Below are positions 1 to 64,000 of a stretch of 64,000 bases of DNA, in pieces. The first letter of the stretch is position 1, and each line of letters opens with the position of its first letter. The position numbers and the translations under genes were made by a program. The notes below the pieces were generated by a model. It saw nothing but the letters and a program-made list of their open reading frames with translations. It did no database searches and was not told the DNA's origin. This DNA is from Terriglobus roseus (GTDB lineage Bacteria > Acidobacteriota > Terriglobia > Terriglobales > Acidobacteriaceae), in NCBI RefSeq assembly GCF_900102185.1, contig NZ_LT629690.1:1116001-1180000 (forward strand), in the 5' to 3' direction.

Positions 1-1458
1 TGCGATGGCCGTATACGTTCCACCGCCAATATCCTGTGTGCCGCACACGACACGCGCCGAACCGTCGGCCAAGAGATCAACTGTTGCTTGCGAGTCGGTT
101 CGTGCTGCAATCCACGTGCAAGCAGCTACACCCCAGCCGATCGTCATGCCTTCGGCATTCTTCATGGAGCCAATGGCTGGATTGCGGCGCGCCCAACCAA
201 ACTTTTCTGCCCCCGTCGTTAGGCACTCTTTCAGGTGACGCGATGAGAAGGGCAGGCCTGTGCTTTCGTCCTTCTCCGGCTCATTCTTAAGCCGCAACTC
301 GACGGGGTCCATTTTCAGTTTGACCGCGAGTTCATCCATCGCTGATTCCAGAGCGTAGAGGCCCGGAACCGCCCCCGGACCGCGCATCGAGGTTGGTGTC
401 CCGACATTGCGACGCGCAAGTCCGCCTGTGACCAAAACGTTCGGGCAGGAATAGATGAAGCCAGTCGCTTCGCCGCAACCTTCGTCGTAGTCGTCTAGCA
501 TACTGGTGTGGTTCACATAGTCCTGCTGGATCGCCGTCATCTTTCCGGTGGTGTCGGCAGCGAGTTGTATCCGCTGATCGATCGCCGGACGATGGCCTAC
601 GCTTTGGAACATCATGCTGCGTGACACCACCAGCTTCACGGGCCGACCTAAATTGCGTGAGCAAGCTGCAGCCAAGAGTGCGTGCGGCCAGGGCCAGAGC
701 TTTCCGCCAAAGCCGGAACCCAGAAACCGAGTGATGACCTGCACGTTTTCAGGAGGCACGCCGAGCATGGCCGCCATCACGTCGCGATGATTGACCACGG
801 CTTGCGAGGTTTCATAGAGCGTGTACTTGCCGTCTTTATAAACCGCGACGGAAGCGTGCAATTCAATCGGATTGTGCGTCTCCGTGGGGATTTTATAAAC
901 GGCGTCGTGAACGACTTGACTGCTCTTGAGAGCATTGGCAGTGTTGCCACGCTTCGTCACTTCAGTTGCCGAAGGTGTCGTCAAAGCGGTACCGAGGAGC
1001 TTGTCTTCGATGCTCAACGATGCCTGGTTATAGCGGACTTTGACCGCTTCGGCAGCTGCCCGTGCCTGTTCTACTGTCTGCGCGACCGCGACCGCTACGT
1101 ATTGACCGTAGTAGCGAACGACCTTGTCCTCTAAAGGAGGCCGTCGTTCATCGACAATCATGCTGAAGCCAGCAGCAGGCGGGGTTCGATACAAAGGTCC
1201 AAGGGTCTCGTGAGAATAGATTGCGATCACACCCGGCATCTTCTCGGCAACGGCTGTATCCATCTCCTGAATCGTGCCACTGCTGATAGTTGCGGTGACG
1301 GGCCACGCGTATAGCAGCTCAGCGAAATGATGATCGGAAGAGTACATCGCCTTGCCGGTGGTCTTGAGGGGGCCGTCAATACGTGGTGTGGCAACACCGA
1401 TTACGCTGCTTTTCGTGATCGGCTGCTGCTGCGGTAGCTGTTCTTTATGTTGTGCCAT
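1..1458 (-). CDS. Molybdopterin-binding large subunit of xanthine dehydrogenase-family oxidoreductase (PaoC-like), partial
   Basis: The frame is open from the ATG at 1458 to the left edge, so the C-terminus lies outside the window. The start reads MAQHKEQLPQQQ and is followed by IGVATPRIDGPLKTTGKAMY, typical of the large Moco subunit of the PaoC/YagR type. FLGSGFGGK and the MRGPGAVPGLYALE stretch are expected substrate- and cofactor-pocket elements. It is the last gene of a three-subunit operon, 14 bases after the FAD subunit. In this family it oxidises aldehydes or N-heterocycles at a Mo cofactor. There is no signal peptide of its own, so co-export with the Tat-bearing small subunit is inferred. 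The substrate is unknown. Confidence 0.93.
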   Translation of the reverse strand, partial: MAQHKEQLPQQQPITKSSVIGVATPRIDGPLKTTGKAMYSSDHHFAELLYAWPVTATISSGTIQEMDTAVAEKMPGVIAIYSHETLGPLYRTPPAAGFSMIVDERRPPLEDKVVRYYGQYVAVAVAQTVEQARAAAEAVKVRYNQASLSIEDKLLGTALTTPSATEVTKRGNTANALKSSQVVHDAVYKIPTETHNPIELHASVAVYKDGKYTLYETSQAVVNHRDVMAAMLGVPPENVQVITRFLGSGFGGKLWPWPHALLAAACSRNLGRPVKLVVSRSMMFQSVGHRPAIDQRIQLAADTTGKMTAIQQDYVNHTSMLDDYDEGCGEATGFIYSCPNVLVTGGLARRNVGTPTSMRGPGAVPGLYALESAMDELAVKLKMDPVELRLKNEPEKDESTGLPFSSRHLKECLTTGAEKFGWARRNPAIGSMKNAEGMTIGWGVAACTWIAARTDSQATVDLLADGSARVVCGTQDIGGGTYTAIA

Positions 1459-1472
1459 CGCTCATCTCCCCG

Positions 1473-2477
1473 TCAGGCCTGCGCCACTGCTTGCGTCAGC
1501 GCATGTGTCAAACAGCGTTTGGCTAACTCGATCTTGAAACCATTTTGAGACTGCGATCTTGCGTTGCGCAGAGCTACGTCCGCAGCGCCACGAAAATTCG
1601 CCGATGTGGGAGACTTGCCTCTCAGAAAATGCTCTGCCTCCGGGCTTCGCCACGGGACTGTTCCAACGCCTCCCAGCGCTACACGGATGAAGTCGATATG
1701 ACCATTCGTCGTTTTCAAAATGACCGCCGCCGAGGAGAGTGCAAATTCATAGGAGGCGCGATCACGCAGCTTGAGATAGTAACCCTTCGACCCAGGTATC
1801 GGAGCGGGAAGAGAGATATAGGTGATCAGATCTCCAGGCTCAAGCACCGTCTCACGATTTGGTGTCGTGCCTGGCAAGAGATAGAACTGCGTAATCGGGA
1901 CTGTCCTGTCGCCTTTGCTACCCGTGATGTGGATGACCGCTTCAAGAGCTGTTAGCGCAACATTCTGATCCGAGGGATTGGTCGCAATGCACTGGTCGCT
2001 GGTGCCGAGTATTGCGAGCATCCGATTATGGCCGCCAATGGCCGGACATCCACTTCCGGGCTCGCGTTTGTTACACCCGAATGCCGTATCGCGGTAATAC
2101 ACACACCGCGTCTTTTGCAGAAGATTGCCAGCAGTCGTCGCCATGTTGCGCAATTGTGTCGACGCCCCACTGAGAATCGCCTGTGACAGGACGGGATACC
2201 GCTGTTTCACGGCGTCATGATTCGCAACCACGCTGTTGCGGGCAAGCGCTCCGATTCTGAGTCCACCATCCGTGAGTGGCTCGACCGTGTCGAGTGGGAG
2301 GTTGTTGATATCAACGAGCTGGCGAGGCGTCTCGACGTTCAGCTTCATGTAGTCAACAAGGTTGGTGCCTCCCGCAATGAAGCGGACCGGAGCACCTTGC
2401 TGCGCAGTCGACGAAGAGGCTTGCGCTTTGACTGCTTCTGGAACCGACCCTGCTGTGATCAAGTCAAATGGGTGCAT
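1473..2477 (-). CDS. FAD-binding medium subunit of xanthine dehydrogenase-family oxidoreductase (PaoB-like)
   Basis: 334 residues starting MHPFDLITAGSVPEAV, the usual start of CO-dehydrogenase-type FAD subunits. The FAD motif is seen as AGGTNLVDYMK (about 35-45) and TTAGNLLQ (114-121). Four cysteines at 125, 135, 144 and 163 (KTRCVYYRD, FGCNK, GSGCP, DQCIA) match the extra Fe4S4 cluster known from PaoB, which separates this group from plain XdhB. It passes electrons between the Moco/Fe-S subunits and an acceptor. It sits between the small and large subunits with 13-14 base gaps, so one transcript is likely. Confidence 0.93.
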   Translation of the reverse strand: MHPFDLITAGSVPEAVKAQASSSTAQQGAPVRFIAGGTNLVDYMKLNVETPRQLVDINNLPLDTVEPLTDGGLRIGALARNSVVANHDAVKQRYPVLSQAILSGASTQLRNMATTAGNLLQKTRCVYYRDTAFGCNKREPGSGCPAIGGHNRMLAILGTSDQCIATNPSDQNVALTALEAVIHITGSKGDRTVPITQFYLLPGTTPNRETVLEPGDLITYISLPAPIPGSKGYYLKLRDRASYEFALSSAAVILKTTNGHIDFIRVALGGVGTVPWRSPEAEHFLRGKSPTSANFRGAADVALRNARSQSQNGFKIELAKRCLTHALTQAVAQA

Positions 2478-2490
2478 GCTCAGCTCCTAA

Positions 2491-3153
2491 TTAGGCAGTA
2501 GCATTACGACGGCAAGCCTGTACGGCAGCCACGATGTTTGGATACGCTCCGCAACGACAGATATTGCCAGAGAGCGCTTCTTTGACATCACTGTCGGCAG
2601 GTCCCCATGATTCACGCAACATCGCAGCTGCGCTCATAATTTGTCCGCTGGTGCAATACCCACACTGATATCCATCGTGTTCAACAAAAGCTGCTTGCAA
2701 TGGATGCAGTTTGTCCGGTGAACCGAGTCCTTCGATCGTTGTGATCTCTTTGTTTTGCTGCATGGCTGCAAACAGAAGACAGCTATTGGCACGCTGGCCG
2801 TTGACATGAATCGTGCAGGCTCCGCATTGGCCATGGTCGCAGCCTTTTTTCGTGCCGGTCAAATGGAGCGTTTCCCGTAGTGTGTCGAGCATCGTCGCAC
2901 GCGGATCGATCTCCACCTTGTGCATCTGGCCATTCACTCGAAGCGTGATCGGAACCGTTCCGGGAATCGAGTTCTCATGGGGCGCTTGCGCTGCCTGTGA
3001 GACAGAATCGACGACGGCTGCGGCGGCGAGAGGTGCTGCAACACCGGCTGTGGCTGTCGCCACTCCGGCAGCGCCTGCTCGCGTGAGGAACGCACGACGG
3101 CTTAATCGTTCGATAGCGGTTAACGGCTTTTGTTCGTCCGAGTGGTCCGACAT
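2491..3153 (-). CDS. Tat-exported 2Fe-2S small subunit (PaoA-like)
   Basis: 220 residues if started at MSDHSDEQ, chosen because GGAGGGG lies just upstream; an in-frame extension to 3222 exists but has no such site. A Tat signal is visible: SRRAFL at 18-23 then an Ala-rich hydrophobic stretch. The ferredoxin-type cluster ligands are C105, C110, C113 and C125. The second cluster ligands are C164, C167, C199 and C201 (QCGYC and ICRCGAYPN). First gene of the operon; the folded heterotrimer should be carried to the periplasm by this signal, as known for PaoABC. Confidence 0.94.
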   Translation of the reverse strand: MSDHSDEQKPLTAIERLSRRAFLTRAGAAGVATATAGVAAPLAAAAVVDSVSQAAQAPHENSIPGTVPITLRVNGQMHKVEIDPRATMLDTLRETLHLTGTKKGCDHGQCGACTIHVNGQRANSCLLFAAMQQNKEITTIEGLGSPDKLHPLQAAFVEHDGYQCGYCTSGQIMSAAAMLRESWGPADSDVKEALSGNICRCGAYPNIVAAVQACRRNATA

Positions 3154-3460
3154 GGTCCCCTCCGTTCGTTTAGCTTGCTCTGTTCCAAGGTTTTCTTGTG
3201 CGCCATACAGCGGCGAATGCAAAGATCTTCAATTCAATATCGCGCTGGCAGTGAGTAACCGCCTTGTGTGACCGTGAGTCTAGCCCCGCTTCCATTCGTT
3301 GGTCTACGCCACTTGCCGAGTTACATCCTTCAAGATCACTCGCACGCACGCTATTTAGATGAATATTCACGCGAAAACGTTCGACAGCGGGACATACAAA
3401 ACGTGACTTCTGGACTGCGTTTGCCATTTCTCGAGAACGAAGCGATCGAGTTCATGGCTA

Positions 3461-3607
3461 ACAGAAGATTGGTCCGCCTCCACGCGCGAGCGTTGCGCAA
3501 ATGGTCAGGAAGTGCTCGACGAATTTCGGGTTCTTGTATCCGCTATGTGTGAGAGGTCGGTGGTATCCCACCCCACGGCCAGGACCACTCGCTAGCTACC
3601 AAAAGAA
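3461..3607 (-). pseudogene. Fragment of an acyl-CoA/fatty-acid desaturase gene
   Basis: Reading the minus strand gives [20 protein letters not shown] then [17 protein letters not shown], which aligns with GVGYHRLLTHRGYKTPKFVE then [17 protein letters not shown] of the intact desaturase at 44 kb. The first histidine box (HRxxTH) survives. An in-frame TAG replaces a Trp codon just upstream, the frame is lost after GGPIF, and the rest of the gene is absent. DNA identity to the 44 kb copy is high over about 140 bases. It is a dead remnant in the promoter-side spacer between the molybdoenzyme operon and the LysR gene. Confidence 0.8.
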
Positions 3608-3677
3608 TATGGAAATACGACAAGTGTTGCTACTGTATTTCCAGTCGCGGCTAGGCCTCCAAGCTTGCGTCCCAGTG

Positions 3678-3720
3678 ATCAGTCCTGACTGATTCCGTCC
3701 TCGACAGTCTCTGACTGTCG
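3678..3720. promoter_or_regulatory. Two tandem palindromes sharing a CAGTC/GACTG core
   Basis: ATCAGTC-CT-GACTGAT at 3678-3693 and CGACAGTC-TCT-GACTGTCG at 3702-3720 are both perfect inverted repeats with the same CAGTC...GACTG core, centres about 25 bases apart (near 2.4 helical turns). They lie in the spacer between lysR and the molybdoenzyme operon, so they may be a double operator. No U-tract follows, so a terminator is less likely. Confidence 0.45.
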
Positions 3721-4022
3721 TACATAGGGAGATAACTACCGAGTTGGTTACGGTGTTGTGGTGTGGGACGGCTTCTATCCAGATGTTAGAACGGCTGTGA
3801 TTTATGCAGATTCCCAGCTGCCGTTCGGGTTTTGTTGGTGCACGAATCTGGTGATGGTCGTTCCTGAGGAAAAAGGCCCGCGTAAATTTGGCCGTTGTCG
3901 CGCCCGATACGTAAAATCCGGCGACGCTCTGTAACGATCAAAGAAGATCCACAAGTTCGCCATCTGTCCGTTCTCCGCCTCTCCTACCGCGCAACGCACG
4001 TTAAAACGGGACGACTGAACGA

Positions 4023-5060
4023 ATGTACGATTGGGCCGAATTCAGGCACTTCCGATACCTTCTCGCAATCCTCGAGAAGGAGGGGTTTCGGGCTGCGGCG
4101 GAAGATCTTCGCACGGCACAACCAAACCTCAGTGTGCAGGCGCGACAGTTTCAAGAGAATGCATCGATTCGCCTCTATCGAAAGACGAAGAGCGGCCGCA
4201 TCCGCATTACAGAAACCGGTATGGCGTTCATGACCCTCGCTCGCTTTCTCCTTGAGACGAGGCAAGAGGTGATTGATACTCTGATGGCGCTCGAACGCGG
4301 TGAACTCGGTTCCTTGCATCTGGGATACACCTCGCTTGCCGATCCGATCTTGTTTCGTGACTTGTGTGCTCTGCAGAAAGAGATTGCTCCCGCTTGTCAG
4401 ATCCGTCTCAGTCACGGCGATACCGTGCAACTCGGCAAGGAAGTGCTGGAGAGAAGTCTGGACGCCGCACTGGTTACGCTGCCCATTGAGCATCCTGACC
4501 TCCGAGTTGAGCTATTGCGAAGTGACCGGTTGGTGTGTTGTCTTCGACGCGACGATCCATTGGCAATAAAGCTGGCGATTAAACCGCACGATCTTCAGGA
4601 ACGGCTGTCAGTCCTGTTCCATCCCGATCGACATCCGGAGGCGCATGAACGTTTGCTGGAACTCTTCACGGATGCCGGTATCCAGATCAGAGAGTACTCG
4701 TGTGCTACGCATCCATCCGAGTTGCAGTCTCTTGTACGAGAGGGATATGGCATCGCCCTACTGCGAGAAGGAACAACTCTCGACGATGCGCTCACCACGC
4801 GTCCGGTTGCGGGAGTCTCGTGGACGGTTGACATGGCCATTATCTATCGCCGCGATACGCATTCCAAGTCTTTGCCGTTACTCGTCAAGAGATTGAAGAG
4901 AAACCTGGGCCTATCGAGAGTGCAAGGCTCTCCGAGTCGGGTCTCAAATGGTCATGCAACATCGACCGCAATGCGGCGGCTTCCGCAACCGGAAAAGACT
5001 GTTTCCACACAGCTGAATCTCCTCGATGCAATGGAAGGGAAGCGCGGCAAATGCGCATGA
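4023..5060 (+). CDS. LysR-family transcriptional regulator
   Basis: 345 residues. The N-terminal winged helix reads FRHFRYLLAILEKEGFRAAAEDL then QPNLSVQARQFQENASIRLYRKTKSGRIRITETG, the LysR HTH signature with a slightly unusual first residue set. From about residue 90 it follows a LysR substrate domain (GSLHLGYTSLADP, LDAALVTLPIEHPDL, LVREGYGIALLREG). A low-complexity tail of about 50 residues follows the fold. It is divergent from the paoABC-like operon 0.9 kb away and immediately upstream of T4SS genes on the same strand. It could control either; the effector cannot be told. Confidence 0.9.
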   Translation: MYDWAEFRHFRYLLAILEKEGFRAAAEDLRTAQPNLSVQARQFQENASIRLYRKTKSGRIRITETGMAFMTLARFLLETRQEVIDTLMALERGELGSLHLGYTSLADPILFRDLCALQKEIAPACQIRLSHGDTVQLGKEVLERSLDAALVTLPIEHPDLRVELLRSDRLVCCLRRDDPLAIKLAIKPHDLQERLSVLFHPDRHPEAHERLLELFTDAGIQIREYSCATHPSELQSLVREGYGIALLREGTTLDDALTTRPVAGVSWTVDMAIIYRRDTHSKSLPLLVKRLKRNLGLSRVQGSPSRVSNGHATSTAMRRLPQPEKTVSTQLNLLDAMEGKRGKCA

Positions 5061-5168
5061 CCGATACGAAGCAGCTATCCCCCGATAGCAAAGACGTATT
5101 GGACGGCATGTCCAGCTCCTCCTAATCTTCAGGCATATCTCGACTGCATGGAGTCGATGGAGGTGCCT

Positions 5169-5537
5169 ATGAATCACAGACTTCGTATCGTTCGTTTCCT
5201 TCACTCACACCGCTTTAGACGACGTATGTTGAGGAACCTTCGTGAGTGTTACCGCACTCTTTTACCCCTTCTCGTTGCTTCCGTATGTGCCGGAATCGCA
5301 CACGCACAAGGAACGATGGATTTCTCCGGCGCGCAGACCTTGATGGGAACGTTCAAAACGTTTGCCATGTATGCCGGGGCAGTTATCTGTTTGGGGGGCT
5401 TGATATTCGCCGGCATTCGCATGATGTCTGGACGATTTCAAGATGCAATTCCTGGTCTCTTTGGTGCGCTCTTTGGCGCCGGTGTGCTCGGCTGGGGAGC
5501 TGGTTGGATTGGCTCGCTCACCGGGCAGCAGATGTAG
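5169..5537 (+). CDS. virB2: TrbC/VirB2-type conjugal pilin subunit
   Basis: About 122 residues from MNHRLRIV, chosen because GGAGGTG sits 5 bases upstream. A long basic leader leads to a signal peptide (LLPLLVASVCAGIAHAQ), then two hydrophobic segments (FAMYAGAVICLGGLIFAGIR and a Gly-rich LFGALFGAGVLGWGAGWIG), the classic layout of VirB2/TrbC prepilin. It would be processed and form the T4SS pilus. A VirB3-like gene begins 14 bases later and a VirB4-like gene follows, confirming the locus type. Confidence 0.8.
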   Translation: MNHRLRIVRFLHSHRFRRRMLRNLRECYRTLLPLLVASVCAGIAHAQGTMDFSGAQTLMGTFKTFAMYAGAVICLGGLIFAGIRMMSGRFQDAIPGLFGALFGAGVLGWGAGWIGSLTGQQM

Positions 5538-5551
5538 GAGGTACATCTGCG

Positions 5552-5815
5552 ATGTCCCGTCGAGGAGAGCCGCAAGCAATCAATCAGGCATTGAACCGTC
5601 CGCGAGCCAAACTCGGTCTGGACCTCACGGCATGGATGGCGATCGTATTCGTCTGCATTACGGTTTTCCTCGTTGGGCTTCGTCTGCTGGCCATGATGGC
5701 ATTTCCCACGTTGGCAATCGCTGCATGGCTCATCATCCGCAAACACCCGAAGATGTTTCAGCTTTGGGGACTCAGCCTCAACCAAAAGAGCTACTATGAC
5801 CCGCGCAAACACTGA
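5552..5815 (+). CDS. virB3: VirB3/TrbD-like T4SS inner-membrane protein
   Basis: 87 residues, starting MSRRGEPQAINQALNRP after a GGAGGTAC site. Two membrane segments (WMAIVFVCITVFLVGLRLLA and MMAFPTLAIAAWLII) precede a basic end KHPKMFQLWGLSLNQ, as in VirB3 proteins that contact VirB4. Its 3' end overlaps the start of virB4 by 20 bases, so translation is coupled. The small size and position are typical of the family; sequence alone would be weak. Confidence 0.75.
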   Translation: MSRRGEPQAINQALNRPRAKLGLDLTAWMAIVFVCITVFLVGLRLLAMMAFPTLAIAAWLIIRKHPKMFQLWGLSLNQKSYYDPRKH

Positions 5816-6779
5816 GCAGATCCGATCGGTTCCATGGTTCGCGAAAGCGGGCGCGGCGTGCAGCATCGTTCCCATTGCACGCTTCGTCAACGACCACATC
5901 TTCGCATTGAAGAGTGGTGGCTACGGATGTCTCTTCTCCCTGTCCGGACTGGACGAAGAAGGACTGACAGATCAAGAGCTGGATTCTCATCTCCGCATGA
6001 TCGAGGGCGCGTTACGTGGCCTACCGGATGGCGCCTGCCTCTACCAATACACGCGTGTGCGTTCTGGGTTCGCTCTCCCGCGACAGAAAACCTATGGCAA
6101 TCCCGTCACACAGGCCTTCGTAGATGACCGTCTCCATTTCCTCGAGACGTCAGCAAGCTTCCGTCGTATCGACCTGCACTGGTGCCTGACATTGGAGCCA
6201 CCTACGGCGGGATCTTTCAAGCACAAGCCACCGGAACATGCCGGAGTCACTTCGCGCATGCTGGTTGAGCTCGAAAAATCCGCGAGCCTCCTTGTTGGCA
6301 ATCTCACCAGCCTGATTGGATTGTGTGGGCTCGACAAACAACAGGCGTTCCAGTTTTTCAGCTATCTCTTCAACCTTGAAGATTGGGCTGAACCATCACA
6401 ACTCACATCCGGTCTCGGAGTTGATCGGAACATCGTACAGAGTGCCGTTTCCTGGGAGAACGATCACCTGCGCGTTGGGAAGCGCTTCGTGCAGATGTAT
6501 TCGCTGAAAACCACACCCGAAGCCTCACGACCCTGCCTGTTCTCGAGCCTGCTAGGACTCGACTGTGACAGCATCCTTTGTTCGACCTGGCGGCCGAAGT
6601 CTTCGGCGACTGCCCGCCATGAGATTGACCAACAGGAGAAGTTCATCAGCTTCTTCAAAGTGGGCGTGTTGTCTCGCGTGATGGCCGGCAGAGACACAGC
6701 CTCGCTTGACACAGGAGCCGGGGCGAAGGCCGCGACCGAGACTTGTCATAAACACTCGCTGCGGGAATACTCAGCGTGA
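5796..6779 (+). pseudogene. virB4: Truncated VirB4/TrbE-type T4SS ATPase (N-terminal part only)
   Basis: 327 codons are open, of which roughly the first 315 read as the N-terminal half of VirB4 (start MTRANTEQIRSVPWFAKAG, then DHIFALKSGGYGCLFSLSGL, down to FFKVGVLSRVMAGRDTASLD). Full proteins of this group run to about 800-900 residues; the Walker A and B ATPase half is missing. Around 6740 the sequence switches to the antisense of the kinase gene from the other strand and the frame ends at 6779. No virB5-virB10 gene follows, so the secretion system cannot work from this locus. Confidence 0.85.
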
Positions 6780-9700
6780 TCTCAGTACCGACACTCAATT
6801 CGCTCCACACCTCTAATGTTCCACCCACAAGTTTTGCGCGTTCGCGCATACCATGCAAGCCCCAATGGCCAAGGCGATGGTCAGGAGTTAAGAGAGAAGG
6901 ATCGATCCCCATCCCATCATCTCCGACTCGGACTCTTAGAAATTGCCTGTCGTAACGGATTTCGATTTCAATCCTACGTGCATTGGCATGCCGGATCGAA
7001 TTCCGCACGGCCTCTGCGATAATCCGATACACCTCGTCGCGTACTACCGGATTCATAGGTATGGGAGTACCTTCTGTTTGCACACGAACTTCGGGCTCTT
7101 GTTCGGCGGGTGAGCCGCTTAGGGTTAACCTTGCGAAATTGCTTACGGCTTGTTCGAGGTTGCTAGCAGACGATCCTGCGGACCTCAATTCATTTAGCGT
7201 GTCTCTGCCTTCCGTGATTGCCTGCGCGGTTTGGTCGATTGTTCTTTCCAGACGGAGTCTCGCTTCCTCCGGTTGTGTCGAGAAAACATTGAGGACAGTC
7301 TGTAGACGGAGAAGCAACGCGTGCAAGCTCTGGAGCAATGTATCGTGGAGATCTCGCGCAATCCGCGTCCTCTCATCGACCTGTGCCTCGATTCGGATGT
7401 TGACCTGATCTGCGAGTTGGCGCATCCGATAGCCGTATGCAGCCCAAATTATCAAAAGCGCTAACAGCACGTATGAGGTCCGAAACCATGCCGTATTCCA
7501 CCAGGGGGGCAGGATGACAATTTCAAGCTCCGCCCCTGGGTCGCTCCATGCGCTGCTATTTGTGGCCCCTTGCACCCGAAAGTGATACGTCTTCGCGGAA
7601 AGGTTTGTGTACGTCACGGAGCGATTGTCGCTACCAACCTCATTCCATAAGGTGTCCAGGCCCTCAAGCTTGTAGCGATAACGATTGGTCAGCGAGTTCG
7701 AATAGGCGAGAGCAGCGAATGTCAATGTGAACGGAGTCTGCTTGTGAGTGAGCGTAATTTTCGACGTGTACGAAATGGCTTGAGGCAACGTAACGGGAGT
7801 GCTCACGTTGCCTAGCAACCTCAAATCCGTAATCACTGTGGGGGGAGCATAGTTACTGTCGGGAATCGCTTCGGGGAGAAAGGTAGTTGCTCCATTGAAT
7901 CCCGCAAAAAACATCTGTCCGCGCATGGTGCGCAGGCAGTCGCCTCCATTCGCCATCTCTGGTCCAGGAAGTCCATCTGCAGCTGAAAAGTTACGGAACG
8001 TTTCTGTTCGCGGATCAAAGCTAGGGATCCCTCTCGTTGTCCCCATCCAAAGCTTCCCGCGAGAGTCCTCAGTAATGCAGGCGATCGAACTGCTCGCCAT
8101 TCCATTTCGTCCGTCATAAACAGTAAAACGCTTAGTCGCCGGGTCGAACTTATTGAGGCCATTTACGGTGGCGACCCACATCACACCGTCGTGTGCGAAA
8201 ACGATCGAATAAACGATGCTATCGCTCAAGCTTCCCGGAGCGTCACCGCTATTGAAGATCGTGAACTGCGCGGTCTTCGGATTGAAATGTTGCAAGCCAA
8301 AACCGTTTGTCCCAAGCCAGAGTTCATGTTGGGGATCCTCAGCCAGCGTCAAATAGATTTGCTCTCGAGCATGTGGATCGGCTTTGAACGTAGTGAAGCG
8401 CTCCGTTCGCATATCGAAGCGGTCAAAGCCATCGTAGGTCGCAGCCCATAACGTGCCGTCGTGAGCCACCAACAATCGATCAACCACGTTATTGCTTAGT
8501 GAGGTCGGGTCATTCTCCCTGTGTCGATAGCTCTTCCAATTGCCATTTTTGGGATCAAGGCGGAAAAGACCGTTGTTGGATGTGCCAGCCCAAATGAATC
8601 CATCATGATCTTCAACAACACTGATGACCTCGAAAATGACGCCAGGTTTGACTCCTGTGAATGCGGTTCTCTTGCCCGAAGGATCAATGCGGTACAGGGC
8701 TTCGGCTGTTCCGATCCATAGGTTCTGGTGACTGTCCTCGTAGAAACAGCCTGCTCCATTTTGCTTTGGGACCAGAGGGTGGAAGGGAAGCGGAACAGGA
8801 GAGAAGCGCTGTAGTCCACTGCCAGGAAGTCCGGCCCAAATGCTTCCATCGCGATCTTCGAATAACGCGATGACGTTGTTTTCTGCGAGGCTGGTGGCAT
8901 CGTCTGGCTTGTGTGTGTAACTGAGGAACCGGTTGTGTTCACGATCCAACTTCAGAAGTCCAGATCCCTGTTTCGCCAGCCAGAGGTTTCCATGTCTGTC
9001 TTCCAACATTGCGTCGACACCGCTGTAGTCTGTGCTCGACGTGTCTCCTGGTCGAAATGTGTAGTAGGTAAGGACATTGTGTTCGCGATCAAATTTCGCC
9101 AGCCCATTCCCCGTTCCATAGATAATCCAGAAGCCACCCATGTGATCTTCATAGAACGAGAGATCGCGGGACGCAGTATGAAGAGGGATGGATAGCTTTA
9201 TGTGCCCGGTTGCACGATCCAGTTCATACATGCCATAGGGTTCTCCAACCCAGAACCTACCGGTTTTGTCTTCTCCAGCGGCGACCACGTGATTGTCCGG
9301 GAGACTCTCAGGATCACTAGGATCGTGGGCGTAGATACGAATCGAGCCGTTCTTTGGATCAAGCCGATACAAGCCGCGGTCGGTTGAGAACCACAGCAAT
9401 CCGTCATGATCCTGCGTGATCTGCTTCACTTTAGGAACGGGAAAGTGTGTGAATGTCTCTGTCTTTGGATTGAAGCGATCTACGGATTGCTCGCAGCCCA
9501 GCCAAAGCATGCCCTCACGATCTTTGAACAGCGCTTCGACTCGAACGCCACCTACGCTGTTCGTGTTCCCCCTTTCGTGCATATAGACCTTGAAGCTGTA
9601 GCCGTCGAAGCGGTTCAGGCCAAAGAATGTGGTGAACCACATGAACCCTTGATCGTCCTGAACGATATTGGTGACCCGGATCTGCGAAAGGCCTTGGGCC

Positions 9701-10014
9701 GTCGTGATGTGTGTGAAACGAATGTCTGTAGTGTCAACGATGGGAAGCTGCAACGTCGCAGGACTAATGTGGGCCCTTGTTGGTTCCGCGGAGACGCGAT
9801 GATGCTGACTAGAACGACTACTAGACAGCAGGCAATACGGGCCAGAGGGAATATACCTATGGGGCCTCGAATTTTGCACCGCCGAAGAGCCTGTCTCCTG
9901 CAGTTCGGTGCAGCGCTTTTGGGAAAAAGGCTGGGTTTCGTCCAGCGAGTGTATTTGCACATGGAGAATGCCGTTCATCGCTTCCGAATCTATTCGATAG
10001 CCATAGAATGCCAC
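6655..10014 (-). CDS. Two-component sensor histidine kinase with ligand-binding beta-propeller (reg_prop/Y_Y_Y type)
   Basis: 1119 codons. From about residue 100 to 760 run repeats of the ITQDHDGLLWFSTDRGLYR kind, forming the reg_prop propeller; a Y_Y_Y domain (about 770-835), one membrane helix (YVLLALLIIWAAYGY, about 845-865), HisKA_3 (RIARDLHDTLLQ, phospho-His near 883) and an HATPase domain (to about 1085) follow. Such kinases sense periplasmic sugars or cell-surface ligands. Two oddities: the last 30-35 codons read through into the antisense of truncated virB4, so the native stop is lost; and a signal-peptide-like segment (LARIACCLVVVLVSIIASP) lies upstream in another frame, suggesting a frameshift near 9785-9800. 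Without it the protein has no export signal. Confidence 0.85.
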   Translation of the reverse strand: MAFYGYRIDSEAMNGILHVQIHSLDETQPFSQKRCTELQETGSSAVQNSRPHRYIPSGPYCLLSSSRSSQHHRVSAEPTRAHISPATLQLPIVDTTDIRFTHITTAQGLSQIRVTNIVQDDQGFMWFTTFFGLNRFDGYSFKVYMHERGNTNSVGGVRVEALFKDREGMLWLGCEQSVDRFNPKTETFTHFPVPKVKQITQDHDGLLWFSTDRGLYRLDPKNGSIRIYAHDPSDPESLPDNHVVAAGEDKTGRFWVGEPYGMYELDRATGHIKLSIPLHTASRDLSFYEDHMGGFWIIYGTGNGLAKFDREHNVLTYYTFRPGDTSSTDYSGVDAMLEDRHGNLWLAKQGSGLLKLDREHNRFLSYTHKPDDATSLAENNVIALFEDRDGSIWAGLPGSGLQRFSPVPLPFHPLVPKQNGAGCFYEDSHQNLWIGTAEALYRIDPSGKRTAFTGVKPGVIFEVISVVEDHDGFIWAGTSNNGLFRLDPKNGNWKSYRHRENDPTSLSNNVVDRLLVAHDGTLWAATYDGFDRFDMRTERFTTFKADPHAREQIYLTLAEDPQHELWLGTNGFGLQHFNPKTAQFTIFNSGDAPGSLSDSIVYSIVFAHDGVMWVATVNGLNKFDPATKRFTVYDGRNGMASSSIACITEDSRGKLWMGTTRGIPSFDPRTETFRNFSAADGLPGPEMANGGDCLRTMRGQMFFAGFNGATTFLPEAIPDSNYAPPTVITDLRLLGNVSTPVTLPQAISYTSKITLTHKQTPFTLTFAALAYSNSLTNRYRYKLEGLDTLWNEVGSDNRSVTYTNLSAKTYHFRVQGATNSSAWSDPGAELEIVILPPWWNTAWFRTSYVLLALLIIWAAYGYRMRQLADQVNIRIEAQVDERTRIARDLHDTLLQSLHALLLRLQTVLNVFSTQPEEARLRLERTIDQTAQAITEGRDTLNELRSAGSSASNLEQAVSNFARLTLSGSPAEQEPEVRVQTEGTPIPMNPVVRDEVYRIIAEAVRNSIRHANARRIEIEIRYDRQFLRVRVGDDGMGIDPSLLTPDHRLGHWGLHGMRERAKLVGGTLEVWSELSVGTEITLSIPAASVYDKSRSRPSPRLLCQARLCLCRPSRETTRPL

Positions 10015-10158
10015 CGGTCGGCACGAGTGGCTAGCCCAAACTTGTAGAGATATCCACTAGTGGAACGCCAAAACAATGCGAAGGAAATCTGAGAAGCCGC
10101 GCCGTCGATAGCAGACATACCTCGTCTGAGCAAGGTCCCTAAGAAGACTCCATTGCAT

Positions 10159-10452
10159 TTACGGCGGTGAATCTTCATCGGTAGCAACATACCAAGGAAC
10201 TCTTTTTGAGTGGAAGAGATCTGGGTATCGTGTCGTTAAGAAGCTCAACATGCGCTTCGCAACTCGTGCGCTGTGCTCGACCTCCTTTTCCCATTCTTCT
10301 CCTGCAAGCCCATCGCTGTGTGTGGCTTCCCATCGGATTGTGCGCATCCCCAAGATGAGTCCTGCCGTAATTACGAGGGCAGGGCCAAGTTTCTGTTGAT
10401 CGACTTCATTCCGATATCCACCGACTTGTGAACCATTGTTAGTGGAAGTCAT
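10159..10452 (-). CDS. Small protein of unknown function coupled to dnaE2
   Basis: 97 residues starting MTSTNNGSQVGGY. A single weakly hydrophobic stretch (LGPALVITAGLILGM) is followed by an acidic region with EEWEKEVEHSARVAKRML. The start codon lies 14 bases inside the 3' end of the dnaE2 remnant, so it is probably co-translated with it. I do not recognise the family. The position behind the mutasome polymerase may only be historic. Confidence 0.55.
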   Translation of the reverse strand: MTSTNNGSQVGGYRNEVDQQKLGPALVITAGLILGMRTIRWEATHSDGLAGEEWEKEVEHSARVAKRMLSFLTTRYPDLFHSKRVPWYVATDEDSPP

Positions 10453-13141
10453 GCGAAGTCACCTCAAGACGGCCCACAGCACCATCAAGCGAGAGCTCTT
10501 TGAATGAACTCGCCATCACATGAATGATCGGACCTTCCTTCTGGAGAGGACCTTCTACTGCGATAAACTTTGCCGTTGTGATGACCTGTCGGTGTTGTTC
10601 GAAAAACTCTGGCCCAATGAAAACGTTGAAGACGCCTGTCTCATCGGCGACTGAGAGAAACACAACCCCGGATGCAGTCCCTGGCCGTTGCTTGGCGATC
10701 GCCAGGCCAGCAGTTCTAACATAGGAGCCGTCGGGGCGATGAGCGAGATCCACCGCCCTCAGATAGCCCCTACGTTGAAGTTCTTGGCGGCGAAACCACA
10801 TCGGATGCGGACCTGTCGTTACGCTGCTGACGGCGTAATCTGCGACGAGTCGTTCTTCGGCTGTCATGGGAAGCAGGGGAGACTCATGGATTTCCTCCCG
10901 AAGCCATTGGCTTTGCTGCATGAGCAGCGGGCCTTCCAAACGGCCTGCTCGTTCGATCTGCCACAGTGCATCCCGTCGATGCACCACTCCATCCAGGGTG
11001 TTCAAAGCGCCGACATTTGCTAGCAGAGCTAGCTCCTTGCGGTTCAGTTGTGGAACTCGAAGAACGAGATCATCCACCGACTTGAATCGGGCTTGCTTTC
11101 TCGCTTGCACAATAGCCTCACTACACTGACTCCGTAACCCGCGGACGTATCCAAGACCAAGACGTAGCGATAGGGAATAGTCGGTCTCATGTTCGACAGA
11201 GCACGACCAATCTGAAATCTGAATATCGATGGGCTTCACACGCAAGCCGTGCCGTCGTGCATCTTCGACAATTACTGACGGACTGTAGAAACCCATTGGC
11301 TGGTTGTTGAGCATCGCGCAGGTGAAGGCTGCCAAGTACTTCACTTTGATGAACGCTGAAGCGTAGGCAATTAGAGCAAAGCTGGCTGCATGGCTCTCGG
11401 GAAATCCATAGAGTGCAAACGAGCTGATGTTTTGAATGATGGTCTCCTGCGTTTCGGTGTCGAGCCCATTCGCCGTCATTCCTTCGCGCAGCCGACCTTC
11501 GAGATTCTTCATACGCTCCCAAGAACGACGCATTCCGACCGCACGGCGAAGTTCCTCCGCCTCGGAGCCGGTGAAATTCGCAACGACCATTGCCATGCGC
11601 AGCAATTGTTCCTGAAAGAGGGGAACACCAAGCGTTCGCTTCAATGTGGATTCCAGCGAAGGATGTGGATAGCTCACTTCTTCCTGCTTCTGCCGCCGTC
11701 GCATATAGGGGTGCATCATCTTGCCGACGATTGGTCCCGGGCGAATGATGGCAACCTGAACCACCAAGTCATAAAACTTCTCGGGGCGATTGCGCGGCAA
11801 CGAGGACATTTGCGCTCGGCTTTCAACCTGAAACATCCCGATCGTGTCCGCCCGTTGGAGTGTGCGATACACCTCTTCGTCTTCGGGAAGCTGGGCTAGA
11901 TCGAGTGGCTCTCCGTAATGCTGTGGCACAAGAGTTAGACAATCTTTAAGAACGGCCATCATGCCCAGCCCTAAGAGATCGACTTTGATGATGCCGAGGT
12001 TGGCACAGTCTTCCTTGTCCCACTGCACAACGGTGCGTCCCACCATTGACGCGCGTTCGAGAGGGACGACCTTGTCGAGCGCTCCCTGGCAGATCACCAT
12101 ACCGCCGGAATGCTGTCCGAGATGACGTGGCAGATCCTGTACTCGCATGCAAAGTTCCAGATACTTTGCGATGCGCGGATGCTGCACATCGAAGCCAGCG
12201 TTCTGGAAGGAACGCGCCATCGTGTCGTTCGGCCCTTTCCACTCGTAGTTCGCAACTAAACCGGAGAGACGTTGCAGTGATTCTGGATCGAAGCCGAGAG
12301 CTTTGCCGACCTCACGTGCCGCCGACTTACCTCGATAGGTGATGACATTCGCAGTCATTGCTGCACCGAGTTGGCCATACCGTTGATACACATACTGGAT
12401 GGCTTGTTCGCGCTTTTCTTCCGAAGGGAGATCGAGGTCGATGTCCGGCCACTCACCACGGCTCTCTGAGAGAAAGCGTTCGAAAAGTAATTCCATCCCA
12501 ACGGGATCGATTGCTGTAATCTCCAGCGCGTAGCAGACCGCAGAGTTGGCGGCGCTGCCTCGTCCCTGAATGAGAATGCCGTGCTTCTTACAGAACTCGA
12601 CGATATCCCACACGATGAGGAAGTAGCCTGCAAAGCCTAATTTTGCAATCAACTTCAGCTCATGTGCGACCTGCTTCTTTGCGCGTTCGAGGAGGCCTAT
12701 ATTGCGCTTCGATCCGTATCTCCGTGCGACGCCTTCTGCAACGCGTTTCTCGAGGAAGCTGTCCATTGTCTCGCCATCCGGTACCGGATAACGCGGGAAT
12801 TCATATCCCAAAGCAGAGAGCTGGAAGTGGAGCCGCGATGAAAGTTCGACCGTGTTTTCAATCGCGCCAGGTACATCGCGAAAGAGAGCCGCCATGCGAT
12901 TCGCTGGACGAAGATGGCGTTGATTATTGGAAGCTAAGAGGCGTCCGGCATCATCGAGACGTGTGTGATTGCGCACCGCGGTGAAGAGATCGGCAATTTC
13001 ACGGTCGTATCTGGTTGCGTATTGAGGGCACACACGGTTTGCTGTGGAGCCTCTCCTTCGAAGACCACACACGGTTTCTCGCTCAGTTCTGGACGAAGGC
13101 GCAGAAGGGCTTGCGCAGGAAACTCTCGCGCATAGACGCAC
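10439..13141 (-). pseudogene. dnaE2: N-terminally deleted error-prone DNA polymerase DnaE2
   Basis: Homology begins around codon 45 (RYDREIADLFTAVRNHT) and runs to the end. The alpha-subunit palm motif WPDIDLDLPSEEKREQAI near residue 230 carries the catalytic aspartates and the C-terminal OB-fold region is present (GVVFLSVADETGVFNVFI). DnaE2 normally has about 1050-1090 residues and starts with a PHP domain of some 200 residues; that part is gone. The only upstream start in frame is a GTG at 13141 inside imuB sequence read in the wrong frame. Because ImuB, which tethers this polymerase to the beta clamp, is also lost, the mutasome is probably not functional. Confidence 0.88.
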
Positions 13142-13167
13142 ACGTAGAGTTCGGGAGGTGTCTTCAT
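13014..13167 (-). pseudogene. imuB: ImuB N-terminal remnant (Y-family polymerase-like mutasome subunit)
   Basis: 51 codons from the ATG at 13167 read MKTPPELYVCVYAREFPAQ then ALLRLRPELSEKPCVVFEGE and PQQTVCALN, the usual first strand-helix of ImuB. The start overlaps the imuA stop as ATGA, the normal imuA-imuB arrangement. Around 13010 the sequence jumps directly into the dnaE2 interior; the ImuB frame then runs out of frame to 12934. More than 400 ImuB residues, including the clamp-binding motif region, are missing. Confidence 0.82.
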
Positions 13168-14195
13168 CTCGGCCCTACCCAACTTGCACGTTGCTGCCAC
13201 CGTGCTTCTGTCGCACGTTGTGGAGGCTTACGCATCGGAATGACATTAGAAGGCGTTTGTGTGAAACGTTGGCGCAACACTTCCACTCGCGCATTCAGTC
13301 CCGTGAACACAGTTTGTTCTTCATCGGTGTCATCCATCGGATGCAGGCGAAGTTGCAACTCGGAGCTACTCTTCGCACACGGATATTGCGAGAGGAGAAG
13401 GATGCTGGATTGCGTCTGCTCGGCTGCTACACGATAACGATGCCATGTCGAAAGTTCGATACGCGCAGCGTATTCCGGTGCGATGCTGCCAAGGTCGAGC
13501 ACGATTGCGCTGAATCCGCCTGTCTGAATCAAGAGATCGGCGGAACGCAATGCTTGTTCGATGGCATCGTAGGCATGGGCTCGACGATGCGTCCGTTTCG
13601 CAGTTGTGGCGGAGATCAGGCTTGGCTCGAAGGTTTGAGGAATAGGACGTGGCCTGGCAATCGGCTCTGCACAGCGAGCGGCAATGACTTCCTCACCCAA
13701 GAACCGATCCACAGCTGCGGAAAGCCCCTTCGCTTCGGATCGCGGATGGGTACCATGTCCTCCGCCGTGTAGACCCTTCGTCACTGCCTTTGGAGTGAAG
13801 CACGCGGACGGCAAAGAAAACTGTTTCGTCTCCTGTGCCTCGATGCGTTGCTGGACACCACAACGCACCCAAAGCAGGCGTCCCAGATCGACTCCTACAG
13901 ACGCCGCCGAGGCGGGATGAAACGTGTTCGATGCATCGATCCAAGCGCAAACTCTTCCCGATGCCGTAATGGATGCAAGGAAGGAAAGGGCGACGGAAGA
14001 TCTTCCGGAGCAGTCTTCCCCAACCAACTCCGTAAGAGCCCCGACAGGAAATCCGCCACCCACTAGCTGGTCCAGCGCAGTGATGCCAATCGGGTTCGTT
14101 GGGCGAATAGTCCTCGTGGTTGGTGTTAGCGCCGATGGAATTCGGGCTGCTAAAGCAGCCTCAACTTGTATCCGGATTGTGTTGGAGGAGAGCAT
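13164..14195 (-). CDS. imuA: ImuA, RecA-like mutasome protein
   Basis: 343 residues from MLSSNTIRIQVEAAL; an in-frame TTG extension to 14240 is less likely. The RecA/SulA-like fold is seen in TNPIGITALDQLVGGGFPVG, ALTELVGEDCSGRSSVALSF and VCAWIDASNTFHPASA, with a degenerate Walker A. The C-terminal end has the conserved stretch RYRVAAEQTQSSILLLSQYP and VIPMRKPP. In the imuA-imuB-dnaE2 cassette it supports damage-induced mutagenesis with ImuB and DnaE2. Here its partners are destroyed by a deletion, so its role is in doubt. Confidence 0.85.
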   Translation of the reverse strand: MLSSNTIRIQVEAALAARIPSALTPTTRTIRPTNPIGITALDQLVGGGFPVGALTELVGEDCSGRSSVALSFLASITASGRVCAWIDASNTFHPASAASVGVDLGRLLWVRCGVQQRIEAQETKQFSLPSACFTPKAVTKGLHGGGHGTHPRSEAKGLSAAVDRFLGEEVIAARCAEPIARPRPIPQTFEPSLISATTAKRTHRRAHAYDAIEQALRSADLLIQTGGFSAIVLDLGSIAPEYAARIELSTWHRYRVAAEQTQSSILLLSQYPCAKSSSELQLRLHPMDDTDEEQTVFTGLNARVEVLRQRFTQTPSNVIPMRKPPQRATEARWQQRASWVGPR

Positions 14196-14222
14196 GGCGT
14201 ATTCGCCATATATTCGCCTATG
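14196..14222. promoter_or_regulatory. Direct repeats of a GGCGAATA motif upstream of imuA
   Basis: On the minus strand two copies of GGCGAATA lie 12 bases apart immediately before the imuA ATG, the second continuing into CGCC so that GGCG-AATA-CGCC forms a short palindrome. It may be an operator for SOS control. It does not match the well-known proteobacterial or Gram-positive LexA boxes, so assignment to LexA is only a guess. Confidence 0.3.
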
Positions 14223-14240
14223 GTGACGGGGAGACGTCAA

Positions 14241-14548
14241 GCAACTCTTGCACGCTTACATGTGCAAATGCTCTCTAACGATAAGCAATGAAAGAAGTAA
14301 AGATTTCTTGCTCGCAGGCTTGAATCAAGGTGCTTGTTTTCGTACGTAGCCCGATAATCCGGTGGGGATAGAACACCATAGGCTCCATCTGCGCTATCGG
14401 CTGTCATCTCTTAGTGGAACCTTTTGCATAGAAACAGGAGCGCTCACTCTCTCGGTGAAAACACAGGAGATTTGGCTCTCCTTCAGGTGCGTCACTGATG
14501 GTAAACACGTTTCTCAGGAGTAACTCACTCCGGCGACTCTTGTTTTGT
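14241..14548. other. Spacer between imuA and the next minus-strand gene
   Basis: About 300 bases without a convincing ORF on either strand and without a clear terminator hairpin. It probably holds the imuA promoter. Nothing else is recognised. Confidence 0.4.
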
Positions 14549-14827
14549 CTACTGCTTGTCCGGGTTGGTATCGATGCGCCTCATGCCCACGGCGTCGATA
14601 AACCTGTCGATGTCGGTCATGGAGCAGACCAGGGTTCCGTCTGGGGTCTCGTAAGCAGAAAGCAGTTCGCTCGAAGTGGCATATAGTGCCCGTTCTCTGA
14701 TGAGAGGAGAGCCGTCCCGATGAATGAAAGGATGCGCTACCTGGTGGCCATCCGAGAACGCGCTTAGTTCATAGGTGACGTCCGGCAATCTCTTGCCGTG
14801 TACTTCGCCATTTCGCCCTTCACTCAC
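14549..14827 (-). CDS. Small protein of unknown function downstream of the SRAP gene
   Basis: 92 residues if started at a GTG (14827). It contains a mixed-charge soluble sequence with PDVTYELSAFSDGHQVAHPF and SMTDIDRFIDAVGMRRID and no membrane segment. It begins 36 bases after the SRAP stop on the same strand and could share its transcript. No family recognised; the start is uncertain. Confidence 0.4.
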   Translation of the reverse strand: MSEGRNGEVHGKRLPDVTYELSAFSDGHQVAHPFIHRDGSPLIRERALYATSSELLSAYETPDGTLVCSMTDIDRFIDAVGMRRIDTNPDKQ

Positions 14828-14863
14828 GTGCCACCGTCACAATCTGGGATGTGTTGCAGGCCA

Positions 14864-15535
14864 TCATTTGCTATTCGGTTCCACGAACATCTCAACCTGT
14901 GTGTTGTCGGTGAGCTGTGCTGTCATCGCCTCCGCTTCAAACGGACGCAGCAGATCAATGGGTGGCCGCTCTGTCTCTTCGCGACTCAGCCATCGCGTGT
15001 AGTCGTTCGGGTGCAAGATTACAGGCATCCGTGTATGAATTGCTTCCATCAGTTCGTTCGGGTCGGTAGTGATGATGGTGTAGCTTTGTAACCACTCGCC
15101 AGTATCAGGATTCTTCCACGCTCCCCACAATCCCGCGAAGGCGAACGGGTGATCATCCTTCATCGCGATTTCGAACTTGGGATTATCTTTCTTTCGAATC
15201 TTGTGCCATTCATAAAAGCTGTCAGCGGGTACGAGGCAACGGTGAGAGGCGAAGGCTCTCCTCCACATGCCTGCCTTCTCGATGCCTTCCGCTCGTGCAT
15301 TGAACGTGGTGGGTGGAAACTTCTCATCTGGCTTATGCCAAGAAGGAATGAAACCCCAACGGGCCATCACAAGGTCACGCTCGCCAGTGTCTCTATTCAA
15401 CCGGATAATCGGCTGCATCGTGGTGGGTCGCACGTCGTCATCAGGGGGCAAAATAACGCTGTCTAGATGCCCGTTGACATGGAACGCCGTGGCGATGGCC
15501 TGCTTATCCGATTTCCGTTTGTAACGACCGCACAT
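14864..15535 (-). CDS. yedK: SOS response-associated peptidase (SRAP, YedK/HMCES family)
   Basis: 223 residues starting MCGRYKRK; after Met removal Cys2 forms the thiazolidine crosslink to abasic sites in single-stranded DNA. The other family residues are visible: NARAEGIEKAGMWRRAFASH (Asn that contacts DNA), CLVPADSFYEWHK (active-site Glu) and IHTRMPVIL (active-site His). Length matches the family. It is near the imuA cassette, a frequent SOS-related neighbourhood. A large nested hairpin lies in its leader at 15552-15646. Confidence 0.95.
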   Translation of the reverse strand: MCGRYKRKSDKQAIATAFHVNGHLDSVILPPDDDVRPTTMQPIIRLNRDTGERDLVMARWGFIPSWHKPDEKFPPTTFNARAEGIEKAGMWRRAFASHRCLVPADSFYEWHKIRKKDNPKFEIAMKDDHPFAFAGLWGAWKNPDTGEWLQSYTIITTDPNELMEAIHTRMPVILHPNDYTRWLSREETERPPIDLLRPFEAEAMTAQLTDNTQVEMFVEPNSK

Positions 15536-15551
15536 GAAGAATGAGACGCGT

Positions 15552-15646
15552 GAGCGTGGCGGATGAACTGTGGCCGAGCGAACGAGGGATGAAAGGTTCT
15601 CACAGACCTGGGGTGTGAGTCATCCCTCGTCATGGCTGCCACGCTC
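15552..15646 (-). promoter_or_regulatory. Three-tier nested hairpin in the SRAP leader
   Basis: Nested inverted repeats are read directly: outer 9 bp GAGCGTGGC (15552-15560) with 15638-15646; middle 11 bp ACGAGGGATGA (15582-15592) with 15620-15630; inner 6 bp CTCACA (15599-15604) with 15614-15619. All arms are perfect. The element ends 16 bases before the SRAP ATG. It could be a regulatory leader RNA or a REP-like mobile palindrome. Confidence 0.6.
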
Positions 15647-15728
15647 GCTGCTTTTGAAACAGTCTGTGCTGCGGTGCCCTTTGCTCGCTCCGTCTGAGCT
15701 TACTGGATGTGGGAGAGGGTTGGAAGAC

Positions 15729-15757
15729 AAAAAAGTGGCGACTCGCATGGAGTCGCC
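15729..15757 (-). terminator. Intrinsic terminator, minus strand
   Basis: On the minus strand GGCGACTC-CATGC-GAGTCGCC forms an 8 bp GC-rich stem followed at once by ACTTTTTT. It does not follow any protein-coding gene closely, so it most likely ends the small RNA candidate upstream. Confidence 0.8.
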
Positions 15758-15925
15758 TTCTCCCAGGTCTGTAACTCCCTCAGTGTTGTCGATCCCACTC
15801 GGTTGCGATAGTTACCAAGGACGCGGGACGTTTTCGCACCTCGCGGGCACGACCCAACACAGTGAAATCTTTGAGGGTGCTCACTTCTATCAGGAGCGAG
15901 CTTTCCACTTTCGCAGTGATATGAG
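15729..15925 (-). ncRNA. Candidate structured small RNA, possibly 6S-like
   Basis: A stretch of about 190 bases lies between the hairpin that ends the 16 kb gene and the strong terminator at 15729-15757, with no good ORF. On the minus strand it folds by eye into an elongated hairpin: CTCC pairs with GGGAG, CCCTC with GAGGG, GTGTTG with CAACAC, and the apex has two small hairpins (CTTGGT/ACCGAG and CGCG-GG-GCG arms). The 3' part GTTACAGACCTGGGAG resembles the 3' strand of enterobacterial 6S RNA. Length and rod shape with an internal bubble fit 6S RNA; the 5' end is a guess. Confidence 0.45.
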
Positions 15926-15959
15926 CCCTACGGAGAAATAGACGGACAAAACGCAGTGA

Positions 15960-15983
15960 GGCCCACCGAAAAACCGGTGGGCC
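15960..15983 (-). terminator. Hairpin terminator after the 16 kb gene
   Basis: GGCCCACCG and CGGTGGGCC form a perfect 9 bp stem whose minus-strand loop is T-rich; a TTTT run follows about 9 bases later. It lies 21 bases after the stop codon of the minus-strand gene 16005-16682. Confidence 0.6.
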
Positions 15984-16004
15984 TTGTGGCGTTTTCGGCG
16001 AGCT

Positions 16005-16682
16005 CTAACCCGGGAATTTGTAGTCTCTGGATTTGGAGACGGACGGAGAGTGCGTGGACGATACGACGTACGTAAATGGTTTGTGCGAATTCGCAACGCT
16101 CGCAGGAGACGGTCCTTTCCCTTTGGGGAGCCTCGCCCATAGACCGCCGGAAAGCACGAAGAGCACAAGGAGCACGTCGTGAACTGGCCCCCAGTTCTGG
16201 AACGCTTCCTCGATGTCCGGCCAACTCACCGTACAATCTCGCCAAGTCAGTGAGGGAGGATTGTGAAGGATGACGAGTGGGTGGGTTGGGACGTCCAGCG
16301 GTGTGAGAGAAAGCGGTGGGCCCACGGAGATCGGTGGCCTATGGCTTGCAATCGGAGCAGATCTCGACGGTTGTGAGGGCCCGGCCGGGGCTTGCACTGG
16401 AACTTCTACGACAACGATCTTCGTCGTACCTGTAGATAGTTCGAGGTTCTTCATCGGAGGTTGCGGGAGAAGGGGATCCGATGGAGTCGTCTGGACGGGC
16501 ACAGCGATCGGGCGACCAAGATGAATCACGGTAGGTTTCGGAAGATAGCCCGGAAGGCGATAGCCTTGGACTATTTCAATCGGGTGCGGTTGCTGAGGCG
16601 AACTGGAACCCGATTGCGCAAGGGTTACGGATATAGGCGCGAAGCAGAAGAAGCTGGTGATAGCGGCACTGGACTTTCTCAT
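16005..16682 (-). CDS. Secreted or membrane-anchored proline-rich protein of unknown function
   Basis: 225 residues. An N-terminal signal peptide (ITSFFCFAPISVTLAQ) is followed by about 130 residues rich in Pro, Ser and Thr (for example PSRSAPIASHRPPISVGPP) and one later hydrophobic segment near the C-terminus (VHDVLLVLFVLSGGLWARL) with a basic tail. Such an architecture suits a cell-envelope spacer or anchor. It sits alone on the minus strand with a terminator behind it. No family is recognised; a link to the lost T4SS genes is only a possibility. Confidence 0.6.
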   Translation of the reverse strand: MRKSSAAITSFFCFAPISVTLAQSGSSSPQQPHPIEIVQGYRLPGYLPKPTVIHLGRPIAVPVQTTPSDPLLPQPPMKNLELSTGTTKIVVVEVPVQAPAGPSQPSRSAPIASHRPPISVGPPLSLTPLDVPTHPLVILHNPPSLTWRDCTVSWPDIEEAFQNWGPVHDVLLVLFVLSGGLWARLPKGKGPSPASVANSHKPFTYVVSSTHSPSVSKSRDYKFPG

Positions 16683-17060
16683 GACGCACTGACCTTTCGA
16701 GAAGAAGAAAAGAGATCTCGGTTCAGTCGTGTCCGCTTGGCGGTTGCATTTTCGTCAGCAGTTCGTCGACACGCTCAACCTCAAAAAACGTAGAAATTGG
16801 ATGGGAAGTCGCTCCGTCTCAGACGAAAAGGAATCCAAGCGCAGTGTTGATTTGCGAGGGACCGCTCGCAAGAGCGCCACCCAGTGATCTTCTTCTACTC
16901 CTGAAGTTGTATACGGACGCATAACGCCTCATGAATGTTCGGTTTCAGACATGAGGATGAAGCGGATTTGGGGTTTCTTTGATCGAGAGTTGAGTCGTCT
17001 CCGTATTGTTCCGGCTCGAGCGCGGGTGAGGTCCGGGGGCCATTGTGGTACCGTCCCGAA
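16683..17060. other. Spacer without a convincing gene
   Basis: Contains the promoter side of the minus-strand gene. A 33-codon open stretch on the minus strand (about 16735-16833) looks like the C-terminal end of a lost protein (FEVERVDELLTKM) but has no start. Nothing else is supported. Confidence 0.35.
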
Positions 17061-17276
17061 CTACAGGCCGAGATCGGCAACCAACTCCGCATTTGCTTCT
17101 ACGGTAGCCACGGTTCCCATGTTTTCGTGCAGGGTGGAGTAGAAGGCTTCGAACTTTTCCGCGGCGTACTTCTTAACCGCGAAATTCACGTTGTTGGTGG
17201 CCGTATCGCGGTGGGGGCCGTCATCGAGCCATATCTCGGAGCGGCCGTGGTTCAGGCGCTTGGCATAGAGTGTCAT
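17061..17276 (-). CDS. Small protein of unknown function
   Basis: 71 residues starting MTLYAKRLNHGRSEIWLDDG and ending ATVEANAELVADLGL. Soluble, mildly acidic, no membrane segment. A degenerate relative of its core (KYAAEKFEAFYSTLHE) can be read at about 32.8 kb on the minus strand, which supports it as a real, mobile or duplicated family. Function unknown. It is divergent from the VapBC module. Confidence 0.5.
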   Translation of the reverse strand: MTLYAKRLNHGRSEIWLDDGPHRDTATNNVNFAVKKYAAEKFEAFYSTLHENMGTVATVEANAELVADLGL

Positions 17277-17396
17277 TGCGTCCAGCCTATCGTGTCTGAT
17301 ACCGCGAGGAGGTCCGCCGCGCTCTTTTTATAGAGGAATCGCGGGAAATCCATCTGGTTCGCTGGAAGTATTACACTTACAGGTAGGAGTCTTACC

Positions 17397-17651
17397 ATGC
17401 AGATCACAAGTAAAGGTCAGGTTACGATCCCGCTACACGTTCGCACACGCCTCGGTCTTCTACCCCATACCGAAGTCGAATTCGAAGTGATCGGCGATCA
17501 TGCTCGGATCCGTAAGACGAAGCCTGTTTCGAGCAAGCGGGGAAGCCGTGCCCTGGAAGCGCTTCGCGGAGCCGCGGATAGACGTATGTCGACCGACGAG
17601 ATCATGGCATTGACGCGAGGCGATGTGCCCCGGAAGCGGAAGACGAAATGA
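17397..17651 (+). CDS. vapB: VapB antitoxin, AbrB/MazE-type DNA-binding protein
   Basis: 84 residues. The swapped-hairpin AbrB domain is plain at the N-terminus: MQITSKGQVTIPLHVRTRLG then EVEFEVIGDHARIRK. The C-terminal part (about 45-84) is basic and probably wraps the toxin. TAGGAG precedes the ATG. Its stop overlaps the vapC start as ATGA, the usual arrangement. It should neutralise VapC and repress the shared promoter. Confidence 0.9.
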   Translation: MQITSKGQVTIPLHVRTRLGLLPHTEVEFEVIGDHARIRKTKPVSSKRGSRALEALRGAADRRMSTDEIMALTRGDVPRKRKTK

Positions 17652-18103
17652 CTTCCGCGTTGCGCAGTGTCGCTGAGCGTCTACGTCGTACCAACGGCGT
17701 CTTAGTCGACAGTAACGTGCTGTTGGATGTCGCGACGGACGATGTGACTTGGAGTGGATGGTCGTCGGATGCGCTCGCAGAGTGCCTTGAGTACTCTCGA
17801 CTCTTCATAAATCCGATCATCTATGCCGAAGTCTCCGTCGGCTTTTCCACCATCGAAGCGCTGGACGTCGCGCTGCCTAGCGACATCTTTCAAAGAGCGC
17901 CATTGCCATGGGAAGCCGGATTTCTTGCCGGGAAGAGTTTCCTGAGTTACCGCAAGCGCGGTGGCACCCGCTCGACGCCGTTGCCCGATTTCTATATCGG
18001 TGCGCACGCGGCAATCGCCAATCTTGCTCTCCTGACGCGCGATGTCGCGCGGTATCAAACCTATTTCCCAACTCTTGAGCTGCTCGCGCCGTCAACGAAA
18101 TGA
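17648..18103 (+). CDS. vapC: VapC toxin, PIN-domain ribonuclease
   Basis: 151 residues. PIN acidic residues are visible in VLVDSNVLLDVATDD (first Asp), YAEVSVGF (Glu), TPLPDFYIGAHA (Asp) and LTRDVARYQTYF (Asp). About 18 extra residues precede the fold compared with compact VapC proteins. It would cleave RNA when VapB is degraded. Overlapping ATGA with vapB. No broken residue is seen, so the module is probably active. Confidence 0.9.
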   Translation: MTSALRSVAERLRRTNGVLVDSNVLLDVATDDVTWSGWSSDALAECLEYSRLFINPIIYAEVSVGFSTIEALDVALPSDIFQRAPLPWEAGFLAGKSFLSYRKRGGTRSTPLPDFYIGAHAAIANLALLTRDVARYQTYFPTLELLAPSTK

Positions 18104-18138
18104 AGTGGCGTCACGAGTCGCTATTGCGGCATCGGCAA

Positions 18139-18633
18139 CTAGTTTCGAGATCGTCGCGTTGGGCATGACTTCGGTGTCTTATTCCCATTCACCACAACCC
18201 AGCCATTATCCGCGGTGGGGTGTGTGGAACAGTGCACGTCATGGATGCCGGCAACCCAGAGTCCGCCGGTGGTATAGCCCTCCCCGTAGGCGAATACCGA
18301 GTCTCCAGGCTTCGCAGATACAACGCCGTCAAGACTGTCGTTAATGGCAATCTGAATCTTTGCCGCCTGTCCATCGGGGAGCTTCACATTCACGGTGATG
18401 ATGTGGTGAGAACCATGTTTGCCTCCGCTGTTAACCCGCGTGCCTGCGGAGATGCCACACGCCATGACGTTCTCAACGTAGCCCTTCGGATGTTCCTGAA
18501 GCATGGTCTGCAGCTTTGCATTGACCTGAGGAGAACAGGTTGACGGCACGGGGACATTGCGCCCCTGGGCATGCATCAGGACGGGACATAGGGCCGTTAC
18601 GACCGCCAGTGCTGAAAATAGCTGGACACGCAT
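18139..18633 (-). CDS. Exported DUF3465-like protein
   Basis: About 164 residues from MRVQLFSALAVVTA, chosen because GAGGAG lies about 9 bases upstream; a second ATG at 18654 is also in frame. A clear signal peptide ends near LMHAQG. The mature part has GKHGSHHIITVNVKLPDGQ, KPGDSVFAYGEGY and HDVHCSTHPTADNGWVVVNG, which resembles DUF3465 OB-like domains that bind or process small ligands in the periplasm. Function unknown. It shares strand with the next secreted gene. Confidence 0.65.
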   Translation of the reverse strand: MRVQLFSALAVVTALCPVLMHAQGRNVPVPSTCSPQVNAKLQTMLQEHPKGYVENVMACGISAGTRVNSGGKHGSHHIITVNVKLPDGQAAKIQIAINDSLDGVVSAKPGDSVFAYGEGYTTGGLWVAGIHDVHCSTHPTADNGWVVVNGNKTPKSCPTRRSRN

Positions 18634-18667
18634 ACTGCTAATTCTCCTCTTCATGGTTATGAGAGCC

Positions 18668-19384
18668 TCATGAAATCACGGATGCGGTTGCCCAGGGCAG
18701 GATCTTCCAAGAGTCGTTGCTGCGCTCCAGAACGACCCAACGCCAATTTCCGCAGAGTCCACCGCAGTACATTCCAATCTCGGTCATGGCTAACGTGTGT
18801 GCACGATTAAAGTAGACAGCCGTAAAGCTGTGTAAGCCCGCAGCGCCTTTGAATTCGTCCGGCGTTGGAGGAGCTTGCATGATGTTGTTCTTCGGTGGGA
18901 GATAACCGAAAACATGTCTCCTGTATCGGTTCTGAGCGTCTTCATCCAAGAGATGAACCGGCAACTTCAAATGAAATTCCGTTGCGTCGAGTTGGTAGCG
19001 ATCATGGCAGTGAGCATCGTAGTCGGCCAACACTTCGCCGAAGTCTGCCTGTCGAGGCTCGGGCGGGTGAACGTCCTGATGTGGGTTCAACATGCCAGCG
19101 GTCTTGCACGAACTATCGAGCGGCAACGCCTTCGTCGTGTCCTCCAACAACCAAAACGAGCGTGGAACATTACCCCATTCAATCTCTCTCCCAGGGAGGA
19201 GCTGTGAGTAAATTTCGTACGACTCCTTCACACGATCGGGTGGGATGGGAGTGGGAGTTGACTGCGGCGGAGCGGTCGTCGCCTGTTGCGCAAAGCTAGT
19301 TGCCAATACGAGGACGAACGCGGAACGGATGCCCCAATGTTTCACAGCGAATGCAAAACCCTTCGTTCGCATGGTGTCGATCAT
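18668..19384 (-). CDS. Exported protein of unknown function
   Basis: About 238 residues from MIDTMRTKGFAFAV; an upstream in-frame extension to 19465 runs into pseudogene sequence. A signal segment (WGIRSAFVLVLATSFAQQ) is followed by a Pro/Thr linker and a soluble domain with PGREIEWGNVPRSFWLLED, EFHLKLPVHLLDED and YCGGLCGNWRWVVLER, the last containing a probable disulfide pair. The domain pattern recurs in acidobacterial secretomes but I cannot name it. It ends 13 bases before the upstream limit of the DUF3465-like gene. Confidence 0.6.
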   Translation of the reverse strand: MIDTMRTKGFAFAVKHWGIRSAFVLVLATSFAQQATTAPPQSTPTPIPPDRVKESYEIYSQLLPGREIEWGNVPRSFWLLEDTTKALPLDSSCKTAGMLNPHQDVHPPEPRQADFGEVLADYDAHCHDRYQLDATEFHLKLPVHLLDEDAQNRYRRHVFGYLPPKNNIMQAPPTPDEFKGAAGLHSFTAVYFNRAHTLAMTEIGMYCGGLCGNWRWVVLERSNDSWKILPWATASVIS

Positions 19385-19484
19385 AGTGTGTTCCGATCTG
19401 GATACAGGTCGTGATGCCTGGTCGTGGAATGAGCCTTGAAGGTTGCGAAGAGCGTTCGAGCCCAATGTAAGGACGATCCAAGTG

Positions 19485-19770
19485 CCTAGTTCGGGTCGGG
19501 CCTTTCGATGTGGTCAAATGGTGAGATTCAATGCAGGGCCGCGCTTCGACGCGGGGCCAATCCAATTGGGGAGACGGGCAAGGAGGTCAAAGATTCAGTT
19601 GACAGATCGCGTCCATCTTCGATCCATGGCAGAGAAAAGTCGTATCGCCCAGTGAGTCCGGTCTTATTCTGGATCGGATAGCCTTTCGATATCCGAGCAA
19701 GGTATTCTGCGAATTCATCCATCGACATGCCAACGAATTCACGTCTACCAGGTTCTCGTACGTAAAAACC
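19485..19770 (-). pseudogene. C-terminal remnant of a TIGR03435 family protein
   Basis: The minus strand reads GFYVREPGRREFVGMSMDEF then AEYLARISKGYPIQNKTGLT and GRYDFSLPW, the C-terminal signature of the Acidobacteria-expanded TIGR03435 family. An in-frame TGA then interrupts it, after which FDHIERPDPN and a normal-looking stop follow in the same frame. The N-terminal three quarters are missing, replaced by the 3' end of the DUF417 gene. It is a dead fragment. Confidence 0.75.
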
Positions 19771-20296
19771 CTTTCCCAAGAGGAAGGGCCGTTGCTTTCT
19801 TACCGAAGTAGCCGATCAGGTAAAACGAGACGCCGAGAGCGATGATGTCCTTGTAGAGAAACAGGCCAAGGAAACTCATGTACCGCATACCGGTGATGCC
19901 TGGTACAGAAACGAGCGCACCTGGAGTGCTGAAGAGCATGGTGCTGGTCGTGAAGAACATAACCACACCCACAAGACCACCAAGAATACCCGCCTTCGGT
20001 TTGAAGTAGCCGACGATGATCAGGACTGCATAAAGCCATTCCGTGAGGCCGATCAGATCGGATCCGACATACGGTCCAAAGATCTTGAAATGCCACCATA
20101 CCAGTGGGCTGTTAGAAACCAGAGGAATGATGCCTTCAGCACCGGAGCGAGTCATCTTGAAAGATCCTGCCCAAAGCAGCATCACGGTCATGCCAATGCT
20201 GCAGATCAGAAAGGCGATGTTGCGCTCCTCAACCCAAGCGGCGAACCGCACCAAACCACCCTCCAACTTTTTTTCCAACTCGCCTAACTGATTCAT
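19745..20296 (-). CDS. DUF417 membrane protein (RclC/YkgB-like)
   Basis: About 183 residues from MNQLGELEKKLEGG; GGAACGAG precedes this ATG. Four membrane segments are visible (NIAFLICSIGMTVMLLWAG, WLYAVLIIVGYF, GGLVGVVMFFTTSTMLF, DIIALGVSFYLIGYF). The motif FKMTRSGAEGIIPLVSNSPL is typical of DUF417. In E. coli RclC belongs to the reactive-chlorine response. The last dozen residues (LPLGKGFLRTRTW) overlap the TIGR03435 remnant, so the native C-terminus has been altered. It is divergent from an AraC gene of the RclR type. Confidence 0.85.
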   Translation of the reverse strand: MNQLGELEKKLEGGLVRFAAWVEERNIAFLICSIGMTVMLLWAGSFKMTRSGAEGIIPLVSNSPLVWWHFKIFGPYVGSDLIGLTEWLYAVLIIVGYFKPKAGILGGLVGVVMFFTTSTMLFSTPGALVSVPGITGMRYMSFLGLFLYKDIIALGVSFYLIGYFGKKATALPLGKGFLRTRTW

Positions 20297-20415
20297 AATC
20301 TCGTTCCTTTCCGTCCGCCTGGGAGTTGTTTCTTCACACACCCGAGGGCAACTGACTAGATCATGCGATACGAATATCGAGATTGAGTGCCTTTGGCATA
20401 CCTTATAGTCTCAAT

Positions 20416-21234
20416 ATGGATCCTCTGGCACCGTTTTTTGAACGGTTCGGACTCTCGGCACGAATGTTTTATTCAGGGAAGCAGTGTGGGATTTCTCCCG
20501 ACCTGAACGAACCGACGGGATATCTCCACGTGCTGCGGAAAGGAACCTTAACGGTCTTTCGTCCAGACGCGCAACCATTGGTTTTGAGTACGCCGAGCAT
20601 CCTCTTCTTCTCGCGTCCGCAACAACATCGTGTTCACGGCCCCGAAGACGAGGGTGCCGATCTGGTCTGCGCGACCGTTCGATTTGGCGTCGGCATGTTA
20701 AACCCTCTGACCGCGTCACTTCCGGAGCCGTTTGTTGTTCCGCTGGATACACTTCCCGAACTTGCTCCCGCACTGGAGCTTTTGTTTTCTGAAGCAAACT
20801 CCCAAAGTTCTGGGCGACAGGTCGCGCTCGATCATCTCTTCGAGTACGTCCTCGTGCTTCTGATGCGGTCCGCATTGAATGACCGTCTGCTAAGCAGTGG
20901 TGTCTTGCTCGGCCTTGCGGATGAATGTTTGCGCAAAGCAATCGAGGCGATGCACAAACATCCTGAGGCGCCATGGTCCTTGGAGCAACTGGCGCAACGC
21001 GCTGGAATGTCTCGGGCACGCTTCGCCGCTCGTTTCCGCAAGATTGTTGGCATAACGCCCTTCGACTACCTTACCGACTGGCGTCTTGGCGTAGCGCAAG
21101 CCATGCTGCGCAAAGGAAGTTCTCTCAAGCTCATCGCTGCAGCCGTGGGATATGCCAATGCGACGGCTCTCACGCGCGTCTTTAGCAAGCGCGTCGGAAA
21201 ATCACCTTCTGATTGGCTTTCCGAACGAAATTGA
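20416..21234 (+). CDS. AraC-family regulator with cupin sensor (RclR-like)
   Basis: 272 residues from MDPLAPFFERFG (an upstream in-frame ATG at 20383 has no good site). The N-terminal half is an AraC-binding cupin domain with Cys24 and Cys85, near the two redox cysteines of E. coli RclR (21 and 89). The C-terminal half has two HTH motifs (WSLEQLAQRAGMSRARFAAR and LIAAAVGYANATALTRVFS). The 119-base gap to the divergent DUF417 gene should hold the shared promoter. A role as an oxidant-sensing activator of the DUF417 gene is inferred. Confidence 0.85.
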   Translation: MDPLAPFFERFGLSARMFYSGKQCGISPDLNEPTGYLHVLRKGTLTVFRPDAQPLVLSTPSILFFSRPQQHRVHGPEDEGADLVCATVRFGVGMLNPLTASLPEPFVVPLDTLPELAPALELLFSEANSQSSGRQVALDHLFEYVLVLLMRSALNDRLLSSGVLLGLADECLRKAIEAMHKHPEAPWSLEQLAQRAGMSRARFAARFRKIVGITPFDYLTDWRLGVAQAMLRKGSSLKLIAAAVGYANATALTRVFSKRVGKSPSDWLSERN

Positions 21235-21549
21235 GGTTCTATCTGTGAATGTCCTCTCTGAACATGACCTGTTGACGTTGGGTAGCCGTTCCTGATCTTC
21301 CAAAGAGCCAGTCCAGATTGTCGAGAGACAGGTTCTCTTGCCGATGTATTTCGAGAGAGCAGAAGGCGTTCGTGGAGGATTCTGTTGGGTCAACGGGATA
21401 CGTTTCACTGCAGAGCCTAACTGAGTTCAGTCGCAAAGTTCCATTGGAAGGGCGTCGAAAGTTTCTCTGTAACTCCCGTGAGGCTCATAACGTCATACTG
21501 TCGCCGCATTCGACCCCAACCAACGGTGCGTGCACGTTTATGGAGGATC
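21235..21549. other. Spacer between AraC gene and doxX
   Basis: About 315 bases; the open frames here are not protein-like. It presumably holds the doxX promoter. No hairpin terminator for the AraC gene is obvious. Confidence 0.4.
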
Positions 21550-22038
21550 ATGGGCAAACGACTCTTAACGACCAGTTCTCAACCTTTAGCGTTGGTTGCG
21601 AAGCAATGGAGCCCCTTGCCGTTGCGCTTAATCGTTGGCTAGGGCTTCATGAGTCACGGTTTCGCAAAGCTCTTCAAAGGTCCGGACGTTTTTGCGGGCA
21701 TCCTTCTCACTCTCGGTGTGCCGATGCCGCATCTCATGGCTTGGGTGACAATCGGAATCGAAATACTTGGTGGTCTCGCCATACTGTTAGGCGCTTATGT
21801 CAGTTTCATAAGTGGGCCGATGATCCTTCTGCTCCTTGTGGCGATCTTTACTGTGCATTTGCCATATGGTTTCAGTTCGATCAAGCTGATGTCTGCTCAG
21901 GCTGGCAGAGCTCAGTTCGGACCGCCGGGCTATGAATGTGATCTGCTTTATATTGCCTGTATCGCAGGCCTCATACTTGGTGGTTCAGGACCGTTATCTC
22001 TCACCCCGAGAAAAGATACTGTCGGGGTCGCAGAATAG
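21550..22038 (+). pseudogene. DoxX-family membrane protein with an amber codon at position 31
   Basis: From the ATG at 21550, preceded by GGAGGATC, the frame reads MGKRLLTTSSQPLAL then PLPLRLIVG, TAG at 21640-21642, GFMSHGFAKLFKGPDVFAG and on to 22038. In DoxX proteins this site is a Tyr in VGYGFMSHG, so one base changed TAT or TAC to TAG. The rest (four helices, MAWVTIGIEILGGLAILLG, VHLPYGFSSIKL, GPPGYECDLLYIA) is intact for 129 codons from an internal Met at 21649. A shortened protein lacking the first helix could be made from there. Terminator at 22286. Confidence 0.8.
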
Positions 22039-22041
22039 CTA

Positions 22042-22155
22042 ATGTTGTCGATGCCATTCTCTTTCCGAAGAGCGTGTACCCTTGCTGTCTTCCGAGTCTT
22101 TTTGGTGATCATTGCAATCTGTCTGGCCATCGCGACTCTAAGCGGCTGCGCCTAG
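22042..22155 (+). CDS. Possible 37-residue lipoprotein-like peptide
   Basis: ATG at 22042, 3 bases after the doxX stop. It encodes a basic start (FRRACTLAVFR), a hydrophobic segment (VFLVIIAICLAIATLSGC) and stops right after a lipobox-like LSGCA. A lipoprotein this short would be only a lipid-anchored tail, like entericidin-type peptides, or it may be the truncated signal of a lost lipoprotein. Confidence 0.3.
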   Translation: MLSMPFSFRRACTLAVFRVFLVIIAICLAIATLSGCA

Positions 22156-22285
22156 GCTCGATGAGGCTAAAACCAACAGCAACTCGTGAACCAGGGATGA
22201 AGACTACCCAGTTAATGCGAGTGTGGGCTTTGTCTCCATGAAGCATGGGGTGAGCGTCAACATCCAATAGCACTAGAAAATGAGG

Positions 22286-22320
22286 AGCCGACACTGTGTA
22301 TTCGCCGTGTCGGCTTTATT
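22286..22320 (+). terminator. Intrinsic terminator after doxX
   Basis: AGCCGACAC (22286-22294) and GTGTCGGCT (22307-22315) form a perfect 9 bp stem with a 12-base loop, followed by TTATTT. Plus strand, ends the doxX unit. Confidence 0.75.
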
Positions 22321-22601
22321 TGCCCTCAGCATAGATGGAGCTTCAATCCGAATCCGCGTCGCGAATACGATCCGCTCAAGCAGATTGTCACCCTCCACGC
22401 ACTAGCCTCAGACTCCAAACTCACAAGCTTGAACGTTCGTTGACGTCACCCTGTCCACTGTTTTTCGCAGTGGATCTGATGGAAAGAATCGCTTCATAGC
22501 TTGACTCTTTCCCAGAACCCTCCAGTCGGTTTCGCTTGCAAAAACGAGAAATCGACGGACCAAAGTTCAAAAATAAATTCGTTGCTGAGGGTGTGTATTA
22601 A

Positions 22602-22618
22602 TGACAAATTCAGTGTCA
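22602..22618. promoter_or_regulatory. Possible autoregulatory operator of the TetR gene
   Basis: TGACA-AATTCAG-TGTCA is a perfect 5 bp inverted repeat with 7-base spacer that touches the ATG of the TetR gene. TetR proteins often bind short palindromes over their own start. Only the palindrome is seen; binding is inferred. Confidence 0.4.
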
Positions 22619-23313
22619 TGAATGAAGCGCGCGGTTATTCAAGCCCTCTCCGCAAGCAGCAGGCGGAGGATACACGTCGACGAATCGTTGATGCCGCGCT
22701 GGAATTGATTCAGGAAACTCGTCAGGAGACTTTGTCGCATGAACGCATTGCGAAGCGTTCGGAGATCGCACTCAGAACGGTGTATCGGCACTTTCCTACT
22801 CGTACGGAGTTACTGGATGCGGTCTGGCAGGAAAGTGATCGCCGCCTGCAATTGGCCCATTACCCGGATACGGAGAGCGACATGCTCGCTTCCTTGGAGT
22901 CTGTCTACGGCAATATGGATGCGCATCCGGGGCTCATCCGAGGGCTGTTGCATTCAAATGCGGGCCAGGAGATGCGGCGGCGCGACAACGAACGGCGCCG
23001 GCAGGGCGTAGTCAAAGCACTCGCGGATGCTACATCCCAGCTCTCTGAGGATGAGCGCAGGCAGGTGATTGCAGTTTTTCAATCGCTCTACAGCGCTCGC
23101 ACTTGGGAGATGATGCGTGATCGCGCGCACCTGAAGGACGGAGAAGTCAGCAAGGCTGTTGGCTGGGCTATGCGGACGCTCCTGGATTCGCTCGCTCCGA
23201 TCAGAAGCAGCACAAGAAGCCTGCGATCAAGACTGCAAAGGCTTCCACGAAGCCAGCCAAAGGGGCCTCGATACGAATCACTGAGACCCTCAACGGACGG
23301 CGTCGTCGACTGA
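22618..23313 (+). CDS. TetR-family transcriptional regulator
   Basis: 231 residues from MNEARGYSSPLRKQQAEDTR. The HTH reads RRIVDAALELIQ ... LSHERIAKRSEIALRTVYRHFPTRTELLDAVW. The C-terminal domain is all-helical, with unknown ligand. The last 35 codons (SSTRSLRSRLQRLPRSQ) look out of frame: one base shifted, the DNA reads KQHKKPAIKTAKASTKPAKG, a Lys-rich tail common in this group. A small indel near 23205 may have replaced the native tail. The upstream extension to 22501 is unlikely. Confidence 0.85.
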   Translation: MNEARGYSSPLRKQQAEDTRRRIVDAALELIQETRQETLSHERIAKRSEIALRTVYRHFPTRTELLDAVWQESDRRLQLAHYPDTESDMLASLESVYGNMDAHPGLIRGLLHSNAGQEMRRRDNERRRQGVVKALADATSQLSEDERRQVIAVFQSLYSARTWEMMRDRAHLKDGEVSKAVGWAMRTLLDSLAPIRSSTRSLRSRLQRLPRSQPKGPRYESLRPSTDGVVD

Positions 23314-23554
23314 CATTGCATCTGCGCGGCTAACCACCCAACTCTTCGGACACCACCGTACCAAGTTGCTGGAGCGGCCGCAACTCTGCGTTCTCCGATC
23401 AGTCCGCTGCATCGGCGGTCTCGATCGACGCAGGCCACCCGTACTACAGCATTGCAAATCAATAGCGCCCCGCAGGGCGACGACCCCGTGCGCCCAGAAG
23501 CGCCTCACGACAAGAACAAGGCGGCCATCTTGCTGCCTCGAGGAGAGCAACATC

Positions 23555-24346
23555 ATGACGATCTATCGAACATTCTTTGGAATAACTGCAAAAGCGCTTA
23601 TCGTGTTCGCGCTTATTCCATATCCATCCTTTATGCATGCCCAGCTATGGTCCCCGCACCAGAAGTCCACATTGGTGGAGAAGCAACCTCAGATGCAGCA
23701 ACTACCGCAGTCCGTCGGTGGTAGGACAGCAGTTGCATTTAGTAATGAGGATGGCACGTTGCCAATCTTCGCTGCGAAGAAGCCCGGTGTTGTCCGCATC
23801 GGCATGATCCTGCCGGTCAACAAGCTTGATGACAAGGGACCATTGAACGATGGTGAACCGTGGCGAACCGCCGAATTGCAGTTACTTGCGGGACCAACGC
23901 TGGAGGCGATTGCGCTCAAGTCGATCCTTCCCGAGCAGGCCCTCAAAGAAGCAGAGCTTCTTGCCTGCGACTACGTTTTGACGACCACGATCACACAGCA
24001 GCCGGTCCAAACACAAGGTCGCTTCAGCAGGCTCAGTAACATGCGGACGCTACAAGCTGCCGCTACTGCAGCGCAGTTCGTTCCTGGCGTCGGCTCGGGT
24101 GCCATCGTCGCTAACATGGCGGTCTCTACCTTAGCGTCTCAAGGCCGTCCTTCTTTGGCTGATGGTCTGCCTCAACAGGTAAAGGCAAACTCCGAGATCA
24201 TCATGGAGTACAGATTGACCGATGCGCACTCCAAGATTGTCTTGTCGGGAACGGAAAAGCAACGGTCGGGCAGCGACGGTTACTCGGTTGTGACCGGGAT
24301 GATCACGACGGTTGCAAGCAAGGTCGCGGCCGCAGCCACCCGTTAG
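23555..24346 (+). CDS. Exported protein of unknown function
   Basis: 263 residues from MTIYRTFFGITAKALIVFAL, with AGGAGAG upstream. A signal peptide ends near FMHAQ. The mature protein has VVRIGMILPVNKLDD, EAELLACDYVLTTTITQQ and a Gly/Ala-rich hydrophobic region AAATAAQFVPGVGSGAIVAN, then EYRLTDAHSKIVLSGTEKQR. It resembles periplasmic or outer-membrane-associated proteins in which a CsgG-like domain supplies an assembly function, but the match is only in style. Follows the TetR gene on the same strand and may be its target. Confidence 0.6.
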   Translation: MTIYRTFFGITAKALIVFALIPYPSFMHAQLWSPHQKSTLVEKQPQMQQLPQSVGGRTAVAFSNEDGTLPIFAAKKPGVVRIGMILPVNKLDDKGPLNDGEPWRTAELQLLAGPTLEAIALKSILPEQALKEAELLACDYVLTTTITQQPVQTQGRFSRLSNMRTLQAAATAAQFVPGVGSGAIVANMAVSTLASQGRPSLADGLPQQVKANSEIIMEYRLTDAHSKIVLSGTEKQRSGSDGYSVVTGMITTVASKVAAAATR

Positions 24347-24398
24347 CCGTTCAACGATCTATAACCTTCTTACACATCACAACTCAGAAAGGATTGTA

Positions 24399-24823
24399 AT
24401 GAAACGCACTTTGACATCTTCGGTGAACCGGTTGAACTAGTCCTCACCAGCGACAAGACAAACGGGATGTTCTCCATCGGCCGCCAGACTTGTAAACCCG
24501 GCAGCGGAACGCCGCCACACGTTCATCAACATGAAGATGAGGTCTTTTCCGTGGTGACGGGACATTTCGAGATCTTCAACGGGGAATCGTGGACAGAGAT
24601 TCCAAAGAACGGCATCATCTTCGCACCTCGTGGAGGCGTGCATTGCTTCCGCAACTGCGGCGATACAGATGGCACCATCCAATTCATCTGCAGTGGAGAT
24701 CGGTTCGATATTTTCCTCGAAGGCTTATCGCGCTATGTCTTGCCGCAAGACGTACAGGCCATTGTGGATTATTCCGCTACCTATGGGATCACCTATCCAA
24801 CGCTTCCACCGCCCTCCGCTTGA
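24399..24823 (+). pseudogene. Cupin-domain protein with a frameshift near the start
   Basis: ATG at 24399 (AGAAAGGA upstream) begins MKRT, but the downstream body is one base out: it reads FDIFGEPVELVLTSDKTNGM then FSIGRQTCKPGSGTPPHVHQ. The cupin metal motif is intact (PPHVHQHEDEVFSVVTGHFE, later GVHCF). An indel near 24410 would restore one frame. As it stands, translation could only begin at the internal ATG 24467, giving 118 residues that still hold the barrel motifs. Substrate unknown. Confidence 0.7.
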
Positions 24824-25012
24824 GGATGGTGCAAAGAGCGATTGAATGTTCCGCCGTCGGCTTTCCGTGGCAAATGCCTCACGGCTGCCTCCGGCAAAGA
24901 GGTTCTCATTACGCCTCGCACACGGAAGCCATTCTTCCCCATGCGCCATTGACTTACGAATCAGGCCAAAAGGGAAGCGGGCACCGCGATATCGTGGCAC
25001 CCGCAAGAAAAT

Positions 25013-25525
25013 TTATGCAGCTGCGGCAGCTTCCGAATTCTCTCGTTGGGAAATGGAAGTCAGCAACGAATCCGCATGCTTCTCTTCATTCAGCGTCTGC
25101 TCCAAGAGGCGAGCATGCTCAGAAAGGCCAAGAATCCGTGCCCATTCCCGCGCGGAGCCGTAGGAAGCAATCTCGTAGTGTTCGATCTTCTGTGCCGTCG
25201 CAAGCAGCCCTGCATCTCGAACGGGACCTTCGCTCGATTCGCTAACGATATTTGTGCCACTCGAAATCAAGGCCGTGGTGATGGGATCTTTCTTGTCATC
25301 ATCGTCGTCCGTTAGTTCCGTCAGCATCTGCCTAAGACGATCAGCCTGTACCTCGGTTTCCTGTCGATGAGATTGAAAAGCCTGCTTGAGCTGCGTGTCC
25401 TGGGCATGCTCAATCATGCTTGCAAGACCCTTGACGATCTGCGTCTCCGTTGAGAGCAGGTACTGAAGCTGTCCTACGTAGAGCGAACGCAGGTCTTCAT
25501 ATTCATTCGGTGTAATTAGTCCCAT
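25013..25525 (-). CDS. DUF892 ferritin-like protein (YciE/YciF family)
   Basis: 170 residues starting MGLITPNEYEDLRSLYVGQL. Four-helix ferritin-like pattern with the expected acidic ligands in LYVGQLQYLLSTETQIVKGL, HRQETEVQADRL, KIEHYEIASYGSA and LNEEKHADSLL. Family members are stress-induced, di-iron-type proteins of unclear activity. An Ala-rich tail ends it. It sits head-to-head with the manganese catalase gene, the first of three DUF892 genes in this window. Confidence 0.9.
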   Translation of the reverse strand: MGLITPNEYEDLRSLYVGQLQYLLSTETQIVKGLASMIEHAQDTQLKQAFQSHRQETEVQADRLRQMLTELTDDDDDKKDPITTALISSGTNIVSESSEGPVRDAGLLATAQKIEHYEIASYGSAREWARILGLSEHARLLEQTLNEEKHADSLLTSISQRENSEAAAAA

Positions 25526-25866
25526 ATATTCTCCTGTCGGTCACGATCTTCCTGCTGAGAGCGCCTATACCGGTCGCAGGTTGGCTCAGACGGAAATACT
25601 TCGTGCGTCAAAGCGGCGCATTCCGTTTTTCAACGGCACACTATGTCGGGATCGCAACTTCCTACTTCGGCACAATGTCTGAAAGGAGACTTATAGAGAT
25701 GATTGATTGACGCTATATCGATGGGACTCAATTTGTATGCCGGGAATAGGACTTACATGAAACTACTCTCTTTCGCACTTACATTCGGTTATAAGCTGAG
25801 GCGGTTTCCCCTGAGCTTTGCGCATCCCATTGTGTCAGCTCGATCGATTCGGTCAGGGAGACTTTC
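25526..25866. other. Divergent promoter region of DUF892 and catalase genes
   Basis: About 340 bases between two diverging stress genes. A 62-codon plus frame here (25703-25891) is not protein-like. It should hold both promoters; no clear operator palindrome was found. Confidence 0.4.
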
Positions 25867-26757
25867 ATGTATCACCACATTAAGAAGATGATGTATACCG
25901 TCAACGTCGGCACGCCGGACGTACGGTTCGGCAACATGTTACTCGAGCAGTTTGGCGGTGCCAATGGCGAACTCGCAGCTGCGATGCAATACACGATTCA
26001 GGGTTGGAACTGCGTGGATGATCTCGCGCGACGCGATCTGCTTCTTGATATCGGAACAGAGGAGTTGAGCCACCTTGAGGTAGTAGGCGCGCTCATTCGT
26101 ATGCATTTGAAGCCGATGAAGGAGAATCGGGAAGCAGCCGAAGCGGATCCCCTCATCTGTATCGCGGGAGGCGGAGGAGTCGATTTACGCAACTCGATGG
26201 GAAACGCGTGGACAGCGGACTACTTGAAGATCACCGGCGAACTCGATGTGGATCTTCGAAGCAACATCGCGGCCGAAGCTCGCGCCAAAATCGTCTACGA
26301 GCGTCTGATCAATTACACCGACGATCCAGGTTCGATCGACACTCTACAGTTCCTCATGACGCGAGAAATCACTCATATGAAGGCGTTCTCGGCGGCGCTC
26401 GAATCGTTGGAAAAGTCGCCATTTTCAATTGGTCGTCTTGCGGTGACCCCCGGAATCGGCAGTGAGTATTTCAATGCATCCACAGGGGATGGAAACGAGG
26501 GTGAGACGGACATGCACGGACCGTGGCAGTCATCCTTCGGTCTTCATCCAGTGGAGTCGGAAATGAATGGGGGACCTGGACTATCCATCGGAGATATAAA
26601 AGGTATCGCTGGCCCGGAGGGCCGCGGAAAACAAGACAGTGGAGTCAAAGCTGCCACCGCAACGGACGTTTTGACTGTCGACCCTAAGCCCGTACCGCAG
26701 ACTGACGCCGCTCAAACAGGTAAGCAGGCATTCCTAAGAGAAACTCCCACAAAGTAA
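25867..26757 (+). CDS. Manganese catalase
   Basis: 296 residues. The di-manganese helical-bundle motifs are present: MLLEQFGGANGELAAAMQYT (first Glu), LLLDIGTEELSHLEVVGALI (Glu and His), WTADYLKITGELDVDLRSNI (Glu) and LMTREITHMKAFSAALES (Glu and His). The C-terminal 60 residues are low-complexity. It disproportionates hydrogen peroxide with a Mn2 centre in the cytoplasm. A hairpin follows at 26776. The transaldolase next to it would support NADPH supply under oxidative stress (inference). Confidence 0.95.
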   Translation: MYHHIKKMMYTVNVGTPDVRFGNMLLEQFGGANGELAAAMQYTIQGWNCVDDLARRDLLLDIGTEELSHLEVVGALIRMHLKPMKENREAAEADPLICIAGGGGVDLRNSMGNAWTADYLKITGELDVDLRSNIAAEARAKIVYERLINYTDDPGSIDTLQFLMTREITHMKAFSAALESLEKSPFSIGRLAVTPGIGSEYFNASTGDGNEGETDMHGPWQSSFGLHPVESEMNGGPGLSIGDIKGIAGPEGRGKQDSGVKAATATDVLTVDPKPVPQTDAAQTGKQAFLRETPTK

Positions 26758-26775
26758 TGTCTTTGGAAGTTGTGT

Positions 26776-26802
26776 GCGGAATGGATCTTGGGTCCATTCC
26801 GC
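26776..26802 (+). terminator. Hairpin after the catalase gene
   Basis: GCGGAATGGA and TCCATTCCGC form a perfect 10 bp stem with a 7-base loop, 19 bases after the stop. The following GTTCATCTTC has no full U-tract, so it may act as a weak terminator or transcript stabiliser. Confidence 0.5.
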
Positions 26803-26881
26803 GTTCATCTTCAGTTGAAGTCAACGCATATAAACGAGCAGCTCCACCCGCTGAATCTCAGTTGGTTCAGAAAGGAAGTTC

Positions 26882-27865
26882 ATGCCCACGATGCTCGAAC
26901 AGCTCCGCACGATGACGACGGTTGTCGCAGATACGGGCGATATGAATTCTATCCGCGCATACGCTCCGACAGATGCCACAACGAATCCATCCCTGCTTGA
27001 GGCGGCGGCAAAGATGCCGGAGTATCAAAGTATCGTGGATGATGTCCTCCGCTCCGCCCGCAGGAAGGCGGGTACATCGGCATCGAGTGAAGAGGTATCG
27101 GCGGCCGCATTTAAAACGCTGGCTGTTGCCTTCGGTCGCAAGATCCTAGAGATCGTTCCGGGTCGTGTCTCGACCGAGATGGATGCGCGATTAAGTTTTG
27201 ATCGTGAGAAGACCATCGAAGAAGCTCGGGATGTCATCCGTCAGTACGATGAAGCTGGCATATCTCGTGAGCGGGTGCTCATTAAGATTGCCGCCACGTG
27301 GGAGGGCATTCAAGCGGCCGGGATTTTGGAAAAAGAAGGAATTCACTGCAACCTGACTTTGCTCTTCGGCATTCATCAAGCCGTCGCGTGTGCTGAAGCT
27401 GGCGTGACCCTGATCTCTCCCTTCGTGGGGCGCATTCTCGATTGGCACAAAGCCAATACAGGCAAGACCTATACAGGTGCGGAAGACCCCGGGGTCAAGT
27501 CTGTGACGGAAATTTACCGCTACTACAAGAAGTTTGGGTACTCCACCCAGATCATGGGAGCGAGCTTCCGCAACCTCGACGAAGTCAAGGAACTAGCTGG
27601 GTGCGACCTATTGACCATTTCTCCCACGCTCCTTAGCAAGTTGGCCTTGAGCAGGGAGGAACTTCCTCGCAAATTGAATCCGCAGAGTGCAAAGGAATTT
27701 GATGTGGAGAAGTTGCCAATGGATCAACAGATCTTTGAGAGAATGCATGCCGCTGATTCCATGGCACACGAACAGCTAAGCGACGGCATTGAACGCTTTT
27801 CGAAGGCTCTGGAGAGCTTGGAAGCTCTTCTCTTGAGGCGTACGAGAGAGCTTGAATCAGACTAA
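26882..27865 (+). CDS. tal: Transaldolase
   Basis: 327 residues. Class I motifs are present: [20 protein letters not shown] (substrate loop), [34 protein letters not shown] with the Schiff-base Lys, and [21 protein letters not shown]-terminal [20 protein letters not shown] is normal. It exchanges the dihydroxyacetone unit in the pentose phosphate pathway. A GGAAG site precedes the ATG. It is not near other pentose-phosphate genes, so it may belong to the stress island. Confidence 0.95.
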
Positions 27866-28066
27866 CGGAGCTATAACGGACACAGCGACGCTGCCTAACG
27901 CGGATCCATCGCCCCGGGAGTGACAGCTGTCAAATATCGCATCATCGGTTCGCCACGATCCCAGAGGGAAGCTTTGTTTTACTTGAACTGTCACCAGCGC
28001 ATTTTCAATCGCGCACCCAAACGTTCATATTCGAGTGGAGACAGCCGTATCCAATACCGTGAAGCT

Positions 28067-28219
28067 TTAGTCTTCGAGCGAGCCAAGATACCGATACATC
28101 TCGCGTCGTTCCGCTAAGAAATGAGCCCTGCGTCTCAGTCTGATCGATCGAAAGTGCAAAAATACCGCAACTCCGGTGAGAAGCGCGACAACGACGATGG
28201 GTAGAAATTGCACAAACAT
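28067..28219 (-). CDS. Small single-span membrane protein
   Basis: 50 residues with a strong GAGGAAG site 6 bases before the ATG at 28219. One hydrophobic helix (MFVQFLPIVVVALLTGVAVF) is followed by a very basic stretch (RSIRLRRRAHFLAERREMYR) and an acidic end (LGSLED). Type: membrane anchor with cytoplasmic basic tail. It is convergent with transaldolase and divergent from the KaiC-like gene. Function unknown. Confidence 0.6.
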   Translation of the reverse strand: MFVQFLPIVVVALLTGVAVFLHFRSIRLRRRAHFLAERREMYRYLGSLED

Positions 28220-28371
28220 CTTGCTTCCTCAGCGGACCGTAGGGATGGGTTGACGCCTAACGTATTTGATGCGGTCTGCGCTGGTCAGCTACGTCCGATT
28301 CCATATTTGTAGGAACACGACTTATCGAGTCGTGAACCCGCCGGATAGGGCTCATGCACTATTCTGGTGCC

Positions 28372-29856
28372 ATGCCAACGGACTTCAACCTGACGCGACT
28401 CACTACCGGGGTCGCTGGACTCGACGACATTCTTGCAGGCGGCCTGCCTACTGGGCAGATGTATCTCCTAGAGGGCGATCCAGGAACGGGTAAGACAACG
28501 CTGGCAATGCAATTCATCCTCGAGGGCTTCCGGCAGGGGCAAAAGGGACTTTATGTGACGCTATCGGAACCTCGGGCCGAGTTGGAGCTCACCATGCGCT
28601 CGCACAGTTGGGAGCCCGCGGAGCTTCCAATCGTGGAGTTCCTGCCTGACGAAGCAAGCCTTTCAGCGGAACAGCAATACACCGTGTTCCACCCTAGTGA
28701 GATCGAACTCGCAGGGACGATCAAGAAGCTGACTTCGATCGTGGATCAAAGCAATCCTGACCGGCTCGTGATCGACTCCTTGTCCGAACTGCGCCTACTC
28801 GCAGATGACGATATGCGTTATCGCCGTCAGATGCTGGCGCTGAAGCAATACTTTGCGGGTCGATCCACGACCGTCTTGCTCTTGGACGACCTCACGGCCA
28901 AGGGGCGTGATTTACAACTGCACAGCATCGCCCACGGCGTGGTCAGGTTGGAAAAGATCAGCCGTTCCTACGGTGCGACCCGCCGCCAACTTGAGGTCAT
29001 TAAACTGCGAGGCTCCAGTTATCGAGAAGGTTTCCATGACTACATCATCAAGACAGGCGGTGTGGAGGTCTTTCCACGTCTGATCGCAAGCGAGCACGGT
29101 GACCCCTTCGAGGGGGAGCGGATCAAGAGTTCACTGCCGGAGCTTGACGCCATGTTCGGTGGTGGCATCGCTCGAGGCTCTTCCACACTTTTCACGGGAC
29201 CTCCGGGAACGGGGAAATCCTCTCTCGCGATGTTGTACGCCTATAGCGCAGCGAAACGTGGCGATCGCGCCATTGTTTATGCGTTCGACGAGGTATTGCG
29301 TACGGCGAAAGATCGAGCTGTCGCCCTGGGTATGGACGTTCACGCCGAGATTGCCCGAGGCACATTGGCGATGTCCCAAATCGATCCGGCCGAGCTATCC
29401 CCGGGGGAATTTGTGCACCAAATCCGATCGGACGTTGAAAAAAATGACACCCGGCTAGTCGTCATCGACAGCATCAATGGCTTCATGAACTCGATGCCGG
29501 ACGAGCGCGATCTTGTCATGCATCTCCACGAATTGTTGGCATACCTTAATCAAAAAGGTGTTTTGACGTTGCTGATACTGGCCCAGCAGGGACTGGTAGG
29601 CACGATGCATGCACAGATTGACATCAGTTATCTCGCCGATACGGTAGTCCTGCTCCGCTACTTCGAAGCGAAAGGCGCGATCCGTCAGGTCATCAGTATT
29701 TTGAAACAACGTCTCGGACCGCATGAGCGCACTCTCCGCGAGCTCACTCTGGACAGCGATGGGCTGCGGGTCGGCCATCCTCTCTCAAATTTTCAGGGTG
29801 TCCTGACGGGTGTTCCCCAACTCCTCGACGCATCCAACGAGGGAGATGCTTCCTGA
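28372..29856 (+). CDS. KaiC-like double RecA-domain ATPase
   Basis: 494 residues from MPTDFNLTRLTTGVAGLDDI. Two KaiC domains are seen: the first with Walker A GDPGTGKTT (35-43) and Walker B-like RLVIDSLSEL; the second with Walker A GPPGTGKSS near residue 275 and LVVIDSINGF. This doubled layout is like cyanobacterial KaiC, without KaiA or KaiB nearby. In bacteria outside cyanobacteria such proteins pair with histidine kinases and support stress adaptation. Here it overlaps a small ORF and then a histidine kinase, so one signalling unit is likely. Confidence 0.92.
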   Translation: MPTDFNLTRLTTGVAGLDDILAGGLPTGQMYLLEGDPGTGKTTLAMQFILEGFRQGQKGLYVTLSEPRAELELTMRSHSWEPAELPIVEFLPDEASLSAEQQYTVFHPSEIELAGTIKKLTSIVDQSNPDRLVIDSLSELRLLADDDMRYRRQMLALKQYFAGRSTTVLLLDDLTAKGRDLQLHSIAHGVVRLEKISRSYGATRRQLEVIKLRGSSYREGFHDYIIKTGGVEVFPRLIASEHGDPFEGERIKSSLPELDAMFGGGIARGSSTLFTGPPGTGKSSLAMLYAYSAAKRGDRAIVYAFDEVLRTAKDRAVALGMDVHAEIARGTLAMSQIDPAELSPGEFVHQIRSDVEKNDTRLVVIDSINGFMNSMPDERDLVMHLHELLAYLNQKGVLTLLILAQQGLVGTMHAQIDISYLADTVVLLRYFEAKGAIRQVISILKQRLGPHERTLRELTLDSDGLRVGHPLSNFQGVLTGVPQLLDASNEGDAS

Positions 29857-29965
29857 TGACTTCAGTACTGGAATCGTAGATTCGACGCGAAACTTACTCG
29901 GACAGTTCCTCAACGACCGCACGCTTCGCCGTATCTCGGGTATCCCCGACGAGGGTGTGCGATGA
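29846..29965 (+). CDS. 39-residue ORF bridging the KaiC-like and kinase genes
   Basis: ATG at 29846 lies inside the last codons of the KaiC-like gene, right after GAGGGAG; the TGA at 29963-29965 overlaps the kinase ATG as ATGA. The product (MLPDDFSTGIVDSTRNLLGQ then FLNDRTLRRISGIPDEGVR) is charged and soluble. Overlap at both ends suggests a chain of translational coupling. It may be a true small partner protein, or only a reinitiation bridge. Confidence 0.4.
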   Translation: MLPDDFSTGIVDSTRNLLGQFLNDRTLRRISGIPDEGVR

Positions 29966-31905
29966 GTATGACGGTGCGGGTAGCTGCCCCCAGCGGACGA
30001 GATGCAGAGTTGATTGTCTCAGTGCTCACACAGCATTTGATCGATGCAGAGATCTGTCCGGATGTCGCGTCACTCCTCGTGCGGGATTTCGACATCGGCC
30101 CTTTGTTAATCGCGGAAGAGTCACTGACTCCGTCGCTTATCTTGGCGCTCGCGAAATTTGTCAGCGAACAGCCGTCTTGGTCCGACCTACCGATCTTGGT
30201 CCTAACCATGGGCGGCCGTGACAGCGACAGAACGCGTACGCTTGATCGGGCTCGTATCCCGATTGGAACGACGGTTCTTCTGGAACGGCCGATTCGTACG
30301 GAAACCCTTCTCAGTAGTGTCAGGGCCGCTCTGCGAGCGCGGAGCCGGCAATACCAGGTACGGGACGCGATCGCAGAACGGGACCGAGTCATGGAGGAAT
30401 TGCGAAGAGAACAAGAGACGCTTCGCACGGTCCTCGATAGCATGCCTGTGGGTGTCTCTGTCGCGCGTGCGAATGGCGAAATCTTCCTCACGAACCCCGA
30501 GGTCGCGCGCATCCTCCGTCATGAGCATTTGCCGACGCCGGATTTCGAGAGCTACTCCGACTGGAAGACATACCATGCTGACGGTCGAAAACTAGAGGTA
30601 CAGGAATATCCCTTAGCCCAAGCGATCACGCGGAGAGAACCCATCCCGGGACAAGATTTCCGCTATCAAAGAGGGGATGGCACGATGGCTTGGATACGCC
30701 TATCAGCCTCTCCCATCCTCGGTCAAGAGGGAACGATTCTCGGCGCAGTCACGGTCCTTATTGACGTCGACGCGGAACGACAGCAACGAGAAAATCTGAC
30801 ACGGAGTGAAGAGCGGTTTCGGCTCTTGATCGAGCAGGCTAGTGTCGGCATCGTCATCGGCGATCTCACAGGACGCCTTACCTACATGAACCCACGCCTA
30901 CTGGAGATCCTGGGCTATACGACTTCTGACTTGGACGCCGGGGCGGCCCGCTGGGATGAACTTACGCCGCCCGAGTATGCACGCCTTGATGAGAATGCAG
31001 TGGTGGAACTCCAGACGACAGGAACCGCACAGCCTTATCAGAAGGCATTCGTGGCTCGGGACGGAACCAAAATTCCGTTTCTGGTCGGAGCCGTTCGCAT
31101 TCCGTCACAAGTTGCAGGTGAGAGGGAAGAGATCGCTGTTTTTCTGACCGATCTGCGCTCCCAAAAACAAGCCGAAGCGGCCCTGATCCAAAGCGAGAAG
31201 CTGGCTGCGGTGGGAAGGCTCGCAGCGTCGATATCTCACGAGATCAATAATCCCTTGGAAGCGGTAACGAATCTGCTTTTCCTGGCAAGTTCGGAACAGA
31301 ACCCATCTCTGGTGAAGGACTACCTCGATCAGGCATCGCACGAACTGGCACGGGTATCACAGATCGCAGGTCAGACGCTACGCTTTCATCGCCAGTCGAC
31401 CCGTCCCCGCGCCATGACGCCTCGCGAACTGCTCGATCCGGTGTTGGCACTGTACGAAGGGCGTCTTCGCAACGCCAACGTACGCTCCGTCTCAGAGCAT
31501 CGTGGCGACCCAAAGTTCGTCTGCTATGAGGGAGACATGCGTCAGGTGCTGAATAACTTGATTGGAAACGCGATCGATGCGATGCGCGGCGACGGAACCT
31601 TGCGTGTCAGGAGTCGGGCAGCGAGAGACCCACGTTCTGATGCGAACGGTGTTCGCATCACGATCGCCGACACGGGCCTCGGCATGAGTGCGGCAACGCT
31701 CCATCGGATATTCGAACCATTCTTTACGACGAAGGGCATCAATGGCACCGGCCTGGGCTTGTGGATCTCGCAAGGCATCGTGCAGAAGCACCAGGGCAAA
31801 CTTCGAGTAAGAAGTCGCACCGGTGGCGCGCATTCAGGAACGGTCTTCGCACTCTTCTTGCCCCTTGAAACGACGGCTACGGACTCCGGCGAATTGCTGT
31901 CGTAG
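29962..31905 (+). CDS. PAS-domain sensor histidine kinase linked to KaiC-like protein
   Basis: 647 residues. Residues 1-130 look like a receiver fold without the usual phospho-Asp pocket (DLPILVLTMGGRD, LLERPIRTETLLSSVRAALR). A coiled coil (RDAIAERDRVMEELRREQET), then two PAS domains (about 150-280 and 295-410) follow. HisKA has SISHEINNPLEAV with His near 423; the HATPase region has NNLIGNAIDAM, ADTGLGMS and GTGLGLWISQGIV. Cytoplasmic, no membrane span. Coupled to the KaiC-like gene through the 39-codon ORF; a terminator follows at 31957. Confidence 0.93.
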   Translation: MSMTVRVAAPSGRDAELIVSVLTQHLIDAEICPDVASLLVRDFDIGPLLIAEESLTPSLILALAKFVSEQPSWSDLPILVLTMGGRDSDRTRTLDRARIPIGTTVLLERPIRTETLLSSVRAALRARSRQYQVRDAIAERDRVMEELRREQETLRTVLDSMPVGVSVARANGEIFLTNPEVARILRHEHLPTPDFESYSDWKTYHADGRKLEVQEYPLAQAITRREPIPGQDFRYQRGDGTMAWIRLSASPILGQEGTILGAVTVLIDVDAERQQRENLTRSEERFRLLIEQASVGIVIGDLTGRLTYMNPRLLEILGYTTSDLDAGAARWDELTPPEYARLDENAVVELQTTGTAQPYQKAFVARDGTKIPFLVGAVRIPSQVAGEREEIAVFLTDLRSQKQAEAALIQSEKLAAVGRLAASISHEINNPLEAVTNLLFLASSEQNPSLVKDYLDQASHELARVSQIAGQTLRFHRQSTRPRAMTPRELLDPVLALYEGRLRNANVRSVSEHRGDPKFVCYEGDMRQVLNNLIGNAIDAMRGDGTLRVRSRAARDPRSDANGVRITIADTGLGMSAATLHRIFEPFFTTKGINGTGLGLWISQGIVQKHQGKLRVRSRTGGAHSGTVFALFLPLETTATDSGELLS

Positions 31906-31956
31906 AGCGAGGTTCTACGTGTTGCTGGACCGCTGCGTCGGCGTCGGGGTAAGGGT

Positions 31957-31994
31957 GCAGGGAGACCCAAAGAGGTTTCTCCCTGCCACTTTTT
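31957..31994 (+). terminator. Intrinsic terminator after the kinase gene
   Basis: GCAGGGAGA (31957-31965) pairs perfectly with TCTCCCTGC (31978-31986), then CACTTTTTG. It ends the KaiC-kinase unit on the plus strand. Confidence 0.8.
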
Positions 31995-32010
31995 GCGGAG
32001 CAGACAGAGT

Positions 32011-32031
32011 GGCCCCGGACGAGCCGGGGCC
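32011..32031 (-). terminator. GC-rich hairpin between convergent genes
   Basis: GGCCCCGG-ACGAG-CCGGGGCC, an 8 bp perfect stem 18 bases beyond the stop of the minus-strand small gene. No U-tract, so weak or rho-assisted termination is inferred. Confidence 0.45.
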
Positions 32032-32048
32032 GGAGAAGGATAAGCGTA

Positions 32049-32240
32049 TTATGCCGCTTTCTTCGTGGTCTTTCTGAGCGCTGCCTTCTTCGACTTCACC
32101 GCTCTAGGCTTCTTGGGAGCAAAGACAGCTTCGGCCTCGGTCAATAGATCGGGAATATCCTGTGCCGGGATACCAACGTGATCGCTGAGGACGATACGCA
32201 GGGCAAGGCCGACCAACTTCTCGGCGGCCGTAGTGCTCAT
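32049..32240 (-). CDS. Small protein with basic Lys-rich tail
   Basis: 63 residues from MSTTAAEKLVGLALRIVLSD; the frame extends upstream to 32369 but that part overlaps a pseudogene. First half is helical (IPAQDIPDLLTEAEAVF), second half is basic (KKPRAVKSKKAALRKTTKKA), suggesting nucleic-acid binding in the style of histone-like tails. No family recognised. Confidence 0.45.
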   Translation of the reverse strand: MSTTAAEKLVGLALRIVLSDHVGIPAQDIPDLLTEAEAVFAPKKPRAVKSKKAALRKTTKKAA

Positions 32241-32310
32241 AGCCCGCACGGGAAGATCCTGCCTGCTGGCTATGAGTGATCTCGCCAACGCGATCCGTGG
32301 GGAGCCAAGA

Positions 32311-32790
32311 TCAATAGAGAAGATAACGAGCGCGAATTGCCTCGAACGCAATCCAATTCGGATTGCCATCCTGCTGATATCGCTCGTGGGTCGGTCCCTT
32401 TACGAATCTCCTCAAGTGCTGACTTATTGAGCAACAGGCGATCAACGCGATCGAGTTGGAATTGTTGCGGATAGAGCTTCCATAGAGCCGACACCGCCTC
32501 CATACCGAGTTCCTGCGCGTCGAGTGCATTGCGATCATTCACGATGATTTCGACGCCTTCAACACGTTTGCCAATGTAGGGATAATGCTCCGATCCGTTT
32601 GGAACATAAGTGACTGGCATGAAGCTTACTCCAGGGATTTTTCGGGCCTGCAGATACGCTGCTAACTCCGTTGCATGAATCCAGGGGCACCAAACCGGAC
32701 GAACGGGGGCTCGCCAGGCCCGTTAACATTCACATTCGCGCCTTCGATTAGTCCGGTGCCCGGATAGAGCATTTCCGTATTCACTTCCAC
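32311..32790 (-). pseudogene. C-terminal remnant of a DUF1343 (NamZ-type exo-N-acetylmuramidase) gene
   Basis: Three pieces in three frames rebuild a DUF1343 C-terminus: EMLYPGTGLIEGANVNV and PPFVRFGAP; then WIHATELAAYLQARKIPGVS, FMPVTYVPNGSEHYPYIGKR and ELGMEAVSALWKLYPQQFQL; then FEAIRARYLLY with a stop. Single-base shifts near 32690 and near 32350 separate them. Only about 160 of the usual 400 residues remain. NamZ removes terminal MurNAc from peptidoglycan fragments. The piece is dead. Confidence 0.72.
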
Positions 32791-32794
32791 GGAA

Positions 32795-32880
32795 CGCTTT
32801 TATGCAGGGGCGTGTGAAAGCCTTCGAACTTCTCCGCTTTATATCTCTCCATCGCGAGCTTCTTGATGCCTCATCTGAGG
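32795..32880 (-). pseudogene. Fragment related to the small gene at 17.1 kb
   Basis: The minus strand reads MERYKAEKFEGFHTPLHKS, alignable to KKYAAEKFEAFYSTLHE of the 71-residue protein at 17061-17276; the DNA around TTCGAA matches at 16 of 18 bases. Flanking sequence is not alignable. It abuts the DUF1343 remnant, so the two were joined by rearrangement. A 62-codon plus-strand frame (32802-32990) covers the same DNA and is a less likely reading. Confidence 0.4.
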
Positions 32881-33299
32881 CAAAACAAGAGCTGCTCTTA
32901 AATTCCAGACGCATGCTTGAGATCAAGATCGATCCGGGGCGGCACGGCAAGCATGTCTTTGCATCGTTGGAGTATATTCAGATTGGGTAACCAGTTCAGC
33001 CCTATAAAACAGGTCAAAAATCTTGGCATACGGTGCAGTCATCGCTTCGGTGGGCTTGTCACGACAAGGAACTAGGACCTGAAGCCTAAAGAAAATCGCG
33101 GTGCTTACGGTGCTCTAAGGTACTGATTCACACGTGGTTCCGAATGTTGTCCCCTTGCTAGGGACGAATACGGATTGCCCTTCCCGGCACGCTCGTGAAT
33201 AACGGCGTACAGTTACGTATAGAGTCCTTCTCGCCTTCAGCCTTCACGGCATTGCTCCAGACGAGCGTCTTTCAAGCACGCCACAGTCTCGGAGTCCTC

Positions 33300-33512
33300 A
33301 TGAGTGTTCCTCGTAGCAGCGACGTCTCAAAGCATCTTGCGCGTAGCCCCAAGCGCAAAGGAATTGTTCTGCCATTTCCAACATCGCATGTTCCTGCTCG
33401 GGACATTCATACGGATGAAATGACAGTAAAAACGGAGGAACAACTCCTCGTGGGTGACTTACAAGCGACTAAAGAGACAGACGGATCTGAGCTTCTACCG
33501 GAAACGAGATAA
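33300..33512 (+). CDS. Small hypothetical protein
   Basis: 70 residues from MSVPRSSDVSKHLARSPKRK; the open frame reaches back to 33195 but the first part is less protein-like. Sequence includes GIVLPFPTSHVPARDIHTDE and ends in an acidic tail. No family recognised. It is 5 bases ahead of the next ORF, suggesting a two-gene unit. Confidence 0.4.
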   Translation: MSVPRSSDVSKHLARSPKRKGIVLPFPTSHVPARDIHTDEMTVKTEEQLLVGDLQATKETDGSELLPETR

Positions 33513-33516
33513 CTCT

Positions 33517-33795
33517 GTGAAAACAGGGGTATCTCAGTTTTGGATTGAGATCCGTCGTTGCTCAACGAACGAGATAACGACCTACACGGCCAGCGGGCGT
33601 GGAATCGGCGTGCCGGGGCGGTCCCTTAGCTATACGTTCCAAAGTTATGCCGATCTAAAAGACGATCTGGATAACCTCGGAATCAGCCTTTCGTGGATCG
33701 CAGACCGCCAACTCCGTGGTGGACTCCATGCAGCCGTCGAATGTGATGAACGAACGCTGTGCCTGCTTGGGATTTGGGACCCGGTCGCAGCGTGA
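33517..33795 (+). CDS. Small hypothetical protein
   Basis: About 92 residues from a GTG at 33517 (VKTGVSQFWIEIRRC). It contains ASGRGIGVPGRSLSYTFQSY, ADLKDDLDNLGISLSWIADR and a Cys/Glu-rich end VECDERTLCLLGIWD. A folded soluble domain seems likely; family not recognised. It stands 114 bases before the GT4 gene on the same strand. Confidence 0.45.
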   Translation: MKTGVSQFWIEIRRCSTNEITTYTASGRGIGVPGRSLSYTFQSYADLKDDLDNLGISLSWIADRQLRGGLHAAVECDERTLCLLGIWDPVAA

Positions 33796-33909
33796 ATCCT
33801 AACGGGATCGAGGATGTGCCTGATGGCAGATTCCATAACGTAGGAAACCTTACAAGCCCGCCCGGGCTTTTGCTCTTCCTCCTAACGCTGTCGAATTTCG
33901 AAAGCTATC

Positions 33910-36243
33910 ATGTCCAATGAGATCGCTCCTGCACTCTGTGAGCTCGGCAATTCACAGTCGTTGCCGCTCCCCACGCGAATCGCGTTTATCGGCAACTACT
34001 TACCCAGGCAATGCGGCATCGCGACATTCACCACGGACCTTTGCACCGCAATCGCACAAGAGTTTGGGGAAGAGAGGCTGTTCGCGATTCCAGTCAACGA
34101 TCCGGGAGGGGACTATCAGTACCCCGAGCGAGTTCGCCTTGAATTAGAGCAAGAGGACGTTAGCTCGTATGAGCGCGGGGCTGACTTTCTCAACTTCAAT
34201 GGGAACGATCTCGTGTGCTTGCAGCATGAATACGGCATCTTCGGCGGCCCAGCGGGTTCCCACATCCTGGCGCTGCTTCGGAAGCTGCGGATGCCAATCG
34301 TTACAACCCTACATACAGTGCTGCGAGAGCCGAACCCAGATCAAATGGCGAACCTTCGAGAAATTGCGAGGATCTCCGACCGAATCGTGGTGATGAGTCA
34401 GCATGCGGTAGATCTTCTGGAAGAAATCTATGACGTCCCTGCAAGCAAGATTGACTTGATCCCGCATGGGGTTCCCGATCTTCCGTTCAATGACCCGAAC
34501 TACTTCAAAGATCGTTTCAACGTAGAAGGCCAGTCGGTTCTTCTCACATTTGGTTTGCTCTCTCCAAACAAAGGAATTGAGAACGTACTCCGTGCCTTGC
34601 CCGCCATCCTGAGAGAAAACGCGGATGTGGTCTATATCATTTCGGGTGCCACCCATCCTCATGTCAGAAGGTCTGAGGGAGAGGCCTACCGGACAGGGCT
34701 TACAGAGCTCGCGAGCTCACTCGGGGTCAGTGAACACGTGATATTCGATAACCGCTTCGTGAGCAATGAAGAGTTGATGGAACACGTAGGCGCGGCTGAC
34801 ATCTATATCACTCCCTATCGGCAAGAGGCGCAGGTTGTCTCGGGTACGCTTGCGATCGCGTTTGGTGCAGGGAAGGCAATTATCTCGACACCTTATTGGC
34901 ACGCCAAAGAGTTGCTTGCCGATGAGCGAGGGATCATTGTCCCATTCGACGATCCGGCTTCCATCGCTGAAAGCGTAAACATTCTGCTCGCGAACGACGC
35001 GTTACGGCATCAGATGCGCAAACGCGCCTACCTTTATTCGCGCGGAACAACATGGAAAATGACTGCGCAGGCGTACATGGCCACCTTTCAACGAGCGCGA
35101 TCGGAGCGGATGTCAAGGCCGAGGCCAGCACCTCGCGATGCGGAAACCATAGCCTTAGATCGACTGCCATTTCTCAACACGAGCCACCTTTTCGCCATGA
35201 CAGACGACACCGGCATTCTGCAGCATGCCATCTACTCTCTGCCGAACAATTCAGAGGGCTACACCACGGACGACAACGCGCGAGCACTCATCGTAGCCAA
35301 CGCGTTGAATGCATCTCCTCTATCGAGCAGTGTCGAGTATGAAACATTGTCCTGTCGCTACATGGCTTTTCTATGGCTTGCCTTCCGTCATGACACTGGT
35401 CGGTTTCGGAATTTCTTGAGCTACGGGCGAACGTGGTTAGAAGAGACCGGCTCCGAAGATAGTCATGGCCGTGCGTTATGGGCGATCGGTACCGTGCTTG
35501 GCACTTCGAGCCATGTCGGGCTTCGTGGCGCAGCCGGCAGGATGTTCCAGGCTGCTGCCGCCTCTAGCCTTACCTTCAGTAGTCCACGCGCGTGGGCCTT
35601 CTCAGTGCTTGGTATGCAGGCTTATCTCGATTGGTTTCCCGGTGACCGGTTGATCCAAGGTTGGAGAAACGTCTTGGCAAACCGTCTGTTGAGCATCTTC
35701 GATCAGACACGCGGCAATAACTGGTATTGGTTTGAGAAACACTTGTCCTATTCCAACGCTCGCTTGCCGCAGGCGCTTCTCCTCGCTGGATGGAAGAGTA
35801 GCAACAGGCGGATGGTAGAGGCTGGCACCGAATCTTTGAGATGGTTACTGGCAGAACAACATCGTGAGAGCGATAGCGTGTTTGTTCCCGTGGGATCGAT
35901 GGGATTTGCTGCTGGCTCGAAGAAAGAGAGATTCGATCAGCAACCCGTCGAAGCATGCGCGACGGTTTCAGCGTGCATGACCGCGCACCAGATTAGCGGA
36001 GAGCAGTCCTGGCTCGATGAGGCAGGAGTTGCTTTCCGTTGGTTTCTTGGCGAGAACGATCTCCAGGTTCCTCTCTACGACGCCGCGACAGGTGGCTGTA
36101 GGGACGGCCTGCATCCAGATCGTGTTAATGAGAATCAGGGAGCAGAGTCGACTCTTTCGTTTCTTATGGCACTTCTTGAACTGCGTGGCCTGGAACTTTC
36201 CAATGAAACGCAACAGCTTTCTGAAATGAGTGCATCGCTTTGA
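33910..36243 (+). CDS. GT4 glycosyltransferase with C-terminal alpha/alpha-toroid domain
   Basis: 777 residues. Residues 20-400 are a GT-B GT4 fold: IAFIGNYLPRQCGIATFTTD, IVTTLHTVL, IDLIPHGVPDL, LLSPNKGIENVLRALPAI and the donor site ITPYRQEAQVVSGTLAIAFG. Residues about 420-770 form a second, helical region rich in Trp and aromatic repeats (YTTDDNARALIVANAL, RALWAIGTVLG, RLPQALLLAGWK), like a six-hairpin toroid of glycosidases. It overlaps the GH130 gene by 4 bases. The pair probably makes and trims a mannose-type polymer or glycoside; this is inference. Confidence 0.9.
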   Translation: MSNEIAPALCELGNSQSLPLPTRIAFIGNYLPRQCGIATFTTDLCTAIAQEFGEERLFAIPVNDPGGDYQYPERVRLELEQEDVSSYERGADFLNFNGNDLVCLQHEYGIFGGPAGSHILALLRKLRMPIVTTLHTVLREPNPDQMANLREIARISDRIVVMSQHAVDLLEEIYDVPASKIDLIPHGVPDLPFNDPNYFKDRFNVEGQSVLLTFGLLSPNKGIENVLRALPAILRENADVVYIISGATHPHVRRSEGEAYRTGLTELASSLGVSEHVIFDNRFVSNEELMEHVGAADIYITPYRQEAQVVSGTLAIAFGAGKAIISTPYWHAKELLADERGIIVPFDDPASIAESVNILLANDALRHQMRKRAYLYSRGTTWKMTAQAYMATFQRARSERMSRPRPAPRDAETIALDRLPFLNTSHLFAMTDDTGILQHAIYSLPNNSEGYTTDDNARALIVANALNASPLSSSVEYETLSCRYMAFLWLAFRHDTGRFRNFLSYGRTWLEETGSEDSHGRALWAIGTVLGTSSHVGLRGAAGRMFQAAAASSLTFSSPRAWAFSVLGMQAYLDWFPGDRLIQGWRNVLANRLLSIFDQTRGNNWYWFEKHLSYSNARLPQALLLAGWKSSNRRMVEAGTESLRWLLAEQHRESDSVFVPVGSMGFAAGSKKERFDQQPVEACATVSACMTAHQISGEQSWLDEAGVAFRWFLGENDLQVPLYDAATGGCRDGLHPDRVNENQGAESTLSFLMALLELRGLELSNETQQLSEMSASL

Positions 36244-37274
36244 GTTCTACAGCCCCGATCAGCTTTATCTCGGCCCACACGGACCGAGAGACAGAACGCC
36301 TCAGCACACTTGCGAACGAACCGCTGTTTCAGCGGCATTCTGCGAACCCGATCCTCGGCCCCAATGATTGGCCCTATCCCATCAATAGCGTTTTCAATGC
36401 TGGCGCCGTCAAGCTGCCGGATGGAGATACGCTTCTGCTATGTCGTGTTGAGGATAGGCGAGGACTCTCTCATCTCTGTGCGGCAAGGTCCGCAAACGGC
36501 ATTGATAGATGGAGGATTGATCGGACACCGACCATGCCCGCGTTGCCGAAGGAATTTCCTGAAGAGATATGGGGTGTCGAAGATCCACGCATCACGTATG
36601 TCCCAGAACTCAAGCAGTTCGCAGTTGCGTACACATCGTTTGCTCGCGGAGGTCCGGGAGTCTCCCTGGCCCTGACATCAGACTTTGTTACGTTCGATCG
36701 TTACGGTGTCATCATGCCACCTGAGGACAAAGACGCAGCACTGTTTCCAAGGAAGATCAATGGAAAATGGGCCCTGATACATCGTCCAATGACGGCGCTT
36801 GGCGCTCATATGTGGATCTCTTACTCTCCTGATCTTCGACATTGGGGAGACCACATGGTGATGCTCGAAGCGCGGAAAGGCGGGTGGTGGGACGCAAATA
36901 AGATAGGGCTTTGTTCACCTCCCATAGAGACAGCAAAAGGGTGGCTCGTGATTTATCACGGCGTTCGTACTACCGCATCTGGAAGCATCTACAGGTTGGG
37001 GCTGGCCTTGTTTGATCTCGACCGCCCTGAAGTATGTCTTCAACGTGGCGACGCTTGGGTATTCGGACCAGAAGCTCCTTATGAACGAAATGGTGATGTG
37101 AAGGATGTTGTCTTTCCTTGTGGACAGGTTGTTGAAGACGACGGCGATACGATCCGTCTTTATTACGGTGCCGCAGATTCCTATATGGCCGTGGCCACAG
37201 GGAGTATTCGTAAGCTGCTCTCGTGGTTAGAAACGAATGCACCAATTACTTTGTCTGATGGAACTGAATCGTAA
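36240..37274 (+). CDS. GH130 beta-mannoside phosphorylase-like protein
   Basis: 344 residues, starting with a TTG that overlaps the GT4 stop. GH130 blades: PINSVFNAGAVKLPDGDTLL, CRVEDRRGLSHLCAARS, EEIWGVEDPRITYVPE (catalytic Asp), FPRKINGKWALIHRP, WISYSPDLRHWGD and VIYHGVRTTASGSIYRLG. Members phosphorolyse beta-1,4 or beta-1,2 mannosides or transfer mannose from Man-1-P. Coupling to a GT4 with toroid domain implies turnover of the product made by it. Substrate linkage cannot be decided here. Confidence 0.92.
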   Translation: MSSTAPISFISAHTDRETERLSTLANEPLFQRHSANPILGPNDWPYPINSVFNAGAVKLPDGDTLLLCRVEDRRGLSHLCAARSANGIDRWRIDRTPTMPALPKEFPEEIWGVEDPRITYVPELKQFAVAYTSFARGGPGVSLALTSDFVTFDRYGVIMPPEDKDAALFPRKINGKWALIHRPMTALGAHMWISYSPDLRHWGDHMVMLEARKGGWWDANKIGLCSPPIETAKGWLVIYHGVRTTASGSIYRLGLALFDLDRPEVCLQRGDAWVFGPEAPYERNGDVKDVVFPCGQVVEDDGDTIRLYYGAADSYMAVATGSIRKLLSWLETNAPITLSDGTES

Positions 37275-37425
37275 GACGCACCACATATCAGGGCTGAAAA
37301 GCGCGCAGACTGAAACAAAGAGCGTAAGCTCAGCGCAGTAGCTATTTTTTCTCGCCTCCAGCAGTACCATCGCTTCGCTTCAGACGAGCACCTCCCAAGC
37401 AAGCAACTGGACCTCTGGTGTAGAC

Positions 37426-37620
37426 ATGAGTCGCAGAGACAAGTCTGACGTACATAACCACCTTTCCGCCTCGCGCAAGCACTCGCCGTTGATTTCGCTC
37501 ACCGATCGGAAGACCAATGCAACTCCTCAGGCGATCACGGCAGAAAAGCCTTCGCTGGTTTTGGTTAAGAAACCAGTTGGTCGATTAATACTGCCGTTAA
37601 TGGAAGATCAAACCGGATGA
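37426..37620 (+). CDS. Small hypothetical protein
   Basis: 64 residues: MSRRDKSDVHNHLSASRKHS ... KPSLVLVKKPVGRLILPLME. Basic and soluble, no membrane segment. Its stop overlaps the next start as ATGA, which argues that it is translated. Family not recognised. Confidence 0.5.
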   Translation: MSRRDKSDVHNHLSASRKHSPLISLTDRKTNATPQAITAEKPSLVLVKKPVGRLILPLMEDQTG

Positions 37621-38030
37621 CTACAGGTTCCGTTTTCTTTCGTTCTGGCACTCGCTTCCCAAGAAACTTTAGTCTTCCTGACAAGCCGAGCTATGCCGGT
37701 TGGAGTAACTCCGAGCTTGAGTCCGCATACAAGGTGGACCAGCGGATCCGCGAACTGGGATGGCACTTCATGTGGTTAGCGCTATATTCCACGAGGATCG
37801 GAGTTGGACGTAGTCGAACTTCGGCACTCGATAAAGCGATCCGTTCAGGCCTCGAGGATCTCAAGCCCCGATTCAATACAGCAGAGCTGATGGATGTAAG
37901 GGTGAGAAAATATCCGGGATTTTACGTCGCAAAGGTAAAGCTGGCCGCCCGACACATTCAGGAGTGGGCGTCCCTCGGGCTGGTCGACGAGGCGGTCTTC
38001 AGGATCGCTCCCGATCTAGTCAACGGTTAG
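37617..38030 (+). CDS. Hypothetical protein coupled to the preceding small gene
   Basis: 137 residues beginning MTTGSVFFRSGTRFPRNFSL. Contains ELGWHFMWLALYSTRIGVGR, EDLKPRFNTAELMDVRVRKY and KLAARHIQEWASLGLVDEAV. Mixed alpha/beta, cytoplasmic. I cannot name the family. Located between the GH130 gene and an isolated ATP-synthase delta gene. Confidence 0.55.
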   Translation: MTTGSVFFRSGTRFPRNFSLPDKPSYAGWSNSELESAYKVDQRIRELGWHFMWLALYSTRIGVGRSRTSALDKAIRSGLEDLKPRFNTAELMDVRVRKYPGFYVAKVKLAARHIQEWASLGLVDEAVFRIAPDLVNG

Positions 38031-38118
38031 GCGACTCGAGACCTTCGCTGTCGAGTGGGAGCGTTCGAATTTGTAGAGTCGCAAGCAGTCTTCATGGAGA
38101 TCGTCGGTCATGGAAATA

Positions 38119-38667
38119 ATGAGCTCATCTCGAGCATCGCGATACGGACGAGCATTCCTCGGAGCCGTGCGCCACCAAGAAGGCGATGCTTCATTGGAGA
38201 CGCATGTAAGAAATTTGCGTGGATTTGCTGCCGTACTGAGTGCGTCTGCAGAATTACAGAAGGCGCTGAATTCGCGATGGGTCACTGCGCCAGAGAGACG
38301 TTCTGTCATCGCCTCCCTCTGTGATCGATTGGAGACGGGGTCGTTCACTCGCAATCTCCTCTTCATACTAAGTGATCGGCACCTTATGCGAAGCCTCTCT
38401 ATCATCGTGGACTCTATCGATGCGTTGTCCGATGAGATAAGGCACGTCGAACGGGTTCAAATTACGACGTCACGTCAACTTGCTGAGACAGAGATGCAGT
38501 TGCTTCGGACGCAGATTGCCTCGCAAAGAGGATCCACAGTACGGCTCATTCATATCGTAGACCCGTCTGTTCTTGGCGGAATCCGCATGCAGATTGGGGC
38601 TCAGGTATGGGACGACACGGTCAAACAACGGTTGGCAACTCTTCTTGCCACTTTGAAAGCAGCCTGA
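38119..38667 (+). CDS. Stand-alone F1 ATP synthase delta-subunit homologue (AtpH-like)
   Basis: 182 residues from MSSSRASRYGRAFLGAV. It has the delta/OSCP pattern: SRYGRAFLGAVRHQ at the N-terminus, VTAPERRSVIASLCDRLETG in the middle and LLRTQIASQRGSTVRLIHIV ... DPSVLGGIRMQIGAQVWDDT at the C-terminus. In the enzyme it clamps F1 to the b subunits. No other atp gene is near: neighbours are hypothetical genes and an omega-like subunit. Either a decoupled paralogue or a stress-time variant. Confidence 0.85.
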   Translation: MSSSRASRYGRAFLGAVRHQEGDASLETHVRNLRGFAAVLSASAELQKALNSRWVTAPERRSVIASLCDRLETGSFTRNLLFILSDRHLMRSLSIIVDSIDALSDEIRHVERVQITTSRQLAETEMQLLRTQIASQRGSTVRLIHIVDPSVLGGIRMQIGAQVWDDTVKQRLATLLATLKAA

Positions 38668-38683
38668 AATCACGGTGAATAAG

Positions 38684-38860
38684 ATGTCCAAAAAGACTGA
38701 CACTGTTAAGAACATTCCTAGCTGGTATCCAACGGCAGGCGAAATCCTACAGACGCAGCGTGCGCAGCTTGATAGATCAAAACGAGAAGCAGCAGCATTC
38801 GCATCGGAAATGTTCAACCACCATGATCGTCCCTGGTGGAAGCGTCTTTTTGCGAGGTGA
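38684..38860 (+). CDS. Small basic hypothetical protein after the delta-like gene
   Basis: 58 residues from MSKKTDTVKNIPSWYPTAGE; ends with HHDRPWWKRLFAR, an amphipathic basic/Trp tail suited to membrane-surface contact. It starts 16 bases after the AtpH-like stop on the same strand, so may be co-transcribed. Function unknown. Confidence 0.5.
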   Translation: MSKKTDTVKNIPSWYPTAGEILQTQRAQLDRSKREAAAFASEMFNHHDRPWWKRLFAR

Positions 38861-39025
38861 TTCTGGCTATTTTCTCGGGTAGCTTGCAACAATAGTCTGA
38901 TGCTTGCTCGGAGGGCCCTCAGCTTTCGCTGCGTGGTATCTAAACGCTTCAAATCCATCCGTTGTCCCTTGGTTGTATCCGCGCAGTTCAACGCACCACC
39001 TCACAACGGTCTTCTGGAGTTTCGC

Positions 39026-39268
39026 ATGCGTTCAGCCGAAACATTCCGCTCTCTAGAGCAGATATCAAATCGCTTCATGCTGTGTCAGGTCATCTCCCAA
39101 AGTGTTCGTCTTATTCATAGAGGTGGCTTTCCGATCGAGGACAGTGTTTCTGAAGCGTTGCGGGGTATTGAGGCAGGCAGGATCCGGGGCATAAGCCGAT
39201 TTCCTGGAACATCGGTCCCGTCAGAACTGCATACTACTGTTCTCTTTGGTTTGCCCGAACTGCTCTAG
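39026..39268 (+). CDS. RNA polymerase omega subunit-like protein (RpoZ paralogue)
   Basis: 80 residues from MRSAETFRSLEQISNRFMLC, which matches the acidobacterial RpoZ pattern MRS..F..L..VSNR..LCQ followed by Ser/Lys and RxxHR (VISQSVRLIHRGG). Normal RpoZ is about 70-90 residues. The C-terminal half (RFPGTSVPSELHTTVLFGL) is unlike the usual tail. A housekeeping rpoZ is normally next to gmk; here it is by itself, so a paralogue is inferred. Confidence 0.55.
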   Translation: MRSAETFRSLEQISNRFMLCQVISQSVRLIHRGGFPIEDSVSEALRGIEAGRIRGISRFPGTSVPSELHTTVLFGLPELL

Positions 39269-39419
39269 GGAAGGAATTCGTTATCGCCAAACGAGGCCGA
39301 CCATGGCGATTCAGTCTCAAGCCCACTAATCGAAGTTAACTACGAAGCCATTAGATGCTCGCAATTACAGACTGTATAAACGGCACCTGCTTTCAACTTC
39401 ATATGAAGTTGTTCGTTTT
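39269..39419. other. Spacer between convergent genes
   Basis: About 150 bases with no ORF and no strong hairpin. Contains an AT-rich run near 39390-39418. Confidence 0.3.
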
Positions 39420-39857
39420 CTAATGAGACGAGGTGAGCTCTGCCGGCAACACGCACGGCTCACCTGTCTCAAGCATCTGCCCGATCTGAAGCAGTAGGTC
39501 TGTCGGATGCACCGGTTTCGTCAAGAGTAGGAAGTCATGTCCCGCGTTGCGAGCTTCTTCTAGAAGATTTGCTGTGGCAGCCTGGCCGGAGAACAGAAGG
39601 ACTTTGCATCCGGGATGTTGCGCTTTCATTTGGATCGCGAGTTCGATACCAGACAATTCCGGCATTGCGACATCAGAGATTAAGAGATCCGGAACGAGAT
39701 ACTGAGCAGCTTCTAGAGCGTTCAGTGGATTCGTGTACGGCGAGGCGTTGAAACCCTTCTGGCACAGGATGATTGCCAGGGTTCTCGCGATCGTGGACTC
39801 ATCGTCGACAACAAATACCCGCATCGTTCTTCCGACCGTGGTGAGATTCACGCTCAT
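39420..39857 (-). CDS. Single-domain response regulator
   Basis: 145 residues from MSVNLTTVGRTMRVFVVDDE. CheY fold with the acidic pair VVDDE, phospho-Asp in DLLISDVAMPELSGIE, Ser in VLLFSGQA and Lys in LLLTKPVHPTDL. No output domain. Its ATG overlaps the stop of the upstream DUF892-like gene as ATGA, a rare pairing of a receiver with a ferritin-like protein. No histidine kinase is adjacent. Confidence 0.9.
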   Translation of the reverse strand: MSVNLTTVGRTMRVFVVDDESTIARTLAIILCQKGFNASPYTNPLNALEAAQYLVPDLLISDVAMPELSGIELAIQMKAQHPGCKVLLFSGQAATANLLEEARNAGHDFLLLTKPVHPTDLLLQIGQMLETGEPCVLPAELTSSH

Positions 39858-40393
39858 CGGAAGCCGCCCGACTCGAGGAGAGTGGGATGTTCCATCCGAT
39901 CTACTTCGCGTGAGTATAACGAATCGTGGTCGGTCAGCAAGCGGTCTGAGAACCTTTGTTGCATTGCTACTTTTTCGTGGAAACCCTGAAAGAGCACCTC
40001 GACAACTTTCCTTCTCCCAAAAGCTCTGGCCTGGGACAGAGACGCACGGTAGTAACTCAAAATGGAATGATCAAGCAGCAGAAAAGCATCAATTGGATCA
40101 GCGCTACGCGATGTCCTTTCCACGACGAAAAGCGTACCTGGCATAACTATTCCTGGATACTTAGCTTTGGCCGTGGGAGTTATAGCATGGTCGTGCGAAC
40201 ATTCGAGATAATCGAACAAATCCTCAAGCCGAAGAAGATGCTCTTCTGTCTCGTCAAAGTACTGATCTAGCAGACTGGATGGAAAGCAGGGCATGGAATG
40301 AGGTATAAAAAGCTCTGCTGACGCCCTGAGAGCGCGATATTCCTCACCATACAGCAAACCAAGCTCATCAAGCAGCGCACTCTTAGCATTCAT
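39854..40393 (-). CDS. Divergent DUF892/ferritin-like protein
   Basis: 179 residues from MNAKSALLDELGLLYGEEYR. The four-helix pattern of YciE-type proteins is seen (DELGLLYGEEYRALRASAEL, LLDQYFDETEEHLLRLEDLF, AFGRRKVVEVLFQGFHEKVA), with Glu residues at the usual spacing, but the core helices are divergent from the other two DUF892 proteins here. Translationally coupled to a response regulator, which suggests a signalling or stress-sensing job rather than plain iron storage. Confidence 0.7.
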   Translation of the reverse strand: MNAKSALLDELGLLYGEEYRALRASAELFIPHSMPCFPSSLLDQYFDETEEHLLRLEDLFDYLECSHDHAITPTAKAKYPGIVMPGTLFVVERTSRSADPIDAFLLLDHSILSYYRASLSQARAFGRRKVVEVLFQGFHEKVAMQQRFSDRLLTDHDSLYSREVDRMEHPTLLESGGFR

Positions 40394-40399
40394 TTCCAA

Positions 40400-40726
40400 T
40401 CCCCTTGAGCGTTGCAGCTTTCGTTAACCGGAGCGCCTTTTGCAAAAGCGCGCTCGCGGAGAACGAAAAGGAGCGGCATCGGAAACACACGCTCTTGAAA
40501 ACAAGGCAGGAACCTATCGTTCAACCAGGTATACAGCCGGAGAGGAAGCAATTAGCTTTACATTGCCCCCGAGTTGAATCGGGGATGCGCCATATTTCTG
40601 CGTCTCTAATTCTCCGTTAGGGTCTCCCGGGAGTGTCACTGTTCCAAGTCTCTATACCCGGCCTGAAACGGTCTGTGCGACTTCACACATTTGAATAAAA
40701 ATAAACCCTCCGGGCGAGGAGTAAGG
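40400..40726. other. Spacer upstream of the Crp/Fnr cluster
   Basis: About 325 bases, divergent promoters for the DUF892-response-regulator pair and the Crp genes. A 71-codon plus-strand frame here is not protein-like. Confidence 0.4.
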
Positions 40727-40861
40727 ATGTTGTCTTCGTGGGGTGGCAACGCTGACTTCCTCTGCAAATTCTGTTTTCCGGCGGCTTGCATCCAATGTGA
40801 CATAGGTTACTTAGGCAATGTGAGTTGCGTTCGGCAATTTTCAACGCCTTTCACCCCTTAA
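40727..40861 (+). CDS. 44-residue cysteine-rich ORF before the first Crp gene
   Basis: Strong GAGGAG site 5 bases ahead of ATG 40727. Cys at 13, 16, 22, 25 and 35 (FLCKFCFPAACIQCDIGYLG), two CxxC-type pairs suited to metal or redox binding. It ends 26 bases before the Crp gene, so it may be a leader peptide or a small metal protein. Only the start signal and composition support it. Confidence 0.35.
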   Translation: MLSSWGGNADFLCKFCFPAACIQCDIGYLGNVSCVRQFSTPFTP

Positions 40862-40887
40862 ACCCGCGCACATGATCGGACGGTCAA

Positions 40888-41601
40888 ATGCACAACCTCA
40901 CATTTGCCAACACCTTGCTGAAGCGTCTCCCGCCGAGTACCATCGCTCGACTCAATCTCCATCGCGTCGATCTCCCTCGGGGACGGGATCTCGCCGTCAT
41001 TGGTGAACGCATTCAGTGCCTGTGTTTTTTGGAACAAGGCATTGGATCGATGACCACCTGTTTCGAGAACGGGGCGCAGGTAGAAGTCAGCATGTTTGGG
41101 TACGAGTCAGTGATTGGCGTCTCTGCACTGATGGGGGTTAAGCAAAGTCTGAATCGCGTATTCATGCAGCTCGCTGGAACCGGTTATACCTGCAATCTAC
41201 AGACTGCATTCGTGGAATTCGAGAGCAATGCTTATTTTCGAGGACTAATGCTGCGTTTCGTCCAAGCTCAGCTCACGCTCGCCATGCAAAATGCTGCATG
41301 CAACTCCTCTCACAGCTATGAGCAACGCCTAGCGCGTTGGCTGCTAATCTGTTCGGAACGAGCGGCTCAAGACACCCTTGAATTGCCACAAGAGTTTGTT
41401 GCGGAGATGCTCGGTAGCACGCGTTCGACCGTCTCGATAGCGGCTGCTCACCTCAAAGCCAAGAGGCTCATAGACTATAGCCGCGGACACATCCGCCTGA
41501 TCGATAAGCGTGGACTGGAAGCCGAGTCCTGTGAATGCTATCGAGTGGTTCGAAATCATCTGGAAAGCTTCGCTCAGTTCGATACTGAGTTCGTCACATA
41601 G
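40888..41601 (+). CDS. Crp/Fnr-family regulator, first of three
   Basis: 237 residues. The cNMP-like beta roll is degenerate (CLCFLEQGIGSMTTCFENGA, SMFGYESVIGVSALMGVKQS); the HTH is EFVAEMLGSTRSTVSIAAAH. The C-terminus has SCECYRVVRNHLESF, the Cys-x-Cys end shared by all three copies. It is close in sequence to the third copy (MFGYESxIGVSALMGxKQSL) and more distant from the second. It probably senses a small molecule or redox state. Confidence 0.92.
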   Translation: MHNLTFANTLLKRLPPSTIARLNLHRVDLPRGRDLAVIGERIQCLCFLEQGIGSMTTCFENGAQVEVSMFGYESVIGVSALMGVKQSLNRVFMQLAGTGYTCNLQTAFVEFESNAYFRGLMLRFVQAQLTLAMQNAACNSSHSYEQRLARWLLICSERAAQDTLELPQEFVAEMLGSTRSTVSIAAAHLKAKRLIDYSRGHIRLIDKRGLEAESCECYRVVRNHLESFAQFDTEFVT

Positions 41602-41797
41602 CGCGATCGCGTGCTGCCCGTGAGGGAATGCAGGAACAAGATATTCCAGTAGTGCTCTTGACTAAGTCAGCCAAGTGACAGACAGCTGTTGACACCGAAC
41701 ATACGGTTGGAAGCGGAGCCATCGCATCTGCTCCCGTCAGAAGTTTGTTCGCCGCCGGTTCTCTAGGCAATCTCTTGCGACGTGACGAAGGAGTTGC

Positions 41798-42487
41798 GTG
41801 CGCCAGACGACGAATGAGCTTCTGCAGAGGTTGCCGCGCGTTTATCGTCAAGCACTCATCGCCAGCATGGAAGAGGTATCCCTTCCCGTCTCAACGGTAC
41901 TTTTCGAACCGGGAAGAGTTCCGACTCACGCGCACTTCGTTCTTTCGGGAGCCATTTCCGTCGTCGATTCTTTTCAGAGCGGCGATGGCGTCGAAATCTT
42001 TTCGGTTGGGCGAGAGGGACTTGTTGAAGCGACTCATCTTCTGGGTCAATCGACTTCTCCTGCAAGAGCCGTGGTGCAGATTGAGGGCCGGGCAATCCGT
42101 TGCCGGCTCGGTGAGTTGCAACTTCAATTCACGGAATATCGGCCGTTGCGATCTGTGGTGCTTGCGTACGTGCAAAGGCGTAGCTTCATCTTGGAGCAAC
42201 TGTCTGCGTGTAATCGCCACCATGAAGTTGATCAGCGCATCGCTCGATGGCTGCTCATGATGCAGGACCGCCTGGGTGCGCAGAACTTTCCGATTACCCA
42301 GGATGTCCTTGCGGAACTGCTTGGTACGCGCCGAACGACAGTCACACGTGCCGCACGACGACTGCGGCATGAGGGAGTCATCAGTTACAGCCGCGGTGAC
42401 ATGAAAGTTCTTAATCGCAGAGGTCTGGAGCGAAAGGCATGCGAATGCTACGCCATCGTGCGGCGACTTGCCGCGGAAGGTAGATAG
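41798..42487 (+). CDS. Crp/Fnr-family regulator, second of three
   Basis: 229 residues from a GTG start. Beta-roll segments FVLSGAISVVDSFQSGDGVE and SVGREGLVEATHLLGQSTSP; HTH in DVLAELLGTRRTTVTRAARR; C-terminus ACECYAIVRRLAAEG. It shares fold and the CECY ending with its neighbours but is clearly diverged. It is 196 bases from the first copy and 389 from the third, so each probably has its own promoter. Confidence 0.92.
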   Translation: MRQTTNELLQRLPRVYRQALIASMEEVSLPVSTVLFEPGRVPTHAHFVLSGAISVVDSFQSGDGVEIFSVGREGLVEATHLLGQSTSPARAVVQIEGRAIRCRLGELQLQFTEYRPLRSVVLAYVQRRSFILEQLSACNRHHEVDQRIARWLLMMQDRLGAQNFPITQDVLAELLGTRRTTVTRAARRLRHEGVISYSRGDMKVLNRRGLERKACECYAIVRRLAAEGR

Positions 42488-42876
42488 CTGCGTGGCTCTC
42501 GATTCACGGACCTTGTTTTCGGAAAGGACTGTCGCGTAAGAAAACAGGCGCACATTGCGAACGTTGGCAGACTCCGCTTACAAATCCAGAATATGCCACG
42601 CACTTCACTCGATTTGAGATTTGAACACGCATCCATAAGTGCGAGTTCGCACGGACAGACCTGTACTCACTGAGACACACTTCAGTTACCGCACCGAAGT
42701 TCACAGGCGTGTGGTCTGGACCGAGTAGGCAGATGAACTACAAAGTGTGACGTCGAGTGTCCGCAGCGTAATGCCCGACATGGGCTTTCGTGAGACGTAG
42801 GCACCTCAAGAGAAGTCGGCGATTGCAATATCTTCCTTTCTTAAGCATCTGGCCAACCGAACAGAGGAAGGGAACG
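42488..42876. promoter_or_regulatory. Upstream region of the third Crp gene
   Basis: No gene recognised in 389 bases. It contains GTGCGA-GT-TCGCAC at 42639-42652, a perfect 6 bp palindrome resembling a Crp-type half-site pair with altered spacing. Its function is not shown. Confidence 0.3.
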
Positions 42877-43590
42877 ATGCAGAGACAGGAGTTCCGGAAC
42901 ACAATACTTCAGCACCTACACCCAGAAACGATTCGGAGACTTCAGCTTCGTTCAATAGAACTGAAGCTTGAACAGGATGTAGAAAGCCCGGGCAAGAGTA
43001 TCCGTAATGTGGTCTTTGTCGAAGAGGGCATTGGATCCATGACCAGTGTGTTCAAGGACGGGTTCGAGGTCGAGATCGGGATGTTCGGTTACGAGTCCGC
43101 GATTGGCGTTTCTGCTCTCATGGGTACAAAGCAAAGCTTGAATCGCGTGTTTATGCAACTTGCCGGCCACGGATATTCATCAGCACTCGCTACAGCAATG
43201 GAGGAGTTCCGCCGCCACGGAGATTTCCACGATCTGGCACTTCGCTACGTGCAGGCTCAACTGACTCAAGCCACGCAGTCCACAGCCTGCAACGTCCATC
43301 ACAATCATGAGCAACGGCTTGCGCGATGGATTCTTATCTGCTCTGATCGTGCCCAGAAGGACATCTTGAAGCTGTCACAAGAGTTCTTGGCGGGGATGTT
43401 GGGAAGTGCCCGACCCACTGTTACCATCACAGCGCGAAAGCTAAAATCTCTAGGACTTATCACGTATTCCAGAGGAATAATCCGCATTCTGAACAGGGAG
43501 GGACTCGAGAAGCAGGCTTGTGAATGCTATCGCCTCGTAAAGAGCCACCTTGATAACTTCGCGGAGTTCGACACAGGTTTCACAAGCTGA
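42877..43590 (+). CDS. Crp/Fnr-family regulator, third of three
   Basis: 237 residues from MQRQEFRNTILQHLHPETIR (in-frame upstream start at 42790 has poor support). Beta roll VVFVEEGIGSMTSVFKDGFE and GMFGYESAIGVSALMGTKQS; HTH in EFLAGMLGSARPTVTITARK; C-terminus ACECYRLVKSHLDNFAEFDT. Nearly parallel in length and motif order with the first copy, so the two are recent paralogues. Effector unknown. Confidence 0.92.
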   Translation: MQRQEFRNTILQHLHPETIRRLQLRSIELKLEQDVESPGKSIRNVVFVEEGIGSMTSVFKDGFEVEIGMFGYESAIGVSALMGTKQSLNRVFMQLAGHGYSSALATAMEEFRRHGDFHDLALRYVQAQLTQATQSTACNVHHNHEQRLARWILICSDRAQKDILKLSQEFLAGMLGSARPTVTITARKLKSLGLITYSRGIIRILNREGLEKQACECYRLVKSHLDNFAEFDTGFTS

Positions 43591-43609
43591 CGGATTCATG
43601 TCGCGGTGT

Positions 43610-43795
43610 CTACCACTCGACGTCTCCCTCCTTGAGCATTGCGCACTCGGGGAGTTTAGAGAAGAGAAACGCGTCGGAATAATATCCGCACGCGCCATTC
43701 TCGAATTGGATCACCAATCCATCATTCAATCTGTCTACCACTGCGATACGGGGAGCAGAGCTCAGAGGATTTGAGAGGTCGATTGAAGTTTCCAT
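43610..43795 (-). CDS. Small hypothetical protein
   Basis: 61 residues, METSIDLSNPLSSAPRIAVV ... NDGLVIQFENGACGYYSDAF. The pattern DGLVIxFExGxCxxYS recurs in small acidobacterial proteins of unknown function; a single beta-rich domain is likely. Convergent with the third Crp gene, 19 bases away. Confidence 0.6.
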   Translation of the reverse strand: METSIDLSNPLSSAPRIAVVDRLNDGLVIQFENGACGYYSDAFLFSKLPECAMLKEGDVEW

Positions 43796-44015
43796 GAATT
43801 AAGGATCATCTCATTCCTTATCTCCGCGCTGTCACCCAACTTGCATAAGGCGAAAAGCAACGGTCCTAATCGTGTGATCACACCATCGGTTTCGCACTGT
43901 TCGCCATTGTTCCGTAGTTTCTTTTACTCCGGATCCTATCTAGGCTCTCGAAATTTTTGCATACGGGCCACCTGCAGATCTCCATGGGAGGCCCAGCAGT
44001 GTTTGAGTGACAAAA

Positions 44016-44858
44016 CTATCCCTCAGACAGCGATCGTGCCTTCACGTCCCAAGCCAAACCCATCGCTTTGAGCAGGCAGATGCCATACCAATTCAGGTCA
44101 ACTTCGTACCAGGCCAGGCCGTGGCGCGATGACTGGGGATGTGCGTGGTGGTTGTTGTGCCAGCCTTCACCGAACGTCAGGAGCGCAACCCAGAAGCTGT
44201 TCCGTGAGGAGTCGCCGGTGGCGAACCTGCGCGATCCCCACATGTGCGTTGCGGAATTCACGAGCCAAGTGGAGTGCAAGCCGAGCACAGTCCTGAAGAA
44301 AATCCCCCAAAGCAGGAAGGGCCAACCCCCGAGAGAAAGCAGCAGGACTCCAAGTATGGTCATTGGTACCCAATGCCATCTGCTAATCCAGACGTGGAAA
44401 CGATCCTTGCGGAGATCCGGTACGTAAGGCAAGAGATCAGCGGCATCATTGTGCATGGTTTGCCCTGTGAGTAGCCAGCCTACGTGCGACCAGAAGCCTC
44501 CATCGTGGGGAGAGTGTGGATCGCCCTCCTTGTCGGTGTTCTGATGGTGTTTCCGATGCGTGGCAACCCAGAAGATTGGTCCGCCTTCCAGAGTAAGCGT
44601 CGCGCAAATAGTCAGGAAGTACTCGACGAATTTCGGAGTCTTGTACCCGCGGTGCGTGAGCAGTCGATGATACCCCACGCCGATACCCAGACCGCCCGCC
44701 AGCCACCAAAGAAGTAAGGAGAACAAGAAGGCCTTCCATGTAAAGAAAAACAAGGCGGCGATCGCCCCAAGGTGGAAGGCTAACAAGATGAGGCTGGTAG
44801 CCCATACTACTGGCTGTTGAAATGTGCGGTCGTACTTGGCTGGTAGCAGCGATGCCAT
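44016..44858 (-). CDS. Acyl-CoA/fatty-acid desaturase
   Basis: 280 residues from MASLLPAKYDRTFQQPV, chosen for the GAGGA site just upstream; the frame extends to 44945. Three histidine boxes are present: GYHRLLTHRGY, VATHRKHHQNTDKE, GEGWHNNHHAHPQ. Four membrane segments flank them. A delta-9-type di-iron desaturase that adjusts membrane fluidity is expected. A broken fragment of a close homologue lies at 3461-3607. Confidence 0.95.
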   Translation of the reverse strand: MASLLPAKYDRTFQQPVVWATSLILLAFHLGAIAALFFFTWKAFLFSLLLWWLAGGLGIGVGYHRLLTHRGYKTPKFVEYFLTICATLTLEGGPIFWVATHRKHHQNTDKEGDPHSPHDGGFWSHVGWLLTGQTMHNDAADLLPYVPDLRKDRFHVWISRWHWVPMTILGVLLLSLGGWPFLLWGIFFRTVLGLHSTWLVNSATHMWGSRRFATGDSSRNSFWVALLTFGEGWHNNHHAHPQSSRHGLAWYEVDLNWYGICLLKAMGLAWDVKARSLSEG

Positions 44859-45161
44859 GGAAATCCTCAGTAAGTAGGACGCTTCGTCTGTCATCCGCTG
44901 AGTGGTATGACGGTAATAGTTCCGTAAGGCTTGCGCAATCGCCATCGCCGTTCAAGGCAAATAACTTCCGCCAGGCGCGAGAGGAGCGATCAACCGGTGC
45001 TTCTTTAATCCCTGAGGGCTTTGCAACTGTTCCGCAGCGAGCTCTTTGATGAGAGAACCATTTCCGGCGCTCGTCTCAAGGAGATTGTTCCCGATCATAT
45101 AGAGGTAAACAAGACAATGGAGCGATGAGAGCTACTTGAGAGGTACGTGATACTGAAGAAC

Positions 45162-45464
45162 TCAGTAGTCGCGTTCAAGAATGCCCCGAGACTTTTCTGA
45201 GTTGAGCCAAGGCGTCTTGCCAAGCGCGTTGTACGCGAAGGTCCCAAGATGCACGCATCCTCTCGCGGCCAACTTCTTTTCAGCCCAATCTTTCGTTTCG
45301 CGACATAGTCCGAGAATCTCCGTCAACGAGCTCCAATCATGCTGGAACGTTCGCGCTTGTGACGTGTCGTGCAATTGGGGTGACGGGGCGACGCTTACGC
45401 TTACGATGGATGTCTCGTTGGATGCAGTCACGATAATGTCGATGATCGGAAGGGGGTTCGACAT
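45162..45464 (-). CDS. Hypothetical protein
   Basis: 100 residues from MSNPLPIIDIIVTASNETSI; the frame extends to 45704 but that part is less protein-like. A beta-strand-rich start and a helical middle (DWSSLTEILGLCRETKDWAE) look folded, with a soluble C-terminus (GCVHLGTFAYNALGK). No family recognised. Isolated gene. Confidence 0.4.
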   Translation of the reverse strand: MSNPLPIIDIIVTASNETSIVSVSVAPSPQLHDTSQARTFQHDWSSLTEILGLCRETKDWAEKKLAARGCVHLGTFAYNALGKTPWLNSEKSRGILERDY

Positions 45465-45675
45465 TCGGAAAGCGTACGAACTCTGCAAAATATTTTGCAA
45501 GTGAATCTCGGAGACACTTCGGGGATAGGGGAAGAAACAATACGGGATGTTGAGAGCGTGAAACGGAGATGGTGAGGCCGAAGATTTCAGGCTATCGTGC
45601 TCGCACCGGCAACTGTGTCCAAGAAATGCAGAAACTACTCCGTACCATCTTCTTCTGGAATGAAGACTTCCAGTG

Positions 45676-46428
45676 CTATCGGGATTGCTGCAAGGGGACT
45701 TCATTCACTTCTTGCCGGTAATGATCCAGTTTCCAATGAAAGGAGAGGAGATATCGTTTGGCACGCCGGGGGCGATAGACCAAGGCAGGGCGAAAGCAGA
45801 CTAGGCAGCGACCACCCCTCTTGCGTACGCTGGGGTACAGGATGCCATTGGACTTCTCTTTTAGAACTGTCTGCGCGAGCTTCTGGGACTCCCCGTAGCA
45901 TTCCGGAACAGGTTCTGGAGCGAGGCATGTTGCGTAATCAGCGGCAGGCTCCAACGCGTGAAACTCACCGTGAAAATCCGCAAGCCAGTCGTCATACGTC
46001 GACGAATCAGATTCGGGGATACCTGTCGCTGTTTCCGGAACAATGATTTCCGCGAGGCGCTTGGCCTTGTGATAGCTGACTTCTGCGACCGATGTCTCCA
46101 ACCTGTCTGCGGCGTACCACGCACCTCGGTCCGGACCGTTGAAGCGTGCTCCGTTCGGACTCGGATGGAGGAATGCTGCGCGGACGATGTGAGCGTTGGG
46201 AATCCCGTAGACCAACTCATAAGTGCTAATCCCAGGAAGTCCGAACTGTTCACCCTGGATCCGGTCATTCGTCGCTCCATCCAGGCGGATCAATTTCTGG
46301 AGCATGTCGTCATCGTCAGCCAGATCATCAAGAACCGTACCCGCTTCGCTGTAACGCGAGGGGAGTAAACGATGCATTCCACTTCGGTCGATCTTCCGGA
46401 GTGGAGGTGTCACTGGCCACCTCGCCAT
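45676..46428 (-). CDS. RES-domain toxin
   Basis: 250 residues from MARWPVTPPLRKIDRSGMHR. The RES-type core is seen in LVYGIPNAHIVRAAFLHPSP (Arg), GARFNGPDRGAWYAADRLET (Arg, aromatic, Glu) and the SVAEVSYHKA stretch (Ser/Glu). RES toxins modify or hydrolyse NAD+ or ADP-ribosylate targets. It starts 19 bases inside the end of the antitoxin gene, so the two are coupled. The open frame extends to 46539 through the antitoxin, which is not the native start. Confidence 0.88.
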   Translation of the reverse strand: MARWPVTPPLRKIDRSGMHRLLPSRYSEAGTVLDDLADDDDMLQKLIRLDGATNDRIQGEQFGLPGISTYELVYGIPNAHIVRAAFLHPSPNGARFNGPDRGAWYAADRLETSVAEVSYHKAKRLAEIIVPETATGIPESDSSTYDDWLADFHGEFHALEPAADYATCLAPEPVPECYGESQKLAQTVLKEKSNGILYPSVRKRGGRCLVCFRPALVYRPRRAKRYLLSFHWKLDHYRQEVNEVPLQQSR

Positions 46429-46856
46429 GCATCCAGCATCCGCCGCACCTCGATCATTCCGGGTTGGCCCCGTTGAATCATGTAGGCGAGCGGTGTGCGT
46501 CCCACGAAGACCGGTCCACGATTCGCAAGAGTGATCCAACGATCCGCCCAGGGTTTTCCAAAGTAGATATTCAGGGCCTTATAGATTCCGATCAGCAGTG
46601 AGATTCGGGTCAACGTGTCTTGATCGAGCGTACGCTTCGGGTTCGTCTTCCATGCGTGGAAAGTCGACGACGCCAAACCTCCGAGAAGGGAACGAGAGTC
46701 CTCTTCATTCAATCCCCACTTTTTCCGGAGATTCAGGAACGCTTTGATGGCAGCGGACGAAAGCTCCGCTCGTTCGGCTGTATTGCTAAGATCGGCACCC
46801 GATTCGAAATCGTAGCCGGCGATTCGGGGCAAGACAAGGGAAGCAGCGGTTGCCAT
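46410..46856 (-). CDS. Xre/MbcA/ParS-type antitoxin of the RES module
   Basis: 148 residues. DUF2384-type C-terminus is visible (LLIGIYKALNIYFGKPWADR then WITLANRGPVFVGRTPLAYM and IEVRRMLDAWRGG), with an Xre-like helix-turn-helix at the N-terminus (WGLNEEDSRSLLGGLASSTF). Such antitoxins neutralise RES toxins and repress the operon. The operator at 46862-46899 begins 6 bases upstream of its ATG. Confidence 0.88.
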   Translation of the reverse strand: MATAASLVLPRIAGYDFESGADLSNTAERAELSSAAIKAFLNLRKKWGLNEEDSRSLLGGLASSTFHAWKTNPKRTLDQDTLTRISLLIGIYKALNIYFGKPWADRWITLANRGPVFVGRTPLAYMIQRGQPGMIEVRRMLDAWRGGQ

Positions 46857-46861
46857 AGCAA

Positions 46862-46899
46862 ATCTCGCTTTCGAGAGTAATTATCCTCGAAAACGAGAT
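46862..46899. promoter_or_regulatory. Autoregulatory palindrome of the RES-Xre module
   Basis: ATCTCGCTTTCGAG and CTCGAAAACGAGAT flank a 10-base AT-rich spacer; the two 14-base arms match at 13 of 14 positions. Placed directly upstream of the antitoxin ATG, it is most likely the toxin-antitoxin operator, overlapping the promoter. Confidence 0.75.
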
Positions 46900-47189
46900 G
46901 CGCGGCAAGCAGTCTAGATAAGCAATCTGGGAGGATCATAATCCGCCTAACGAGCCTCCGATAGACCGGGGCAGAGTCGAGCATTTGTCGCAGTTCCAGA
47001 TAACTGCAGAAGATTTTCTTGTGAGTTGAACACCTCAACCCACGGTACGATGGCGAGCAAAAGATTCATGAACAGCACAGTCTTGGAAGGCGGGTTTGAC
47101 GATGAGCGGCCCGAAGTGACGTGCGTTCGTATCGTCTCAAGAGCACCAGATCGCCATCTGTCTGGCTATGAGCTGGCATCCCATGGTGG
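46900..47189. other. Divergent spacer
   Basis: About 290 bases between the toxin-antitoxin operator and the oxidoreductase gene. Small open frames here are not protein-like. It holds the promoters of both. Confidence 0.4.
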
Positions 47190-48473
47190 ATGGACACTCC
47201 GCGGGATCTTTTCGTCGACGTATCTTCTTCTTCTCGCCGTGCTTTTTTGCGATCTGCTTCTTCGGCGATTGCGGGCATGGCAGCGGTGGTACCCAGCGCG
47301 AGTGGCCAAGCGCAGAAGCCGAATGAGGCGAATGATGTCCAGTTATCGCAGATTCATGCTGCAACCGAGGCTCCAGAGAAGGCCCCGGGGCCATTCCTGC
47401 CCGTGAATCGCCGCGTGGGCTTTGCGATTGTTGGGCTGGGACGTCTTTCGCTCAATCAGATTCTGCCGGCGTTCGCAACAAGTGACTACTGCAAGCCAGT
47501 TGCTCTTGTGAGCGGAGATCGTCCGAAGGCGCTCAAAATTGCGGCGCAGTACGGCATTGCCGTGAGTCACATCACCGATTACGCCGGCTTTGAAAAACTG
47601 AAAGAAATGTCCGGTGTGGATGTGATTTATATCGTGTTGCCAAATGGAATGCATTACGAGTTCGTACTTCGCGCGGCAAAGATCGGCAAGCACATTCTCT
47701 GCGAGAAGCCGATGGCAAACAGCACCGCACAGTGTGAAGAGATGATCGCTGCCTGTCAACGAGGGAACGTGAAGTTGATGATCGCGTATAGGCAGCAATA
47801 TGAGCCGATGAATCGGGCTTTGGAAAAGGCAGTGCGAGAGGGCAAGCTAGGAAAGCTACGCAGCATTGTGGCTTCAAATTCGCAGAATGAAGGCGATCCA
47901 ACGCAGTGGCGGCTCAACAAGCAACTAGCTGGCGGGGGAGCGCTACCCGATGTTGGGATTTATTGCTTGAATGCAAGTCGTTTCCTCTCGGGAGAAGAGC
48001 CGAACGAGGTAATCGCAACTCTGGTGCAGCCCAAAGACGATCCTCGTTTCAAAGAGGTCGAAGCGCGGTGCGAAGTGATCGCACGGTTTCCAAGCGGTAT
48101 GACCGCAACATTCACAAGCGGGTATGACGTGCATCGCTCGGCATTCTTACGGCTCGAGGGAACCGATGGCTTTGCCGAGGTGGATCCAGCCTTCGGATAT
48201 CACGGTTCAAAGCTTCGCTTCACGAAACTGATGGACGGAAAAGACACCGAACTACATCCAGCGATTGAGGAGAAAGATCAGTTTGCCCTCGAGATGGATC
48301 ACATGGCTGTTTGCGTCCTGCAGAATCAGCAGCCACGCACAGGTGGTGAGGAAGGGTTGCAAGATCAAAGAATCATCGAGGCGATCTATCGCTCTGCAAG
48401 AGAAGGGCGCCTCACTTCTATTGAGGCGCCCGCAGGTGCTACACGTCTTGGCATTCTGCCGCCGCTTGAGTAG
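47190..48473 (+). CDS. Tat-exported Gfo/Idh/MocA-family oxidoreductase
   Basis: 427 residues. Tat motif SSRRAFLRSASSAIAGMAAV (15-34). The Rossmann motif is VGFAIVGLGRLSLNQILPAF; the catalytic-site signature CEKPMANSTAQCEEM and YRQQYEP follow. Such exported members (glucose-fructose oxidoreductase type) carry bound NADP and interconvert sugars in the periplasm. A short 3' spacer separates it from the convergent PQQ-type dehydrogenase, so both may act on the same sugar pool (inference). Confidence 0.92.
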   Translation: MDTPRDLFVDVSSSSRRAFLRSASSAIAGMAAVVPSASGQAQKPNEANDVQLSQIHAATEAPEKAPGPFLPVNRRVGFAIVGLGRLSLNQILPAFATSDYCKPVALVSGDRPKALKIAAQYGIAVSHITDYAGFEKLKEMSGVDVIYIVLPNGMHYEFVLRAAKIGKHILCEKPMANSTAQCEEMIAACQRGNVKLMIAYRQQYEPMNRALEKAVREGKLGKLRSIVASNSQNEGDPTQWRLNKQLAGGGALPDVGIYCLNASRFLSGEEPNEVIATLVQPKDDPRFKEVEARCEVIARFPSGMTATFTSGYDVHRSAFLRLEGTDGFAEVDPAFGYHGSKLRFTKLMDGKDTELHPAIEEKDQFALEMDHMAVCVLQNQQPRTGGEEGLQDQRIIEAIYRSAREGRLTSIEAPAGATRLGILPPLE

Positions 48474-48504
48474 CGAGCGGCAGGGCCGCTAGGACTCTCG
48501 GGGA

Positions 48505-49671
48505 TTATCGCGAATAGGTGATTCGATAGAGAATCCCATTCTGCTCATCGCCGAGCAGGACGCTTCCGTCTGCCATTTGCGCCAAGCCAAAGGGGCGAGC
48601 AAACCGAGCCCATCCACTACCACCTTGGGTCTGCATCAGAAAGCCATCGACAAACGGCGTGATTGTCTTGGCGACGCTACCTTCAAAATGAATGCGAACC
48701 ACTTGGTAGCCGCTGGGTGGGTTGGCTCCCCATGAGCCGTGCATGCTGGCCAGCGCATCCCCGTCGAAATCGGACGGCAGCCCCGTTCCTTTGAGGAAGA
48801 TCAGTTGCATGCCGGACGCGTGGGCATTCCAAGTCAAAACTGGAAGGGTTGTTTTCGCGGCCCATTGATCGAGAGTGGCGCCATGGGGTGGTGTGAGATA
48901 AAGGTTCTTGAGACCGTTGCCAAGGATGTACGGCCAGCCGTACTCCTTGCCCTGTTCGATCTCGTTCAACTCTTCACGTTGCTCCTGATCACCCATCCAA
49001 TCCACGCCATCGTCCCACCCATACAAGTCCTTGGTGCCGGGCTTGAAGTTGAATCCAATCGTGTTGCGAAGCCCGGTGGCAAAGGTCTCTCGACCGCTAC
49101 CGTCCAGGTTGTAACGCTGCATCGTACTGTTGATGTGATTCCGTTCCTCGCAGGTATTGCAGGTACTCCCGACCGAGACGTATAGCTTGTTGTCCGGTCC
49201 CACCGCGAGCGTCCGATCCACATGTTGTCCAGCGTCCGGCAAGTCCGTAATCAGAAGCTTCGATGCCCCGAGCGTTCCGTCGGGATTGAGCGGTGCGGCG
49301 TATACCTGCTTGATCGTGACGTAGTACAGGATGCCGGCATGGATCACCATGCCGTGCACATTTTCCAGTTCGAGAACCTTCTTCTTCTTACCTCTGCCAT
49401 CTATCATCGTGATTGTTCCCGCATCGCGGCTGCTGACGTAAATGTTTCCAGCTTCGGAAACTACGACGACCCGAGGACTATCCAATTCTTCGACGAATTT
49501 GGCGATATGAAAACCCGCGGGCAGCTTCAGTCTCCCGATATTCTCCGGCGTGGCGGTCAGCGGCGCTGGCAGCACTACGTTGACGGTGTGACTATCACGC
49601 TGTGGGTTCGGCATCGTCTGTGCCGAAGCCGACAACGCGAGAGCGGTGAAGAATACAACCGGAGTGAGTTT
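48505..49671 (-). CDS. PQQ-type sugar/sorbosone dehydrogenase-like beta-propeller protein
   Basis: 388 residues from MKLTPVVFFTALALSASAQT, a signal peptide. It has propeller blades of the soluble glucose/sorbosone dehydrogenase family: LTATPENIGRLKLPAGFHIA, AVGPDNKLYVSVGSTCNTCE, FATGLRNTIGFNFKPGTKDL, GKEYGWPYILGN, DALASMHGSWGANPPSGYQV. Two Cys in CNTC may bind heme or form a disulfide. Location periplasmic. PQQ must be made elsewhere. Confidence 0.9.
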   Translation of the reverse strand, partial: KLTPVVFFTALALSASAQTMPNPQRDSHTVNVVLPAPLTATPENIGRLKLPAGFHIAKFVEELDSPRVVVVSEAGNIYVSSRDAGTITMIDGRGKKKKVLELENVHGMVIHAGILYYVTIKQVYAAPLNPDGTLGASKLLITDLPDAGQHVDRTLAVGPDNKLYVSVGSTCNTCEERNHINSTMQRYNLDGSGRETFATGLRNTIGFNFKPGTKDLYGWDDGVDWMGDQEQREELNEIEQGKEYGWPYILGNGLKNLYLTPPHGATLDQWAAKTTLPVLTWNAHASGMQLIFLKGTGLPSDFDGDALASMHGSWGANPPSGYQVVRIHFEGSVAKTITPFVDGFLMQTQGGSGWARFARPFGLAQMADGSVLLGDEQNGILYRITYSR

Positions 49672-49810
49672 CATGCAGCAAGGGATGCGAACTCGCCCGA
49701 ACGATGTTGCCACGGGCTCTCACTCAATGCTGGTGCCTTCCATGCGGTGGAATAGCACTTCCCGAATCGTTGAGGTGGCGCACGGGTGGTACGTTGCATC
49801 CTATGAATTT

Positions 49811-52494
49811 ATGAATGACGCTCGGAGTCGAGCAGAAGGCGCACAGACAACCGGAATGATTCGCGTGCGAGGTGCGCGCGAACATAACTTGAAGAATGTC
49901 GACGTGGATATTCCGCGAGATGCGTTGGTCGTGTTTACCGGCGTTTCAGGATCGGGCAAATCGTCTCTTGCGTTTGGAACGTTGTATGCCGAAGCGCAAA
50001 GGCGTTATTTGGAATCGGTATCGCCCTATGCTCGTAGGCTTTTCCATCAACTGAGCATTCCCGAAGTTGATTCCATCGAAGGTCTTCCCCCAGCCGTTGC
50101 TCTGCAACAACAGCGAGGAAGTGGCACCACGCGGTCTTCGGTTGGAAGTGTGACGACACTTTCGAACCTGTTTCGCATGTTGTATTCAAGAGCTGGGAAC
50201 TATCCGGCCGGCCGCCCGATGCTTTATGCCGAATCGTTCTCACCCAATCGGATTGAGGGGGCCTGCCCAAAGTGCAACGGGACCGGCCGCATCTACGAGG
50301 TGACCGAACAATCCATGGTGCCGGACCCATCGTTGACGATTCGCGAGCGTGCCATTGCTGCGTGGCCTACTGCGTGGCAGGGGCAGAATCTACGTGACAT
50401 CCTCGTCTCCTTAGGCTACGACGTCGACACACCGTGGAAACGGCTTCCCGCCAAAGAACGGAAGTGGATTCTGTTCACGGACGAGCAACCAACAGTCCCA
50501 GTGTATGCAGGGTTCACGCCCACTGAAACTCAGCAAGCATTACGACGCAAGCTAGAGCCGAGTTATATGGGCACTTTCACCAGCGCCCAGCGTTACGTGA
50601 TGAAGACCTTCTCAAAATCCCAGAGTGCCATGATGAAACAGCGAGTCGCGCAGTTCATGCTCAGCAGCGAATGTTCTTTGTGCCACGGCAAGAGGCTCCG
50701 AACGGACGCACTGGATGTGACATTCGCAGGCATGGACATTACGCAGATGAGCCGTCTGCCGCTAAAACAATTGGCAACGATCCTGCAGCCCTTCACTACG
50801 GGGAGTTCGAATGATTTTGCCAAGCACGTAGAAAAGGCAGCCGCGGCGCAACGCATCACGCAGGATGTCGTGAGTCGACTCGAGGTATTGATCGAACTCG
50901 GTCTCGGCTATTTGGATTTGGAGCGAAGTACACCGACACTGTCCCCCGGAGAACTTCAGCGGCTCAGACTTGCGACACAGTTGCACTCAAATCTTTTTGG
51001 TGTTGTGTACGTGCTGGATGAACGATCGGCTGGCCTGCATCCATCCGACACAGAGACGCTACTCCACGCACTCGCGGCGTTGAAGAAGAGCGCAATTCGC
51101 TCTTCGTCGTCGAACACGAAGTGGACGTCATCCGGGCTGCCGATTGGATTGTGGATGTCGGGCCTGCAGCCGGAGCATACGGTGGTGAGGTGCTCTACAG
51201 TGGACCGCTAGCAGGACTAAAGGGTGTCGGCAGCTCCGAAACCGCCAAGCATCTCTTTGCGAACGCCGCAGCTTCCGTAGCTGCACGAAGAAACCCAAAA
51301 CAATGGCTACGTCTGGAAGGTGTGACCCGTAACAATCTCCACCAGGTTGCTGTATCGATTCCGCTTGATGTTCTGGTGGCGGTCACTGGTGTGTCTGGAT
51401 CGGGGAAATCCACCCTAGTCAGCCAGGCTCTAGTGGATCTCATTGCGGCGCATCTCGGCCAACCAATTGAGGATGGAGAGGAAGACGACGCTCTCGCTGC
51501 ACACCCCTCAGTGGTTCTAACGCAGGGAAGAATTCTGTCCGGCATGGAAGGTATACGTCGATTGGTCCGCGTCGATCAAAGACCAATTGGACGAACGCCG
51601 CGTTCCAACATCGCCACGTATACCGGTCTGTTCGACGAAGTCCGAAAACTCTTCGCATCAACGAAGCTGGCACGTACACGGAAATATGATGCAGGCCGCT
51701 TCTCTTTCAATGTGACGAAGGGGCGCTGCGAGACCTGCAAAGGAGAAGGGCAGGTCTGTGTCGAACTACTTTTTCTACCGAGCGTATATTCACCGTGCCC
51801 GACCTGCCACGGTGCGCGCTTCAATGCCAAAACACTCGAGGTGACCTGGGGCGGCAAGAACATCGCAGAGGTTTTAAACCTGAGGGTCGATGATGCAATC
51901 GTATTCTTCGACACGTCCCCATCCGTCCGTCACTCATTGCAAGTCTTACACGAGGTCGGATTGGGTTATCTCCGATTGGGACAACCTGCGACCGAACTCT
52001 CCGGCGGAGAAGCCCAGCGCGTGAAATTAGCGACGGAGTTGCAGCGTGCCACCCGCGGGAACACGATCTACGTTCTCGACGAACCAACCACAGGCCTCCA
52101 TCCTGCGGACGTAACACGGCTGCTACGGCAATTGAACGAACTTGTGTCTGCGGGCAATTCGGTGGTGATCGTTGAACACGACATGCACGTTGTCGCGGCG
52201 AGCGATTGGGTCATCGACATTGGTCCCGGCGCGGGTGAAGAAGGTGGAACGATTGTCGGAGAAGGAACTCCCGAGCAAATAGCCCACATCTCCGGGAGCA
52301 GAACGGCGCCTTACATCCGGAGTCGGTTGGGGATTTCGGGGCGCATCAAGGGCGCATCCTACAGAAGACAGATCGTGATTCCTTCGGAGACGACAATGAA
52401 ATCCCTTAGCGAATCCCACCAAATTGAAACCGCTTCCAGACGGAGGCCAAAGCATCCAAGTCATCGTCGAAACTCCCGCACGAAGTCGAAATAA
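49811..52494 (+). pseudogene. uvrA: UvrA-like excinuclease ATPase (UvrA2 type), split by a frameshift
   Basis: The 5' frame (from MNDARSRAEGAQ or MIRVRGAREHNLKN) has Walker A GVSGSGKSSLAFGTL, signature LSPGELQRLRLA and a Walker B DERSAGLHP with Arg in place of Pro. Near 51090 one G is missing from an AGCGGCAATTCG-type context; the other frame then gives SLFVVEHEVDVIRAADWIVD and the second ATPase half (GVSGSGKSTLVSQAL, zinc pair CETCKGEGQ ... CPTCHG, LSGGEAQRVKLA, DEPTTGLHP). The product runs past its usual end into the next gene. Without correction no functional protein is made. Confidence 0.85.
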
Positions 52495-52989
52495 GTTCGC
52501 GTTTGATCCCGATCAGGAAATCTTCACGCTCAAGAGCGTTCTTCCAGCCGGCATGGTCTTCCCCTATGACGGCTTTCTGCCCGGGACCGAGGGAGGCGAT
52601 GGCGATCCGGTGGACGTGCTTCTTCTCATGGATGAGCCAGCGTTTCCTGGAGTCGCCGTCAGAGCTCGCCTCATCGGCGTGATCGTGAGCGAACAGGTTG
52701 ACGGCAAGAAGAGGCTTCGTAACGACAGGCTAGTTGCGGTATCCGAATCGACCCATCAATACGCAAAGATCAAACCTTATCCGATCTCCCGAAGAAGTGG
52801 ATTCGCGAACCGGAGACGTTCTTTGTGAACTATCACGGACTCGAGGGCAAGAAATACAAGTTGCTTGGCTGCAAAGGCCCCAAACAGGCTTTCGCATCAT
52901 CAAAACCAGCCGGAGCAAGTAGGGGCGAGTTGGGAAACATCGCTGAAGCAAAGTCATCTGATTTCGATCCGAATCAGTTCCGTAACTGA
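52396..52989 (+). pseudogene. Inorganic pyrophosphatase gene with two frameshifts
   Basis: Pieces in three frames rebuild a family I pyrophosphatase: MKSL then ANPTKLKPLPDGGQSIQVIV with a shift near 52407; VETPARSRNKFAFDPDQEIF, GMVFPYDGFLPGTEGGDGDP and VDVLLLMDEPAFPG (metal-binding Asp cluster) in the main frame; then a shift near 52764 into LSDLPKKWIREPETFFVNYH and GLEGKKYKLLGCKGPKQAF. A single base fix at each site would restore one ORF. It directly follows the broken uvrA-like gene. Confidence 0.78.
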
Positions 52990-53101
52990 CGGAGTGGGTT
53001 TATTCTCGGAAACCTCCAGACACCCGGGAACGATCTGCAAGCCCATGCGTTGATGGAATGGTTTCGCTGAGCCTGCCATACCTTGGGTAGACACTTCAAC
53101 T

Positions 53102-53857
53102 TTGGATAGAGCACTTCAGGCGACGTTCGATCGATCTCAGCGCATCACAGACAGCGTGATTGTGCCGATTACTGATGACCGGATTTGGCGCGAGAATCTT
53201 GGTACTTTAAGGCCTCTTGATCTGCCGACGGGGCCAATTCTCGTGATCGCTCCGCATCCCGATGATGAGACCCTCGGAGCGGGTGCTCTGATTGCCACTC
53301 TGTCCGCGCAAGCGACGAGAGTGATCGTCGTTGCAGCGACGGATGGGGAGAATGCATATGACCTTCCTCCGGCAGGCCGAATCGATCTTGGCCTCATTCG
53401 CGAGCGCGAACAACGCAAGGCTTTGGGGCTGTTAGGTGTGCAACCGGATTCGGTGATACGTTTGCGCCTAACGGACAGCGGCCTTATGGGACAGCGCTCC
53501 GAGTTGGAACGCAGAGTCATGGAGGTTGCAGAGCCAGGGATGACAATCCTTGCTCCGTGGCAAGGAGACTTTCACCCTGATCACGTTGCATGTGCCCATG
53601 TAGCGTGTTCTGTTGCGCAAGCAAAGGGACTTGCGTTGATATCCTACTTTTTCTGGACATGGCACCGTGGATCTCCAGAGACATTGGACGGACTGCCGTT
53701 ACGGAGATTCATCCCCACCTTCGATGCTCGGGCAGCGAAGGCACAAGCCATTGGCCAGCATCGTTCGCAGTTCGAGAGCGAATCCGGCGATCCTATCTTG
53801 AATGACCGTCTTATTGCCCCGATTTATTGGGACTTCGAGGTCTTCCTTTCTGCATGA
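53102..53857 (+). CDS. PIG-L family deacetylase
   Basis: 251 residues from a TTG start. The zinc motif VIAPHPDDETLGAGALIATL (His52, Asp54, Asp55 area) and the second His of DFHPDHVACAHVACSV are present. Family members remove N-acetyl groups from GlcNAc-type sugars. First gene of an overlapping four-gene operon: its stop and the next start share ATGA. Substrate probably a glycolipid or sugar precursor made by the downstream GT2 enzyme. Confidence 0.92.
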   Translation: MDRALQATFDRSQRITDSVIVPITDDRIWRENLGTLRPLDLPTGPILVIAPHPDDETLGAGALIATLSAQATRVIVVAATDGENAYDLPPAGRIDLGLIREREQRKALGLLGVQPDSVIRLRLTDSGLMGQRSELERRVMEVAEPGMTILAPWQGDFHPDHVACAHVACSVAQAKGLALISYFFWTWHRGSPETLDGLPLRRFIPTFDARAAKAQAIGQHRSQFESESGDPILNDRLIAPIYWDFEVFLSA

Positions 53858-54438
53858 GTACACCCTCGACATCAAGCGCAGATTTCTTTGAAAACAAGTA
53901 TCGGCAAGCCCCCGATTTTGACCCTTGGAGGTTTGCGACCTCGGAGTATGAACTCAGTCGCTACCGAGTCGTTATGCAGGCACTCGAGGGACGTATTTAT
54001 AAACATGCATATGAGCCAGGCTGCTCCATTGGTGTACTCACTCAGCAGCTTGCTTCCGTCTGCAAGACGGTCGATGCGTGCGACTTTTCAGCCACTGCTG
54101 TGGATGTGGCGCGAGAACGTTGCCGTGATCTTCCGGGCGTAACGGTGCGTTGTGCATCACTCACCGGAAGTCAACCCTGGTCGAAGTTCGATCTCATCGT
54201 GCTGTGCGAGATCGGCTACTACTTCACCGCCGACGCTTGGCAGAAATTGGTGGAGAACATGGTTCACGCTATGAGGCCGGGAACAGTGGTGCTTGCTTGT
54301 CACTGGCTTGGGGAATCTGAAGATCATGTACAGCGCGGGCAAGAGGTGCATGAAGCGATATCGCATCCTCTGCTCGTGGGCACGCTGAGTAGCTGCTATG
54401 AAGGATTTCGTTTGGACCGATGGATACGAACAACATGA
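53854..54438 (+). CDS. NodS-like SAM-dependent methyltransferase
   Basis: 194 residues from MSTPSTSSADFFENKYR. The SAM site EPGCSIGVLTQQLA is at 54-67, followed by DACDFSATAVDVAR and FDLIVLCEIGYYFTADAW. Sequence style is that of NodS, which N-methylates the deacetylated sugar of rhizobial Nod factors. It begins as ATGA with the PIG-L gene and ends 19 bases inside the GT2 gene. An N-methyl transfer to the amine freed by PIG-L is the natural hypothesis. Confidence 0.9.
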   Translation: MSTPSTSSADFFENKYRQAPDFDPWRFATSEYELSRYRVVMQALEGRIYKHAYEPGCSIGVLTQQLASVCKTVDACDFSATAVDVARERCRDLPGVTVRCASLTGSQPWSKFDLIVLCEIGYYFTADAWQKLVENMVHAMRPGTVVLACHWLGESEDHVQRGQEVHEAISHPLLVGTLSSCYEGFRLDRWIRTT

Positions 54439-55166
54439 GACTGCCTACTGAACCTGCTATCGCATGGCATTTTGCCGTAATCATTCCGGCCTGTAACGAA
54501 GAGCAACTCCTTCCGTGTTGCCTTCGCTCTGTTGCCACAGCACAAGCCCAGCTGCCGTCGGAGGTGACTTCCGACGTTATCGTCATTGCGGATAGTTCCA
54601 CCGATGACACGGCAAAGGTGGCGAGAGACCTCTTAAGCGGCAATGGTCTGGTATTGGAGATCGATCTCGCGTGTGTAGGCGCTGCACGTTCGCTCGCTGT
54701 GACGGAGGCTCTTGGTCGGTACACTGGGCCATTGAGCTGCTGCTGGATTGCGAACACAGACGCAGACTGTGAGGTCTCGCCAACATGGCTTGTCGACCAA
54801 CTTCGCATCGCGCAACGGGGATTTGAAGCCGTTGCAGGCATCGTTGATGTGCGTGACTTCTCCGAACATCTTTTCTTTGTTGAGGAACGATTTCGGAAAT
54901 CTTATCGAATCGAACCCGACGGGACACACCCACATATTCACGGTGCGAATCTGGGTGTTCGAGCGGACGTTTATCAGATGGCTGGAGGATGGAGTCCTCT
55001 GATGACGGCTGAGGACCACGACCTTTGGCGTCGCTTGGCTGATTGCGGTGCACGACGCCTGAGCGATGCCAGTCTGCAGGTGATCACAAGCGGTCGTCGA
55101 GTGGGGCGAGCGCCGATGGGATTTGCGGGCGCACTTGCCGCACACAATGAAATGGTAGCGGCATGA
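54420..55166 (+). CDS. GT2-family glycosyltransferase
   Basis: 248 residues. GT-A motifs: VIIPACNEEQLLPCCLRSVA, VIVIADSSTDDTAKVARDLL, the donor-site WIANTDADCEV and an acceptor HxN/ED-like stretch MTAEDHDLWRRLADCG. No membrane segment, so soluble or peripheral. Its start overlaps the methyltransferase end and its stop overlaps the next start as ATGA. It would place the sugar that PIG-L and the methyltransferase then modify. Confidence 0.92.
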   Translation: MDTNNMRLPTEPAIAWHFAVIIPACNEEQLLPCCLRSVATAQAQLPSEVTSDVIVIADSSTDDTAKVARDLLSGNGLVLEIDLACVGAARSLAVTEALGRYTGPLSCCWIANTDADCEVSPTWLVDQLRIAQRGFEAVAGIVDVRDFSEHLFFVEERFRKSYRIEPDGTHPHIHGANLGVRADVYQMAGGWSPLMTAEDHDLWRRLADCGARRLSDASLQVITSGRRVGRAPMGFAGALAAHNEMVAA

Positions 55167-56098
55167 CGGGTGAGCATCTTATCGATCGCTTTCGATCGCT
55201 AACGGATGTCCGTCTAGCTCGGCCTGGGATTGGAAAGACTGCGGTTCGCCATGATGCGATTTTTGCTGCAGGGCGGGAAGATTTGAGTCTTGCGAAGTTA
55301 ATTGAGGCCCATTGGGACGCCGTCGCGATTCTTGAGGAGGCTGGTCAGGAGCCAAAGCAGGGAATTGCCTATGCCGTTTGGGCTAGTGAGGTTCCAGGTA
55401 AACCTCTTTCTTTGCGCGACGGGATGCTTCACGGTCAGAAGGACTTTTGCAGTGGTGCCACCCTCGTGGATCGCGCTCTTGTGACAGCAGGTCCTGTCAT
55501 CGTAGAAATCGATCTCAACTCAGCGCCCTCACAATTAACGATCCGAGAAGATGGCTGGAAGACCGAAGCATTTCGGATGACGCACACTGCGTCCCTAACC
55601 TTTGATCACTTTCCCATCGTGTCGATTGTCGGTGATGACGATTGGTACACCAAGCGTGTGGGTTTCTGGCAGGGAGCGTGTGGTCCGGCCGCAGCATGGG
55701 CCGGAGGTGCCGCGGGGCTTGTCGATTATGCCTTTTCCAAAAGACGAGATGAACCGCATTCGATGGCCCACTTGGGTGCCATGAGTGCGGCAGTTATAGG
55801 GATGGAGTATGTGCTGACTGGAGTAGCAGGACATTTCGATGCTATGCCCACAGAACCGGCAATGATTCGAGCTCTCACAGTACGGCATCTCATCGAGGCG
55901 GCCTGTACTGATATCTTGCAACGGTTTGGCAGATCTCTGGGCCCCGCACCACTTGTAAAGCATGTGGAGGTTGCGAGGCGCTATGCGGAGTTGGAACTTT
56001 ACCTGCGCCAGTGCCACGCGGAGCGCGATCTGGAATCGCTTGGGAGAGCTCTCAACTGCATTGGCGCCTTGCCTGGATCAAATGGGCTGTTCGCATAG
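55163..56098 (+). CDS. Acyl-CoA-dehydrogenase-like flavoprotein of the four-gene operon
   Basis: 311 residues. ACAD elements are seen: GIAYAVWASEVPGKPLSLRD, DGMLHGQKDFCSGATLVDRA, LVTAGPVIVEIDLN and a C-terminal helical domain (FWQGACGPAAAWAGGAAGLV ... RRYAELELYLRQCHAERD). It is shorter than usual (about 380). It could desaturate an acyl chain on a glycolipid or act as an oxidase on a sugar. It is the last operon gene; a spacer of a few bases leads to a convergent response regulator. Confidence 0.85.
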   Translation: MTGEHLIDRFRSLTDVRLARPGIGKTAVRHDAIFAAGREDLSLAKLIEAHWDAVAILEEAGQEPKQGIAYAVWASEVPGKPLSLRDGMLHGQKDFCSGATLVDRALVTAGPVIVEIDLNSAPSQLTIREDGWKTEAFRMTHTASLTFDHFPIVSIVGDDDWYTKRVGFWQGACGPAAAWAGGAAGLVDYAFSKRRDEPHSMAHLGAMSAAVIGMEYVLTGVAGHFDAMPTEPAMIRALTVRHLIEAACTDILQRFGRSLGPAPLVKHVEVARRYAELELYLRQCHAERDLESLGRALNCIGALPGSNGLFA

Positions 56099-56105
56099 GT
56101 TCAGA

Positions 56106-56477
56106 TCATTTGGTCTGTTTTCGCCGCATGATGCAGCCCAACAACACTGACGTGAGCGTTGTTGTCTCAAACGGGAAGGTAAGGAAAGCGTCGGAGCCGT
56201 GAGTGGAAACGGGTGAGCCTTCCGCCGTCAGAAGTATGATCGCGACGCTCTGCATGGATGGATCGTCGCGAAGCATGGTCATGACTTCGACTCCGTCCAT
56301 GTCCGGCATATGCAGATCCAGCAACACTGCATCAGGGCGGAGAGATCGTGCGCGAGCGATACCTTCTGTTCCGCCGAATTCGGCATAAGCTTCAAAACCC
56401 TGAAGCGTGAGTAACTCCGCCAGTCCCTGGCACCGGGCACGGTTGTCGTCGATAACAAGGACGTTGTAGGCCTTCAT
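56106..56477 (-). CDS. Single-domain response regulator
   Basis: 123 residues. Receiver fold MKAYNVLVIDDNRARCQGLA, phospho-Asp in PDAVLLDLHMPDMDG, Thr in IILLTAEGSP; the expected Lys near the C-terminus is replaced in this region (DAFLTFPFETTTL), so signalling may be altered. No output domain, no partner kinase adjacent. It lies convergent to the four-gene operon, 7 bases away. Confidence 0.85.
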   Translation of the reverse strand: MKAYNVLVIDDNRARCQGLAELLTLQGFEAYAEFGGTEGIARARSLRPDAVLLDLHMPDMDGVEVMTMLRDDPSMQSVAIILLTAEGSPVSTHGSDAFLTFPFETTTLTSVLLGCIMRRKQTK

Positions 56478-56838
56478 AAGACATTGAGTTTATAAAATCC
56501 TTTCCTAGATTCCTATCCCACCACTAGCGCGCCACAGAAAGGCGCTGATCGCTTGTAGCGTTGAAGTCATGCATCGTAGGGGTGGTCCAAATCGAGAATC
56601 GTCGCAAGCAGAGGACGCCCAGCTTTAATTGAATGGGAAAACTCTCTGCGTTACTCAACTCCTCATCGCAGAAAAAGATGAGGCAATGCATTATCCCAAC
56701 TAGGAATATGTCGGAATCTGCCTTGGGCAGAGCGGAGGAATCTCCCATGCGGACGAGTAATTTGCTACCAAGGGCCGATCGTCTCAAGCTCGCCAGCACC
56801 CCTCCGCATTTCACTGATGATTGTTGTAGAACTAACTG
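56478..56838. other. Divergent spacer
   Basis: About 360 bases; ORFs on both strands are not protein-like. It should hold the promoters of the response regulator and the DUF2252 gene. Confidence 0.4.
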
Positions 56839-58038
56839 ATGGCTCAAGTCGCGTCTTCCATCAAGCCCCGAGATCGGTCGAAGGTTCTTAACGCAAATCG
56901 TCAGGCGAAGATGGCTCAGTCTGCCCACGCCTATGTTCGCGGAAACACGCTCCAGTTTTACGAATGGTTGAAAAAGGATTCGGCCAAGAGCATTCCGGAG
57001 GGCCCGCCGGTCTGGATCTGCGGGGATTGCCACGTGGGGAATATTGGACCGCTGTCCGATTCGGACGGCAAAATTGAAATCCAGATTCGCGATCTGGACC
57101 AGACGGTTGTCGGAAACCCTGCTCATGACTTAGTGCGGTTAGCGCTCTCGCTGGCAACGGCAGCACGCGGGTCCGATCTGCCGGGCGTCACTGTCGTCAA
57201 AATGATGGAACAGATGGTCGAAGGTTACGAACGGGCTCTCGTCGCTCCGAACACAACCATCAAAGCCAACAGTGACGATCTTGCTCCCATCCGAAACGTA
57301 CTGGAACAATCACGCCGCCGTCGCTGGCATCATCTTGCTGAAGAAAGGATCGAGGATGTTAAACCCCAGATCCCCCTCGGAAAGCGATTCTGGATGTTGG
57401 AAGAGCAGGAGCGCGTCGCGATGGATGAACTGTTTCGTGATGAAACGGTTGTAGCGAAAATTCTGGCATTCAAAGGCCGCAGGCCGGGATCAAAAGTATC
57501 CGTAGTGGACGCTGCCTATTGGATGAAGGGATGCAGTTCGCTCGGTCGACTCCGCTTTGCTGTTCTTCTCAGCATTGGCAAGAAAGCCGACCGAACCCAC
57601 TGCCTGATTGACCTTAAGGAAGCTACTTGTGCTGCTGCACCGAAGGTCGAAATGACCATCCGCAACGACGCGGAGAGAGTGGTGACGGGAGCGTCGAATC
57701 TCTCTCCGAACCTAGGCCAACGAATGTTAGCAGTCCCGCTTCTCGGGAAAAATCTTGTTATGCGCGAGCTAATGCCGCAAGACCTCAAATTCGATCTCGA
57801 TCGCCTGACCCAGCAAGAAGCTATGGCGGCGGCTCGCTATCTCGCAGGAATCGTGGGCAAAGCTCATGGTCGGCAGATGAACCGCAAGACGCGCCAATCG
57901 TGGCTCGCCAAGTTGGAGAAACAACACTCGAAAAGCCTGGATGCCCGGAACTGGTTGTGGTCAAGTGTAGTTTCGCTAATTGCAGACCACGAAGCGGCTT
58001 ATCTGGAACATTGCAGGCGATACGCGAGTTCCTCCTGA
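56839..58038 (+). CDS. DUF2252 protein (kinase-like fold)
   Basis: 399 residues. The family signature is visible in VWICGDCHVGNIGPLSDSDG and IEIQIRDLDQTVVGNPAHDL, a phosphotransferase-like HxxN and D pair, then LVRLALSLATAARGSDLPG and VVDAAYWMKGCSSLGRLRFA. Function in the cell is unknown; members are common beside stress and catalase genes. No signal peptide. It stands alone on the plus strand. Confidence 0.9.
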   Translation: MAQVASSIKPRDRSKVLNANRQAKMAQSAHAYVRGNTLQFYEWLKKDSAKSIPEGPPVWICGDCHVGNIGPLSDSDGKIEIQIRDLDQTVVGNPAHDLVRLALSLATAARGSDLPGVTVVKMMEQMVEGYERALVAPNTTIKANSDDLAPIRNVLEQSRRRRWHHLAEERIEDVKPQIPLGKRFWMLEEQERVAMDELFRDETVVAKILAFKGRRPGSKVSVVDAAYWMKGCSSLGRLRFAVLLSIGKKADRTHCLIDLKEATCAAAPKVEMTIRNDAERVVTGASNLSPNLGQRMLAVPLLGKNLVMRELMPQDLKFDLDRLTQQEAMAAARYLAGIVGKAHGRQMNRKTRQSWLAKLEKQHSKSLDARNWLWSSVVSLIADHEAAYLEHCRRYASSS

Positions 58039-58102
58039 CAGCTCCCTCAGCGTGTGCCGAAGGAGCAGCTTTGGTGCGCCGTCACGGAACTGTCTGATGG
58101 AA

Positions 58103-58177
58103 CTAGCGAGAGAACAGTGCAATCAGGAGCACTATCGGGATGGGAACACCGAGCAACAATAATAGAATTGAGCGCAT
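58103..58177 (-). CDS. 24-residue single-span membrane peptide
   Basis: GGAGGAAATGAA precedes the ATG at 58177. The product is almost entirely hydrophobic (MRSILLLLLGVPIPIVLLIA then LFSR). It follows the minus-strand membrane-protein gene by 36 bases. Similar tiny membrane peptides are widespread next to stress genes; role unknown. Confidence 0.55.
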   Translation of the reverse strand: MRSILLLLLGVPIPIVLLIALFSR

Positions 58178-58213
58178 TTCATTTCCTCCGAAATTCCGAG
58201 CCGTTGGACCGCC

Positions 58214-59047
58214 TTAGATGGTGATTACACGGTCGCGCTGACGCCCGCCGACCGTCGCGGCGAAGCTGGCACTGAAGGCTCCGATAAGAAGCGCCAGGAA
58301 TGTCCATAGAAGCGAGTGGGCAGTTGCTTTCCGAAGTTCGTCAGCGGATTGTTGTGCGTTCGTAAATGCATTGGAAACTCGTTGCTTCGCATCCTGTGGT
58401 GATATTCCGGTCTGAGTAGAAACGACTTGTTCCAGATAGGCTTGATCCTCCGTGGGCAAGCTCCCCTTTTGCAATCCGTTCGCAAAGATGAGAGCGACTT
58501 CAGAACGGATTGCATTTCCGACGGGATCTGTCTTTGCTCCGGAATTCCGAAACAAGCTATCGACGAAGTATGCGAAAGAACTGTAAGCGGAGCCCGAAAC
58601 CTTCTCTGCGTCACCCTTGGAAGATACGGACGCTCCGACCATGGTCGTCGCGGCCGTAGCCAAGAACGCTGCGGTCACGACGAGAGCGGTGGACCAGGCC
58701 AAAAAGCCGTGTGCGGTGTCACGGAAGTAGACCTCATCCGTGTGGACTGACGTCCATTTCGTGCGCAGCCTTCCGGCCAGATAGCCGCCCATCGCCGAGC
58801 TCAGAATCTCCATCACGATCAGCCACATGATCGCCGAATGTCCGATGCCCGACGCCGAGACCCCGGTGTTCGACCACGGTGAGACGGACGAAAGGCCCAG
58901 GCCGGCTCCAAGAGCGAGCAGAATCAGAACCAGGGCAGCGGTGACGAAGGCCCCAGCAAAAACCGCGGACCACGATACGCCGGAAGCATTCGCTTCGGGC
59001 TGTCCGTGGGTCGTCGAAGAATAGGAACTCGCTATCGGTTCGGACAT
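58214..59047 (-). CDS. Integral membrane protein of unknown function
   Basis: 277 residues. Four hydrophobic segments (VFAGAFVTAALVLILLALGA, SAIMWLIVMEILSSAMGGYL, AWSTALVVTAAFLATAATTM, LLWTFLALLIGAFSASFAAT) surround a soluble periplasmic-type stretch. YLAGRLRTKWTSVHTDEVYF resembles channel-like small proteins with a Gly-rich turn. Ends 36 bases before a small membrane peptide. No family confidently named. Confidence 0.7.
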   Translation of the reverse strand: MSEPIASSYSSTTHGQPEANASGVSWSAVFAGAFVTAALVLILLALGAGLGLSSVSPWSNTGVSASGIGHSAIMWLIVMEILSSAMGGYLAGRLRTKWTSVHTDEVYFRDTAHGFLAWSTALVVTAAFLATAATTMVGASVSSKGDAEKVSGSAYSSFAYFVDSLFRNSGAKTDPVGNAIRSEVALIFANGLQKGSLPTEDQAYLEQVVSTQTGISPQDAKQRVSNAFTNAQQSADELRKATAHSLLWTFLALLIGAFSASFAATVGGRQRDRVITI

Positions 59048-59107
59048 TGGCGGTCTACTTTCTGGCGCACATATAGGCGCGGTATAGTTGCGTGAAACCC
59101 CGATAAT

Positions 59108-59680
59108 TTATAGGTCTCGTGAGGCCTTGGTTTCGTCTTCCTTGCTTTTCTTCGCGGAGTATTTCTCTTTGCCCGTTTTGGGTTTTGGCTCCGGCTCTGG
59201 CTCCGTGGAAGACCTTCTGATGAGCGGTACGCCGATCTTCGTGATCTTCTTAGCGGCTGCGAGCTCCTCCCGCAGATTGGCCGTCAGCAGTGACACAATC
59301 TTGCGCTCGCCCAGTCCCTGCGCCATCGCAATGCACGCCTCATAGCCCGCGATCTCGTAATGTTCCGTACGGAGCGCGGCACCGACGATTCCCACGTCGA
59401 AGGAAGCCCCTTCTTCGTCCTTCTCCAGGGCGTCTGCACCCTCTTCAATCACGCCTTCCATGCCGTTACAGTGTTGGCCAGTCGGTTTCTCACCAAGCAA
59501 TGCAAAGACGCTCCTGAGCCGCAAGACTTGGCCCTTGGTCTCTTCCAGATGCGATTGGAAAGCTGCCTTGAGCGCCTTATCTTTCGCGCCCTTCGCGAGC
59601 TTTGGTAGAGCCTTCACGAGTTGGTTTTCCGCGCTGTACATATCGCGCAATTCATCCAGAAGTACTGTCTTCAATGCCAT
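59108..59680 (-). CDS. DUF892 ferritin-like protein (YciF type)
   Basis: 190 residues. Four-helix pattern with acidic ligands: VLLDELRDMYSAENQLVKAL, HLEETKGQVLRLRSVFALLG, LRTEHYEIAGYEACIAMAQ, ANLREELAAAKKITKIG. The C-terminal 40 residues are Lys/Glu/Pro-rich. Third DUF892-type gene in the window. It probably belongs to the general stress response with the nearby metal transporter. Confidence 0.92.
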   Translation of the reverse strand: MALKTVLLDELRDMYSAENQLVKALPKLAKGAKDKALKAAFQSHLEETKGQVLRLRSVFALLGEKPTGQHCNGMEGVIEEGADALEKDEEGASFDVGIVGAALRTEHYEIAGYEACIAMAQGLGERKIVSLLTANLREELAAAKKITKIGVPLIRRSSTEPEPEPKPKTGKEKYSAKKSKEDETKASRDL

Positions 59681-59803
59681 GTCAGGTCACCATCGGTTGA
59701 TCTAGTTACGTTTTAACCAATGGTGAGATGCAGAATTGGACCGGATGGAGCGCTTCACTTACTGGAAACCGCAATCGGTCAATTAACGACTACGTGCCGT
59801 CGA

Positions 59804-61111
59804 TCACATCGAAGATACGATGAGGCCGATGGCAGCGGCGGTCATGATTAGGGCGCACGTCCAACCAAGGCATTTCATGCCGATGGTGTTCGTCCGGTTG
59901 CCCATCACCTTCCTGTCGCTTGTGAGCAGGACAACCATAACAACGAGGGGAGGTGCCAAAAGGCCGTTGAGGATAGCTGACCAGAAGAGCATCATCACTG
60001 CGTTCAAATGAGCGAAGTCCAGCGCGAGACCCACCGCGATCGAGACCCCAATAATTCCATAGAATTTCCGAGCGAGCTGGGGTTTGAGGTTCAGCGATGC
60101 CGCTCTCCATCTCGCACCCTCTGCGACTGCGTAGGCGCACGAGCCGGCAAGAACTGGGACCGCAAGCATCCCCGTCCCGATCATACCCAGGGTAAAAAGC
60201 CAATATGCTCCTCCGCCAGCCAAGGGGCGAAGCGCTTCCGCCGCTTGCTTAGCGGTCTCGATATCTTTATGACCGTGAGCGTTCAGCGTCGCAGCCGTTG
60301 TCAGGATCAAGAAGTACATCACGACGTTGGAGAGCAGCATGCCCGTCACCACATCGAGCCTCGCCGAGCGAATCTCTGCGTCGGTAGAACCCTTTCGTTG
60401 TGCGACCGTGGTTTTTCCATGCGCACGATCTTCCTCCACCTCCTGCGCCGCCTGCCAAAAGAAGAGATAGGGCGAGATCGTGGTTCCGAGGATCGCAACC
60501 AACACGGCGATGTAGGCCTTGCTCCATTCAATGTGTGGGACGAAGGTCGAATGGGCAACTGTGCGCCAGTCAGGATGGGCGAGGAACGCAGTAATGATGT
60601 ATGCGAAGAGAACAAGCGTTAGCCATTTGAAAATCCGGGCCATCAGGCGGTACGACGTCCAGAAAAGAAGGGCGACGATTGCGGCTGCAAAGAGCGGTGT
60701 CCAGTAATACGAAGGGATACCGGTCATCATTTGCATGGCGTCGGCCATGCCGCCCAAGTCCGCGCCTATGTTGAAGATGTTCGCGATGATGACCAGCGAG
60801 CAAGACAGCCACAGAACCCATCGCGGGTAACGGTTGCGAATCACACTGGCCAGACCGCAGCCTGTCACCATGCCCAGCTTGGCGCACATGAACTGAACAG
60901 CAGCCATCAGTGGGAAGGAGAGCAGCGCCGTCCAGAGCGTCGCGTATCCAAAGGACGCCCCGGCAACGGAGTAAGTCGATATCCCGGAAGGATCGTCGTC
61001 AGCAGCTCCGGTAATGATGCCGGGTCCGAGTTCCTTCAGGAATTGTTGAAGGCCATTCGGGGCCGATCCCTCAATTGCCGAGCCGTCCGTTGAAACGTCT
61101 CGTTTCGTCAC
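59804..61111 (-). CDS. NRAMP-family divalent metal transporter (DDDPSG variant)
   Basis: 435 residues, eleven or so membrane segments. The first helix has GIITGAADDDPSGISTYSVA, whereas canonical MntH has DPGN; the change at the metal site suggests altered ion choice. Helix 6 region: YIAVLVAILGTTISPYLFFW. The substrate is probably Mn2+, Fe2+ or Mg2+. A Mn transporter would support the manganese catalase of this island (inference). Confidence 0.9.
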   Translation of the reverse strand: MTKRDVSTDGSAIEGSAPNGLQQFLKELGPGIITGAADDDPSGISTYSVAGASFGYATLWTALLSFPLMAAVQFMCAKLGMVTGCGLASVIRNRYPRWVLWLSCSLVIIANIFNIGADLGGMADAMQMMTGIPSYYWTPLFAAAIVALLFWTSYRLMARIFKWLTLVLFAYIITAFLAHPDWRTVAHSTFVPHIEWSKAYIAVLVAILGTTISPYLFFWQAAQEVEEDRAHGKTTVAQRKGSTDAEIRSARLDVVTGMLLSNVVMYFLILTTAATLNAHGHKDIETAKQAAEALRPLAGGGAYWLFTLGMIGTGMLAVPVLAGSCAYAVAEGARWRAASLNLKPQLARKFYGIIGVSIAVGLALDFAHLNAVMMLFWSAILNGLLAPPLVVMVVLLTSDRKVMGNRTNTIGMKCLGWTCALIMTAAAIGLIVSSM

Positions 61112-61394
61112 GTCTCATGGTACGGGATTCGAGTTAACGGATACTAACATAATGCCTTAGTTGGACCAACGACGTCTGCCGGGCTCTGTCGCAGGCGAAG
61201 TAGATACCGAGCAGCGGTCCGCAAAAAGGCACATCAGGTTCCGCCACCTATCTTGGCTACCTCTCGTCGAACCTTGGAGCTTTCGGAACACGCTGGCGAT
61301 TACGATCATCAGGTTCAGAAGCGATTTAACGCCATCGGTCGTCCTGTAGAAAACGCGGCGATGTAACTCATCATCCATTTTGGCGACGAGGTGA
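61112..61394. other. Divergent promoter region
   Basis: About 280 bases between the metal transporter and the ThDP enzyme. No ORF is convincing. Holds both promoters. Confidence 0.4.
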
Positions 61395-63149
61395 TTGAGC
61401 GTGGATGCATCGGACGTACTGGTAGAACGGCTAATCGCTTGGGGTGTGGATACGATTTTTGGGCTGCCCGGCGACGGCATCAACGGCGTGATGGAAGCGC
61501 TTCGGAAGAAGCAGGACAAGATCAACTTCATCCATGTTCGGCATGAAGAATCCGCTGCGTTTATGGCCTGCGCTTATGCGAAGTTCACCGGAAAGATCGG
61601 TGTGTGTCTGGCAACGAGCGGACCTGGCGGAATCCATCTGCTGAATGGTTTGTACGACGCAAAGTTAGACGGCGCACCCGTGTTGGCCATCACCGGTATG
61701 CAGTTCACGGATGTTACCGGCTCGTTCGGTCAACAGGATGTGCAGTTGGACAAAGTCTTTATTGATGTTGCTGTTTATAACGAGCGCATCATGAGTCCCA
61801 CGCATGTTGAGTCAACCATGGACCTGGCAATCCGCACGGCGATCACTCGGCGTGGCGTAGCGCATGTGACGATTCCCATCGACACCCAGATGATGGAAGT
61901 GAAAAGTTCACAGCGTTCTGAGCGCAACGTGGCCCATCACAGCAATGCCGTCTATGCGATCGCAGGGAATAAGCCGGTCGAAGGCGACCTGCAATCTGCA
62001 GCTGCTGTTTTGAATGCCGGAAAACGCATCGCAATTCTTGCCGGAGCCGGGGCATTGCATGCAACCGAGGAATTGTTGCAGATCGCTGAACTGCTGGGAG
62101 CACCCATTGTGAAGCCGTTGTTGGGGAAGGCAACCGTGCCAGATGATTCGCCATATACAACAGGCGGAATTGGCCTTCTTGGAACGGCTCCCTCACAAGA
62201 GGTAATGGAAAACTGCGACACGCTGCTCATGGTCGGCACAAGCTATCCCTACATGGAGTATCTGCCCAAGCCCGGCGATTGTAAGTGCGTGCAGATTGAC
62301 GCGAATGCACAACGAATCAGCCTACGGTATCCGACCGAAGTGGGTCTCGTGGGTGACAGCAGGAAGACCCTTCGTGAGCTGTTGCCGCTGTTGCGGCACA
62401 ATGACTACCGCAAGTTCCTGGAGCAGGCTCAGACCGGTATGAAGGATTGGAACAAGATCATTGAAGCGGAAGGTACAGATCCCGCTTCTCCCATGAAGCC
62501 GCAGGTGGTGGGTTACGAACTGAGCAAGCGTACGCGGGAAGACGCGATTATCGTCAGTGACAGCGGTACAAACACTACCGTGTGGGCACGTTACATGCAC
62601 GCGAAGCGGGGACAAAAGCATTCATGCAGCGGCAACCTGGCGACCATGGCGGGCGGTATGCCCTACGCGATTGCGGCTCAGGTTGCATATCCAGATCGAC
62701 AGGTGATTGCAGTGATTGGCGACGGCGGCTTCACCATGCTGATGGGCGAGATCATCACCGCGGTGACCTATAAGTTGCCTATCAAGTTCGTCATTATCAA
62801 GAACAATACGTTGGGCCAAATTAAATGGGAGCAGATGGTCTTTGAGGGTAACCCCGAATACCAGTGCGACTTGCTTCCCATTGACTTCGTCTCGCTTGCA
62901 CGCTCAGTCGGTGCGGAAGGTATTCGTATCGACGAGCAGAAAACAGCAGGAGCGAGGTTTGATGAGGCCTTGGCGATGTCTGGTCCGGTGATCATTGAGT
63001 GCGTGGTTGATCCATTAACGGCGATGCTGCCTCCCAAAATCACTGCAAAGCAAGCATTGAAATTTACGGAAGCATTGGCGAAGGGCGAACCGAACCGTCT
63101 TCGCATTGCGCTGACTGCAGCACATGACACTGTTAGGCAAATTGTGTAA
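61395..63149 (+). CDS. ThDP-dependent enzyme, pyruvate oxidase / pyruvate:quinone dehydrogenase-like (PoxB type)
   Basis: 584 residues from TTG (GTG 61401 also fits). ThDP N-terminal glutamate in FIHVRHEESAAFMACAYAKF, central FAD-type region (AILAGAGALHATEELLQ), and the ThDP-Mg motif GDGGFTMLMGEIITAVTYKL with NN partner (IKNNTLGQIKWEQM). It lacks a clear C-terminal membrane-binding helix. Expected to decarboxylate pyruvate to acetate; acetolactate synthase-like use cannot be excluded. Followed by an enolase-superfamily gene on the same strand. Confidence 0.88.
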   Translation: MSVDASDVLVERLIAWGVDTIFGLPGDGINGVMEALRKKQDKINFIHVRHEESAAFMACAYAKFTGKIGVCLATSGPGGIHLLNGLYDAKLDGAPVLAITGMQFTDVTGSFGQQDVQLDKVFIDVAVYNERIMSPTHVESTMDLAIRTAITRRGVAHVTIPIDTQMMEVKSSQRSERNVAHHSNAVYAIAGNKPVEGDLQSAAAVLNAGKRIAILAGAGALHATEELLQIAELLGAPIVKPLLGKATVPDDSPYTTGGIGLLGTAPSQEVMENCDTLLMVGTSYPYMEYLPKPGDCKCVQIDANAQRISLRYPTEVGLVGDSRKTLRELLPLLRHNDYRKFLEQAQTGMKDWNKIIEAEGTDPASPMKPQVVGYELSKRTREDAIIVSDSGTNTTVWARYMHAKRGQKHSCSGNLATMAGGMPYAIAAQVAYPDRQVIAVIGDGGFTMLMGEIITAVTYKLPIKFVIIKNNTLGQIKWEQMVFEGNPEYQCDLLPIDFVSLARSVGAEGIRIDEQKTAGARFDEALAMSGPVIIECVVDPLTAMLPPKITAKQALKFTEALAKGEPNRLRIALTAAHDTVRQIV

Positions 63150-63198
63150 TTAAGCATCGCGGGATGGGCGACCGTCCGGCGATTCGTATAGGCATGCC

Positions 63199-64000
63199 TT
63201 GAATAGTTCTGCTCAGATTAGTAGCGATACCGTGAGCGCCTACGTCATCCCGACGGACGCACCGGAAGGTGACGGAACTTTTGCGTGGAATTCCACCACG
63301 CTTATTCTTGTGGAATTGAAGTGTGGCGATGTCACAGGTCTTGGCTATACCTACAGCCACAAGGCTGCAGCTTTGCTTGCCAGAGATTTGATCGACAAGG
63401 CTGTGGCTGGATCAGATCCATTCGATACCAATGCCATCTTTATGAAGATGCGTTACGAGCAGCGTAACTATGGGCGCGAGGGAGTTGCGGCCACTGCGCT
63501 GTCCGCGGTGGACGTCGCCCTGTGGGACCTGAAGGCGAAGTTGATGGGGCAGCCACTCGTTCGGGCGTTGGGGCAGATGCGTGATTCCGTGCCAGCCTAT
63601 GGCTCCGGTGGATTCACGACCTATACGGATGCGCAGTTGCAAGAGCAGTTGAGCGGTTGGGTAGAGCAGGGAATACCGCGCGTGAAGATGAAGATAGGAA
63701 CTCATCCTGAAGAGGATTTGCACCGAGTTGCTGTTGCTCGCGAAGCTATCGGCGATGATGCCGAGTTATTTGTTGACGCGAATGGCGCGTACTCGCGCAA
63801 GCAGGCCATGGGATTCGCGAAGAAGTTTTCAGAGGACTACCGAGTGACGTGGTTTGAAGAACCTGTAAGCTCCGACGACCTTGCGGGCTTGTGCCTGTTG
63901 CGGACTGAAGGGCCTTCGGGAATGGATATTGCCGCAGGCGAGTATGGTTTTACCGCAATGTATTTGCAACGCATGCTGGATGCGCAGGCGGTCGATGTTC
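63199..64000 (+). CDS. Mandelate racemase/muconate lactonising enzyme-family protein, partial
   Basis: Open to the right edge. Starts at TTG 63199 or GTG 63232 (TVSAYVIPTDAPEGDGTFAW). Enolase-superfamily features: ALSAVDVALWDLKAKLMGQP, the second-domain lysine in VKMKIGTHPEED, the metal Asp in FVDANGAYSRKQAMGFAKKF, the metal Glu in WFEEPVSSDDLAGLCLL and the next acidic residue in IAAGEYGFTAMYLQ. Acid-sugar dehydratase or racemase is likely. It may share an operon with the ThDP gene 50 bases upstream. Confidence 0.9.
   Translation, partial: MNSSAQISSDTVSAYVIPTDAPEGDGTFAWNSTTLILVELKCGDVTGLGYTYSHKAAALLARDLIDKAVAGSDPFDTNAIFMKMRYEQRNYGREGVAATALSAVDVALWDLKAKLMGQPLVRALGQMRDSVPAYGSGGFTTYTDAQLQEQLSGWVEQGIPRVKMKIGTHPEEDLHRVAVAREAIGDDAELFVDANGAYSRKQAMGFAKKFSEDYRVTWFEEPVSSDDLAGLCLLRTEGPSGMDIAAGEYGFTAMYLQRMLDAQAVDV

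Follow-up and report, generated by a model that had tools for sequence, protein, structure and literature searches.

A four-gene cassette recurring in Terriglobus roseus and distant bacteria, with a possible role in stress-associated amino-sugar metabolism

What might be made by a PIG-L family de-N-acetylase, a NodS-like methyltransferase, a family-2 glycosyltransferase (GT2) and a protein resembling acyl-CoA dehydrogenases (ACAD) when all four are encoded by overlapping genes? Such a set lies in the window analyzed here, a 64,000-nucleotide stretch of the Terriglobus roseus genome, and was likened in an initial annotation to the tailoring of Nod factors. We propose instead, with a probability of about 0.5 for the reading as a whole, that the genes form a mobile cassette for stress-associated biosynthesis of a soluble, modified amino-sugar metabolite.

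Gene layout and overlapping junctions

The four open reading frames (ORFs) as called (53102-53857, 53854-54438, 54420-55166 and 55163-56098) are real, overlap and share one strand, which bears out the overlapping four-gene operon first described (Table 1 gives the revised starts and the neighboring genes). The accompanying count, three of four overlaps of 4 bases and another of 19, needs correction: there are three junctions, with 4-base overlaps at two and a 19-base overlap at one as called. The longer overlap depends on a GT2 start at 54420, whereas the ATG at 54435 gives a 4-base ATGA overlap. Since a start at this -4 position is available at 38 of 44 methyltransferase-GT2 junctions (relatives and window), all three overlaps in the window are probably 4 bases long. 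The PIG-L start at TTG 53102 (251 aa) is probably too early; proteins of relatives begin near '(M)IVPL..E..W', which indicates GTG 53156 as the likelier start.

Four-base overlaps are the commonest operon overlaps among bacteria, so the overlap alone proves little, and it is its recurrence that constitutes the evidence. Conservation in relatives had been set beforehand as a check, and at 127 of 158 cassette junctions (58 loci, 80-bit floor) the downstream start codon overlaps the upstream gene by 4 bases; the objection that the overlaps are not conserved therefore fails.

Table 1. Cassette genes and neighboring features in the window
Feature	Coordinates	Strand	Evidence	Remarks
PIG-L family de-N-acetylase	53156..53857	+	PF02585, E 8.8e-24	Probable start, from comparison with relatives
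NodS-like SAM-dependent methyltransferase	53854..54438	+	PF05401, E 2e-15	
Family-2 glycosyltransferase	54435..55166	+	PF00535, E 3.3e-17	-4 start (probable)
ACAD-fold flavoprotein-like protein	55163..56098	+	Family profile	Without Pfam or NCBIfam match alone
Response regulator receiver protein	56106..56477	-	PF00072, E 2.5e-16	Convergent neighbor outside cassette
DUF2252 protein (context)	56839..58038	+	PF10009, E 4.2e-70	Near cassette in L051 and L103 too
DUF892 ferritin-like protein (context)	59108..59680	-	PF05974, E 4.3e-47	Also in L051, L103, L104 and L120
Nramp metal transporter (context)	59804..61111	-	PF01566, E 2.2e-90	Also in L101, L103 and L106

Recurrence of the cassette

Loci were collected through the ACAD-like gene, so the locus sets favor that gene. 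Each gene profile was made from 10-12 sequences of the same loci later scanned (Rubrobacter sequences were among those building the ACAD, NODS and GT2 profiles), and hits on those source loci thus arise by construction. With a 100-bit floor, all four genes were present at 42 of 58 loci and at least one was missing at 16, some of these at contig ends. In a different set of 58 loci (80-bit floor), 43 carried all four genes on one strand in rotations of a single cyclic order, namely PIGL-NODS-GT2-ACAD (29 loci, one with a split ACAD), ACAD-PIGL-NODS-GT2 (8 loci) and GT2-ACAD-PIGL-NODS (4 loci), with extra GT2 genes at 2 loci. A search for the same gene order across genomes, as suggested at the outset, thus finds the cyclic order again in distant bacteria, and we judge this recurrence to be more than chance.

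The 100-bit set started from 59 loci and came to 58 when L120 fell below the floor; it had dropped L053 (its cassette is 99.97% identical to that of L052), L014, and L091 and L054 (equal to L012 and L013), the last two without a stand-in there. The 80-bit set includes L013 and L123-L126; it excludes L010, L012, L042, L043, L045, L047, L058 and the stubs L059-L061, a group in which some loci are missing genes. In the tree, which omits L016 and L119 (short hits), 34 rows are labeled PIGL-first, including 7 incomplete sets labeled by clade.

Relatives were found in Pseudomonadota, Actinomycetota, Deinococcus and Nostoc. All four enzymes stay grouped in Acidobacteriota, Pseudomonadota and Actinomycetota; Deinococcus and Nostoc have related or partial sets. 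A locus labeled Verrucomicrobia (L014) was not counted as a further phylum; the label is doubtful, because the sequence lies wholly within L092 from genome G464, and G464 is assigned to the same family as the window. In that family, 123 of 150 genomes gave a match to a loose ACAD profile (A1), mostly weakly and in the manner of ordinary ACADs, with only 7 matches above 200 bits, so a stricter profile (A2, at 1e-40) was used. Across 398 family genomes, the ACAD-like and GT2 genes occurred together in 32 of the 36 having either, and alone in 3 and 1, respectively (Fisher P = 1.3e-42, kinship ignored).

Enzyme families

The first gene product belongs to the PIG-L/LmbE family by profile score (PF02585, 84.9 bits; cut-off, 28.2) and by its zinc-site motifs, the HPDDE and HxDH residues being intact in 48 of 48 rows and the Asp two before in 47 of 48. 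Its closest curated families are BshB1 (52.1 bits; cut-off, 182.5), BshB2 (44.3; 195.25) and MshB (34.7; 224.35), each below its cut-off, and its solved-structure matches include diacetylchitobiose deacetylases. In Rubrobacter, a NodB-like deacetylase (113 bits; cut-off, 240) adjoins the ACAD-like gene in place of PIG-L.

The methyltransferase raises the question of a kinship with Nod-factor synthesis, in which amino sugars are likewise de-N-acetylated and N-methylated. That the cassette makes a lipochito-oligosaccharide of this kind, or another plant-directed signal, is suggested by the NodS-like family of its methyltransferase, by the NodB-like enzyme in Rubrobacter and by the plasmid location of one locus in a soybean-nodule Bradyrhizobium. 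Against this, the methyltransferase scored 63.8 bits where the NodS equivalog requires 300 (its solved relatives include 4isc, at 92 bits, and NodS 3ofj, at 47 bits). PF05401 also matches in 8 of 14 control genomes, E. coli among them. The annotated loci examined show no NodA- or NodC-type gene next to the set (a NodA search of the genome gave no match, as did its control search), the ACAD-like enzyme is an addition to the Nod scheme, and hosts extend far beyond rhizobia to Deinococcus, Acinetobacter, Legionella and Streptomyces. Given the score, the hosts and a largely stress-type neighborhood, we dropped the Nod parallel as the main reading and regard it as highly improbable.

The third product is a GT2 enzyme, with PF00535 well over its cut-off (63.4 bits; 23.3) and with the DxD aspartates (49 and 48 of 49 rows) and the ED pair (48 of 49) retained. 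Its structure model has a pLDDT of 57.6, from 3 sequences. An apparent GT2-ACAD fusion in Methylobacterium aquaticum (L018) was discounted because the Arg/Ser/Pro/Cys-rich middle of this stop-free ORF looks out of frame.

The fourth ORF alone matched no Pfam family at E 0.01 and no NCBIfam model, and its link to ACADs appears only with a family profile. In a PDB search with profile A1, the top four sequences were DszC/TdsC and MsuC ranked eighth; later ranks were mixed, in that isobutyryl-CoA dehydrogenase (IBD) outscored MsuC and the nitrososynthases fell below many dehydrogenases. A C-terminal profile (A4) likewise retrieved both dehydrogenases and oxygenases, as did the structural matches of a weak model (pLDDT 64.4, from 4 sequences): the 50 VIA rows place dehydrogenases alongside MsuC, TdsC and DszC, within about 1.5 Z, and nitrososynthases are among the Foldseek matches and absent from those rows. 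Among relatives, an ACAD domain exceeds its cut-off in one Deinococcus, falls under it in Rubrobacter and is absent from a second Deinococcus, and for two ACAD-like proteins the best NCBIfam match is SfnB, below its cut-off. None of 17 rows has a Glu at E376, which we take to be the catalytic glutamate position of MCAD/IBD (the column was located by prolonging the 1rx0 alignment by six gap-free residues). Together with the profile ranks, this makes the protein more probably an oxygenase or oxidase than an acyl-CoA dehydrogenase. The acyl-chain oxidation or desaturation first proposed is not supported, given the leading DszC/TdsC ranks, and desaturation is unlikely since the main dehydrogenase site lacks its Glu. 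ACAD-fold flavin monooxygenases (DszC, TdsC, MsuC, the SfnB family and the nitrososynthases DnmZ, ORF36 and KijD3) are among the nearest known systems, although identity to DszC/TdsC is only 16-22% in structural alignments and the N-terminus is short in the cassette protein.

That short N-terminus (311 aa in the window's clade), together with the missing glutamate, would also fit a protein without enzymatic activity that regulates, or is a structural partner of, the GT2 or the deacetylase. This seems very unlikely to us, as scattered near-invariant residues (E48, H50, W73, K93, W132, R241 and Q283, in 55-57 of 58 rows; E48 in 55 and H50 in 56 of the 100-bit set) resemble an active site. In Deinococcus, the ACAD-like part shares its ORF with an additional N-terminal domain (779 aa in L042 and, as annotated, 747 aa in L043). 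By profile this domain is not GT2, and the L042 copy had no Pfam or NCBIfam match and a single PDB chain at chance level (E 0.88); by eye, we suspect a glycosidase-like barrel.

Genomic context and expression

The neighbors of the cassette are largely stress-type genes (Table 1), and an Nramp gene also adjoins it on a Legionella lytica plasmid. A KatE-type catalase is found in the vicinity of 9 of the 39 family loci and of 6 of the 27 plasmid loci, versus 468 of 72,556 plasmid records. This context is partial: most loci have neither KatE nor a trehalose gene in the stretch examined, and neither was matched among the neighbors tested at 46001-64000 of the window.

Expression data exist for Acinetobacter baumannii, in which one locus carries the cassette family in the order ACAD-PIGL-NODS-GT2. 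In PMC5660220, ACICU_02432-02435 (glycosyltransferase, SAM methyltransferase, LmbE and ACAD-related), which we equate with the cassette by their printed annotations, are marked as one operon (Table 2 therein), and their expression falls 31- to 62-fold in two colistin-dependent mutants. The same 33-gene list holds trehalose-6-phosphate synthase, the phosphatase and a catalase. Passages of PMC6181384 on KatE and drying contain no LmbE, PIG-L or ACAD term, and dr_A0009/dr_A0010, given as dtrA/B in the excerpted text of PMC10778927, are genes other than those of the cassette.

These associations raise the possibility that trehalose or a related disaccharide is the acceptor or scaffold, and the product an N-methylated, amino-trehalose-like protectant. 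The cassette is nested between otsA and otsB on two Comamonas plasmids, lies near otsA/otsB in Acinetobacter ursingii and adjoins otsB and a GH65 gene in Legionella lytica; OtsA occurs near 3 of 27 plasmid loci versus 346 of 72,556 records, and co-regulation in A. baumannii holds though the otsA/otsB tags are far from the cassette (PMC5660220, in part). We nevertheless hold a trehalose-derived solute to be quite unlikely. Apart from the blank result at 46001-64000 of the window, trehalose genes had no match in the 39 family loci, none was seen at 23 of 27 plasmid loci (profile matches and annotation tables), and the two Comamonas loci are closely related to each other.

Proposed pathway

Glycosyl transfer followed by deacetylation on lipid acceptors is a known logic (PIG-A/PIG-L and HpnI/HpnK), and the cassette could by analogy build an envelope or membrane glycolipid. 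The GT2 would glycosylate a lipid carrier or hopanoid-like lipid, the amino sugar would be modified by PIG-L and the methyltransferase, and the lipid would be the target of the ACAD-like enzyme. A weak HpnB match of the GT2 (21.5 bits) and extra GT4/GT2 genes at Novosphingobium and Jiella loci would agree with this. In the HpnI/HpnK hopanoid glucosamine pair, GlcNAc is likewise transferred and then deacetylated, but its deacetylase belongs to another family than PIG-L and no hopanoid gene lies beside the cassette in annotated loci. Nor does a lipid-carrier, flippase or acyltransferase gene recur next to the set in annotated loci (L016, L017, L018, L044, L050 and L127, which carry no annotation, lie outside this survey). 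The window's four proteins have no strong hydrophobic segment (stretches over 1.6 occur in 7 of 48 PIG-L, 8 of 49 GT2 and 3 of 58 ACAD relatives), and the ACAD-like protein lacks the main-site Glu. The shift in colistin-dependent A. baumannii could reflect the envelope (PMC5660220, in part); on balance, we consider a glycolipid unlikely.

For the soluble amino-sugar metabolite that we prefer, we infer substrate, step order, flavin use, product class and function as follows. The GT2 would transfer an N-acetyl-amino sugar, probably GlcNAc, onto a small acceptor; PIG-L would then remove the acetyl group, and the NodS-like enzyme would N-methylate the freed amine. The ACAD-like protein, as a flavoprotein, would oxidize or oxygenate last, with the nitrogen or a position adjoining it as the most plausible site, to give a stress protectant or redox metabolite. 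The first three activities named at the outset are thus supported by families, motifs and the NodB-like swap in Rubrobacter, while the acyl-chain step is not. The scheme recalls mycothiol and bacillithiol, small stress metabolites for which GlcNAc is transferred to a small acceptor (MshA, BshA) and de-N-acetylated by PIG-L family enzymes (MshB, BshB1), and to whose families the cassette's PIG-L matches. It differs in that these matches are far under curated cut-offs, the glycosyltransferase is a GT2, no Cys ligase was seen with the cassette, and a methyltransferase and an ACAD-like enzyme are extra. Among the ACAD-fold monooxygenases, nitrososynthases oxidize amino-sugar nitrogen. We also venture, speculatively, that the ACAD-like enzymes are a new amino-sugar N-oxygenase family and that the product is an N-methyl, N-oxygenated amino-sugar redox metabolite of a class not described before (a hydroxylamine, nitrone or imine) used by many unrelated bacteria against oxidative stress and desiccation.

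That the set makes something useful under stress is very likely, because it is kept together across phyla, partly with catalase, ferritin-like and trehalose genes. In that case, stress-tolerant bacteria would make a small molecule that has escaped notice. The public-record label 'acyl-CoA dehydrogenase' for the fourth gene is called into question as well. The initial description as undescribed applies to pathway and product, neither of which is given in the accessible parts of two Acinetobacter papers from the open-access literature (PMC5660220 and PMC6240043); the genes themselves are already listed in both.

Two scans of viral contigs found no relatives. A relative does occur in each of two phage-collection records (232 and 305 kb) that bear the name Acinetobacter phage.

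A conserved four-gene cassette

The initial annotation described an overlapping operon with three 4-base overlaps and one more; the overlap of the genes was borne out, but the number of junctions is three rather than four. The PIG-L deacetylase, NodS-like methyltransferase (NODS), GT2 glycosyltransferase and ACAD-like genes follow one another in the window (see table), and with GT2 starting at ATG 54435, as comparison with relatives supports, each junction is a 4-base overlap. Relatives also suggest that PIG-L starts near GTG 53156 and not at TTG 53102.

Among loci collected via the ACAD-like gene, all four genes were present on either strand in 42 of 58, and at least four matches shared one strand in 43 of 58 loci of a second, overlapping set. 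The order was PIGL-NODS-GT2-ACAD in 28 of these 43 (plus one with a split ACAD), ACAD-PIGL-NODS-GT2 in eight and GT2-ACAD-PIGL-NODS in four, which are rotations of a single cyclic order; two Novosphingobium loci, which carry additional GT2 genes, also fit. Nostoc has all four genes, with GT2 on the opposite strand. The overlaps proved to be kept in relatives: a start codon at -4 was available at 38/50 PIGL>NODS, 38/44 NODS>GT2, 33/38 GT2>ACAD and 15/20 ACAD>PIGL junctions (127/158 overall, including six junctions of other types). The four genes are a conserved cassette, and very probably act together (probability roughly 0.9).

Distribution, transfer and decay

Among 398 genomes from the taxonomic family of the window, 35 have the ACAD-like gene (profile A2, E <= 1e-40), 33 have GT2 (A7, E <= 1e-40; 32 shared with the ACAD-like set), 39 have the methyltransferase (A6, E <= 1e-25; 32 shared) and 31 have all three, counts that take in some fragments and contig-end matches. 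Seven genomes had a methyltransferase match without an ACAD-like match; one of these, G236, carries a diverged full set, and in three of the seven the match sits in an open frame of 600-700 aa. Within the genus the distribution is patchy, with the ACAD-like marker present in eight genomes (the window's own included) and absent from 11. One contig titled Verrucomicrobia (locus L014) is identical in sequence to one in G464, a genome placed in the window's family, and is probably a mislabelled MAG.

Searches by tblastn against 72,556 plasmid records matched 38 with the window's ACAD-like protein and 71 with a Novosphingobium relative, in hosts including Acinetobacter, Sulfitobacter, Deinococcus, Paracoccus, Cupriavidus, Pandoraea, Comamonas, Streptomyces, Kitasatospora, Embleya, Legionella lytica and Nostoc. 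In the ACAD tree, a branch (100/99) has the PIGL-first rows on one side (n = 34; seven of them, with incomplete sets, got this label from their clade). The Legionella lytica plasmid copy falls within this group, evidence in favor of transfer between phyla. Two family genomes hold remnants consistent with decayed cassettes: at two places in G306, a PIG-L "HPDDETLG" stub lies ~30-40 codons upstream of an ACAD-like C-terminal stub, and in G327 an ACAD-like C-terminal stub remains.

Coordinates of the cassette, its neighbors and related features
Feature	Location	Position	Strand	Remark
UvrA-like protein, two overlapping ORFs	window	49646-51211 and 51121-52494	+	possibly a single frameshifted gene
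Inorganic pyrophosphatase	window	52424-52990	+	split between frames
Four-gene cassette	window	53102-56098	+	overlapping genes
Membrane-type protein, 277 aa	window	58214-59047	-	no Pfam, NCBIfam or PDB match
ACAD-like C-terminal stub	L059	~7500-8000		family genome
ACAD-like C-terminal stub	L060	~7600-8100		family genome
ACAD-like C-terminal stub	L061	~7800-8300		family genome
ACAD-like protein, extra N-terminal domain	L042	6543-8882		Deinococcus
ACAD-like protein, extra N-terminal domain	L043	4735-6978		Deinococcus
156-aa ORF	L127	9671-10141	+	directly after A. baumannii cassette

Predicted chemistry

Alone, the window's ACAD-like protein had no Pfam or NCBIfam match. A profile of 17 relatives ranked DszC and TdsC first in the PDB (top four sequences), followed by a mix of 5z8t (labeled a flavin-containing monooxygenase), 5gj7, isobutyryl-CoA dehydrogenase, MsuC (eighth) and more dehydrogenases; the nitrososynthases DnmZ, ORF36 and KijD3 came further down. 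The C-terminal profile matches both dehydrogenases and monooxygenases, and its alignment with isobutyryl-CoA dehydrogenase 1rx0 stops at R370. Gap-free extension places E376, the catalytic residue of 1rx0, on C284, and none of the 17 rows has Glu in the column so reached. Bradyrhizobium and Comamonas relatives had SfnB as best NCBIfam match, below cut-off, and the predicted structure, which is poor (pLDDT 64), gave ACAD-fold matches that do not separate dehydrogenases from oxygenases. Taken together, these results make an ACAD fold likely, a dehydrogenase unlikely and an oxygenase or oxidase plausible. Two Deinococcus ACAD-like proteins carry an additional N-terminal domain of ~400 aa, alike in both; that of L042 had no Pfam or NCBIfam sequence match and a single chance-level chain in the PDB.

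Motif residues were retained in 48/48 PIG-L rows, 48-49/49 GT2 rows (DxD/ED) and 49-51/52 methyltransferase rows. The nearest curated PIG-L families are bacillithiol and mycothiol deacetylases, every score far below cut-off, and matches among solved structures include diacetylchitobiose deacetylases. A Rubrobacter plasmid has, in place of PIG-L, a polysaccharide deacetylase (best family NodB, 113 bits against a cut-off of 240) next to the ACAD-like gene, and a Pyr_redox_2 flavoprotein lies between methyltransferase and GT2. This replacement is the best pointer obtained to de-N-acetylation of an amino sugar by PIG-L, and ranks as a hint because the Rubrobacter branch in the ACAD tree is long and unsure.

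We give even odds to a putative pathway for a soluble amino-sugar metabolite, in which GT2 would add a sugar, PIG-L would deacetylate it, the NodS-like enzyme would N-methylate and the ACAD-like putative flavoprotein would oxidize. Kinship with Nod factors, to whose tailoring a parallel was first drawn, was not supported. No product of the cassette is known from the articles listed in one open-access library.

Genomic neighborhood and stress genes

Around the cassette, the window has UvrA-like ORFs and a frameshifted pyrophosphatase gene, with further genes for DUF2252, membrane, DUF892 ferritin-like and Nramp proteins. Since L103 (same genus, ACAD-like protein 97% identical) also has the pyrophosphatase frame shortened to 134 aa, the break is probably real rather than a sequencing error; the pyrophosphatases of L094, L099 and L101 have 177 aa. 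Relatives of the membrane-type protein occur near cassettes in L103, L104, L120 and a Pandoraea plasmid (L015).

Among 39 family loci, nine have a KatE-type catalase nearby (counting both near-copies L052 and L053, and L105, where it is in three pieces). Of 28 plasmid loci examined, 27 were used for neighbor counts, before L127 was added. KatE was near six (L008, L009, L011, L021, L049 and L123; by annotation alone in L009 and L123, with a 40-bit match in L018 left out), against 468 of 72,556 plasmid records with KatE anywhere (binomial 2e-8, ignoring kinship and plasmid size). OtsA was near three (L007, L009 and L020, two of them close kin) versus 346 of 72,556 records. Further annotated neighbors include Dps, ferritin-like proteins, CsbD, Ku and DNA ligase D. 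Counting against a stress setting, no KatE or trehalose match was found in the 18 kb tested in the window, nor any trehalose match in the 39 family loci.

In Acinetobacter baumannii, ACICU_02432-02435 (glycosyltransferase, SAM-dependent methyltransferase, LmbE and ACAD-related) are tabulated as a single operon whose expression falls 31- to 62-fold in two colistin-dependent mutants; the 33 such genes also include those for a catalase (22- to 31-fold) and for trehalose-6-phosphate synthase and phosphatase (12- to 50-fold) (PMC5660220). These data support co-regulation of the cassette with stress genes, the ACICU set being linked by annotation and the change reflecting a mutant state, not a stress condition, and they do not shift the odds given above for the pathway. 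Four matching gene kinds adjoin blsA in A. baumannii strains (PMC6240043), and the excerpts of both articles give no function for the set. The A. baumannii record L127 (titled plasmid, 3.66 Mb) has the order ACAD-PIGL-NODS-GT2 (325, 233, 238 and 255 bits). The 156-aa ORF that follows is a candidate for the light receptor BlsA, placed beside these gene kinds in PMC6240043.
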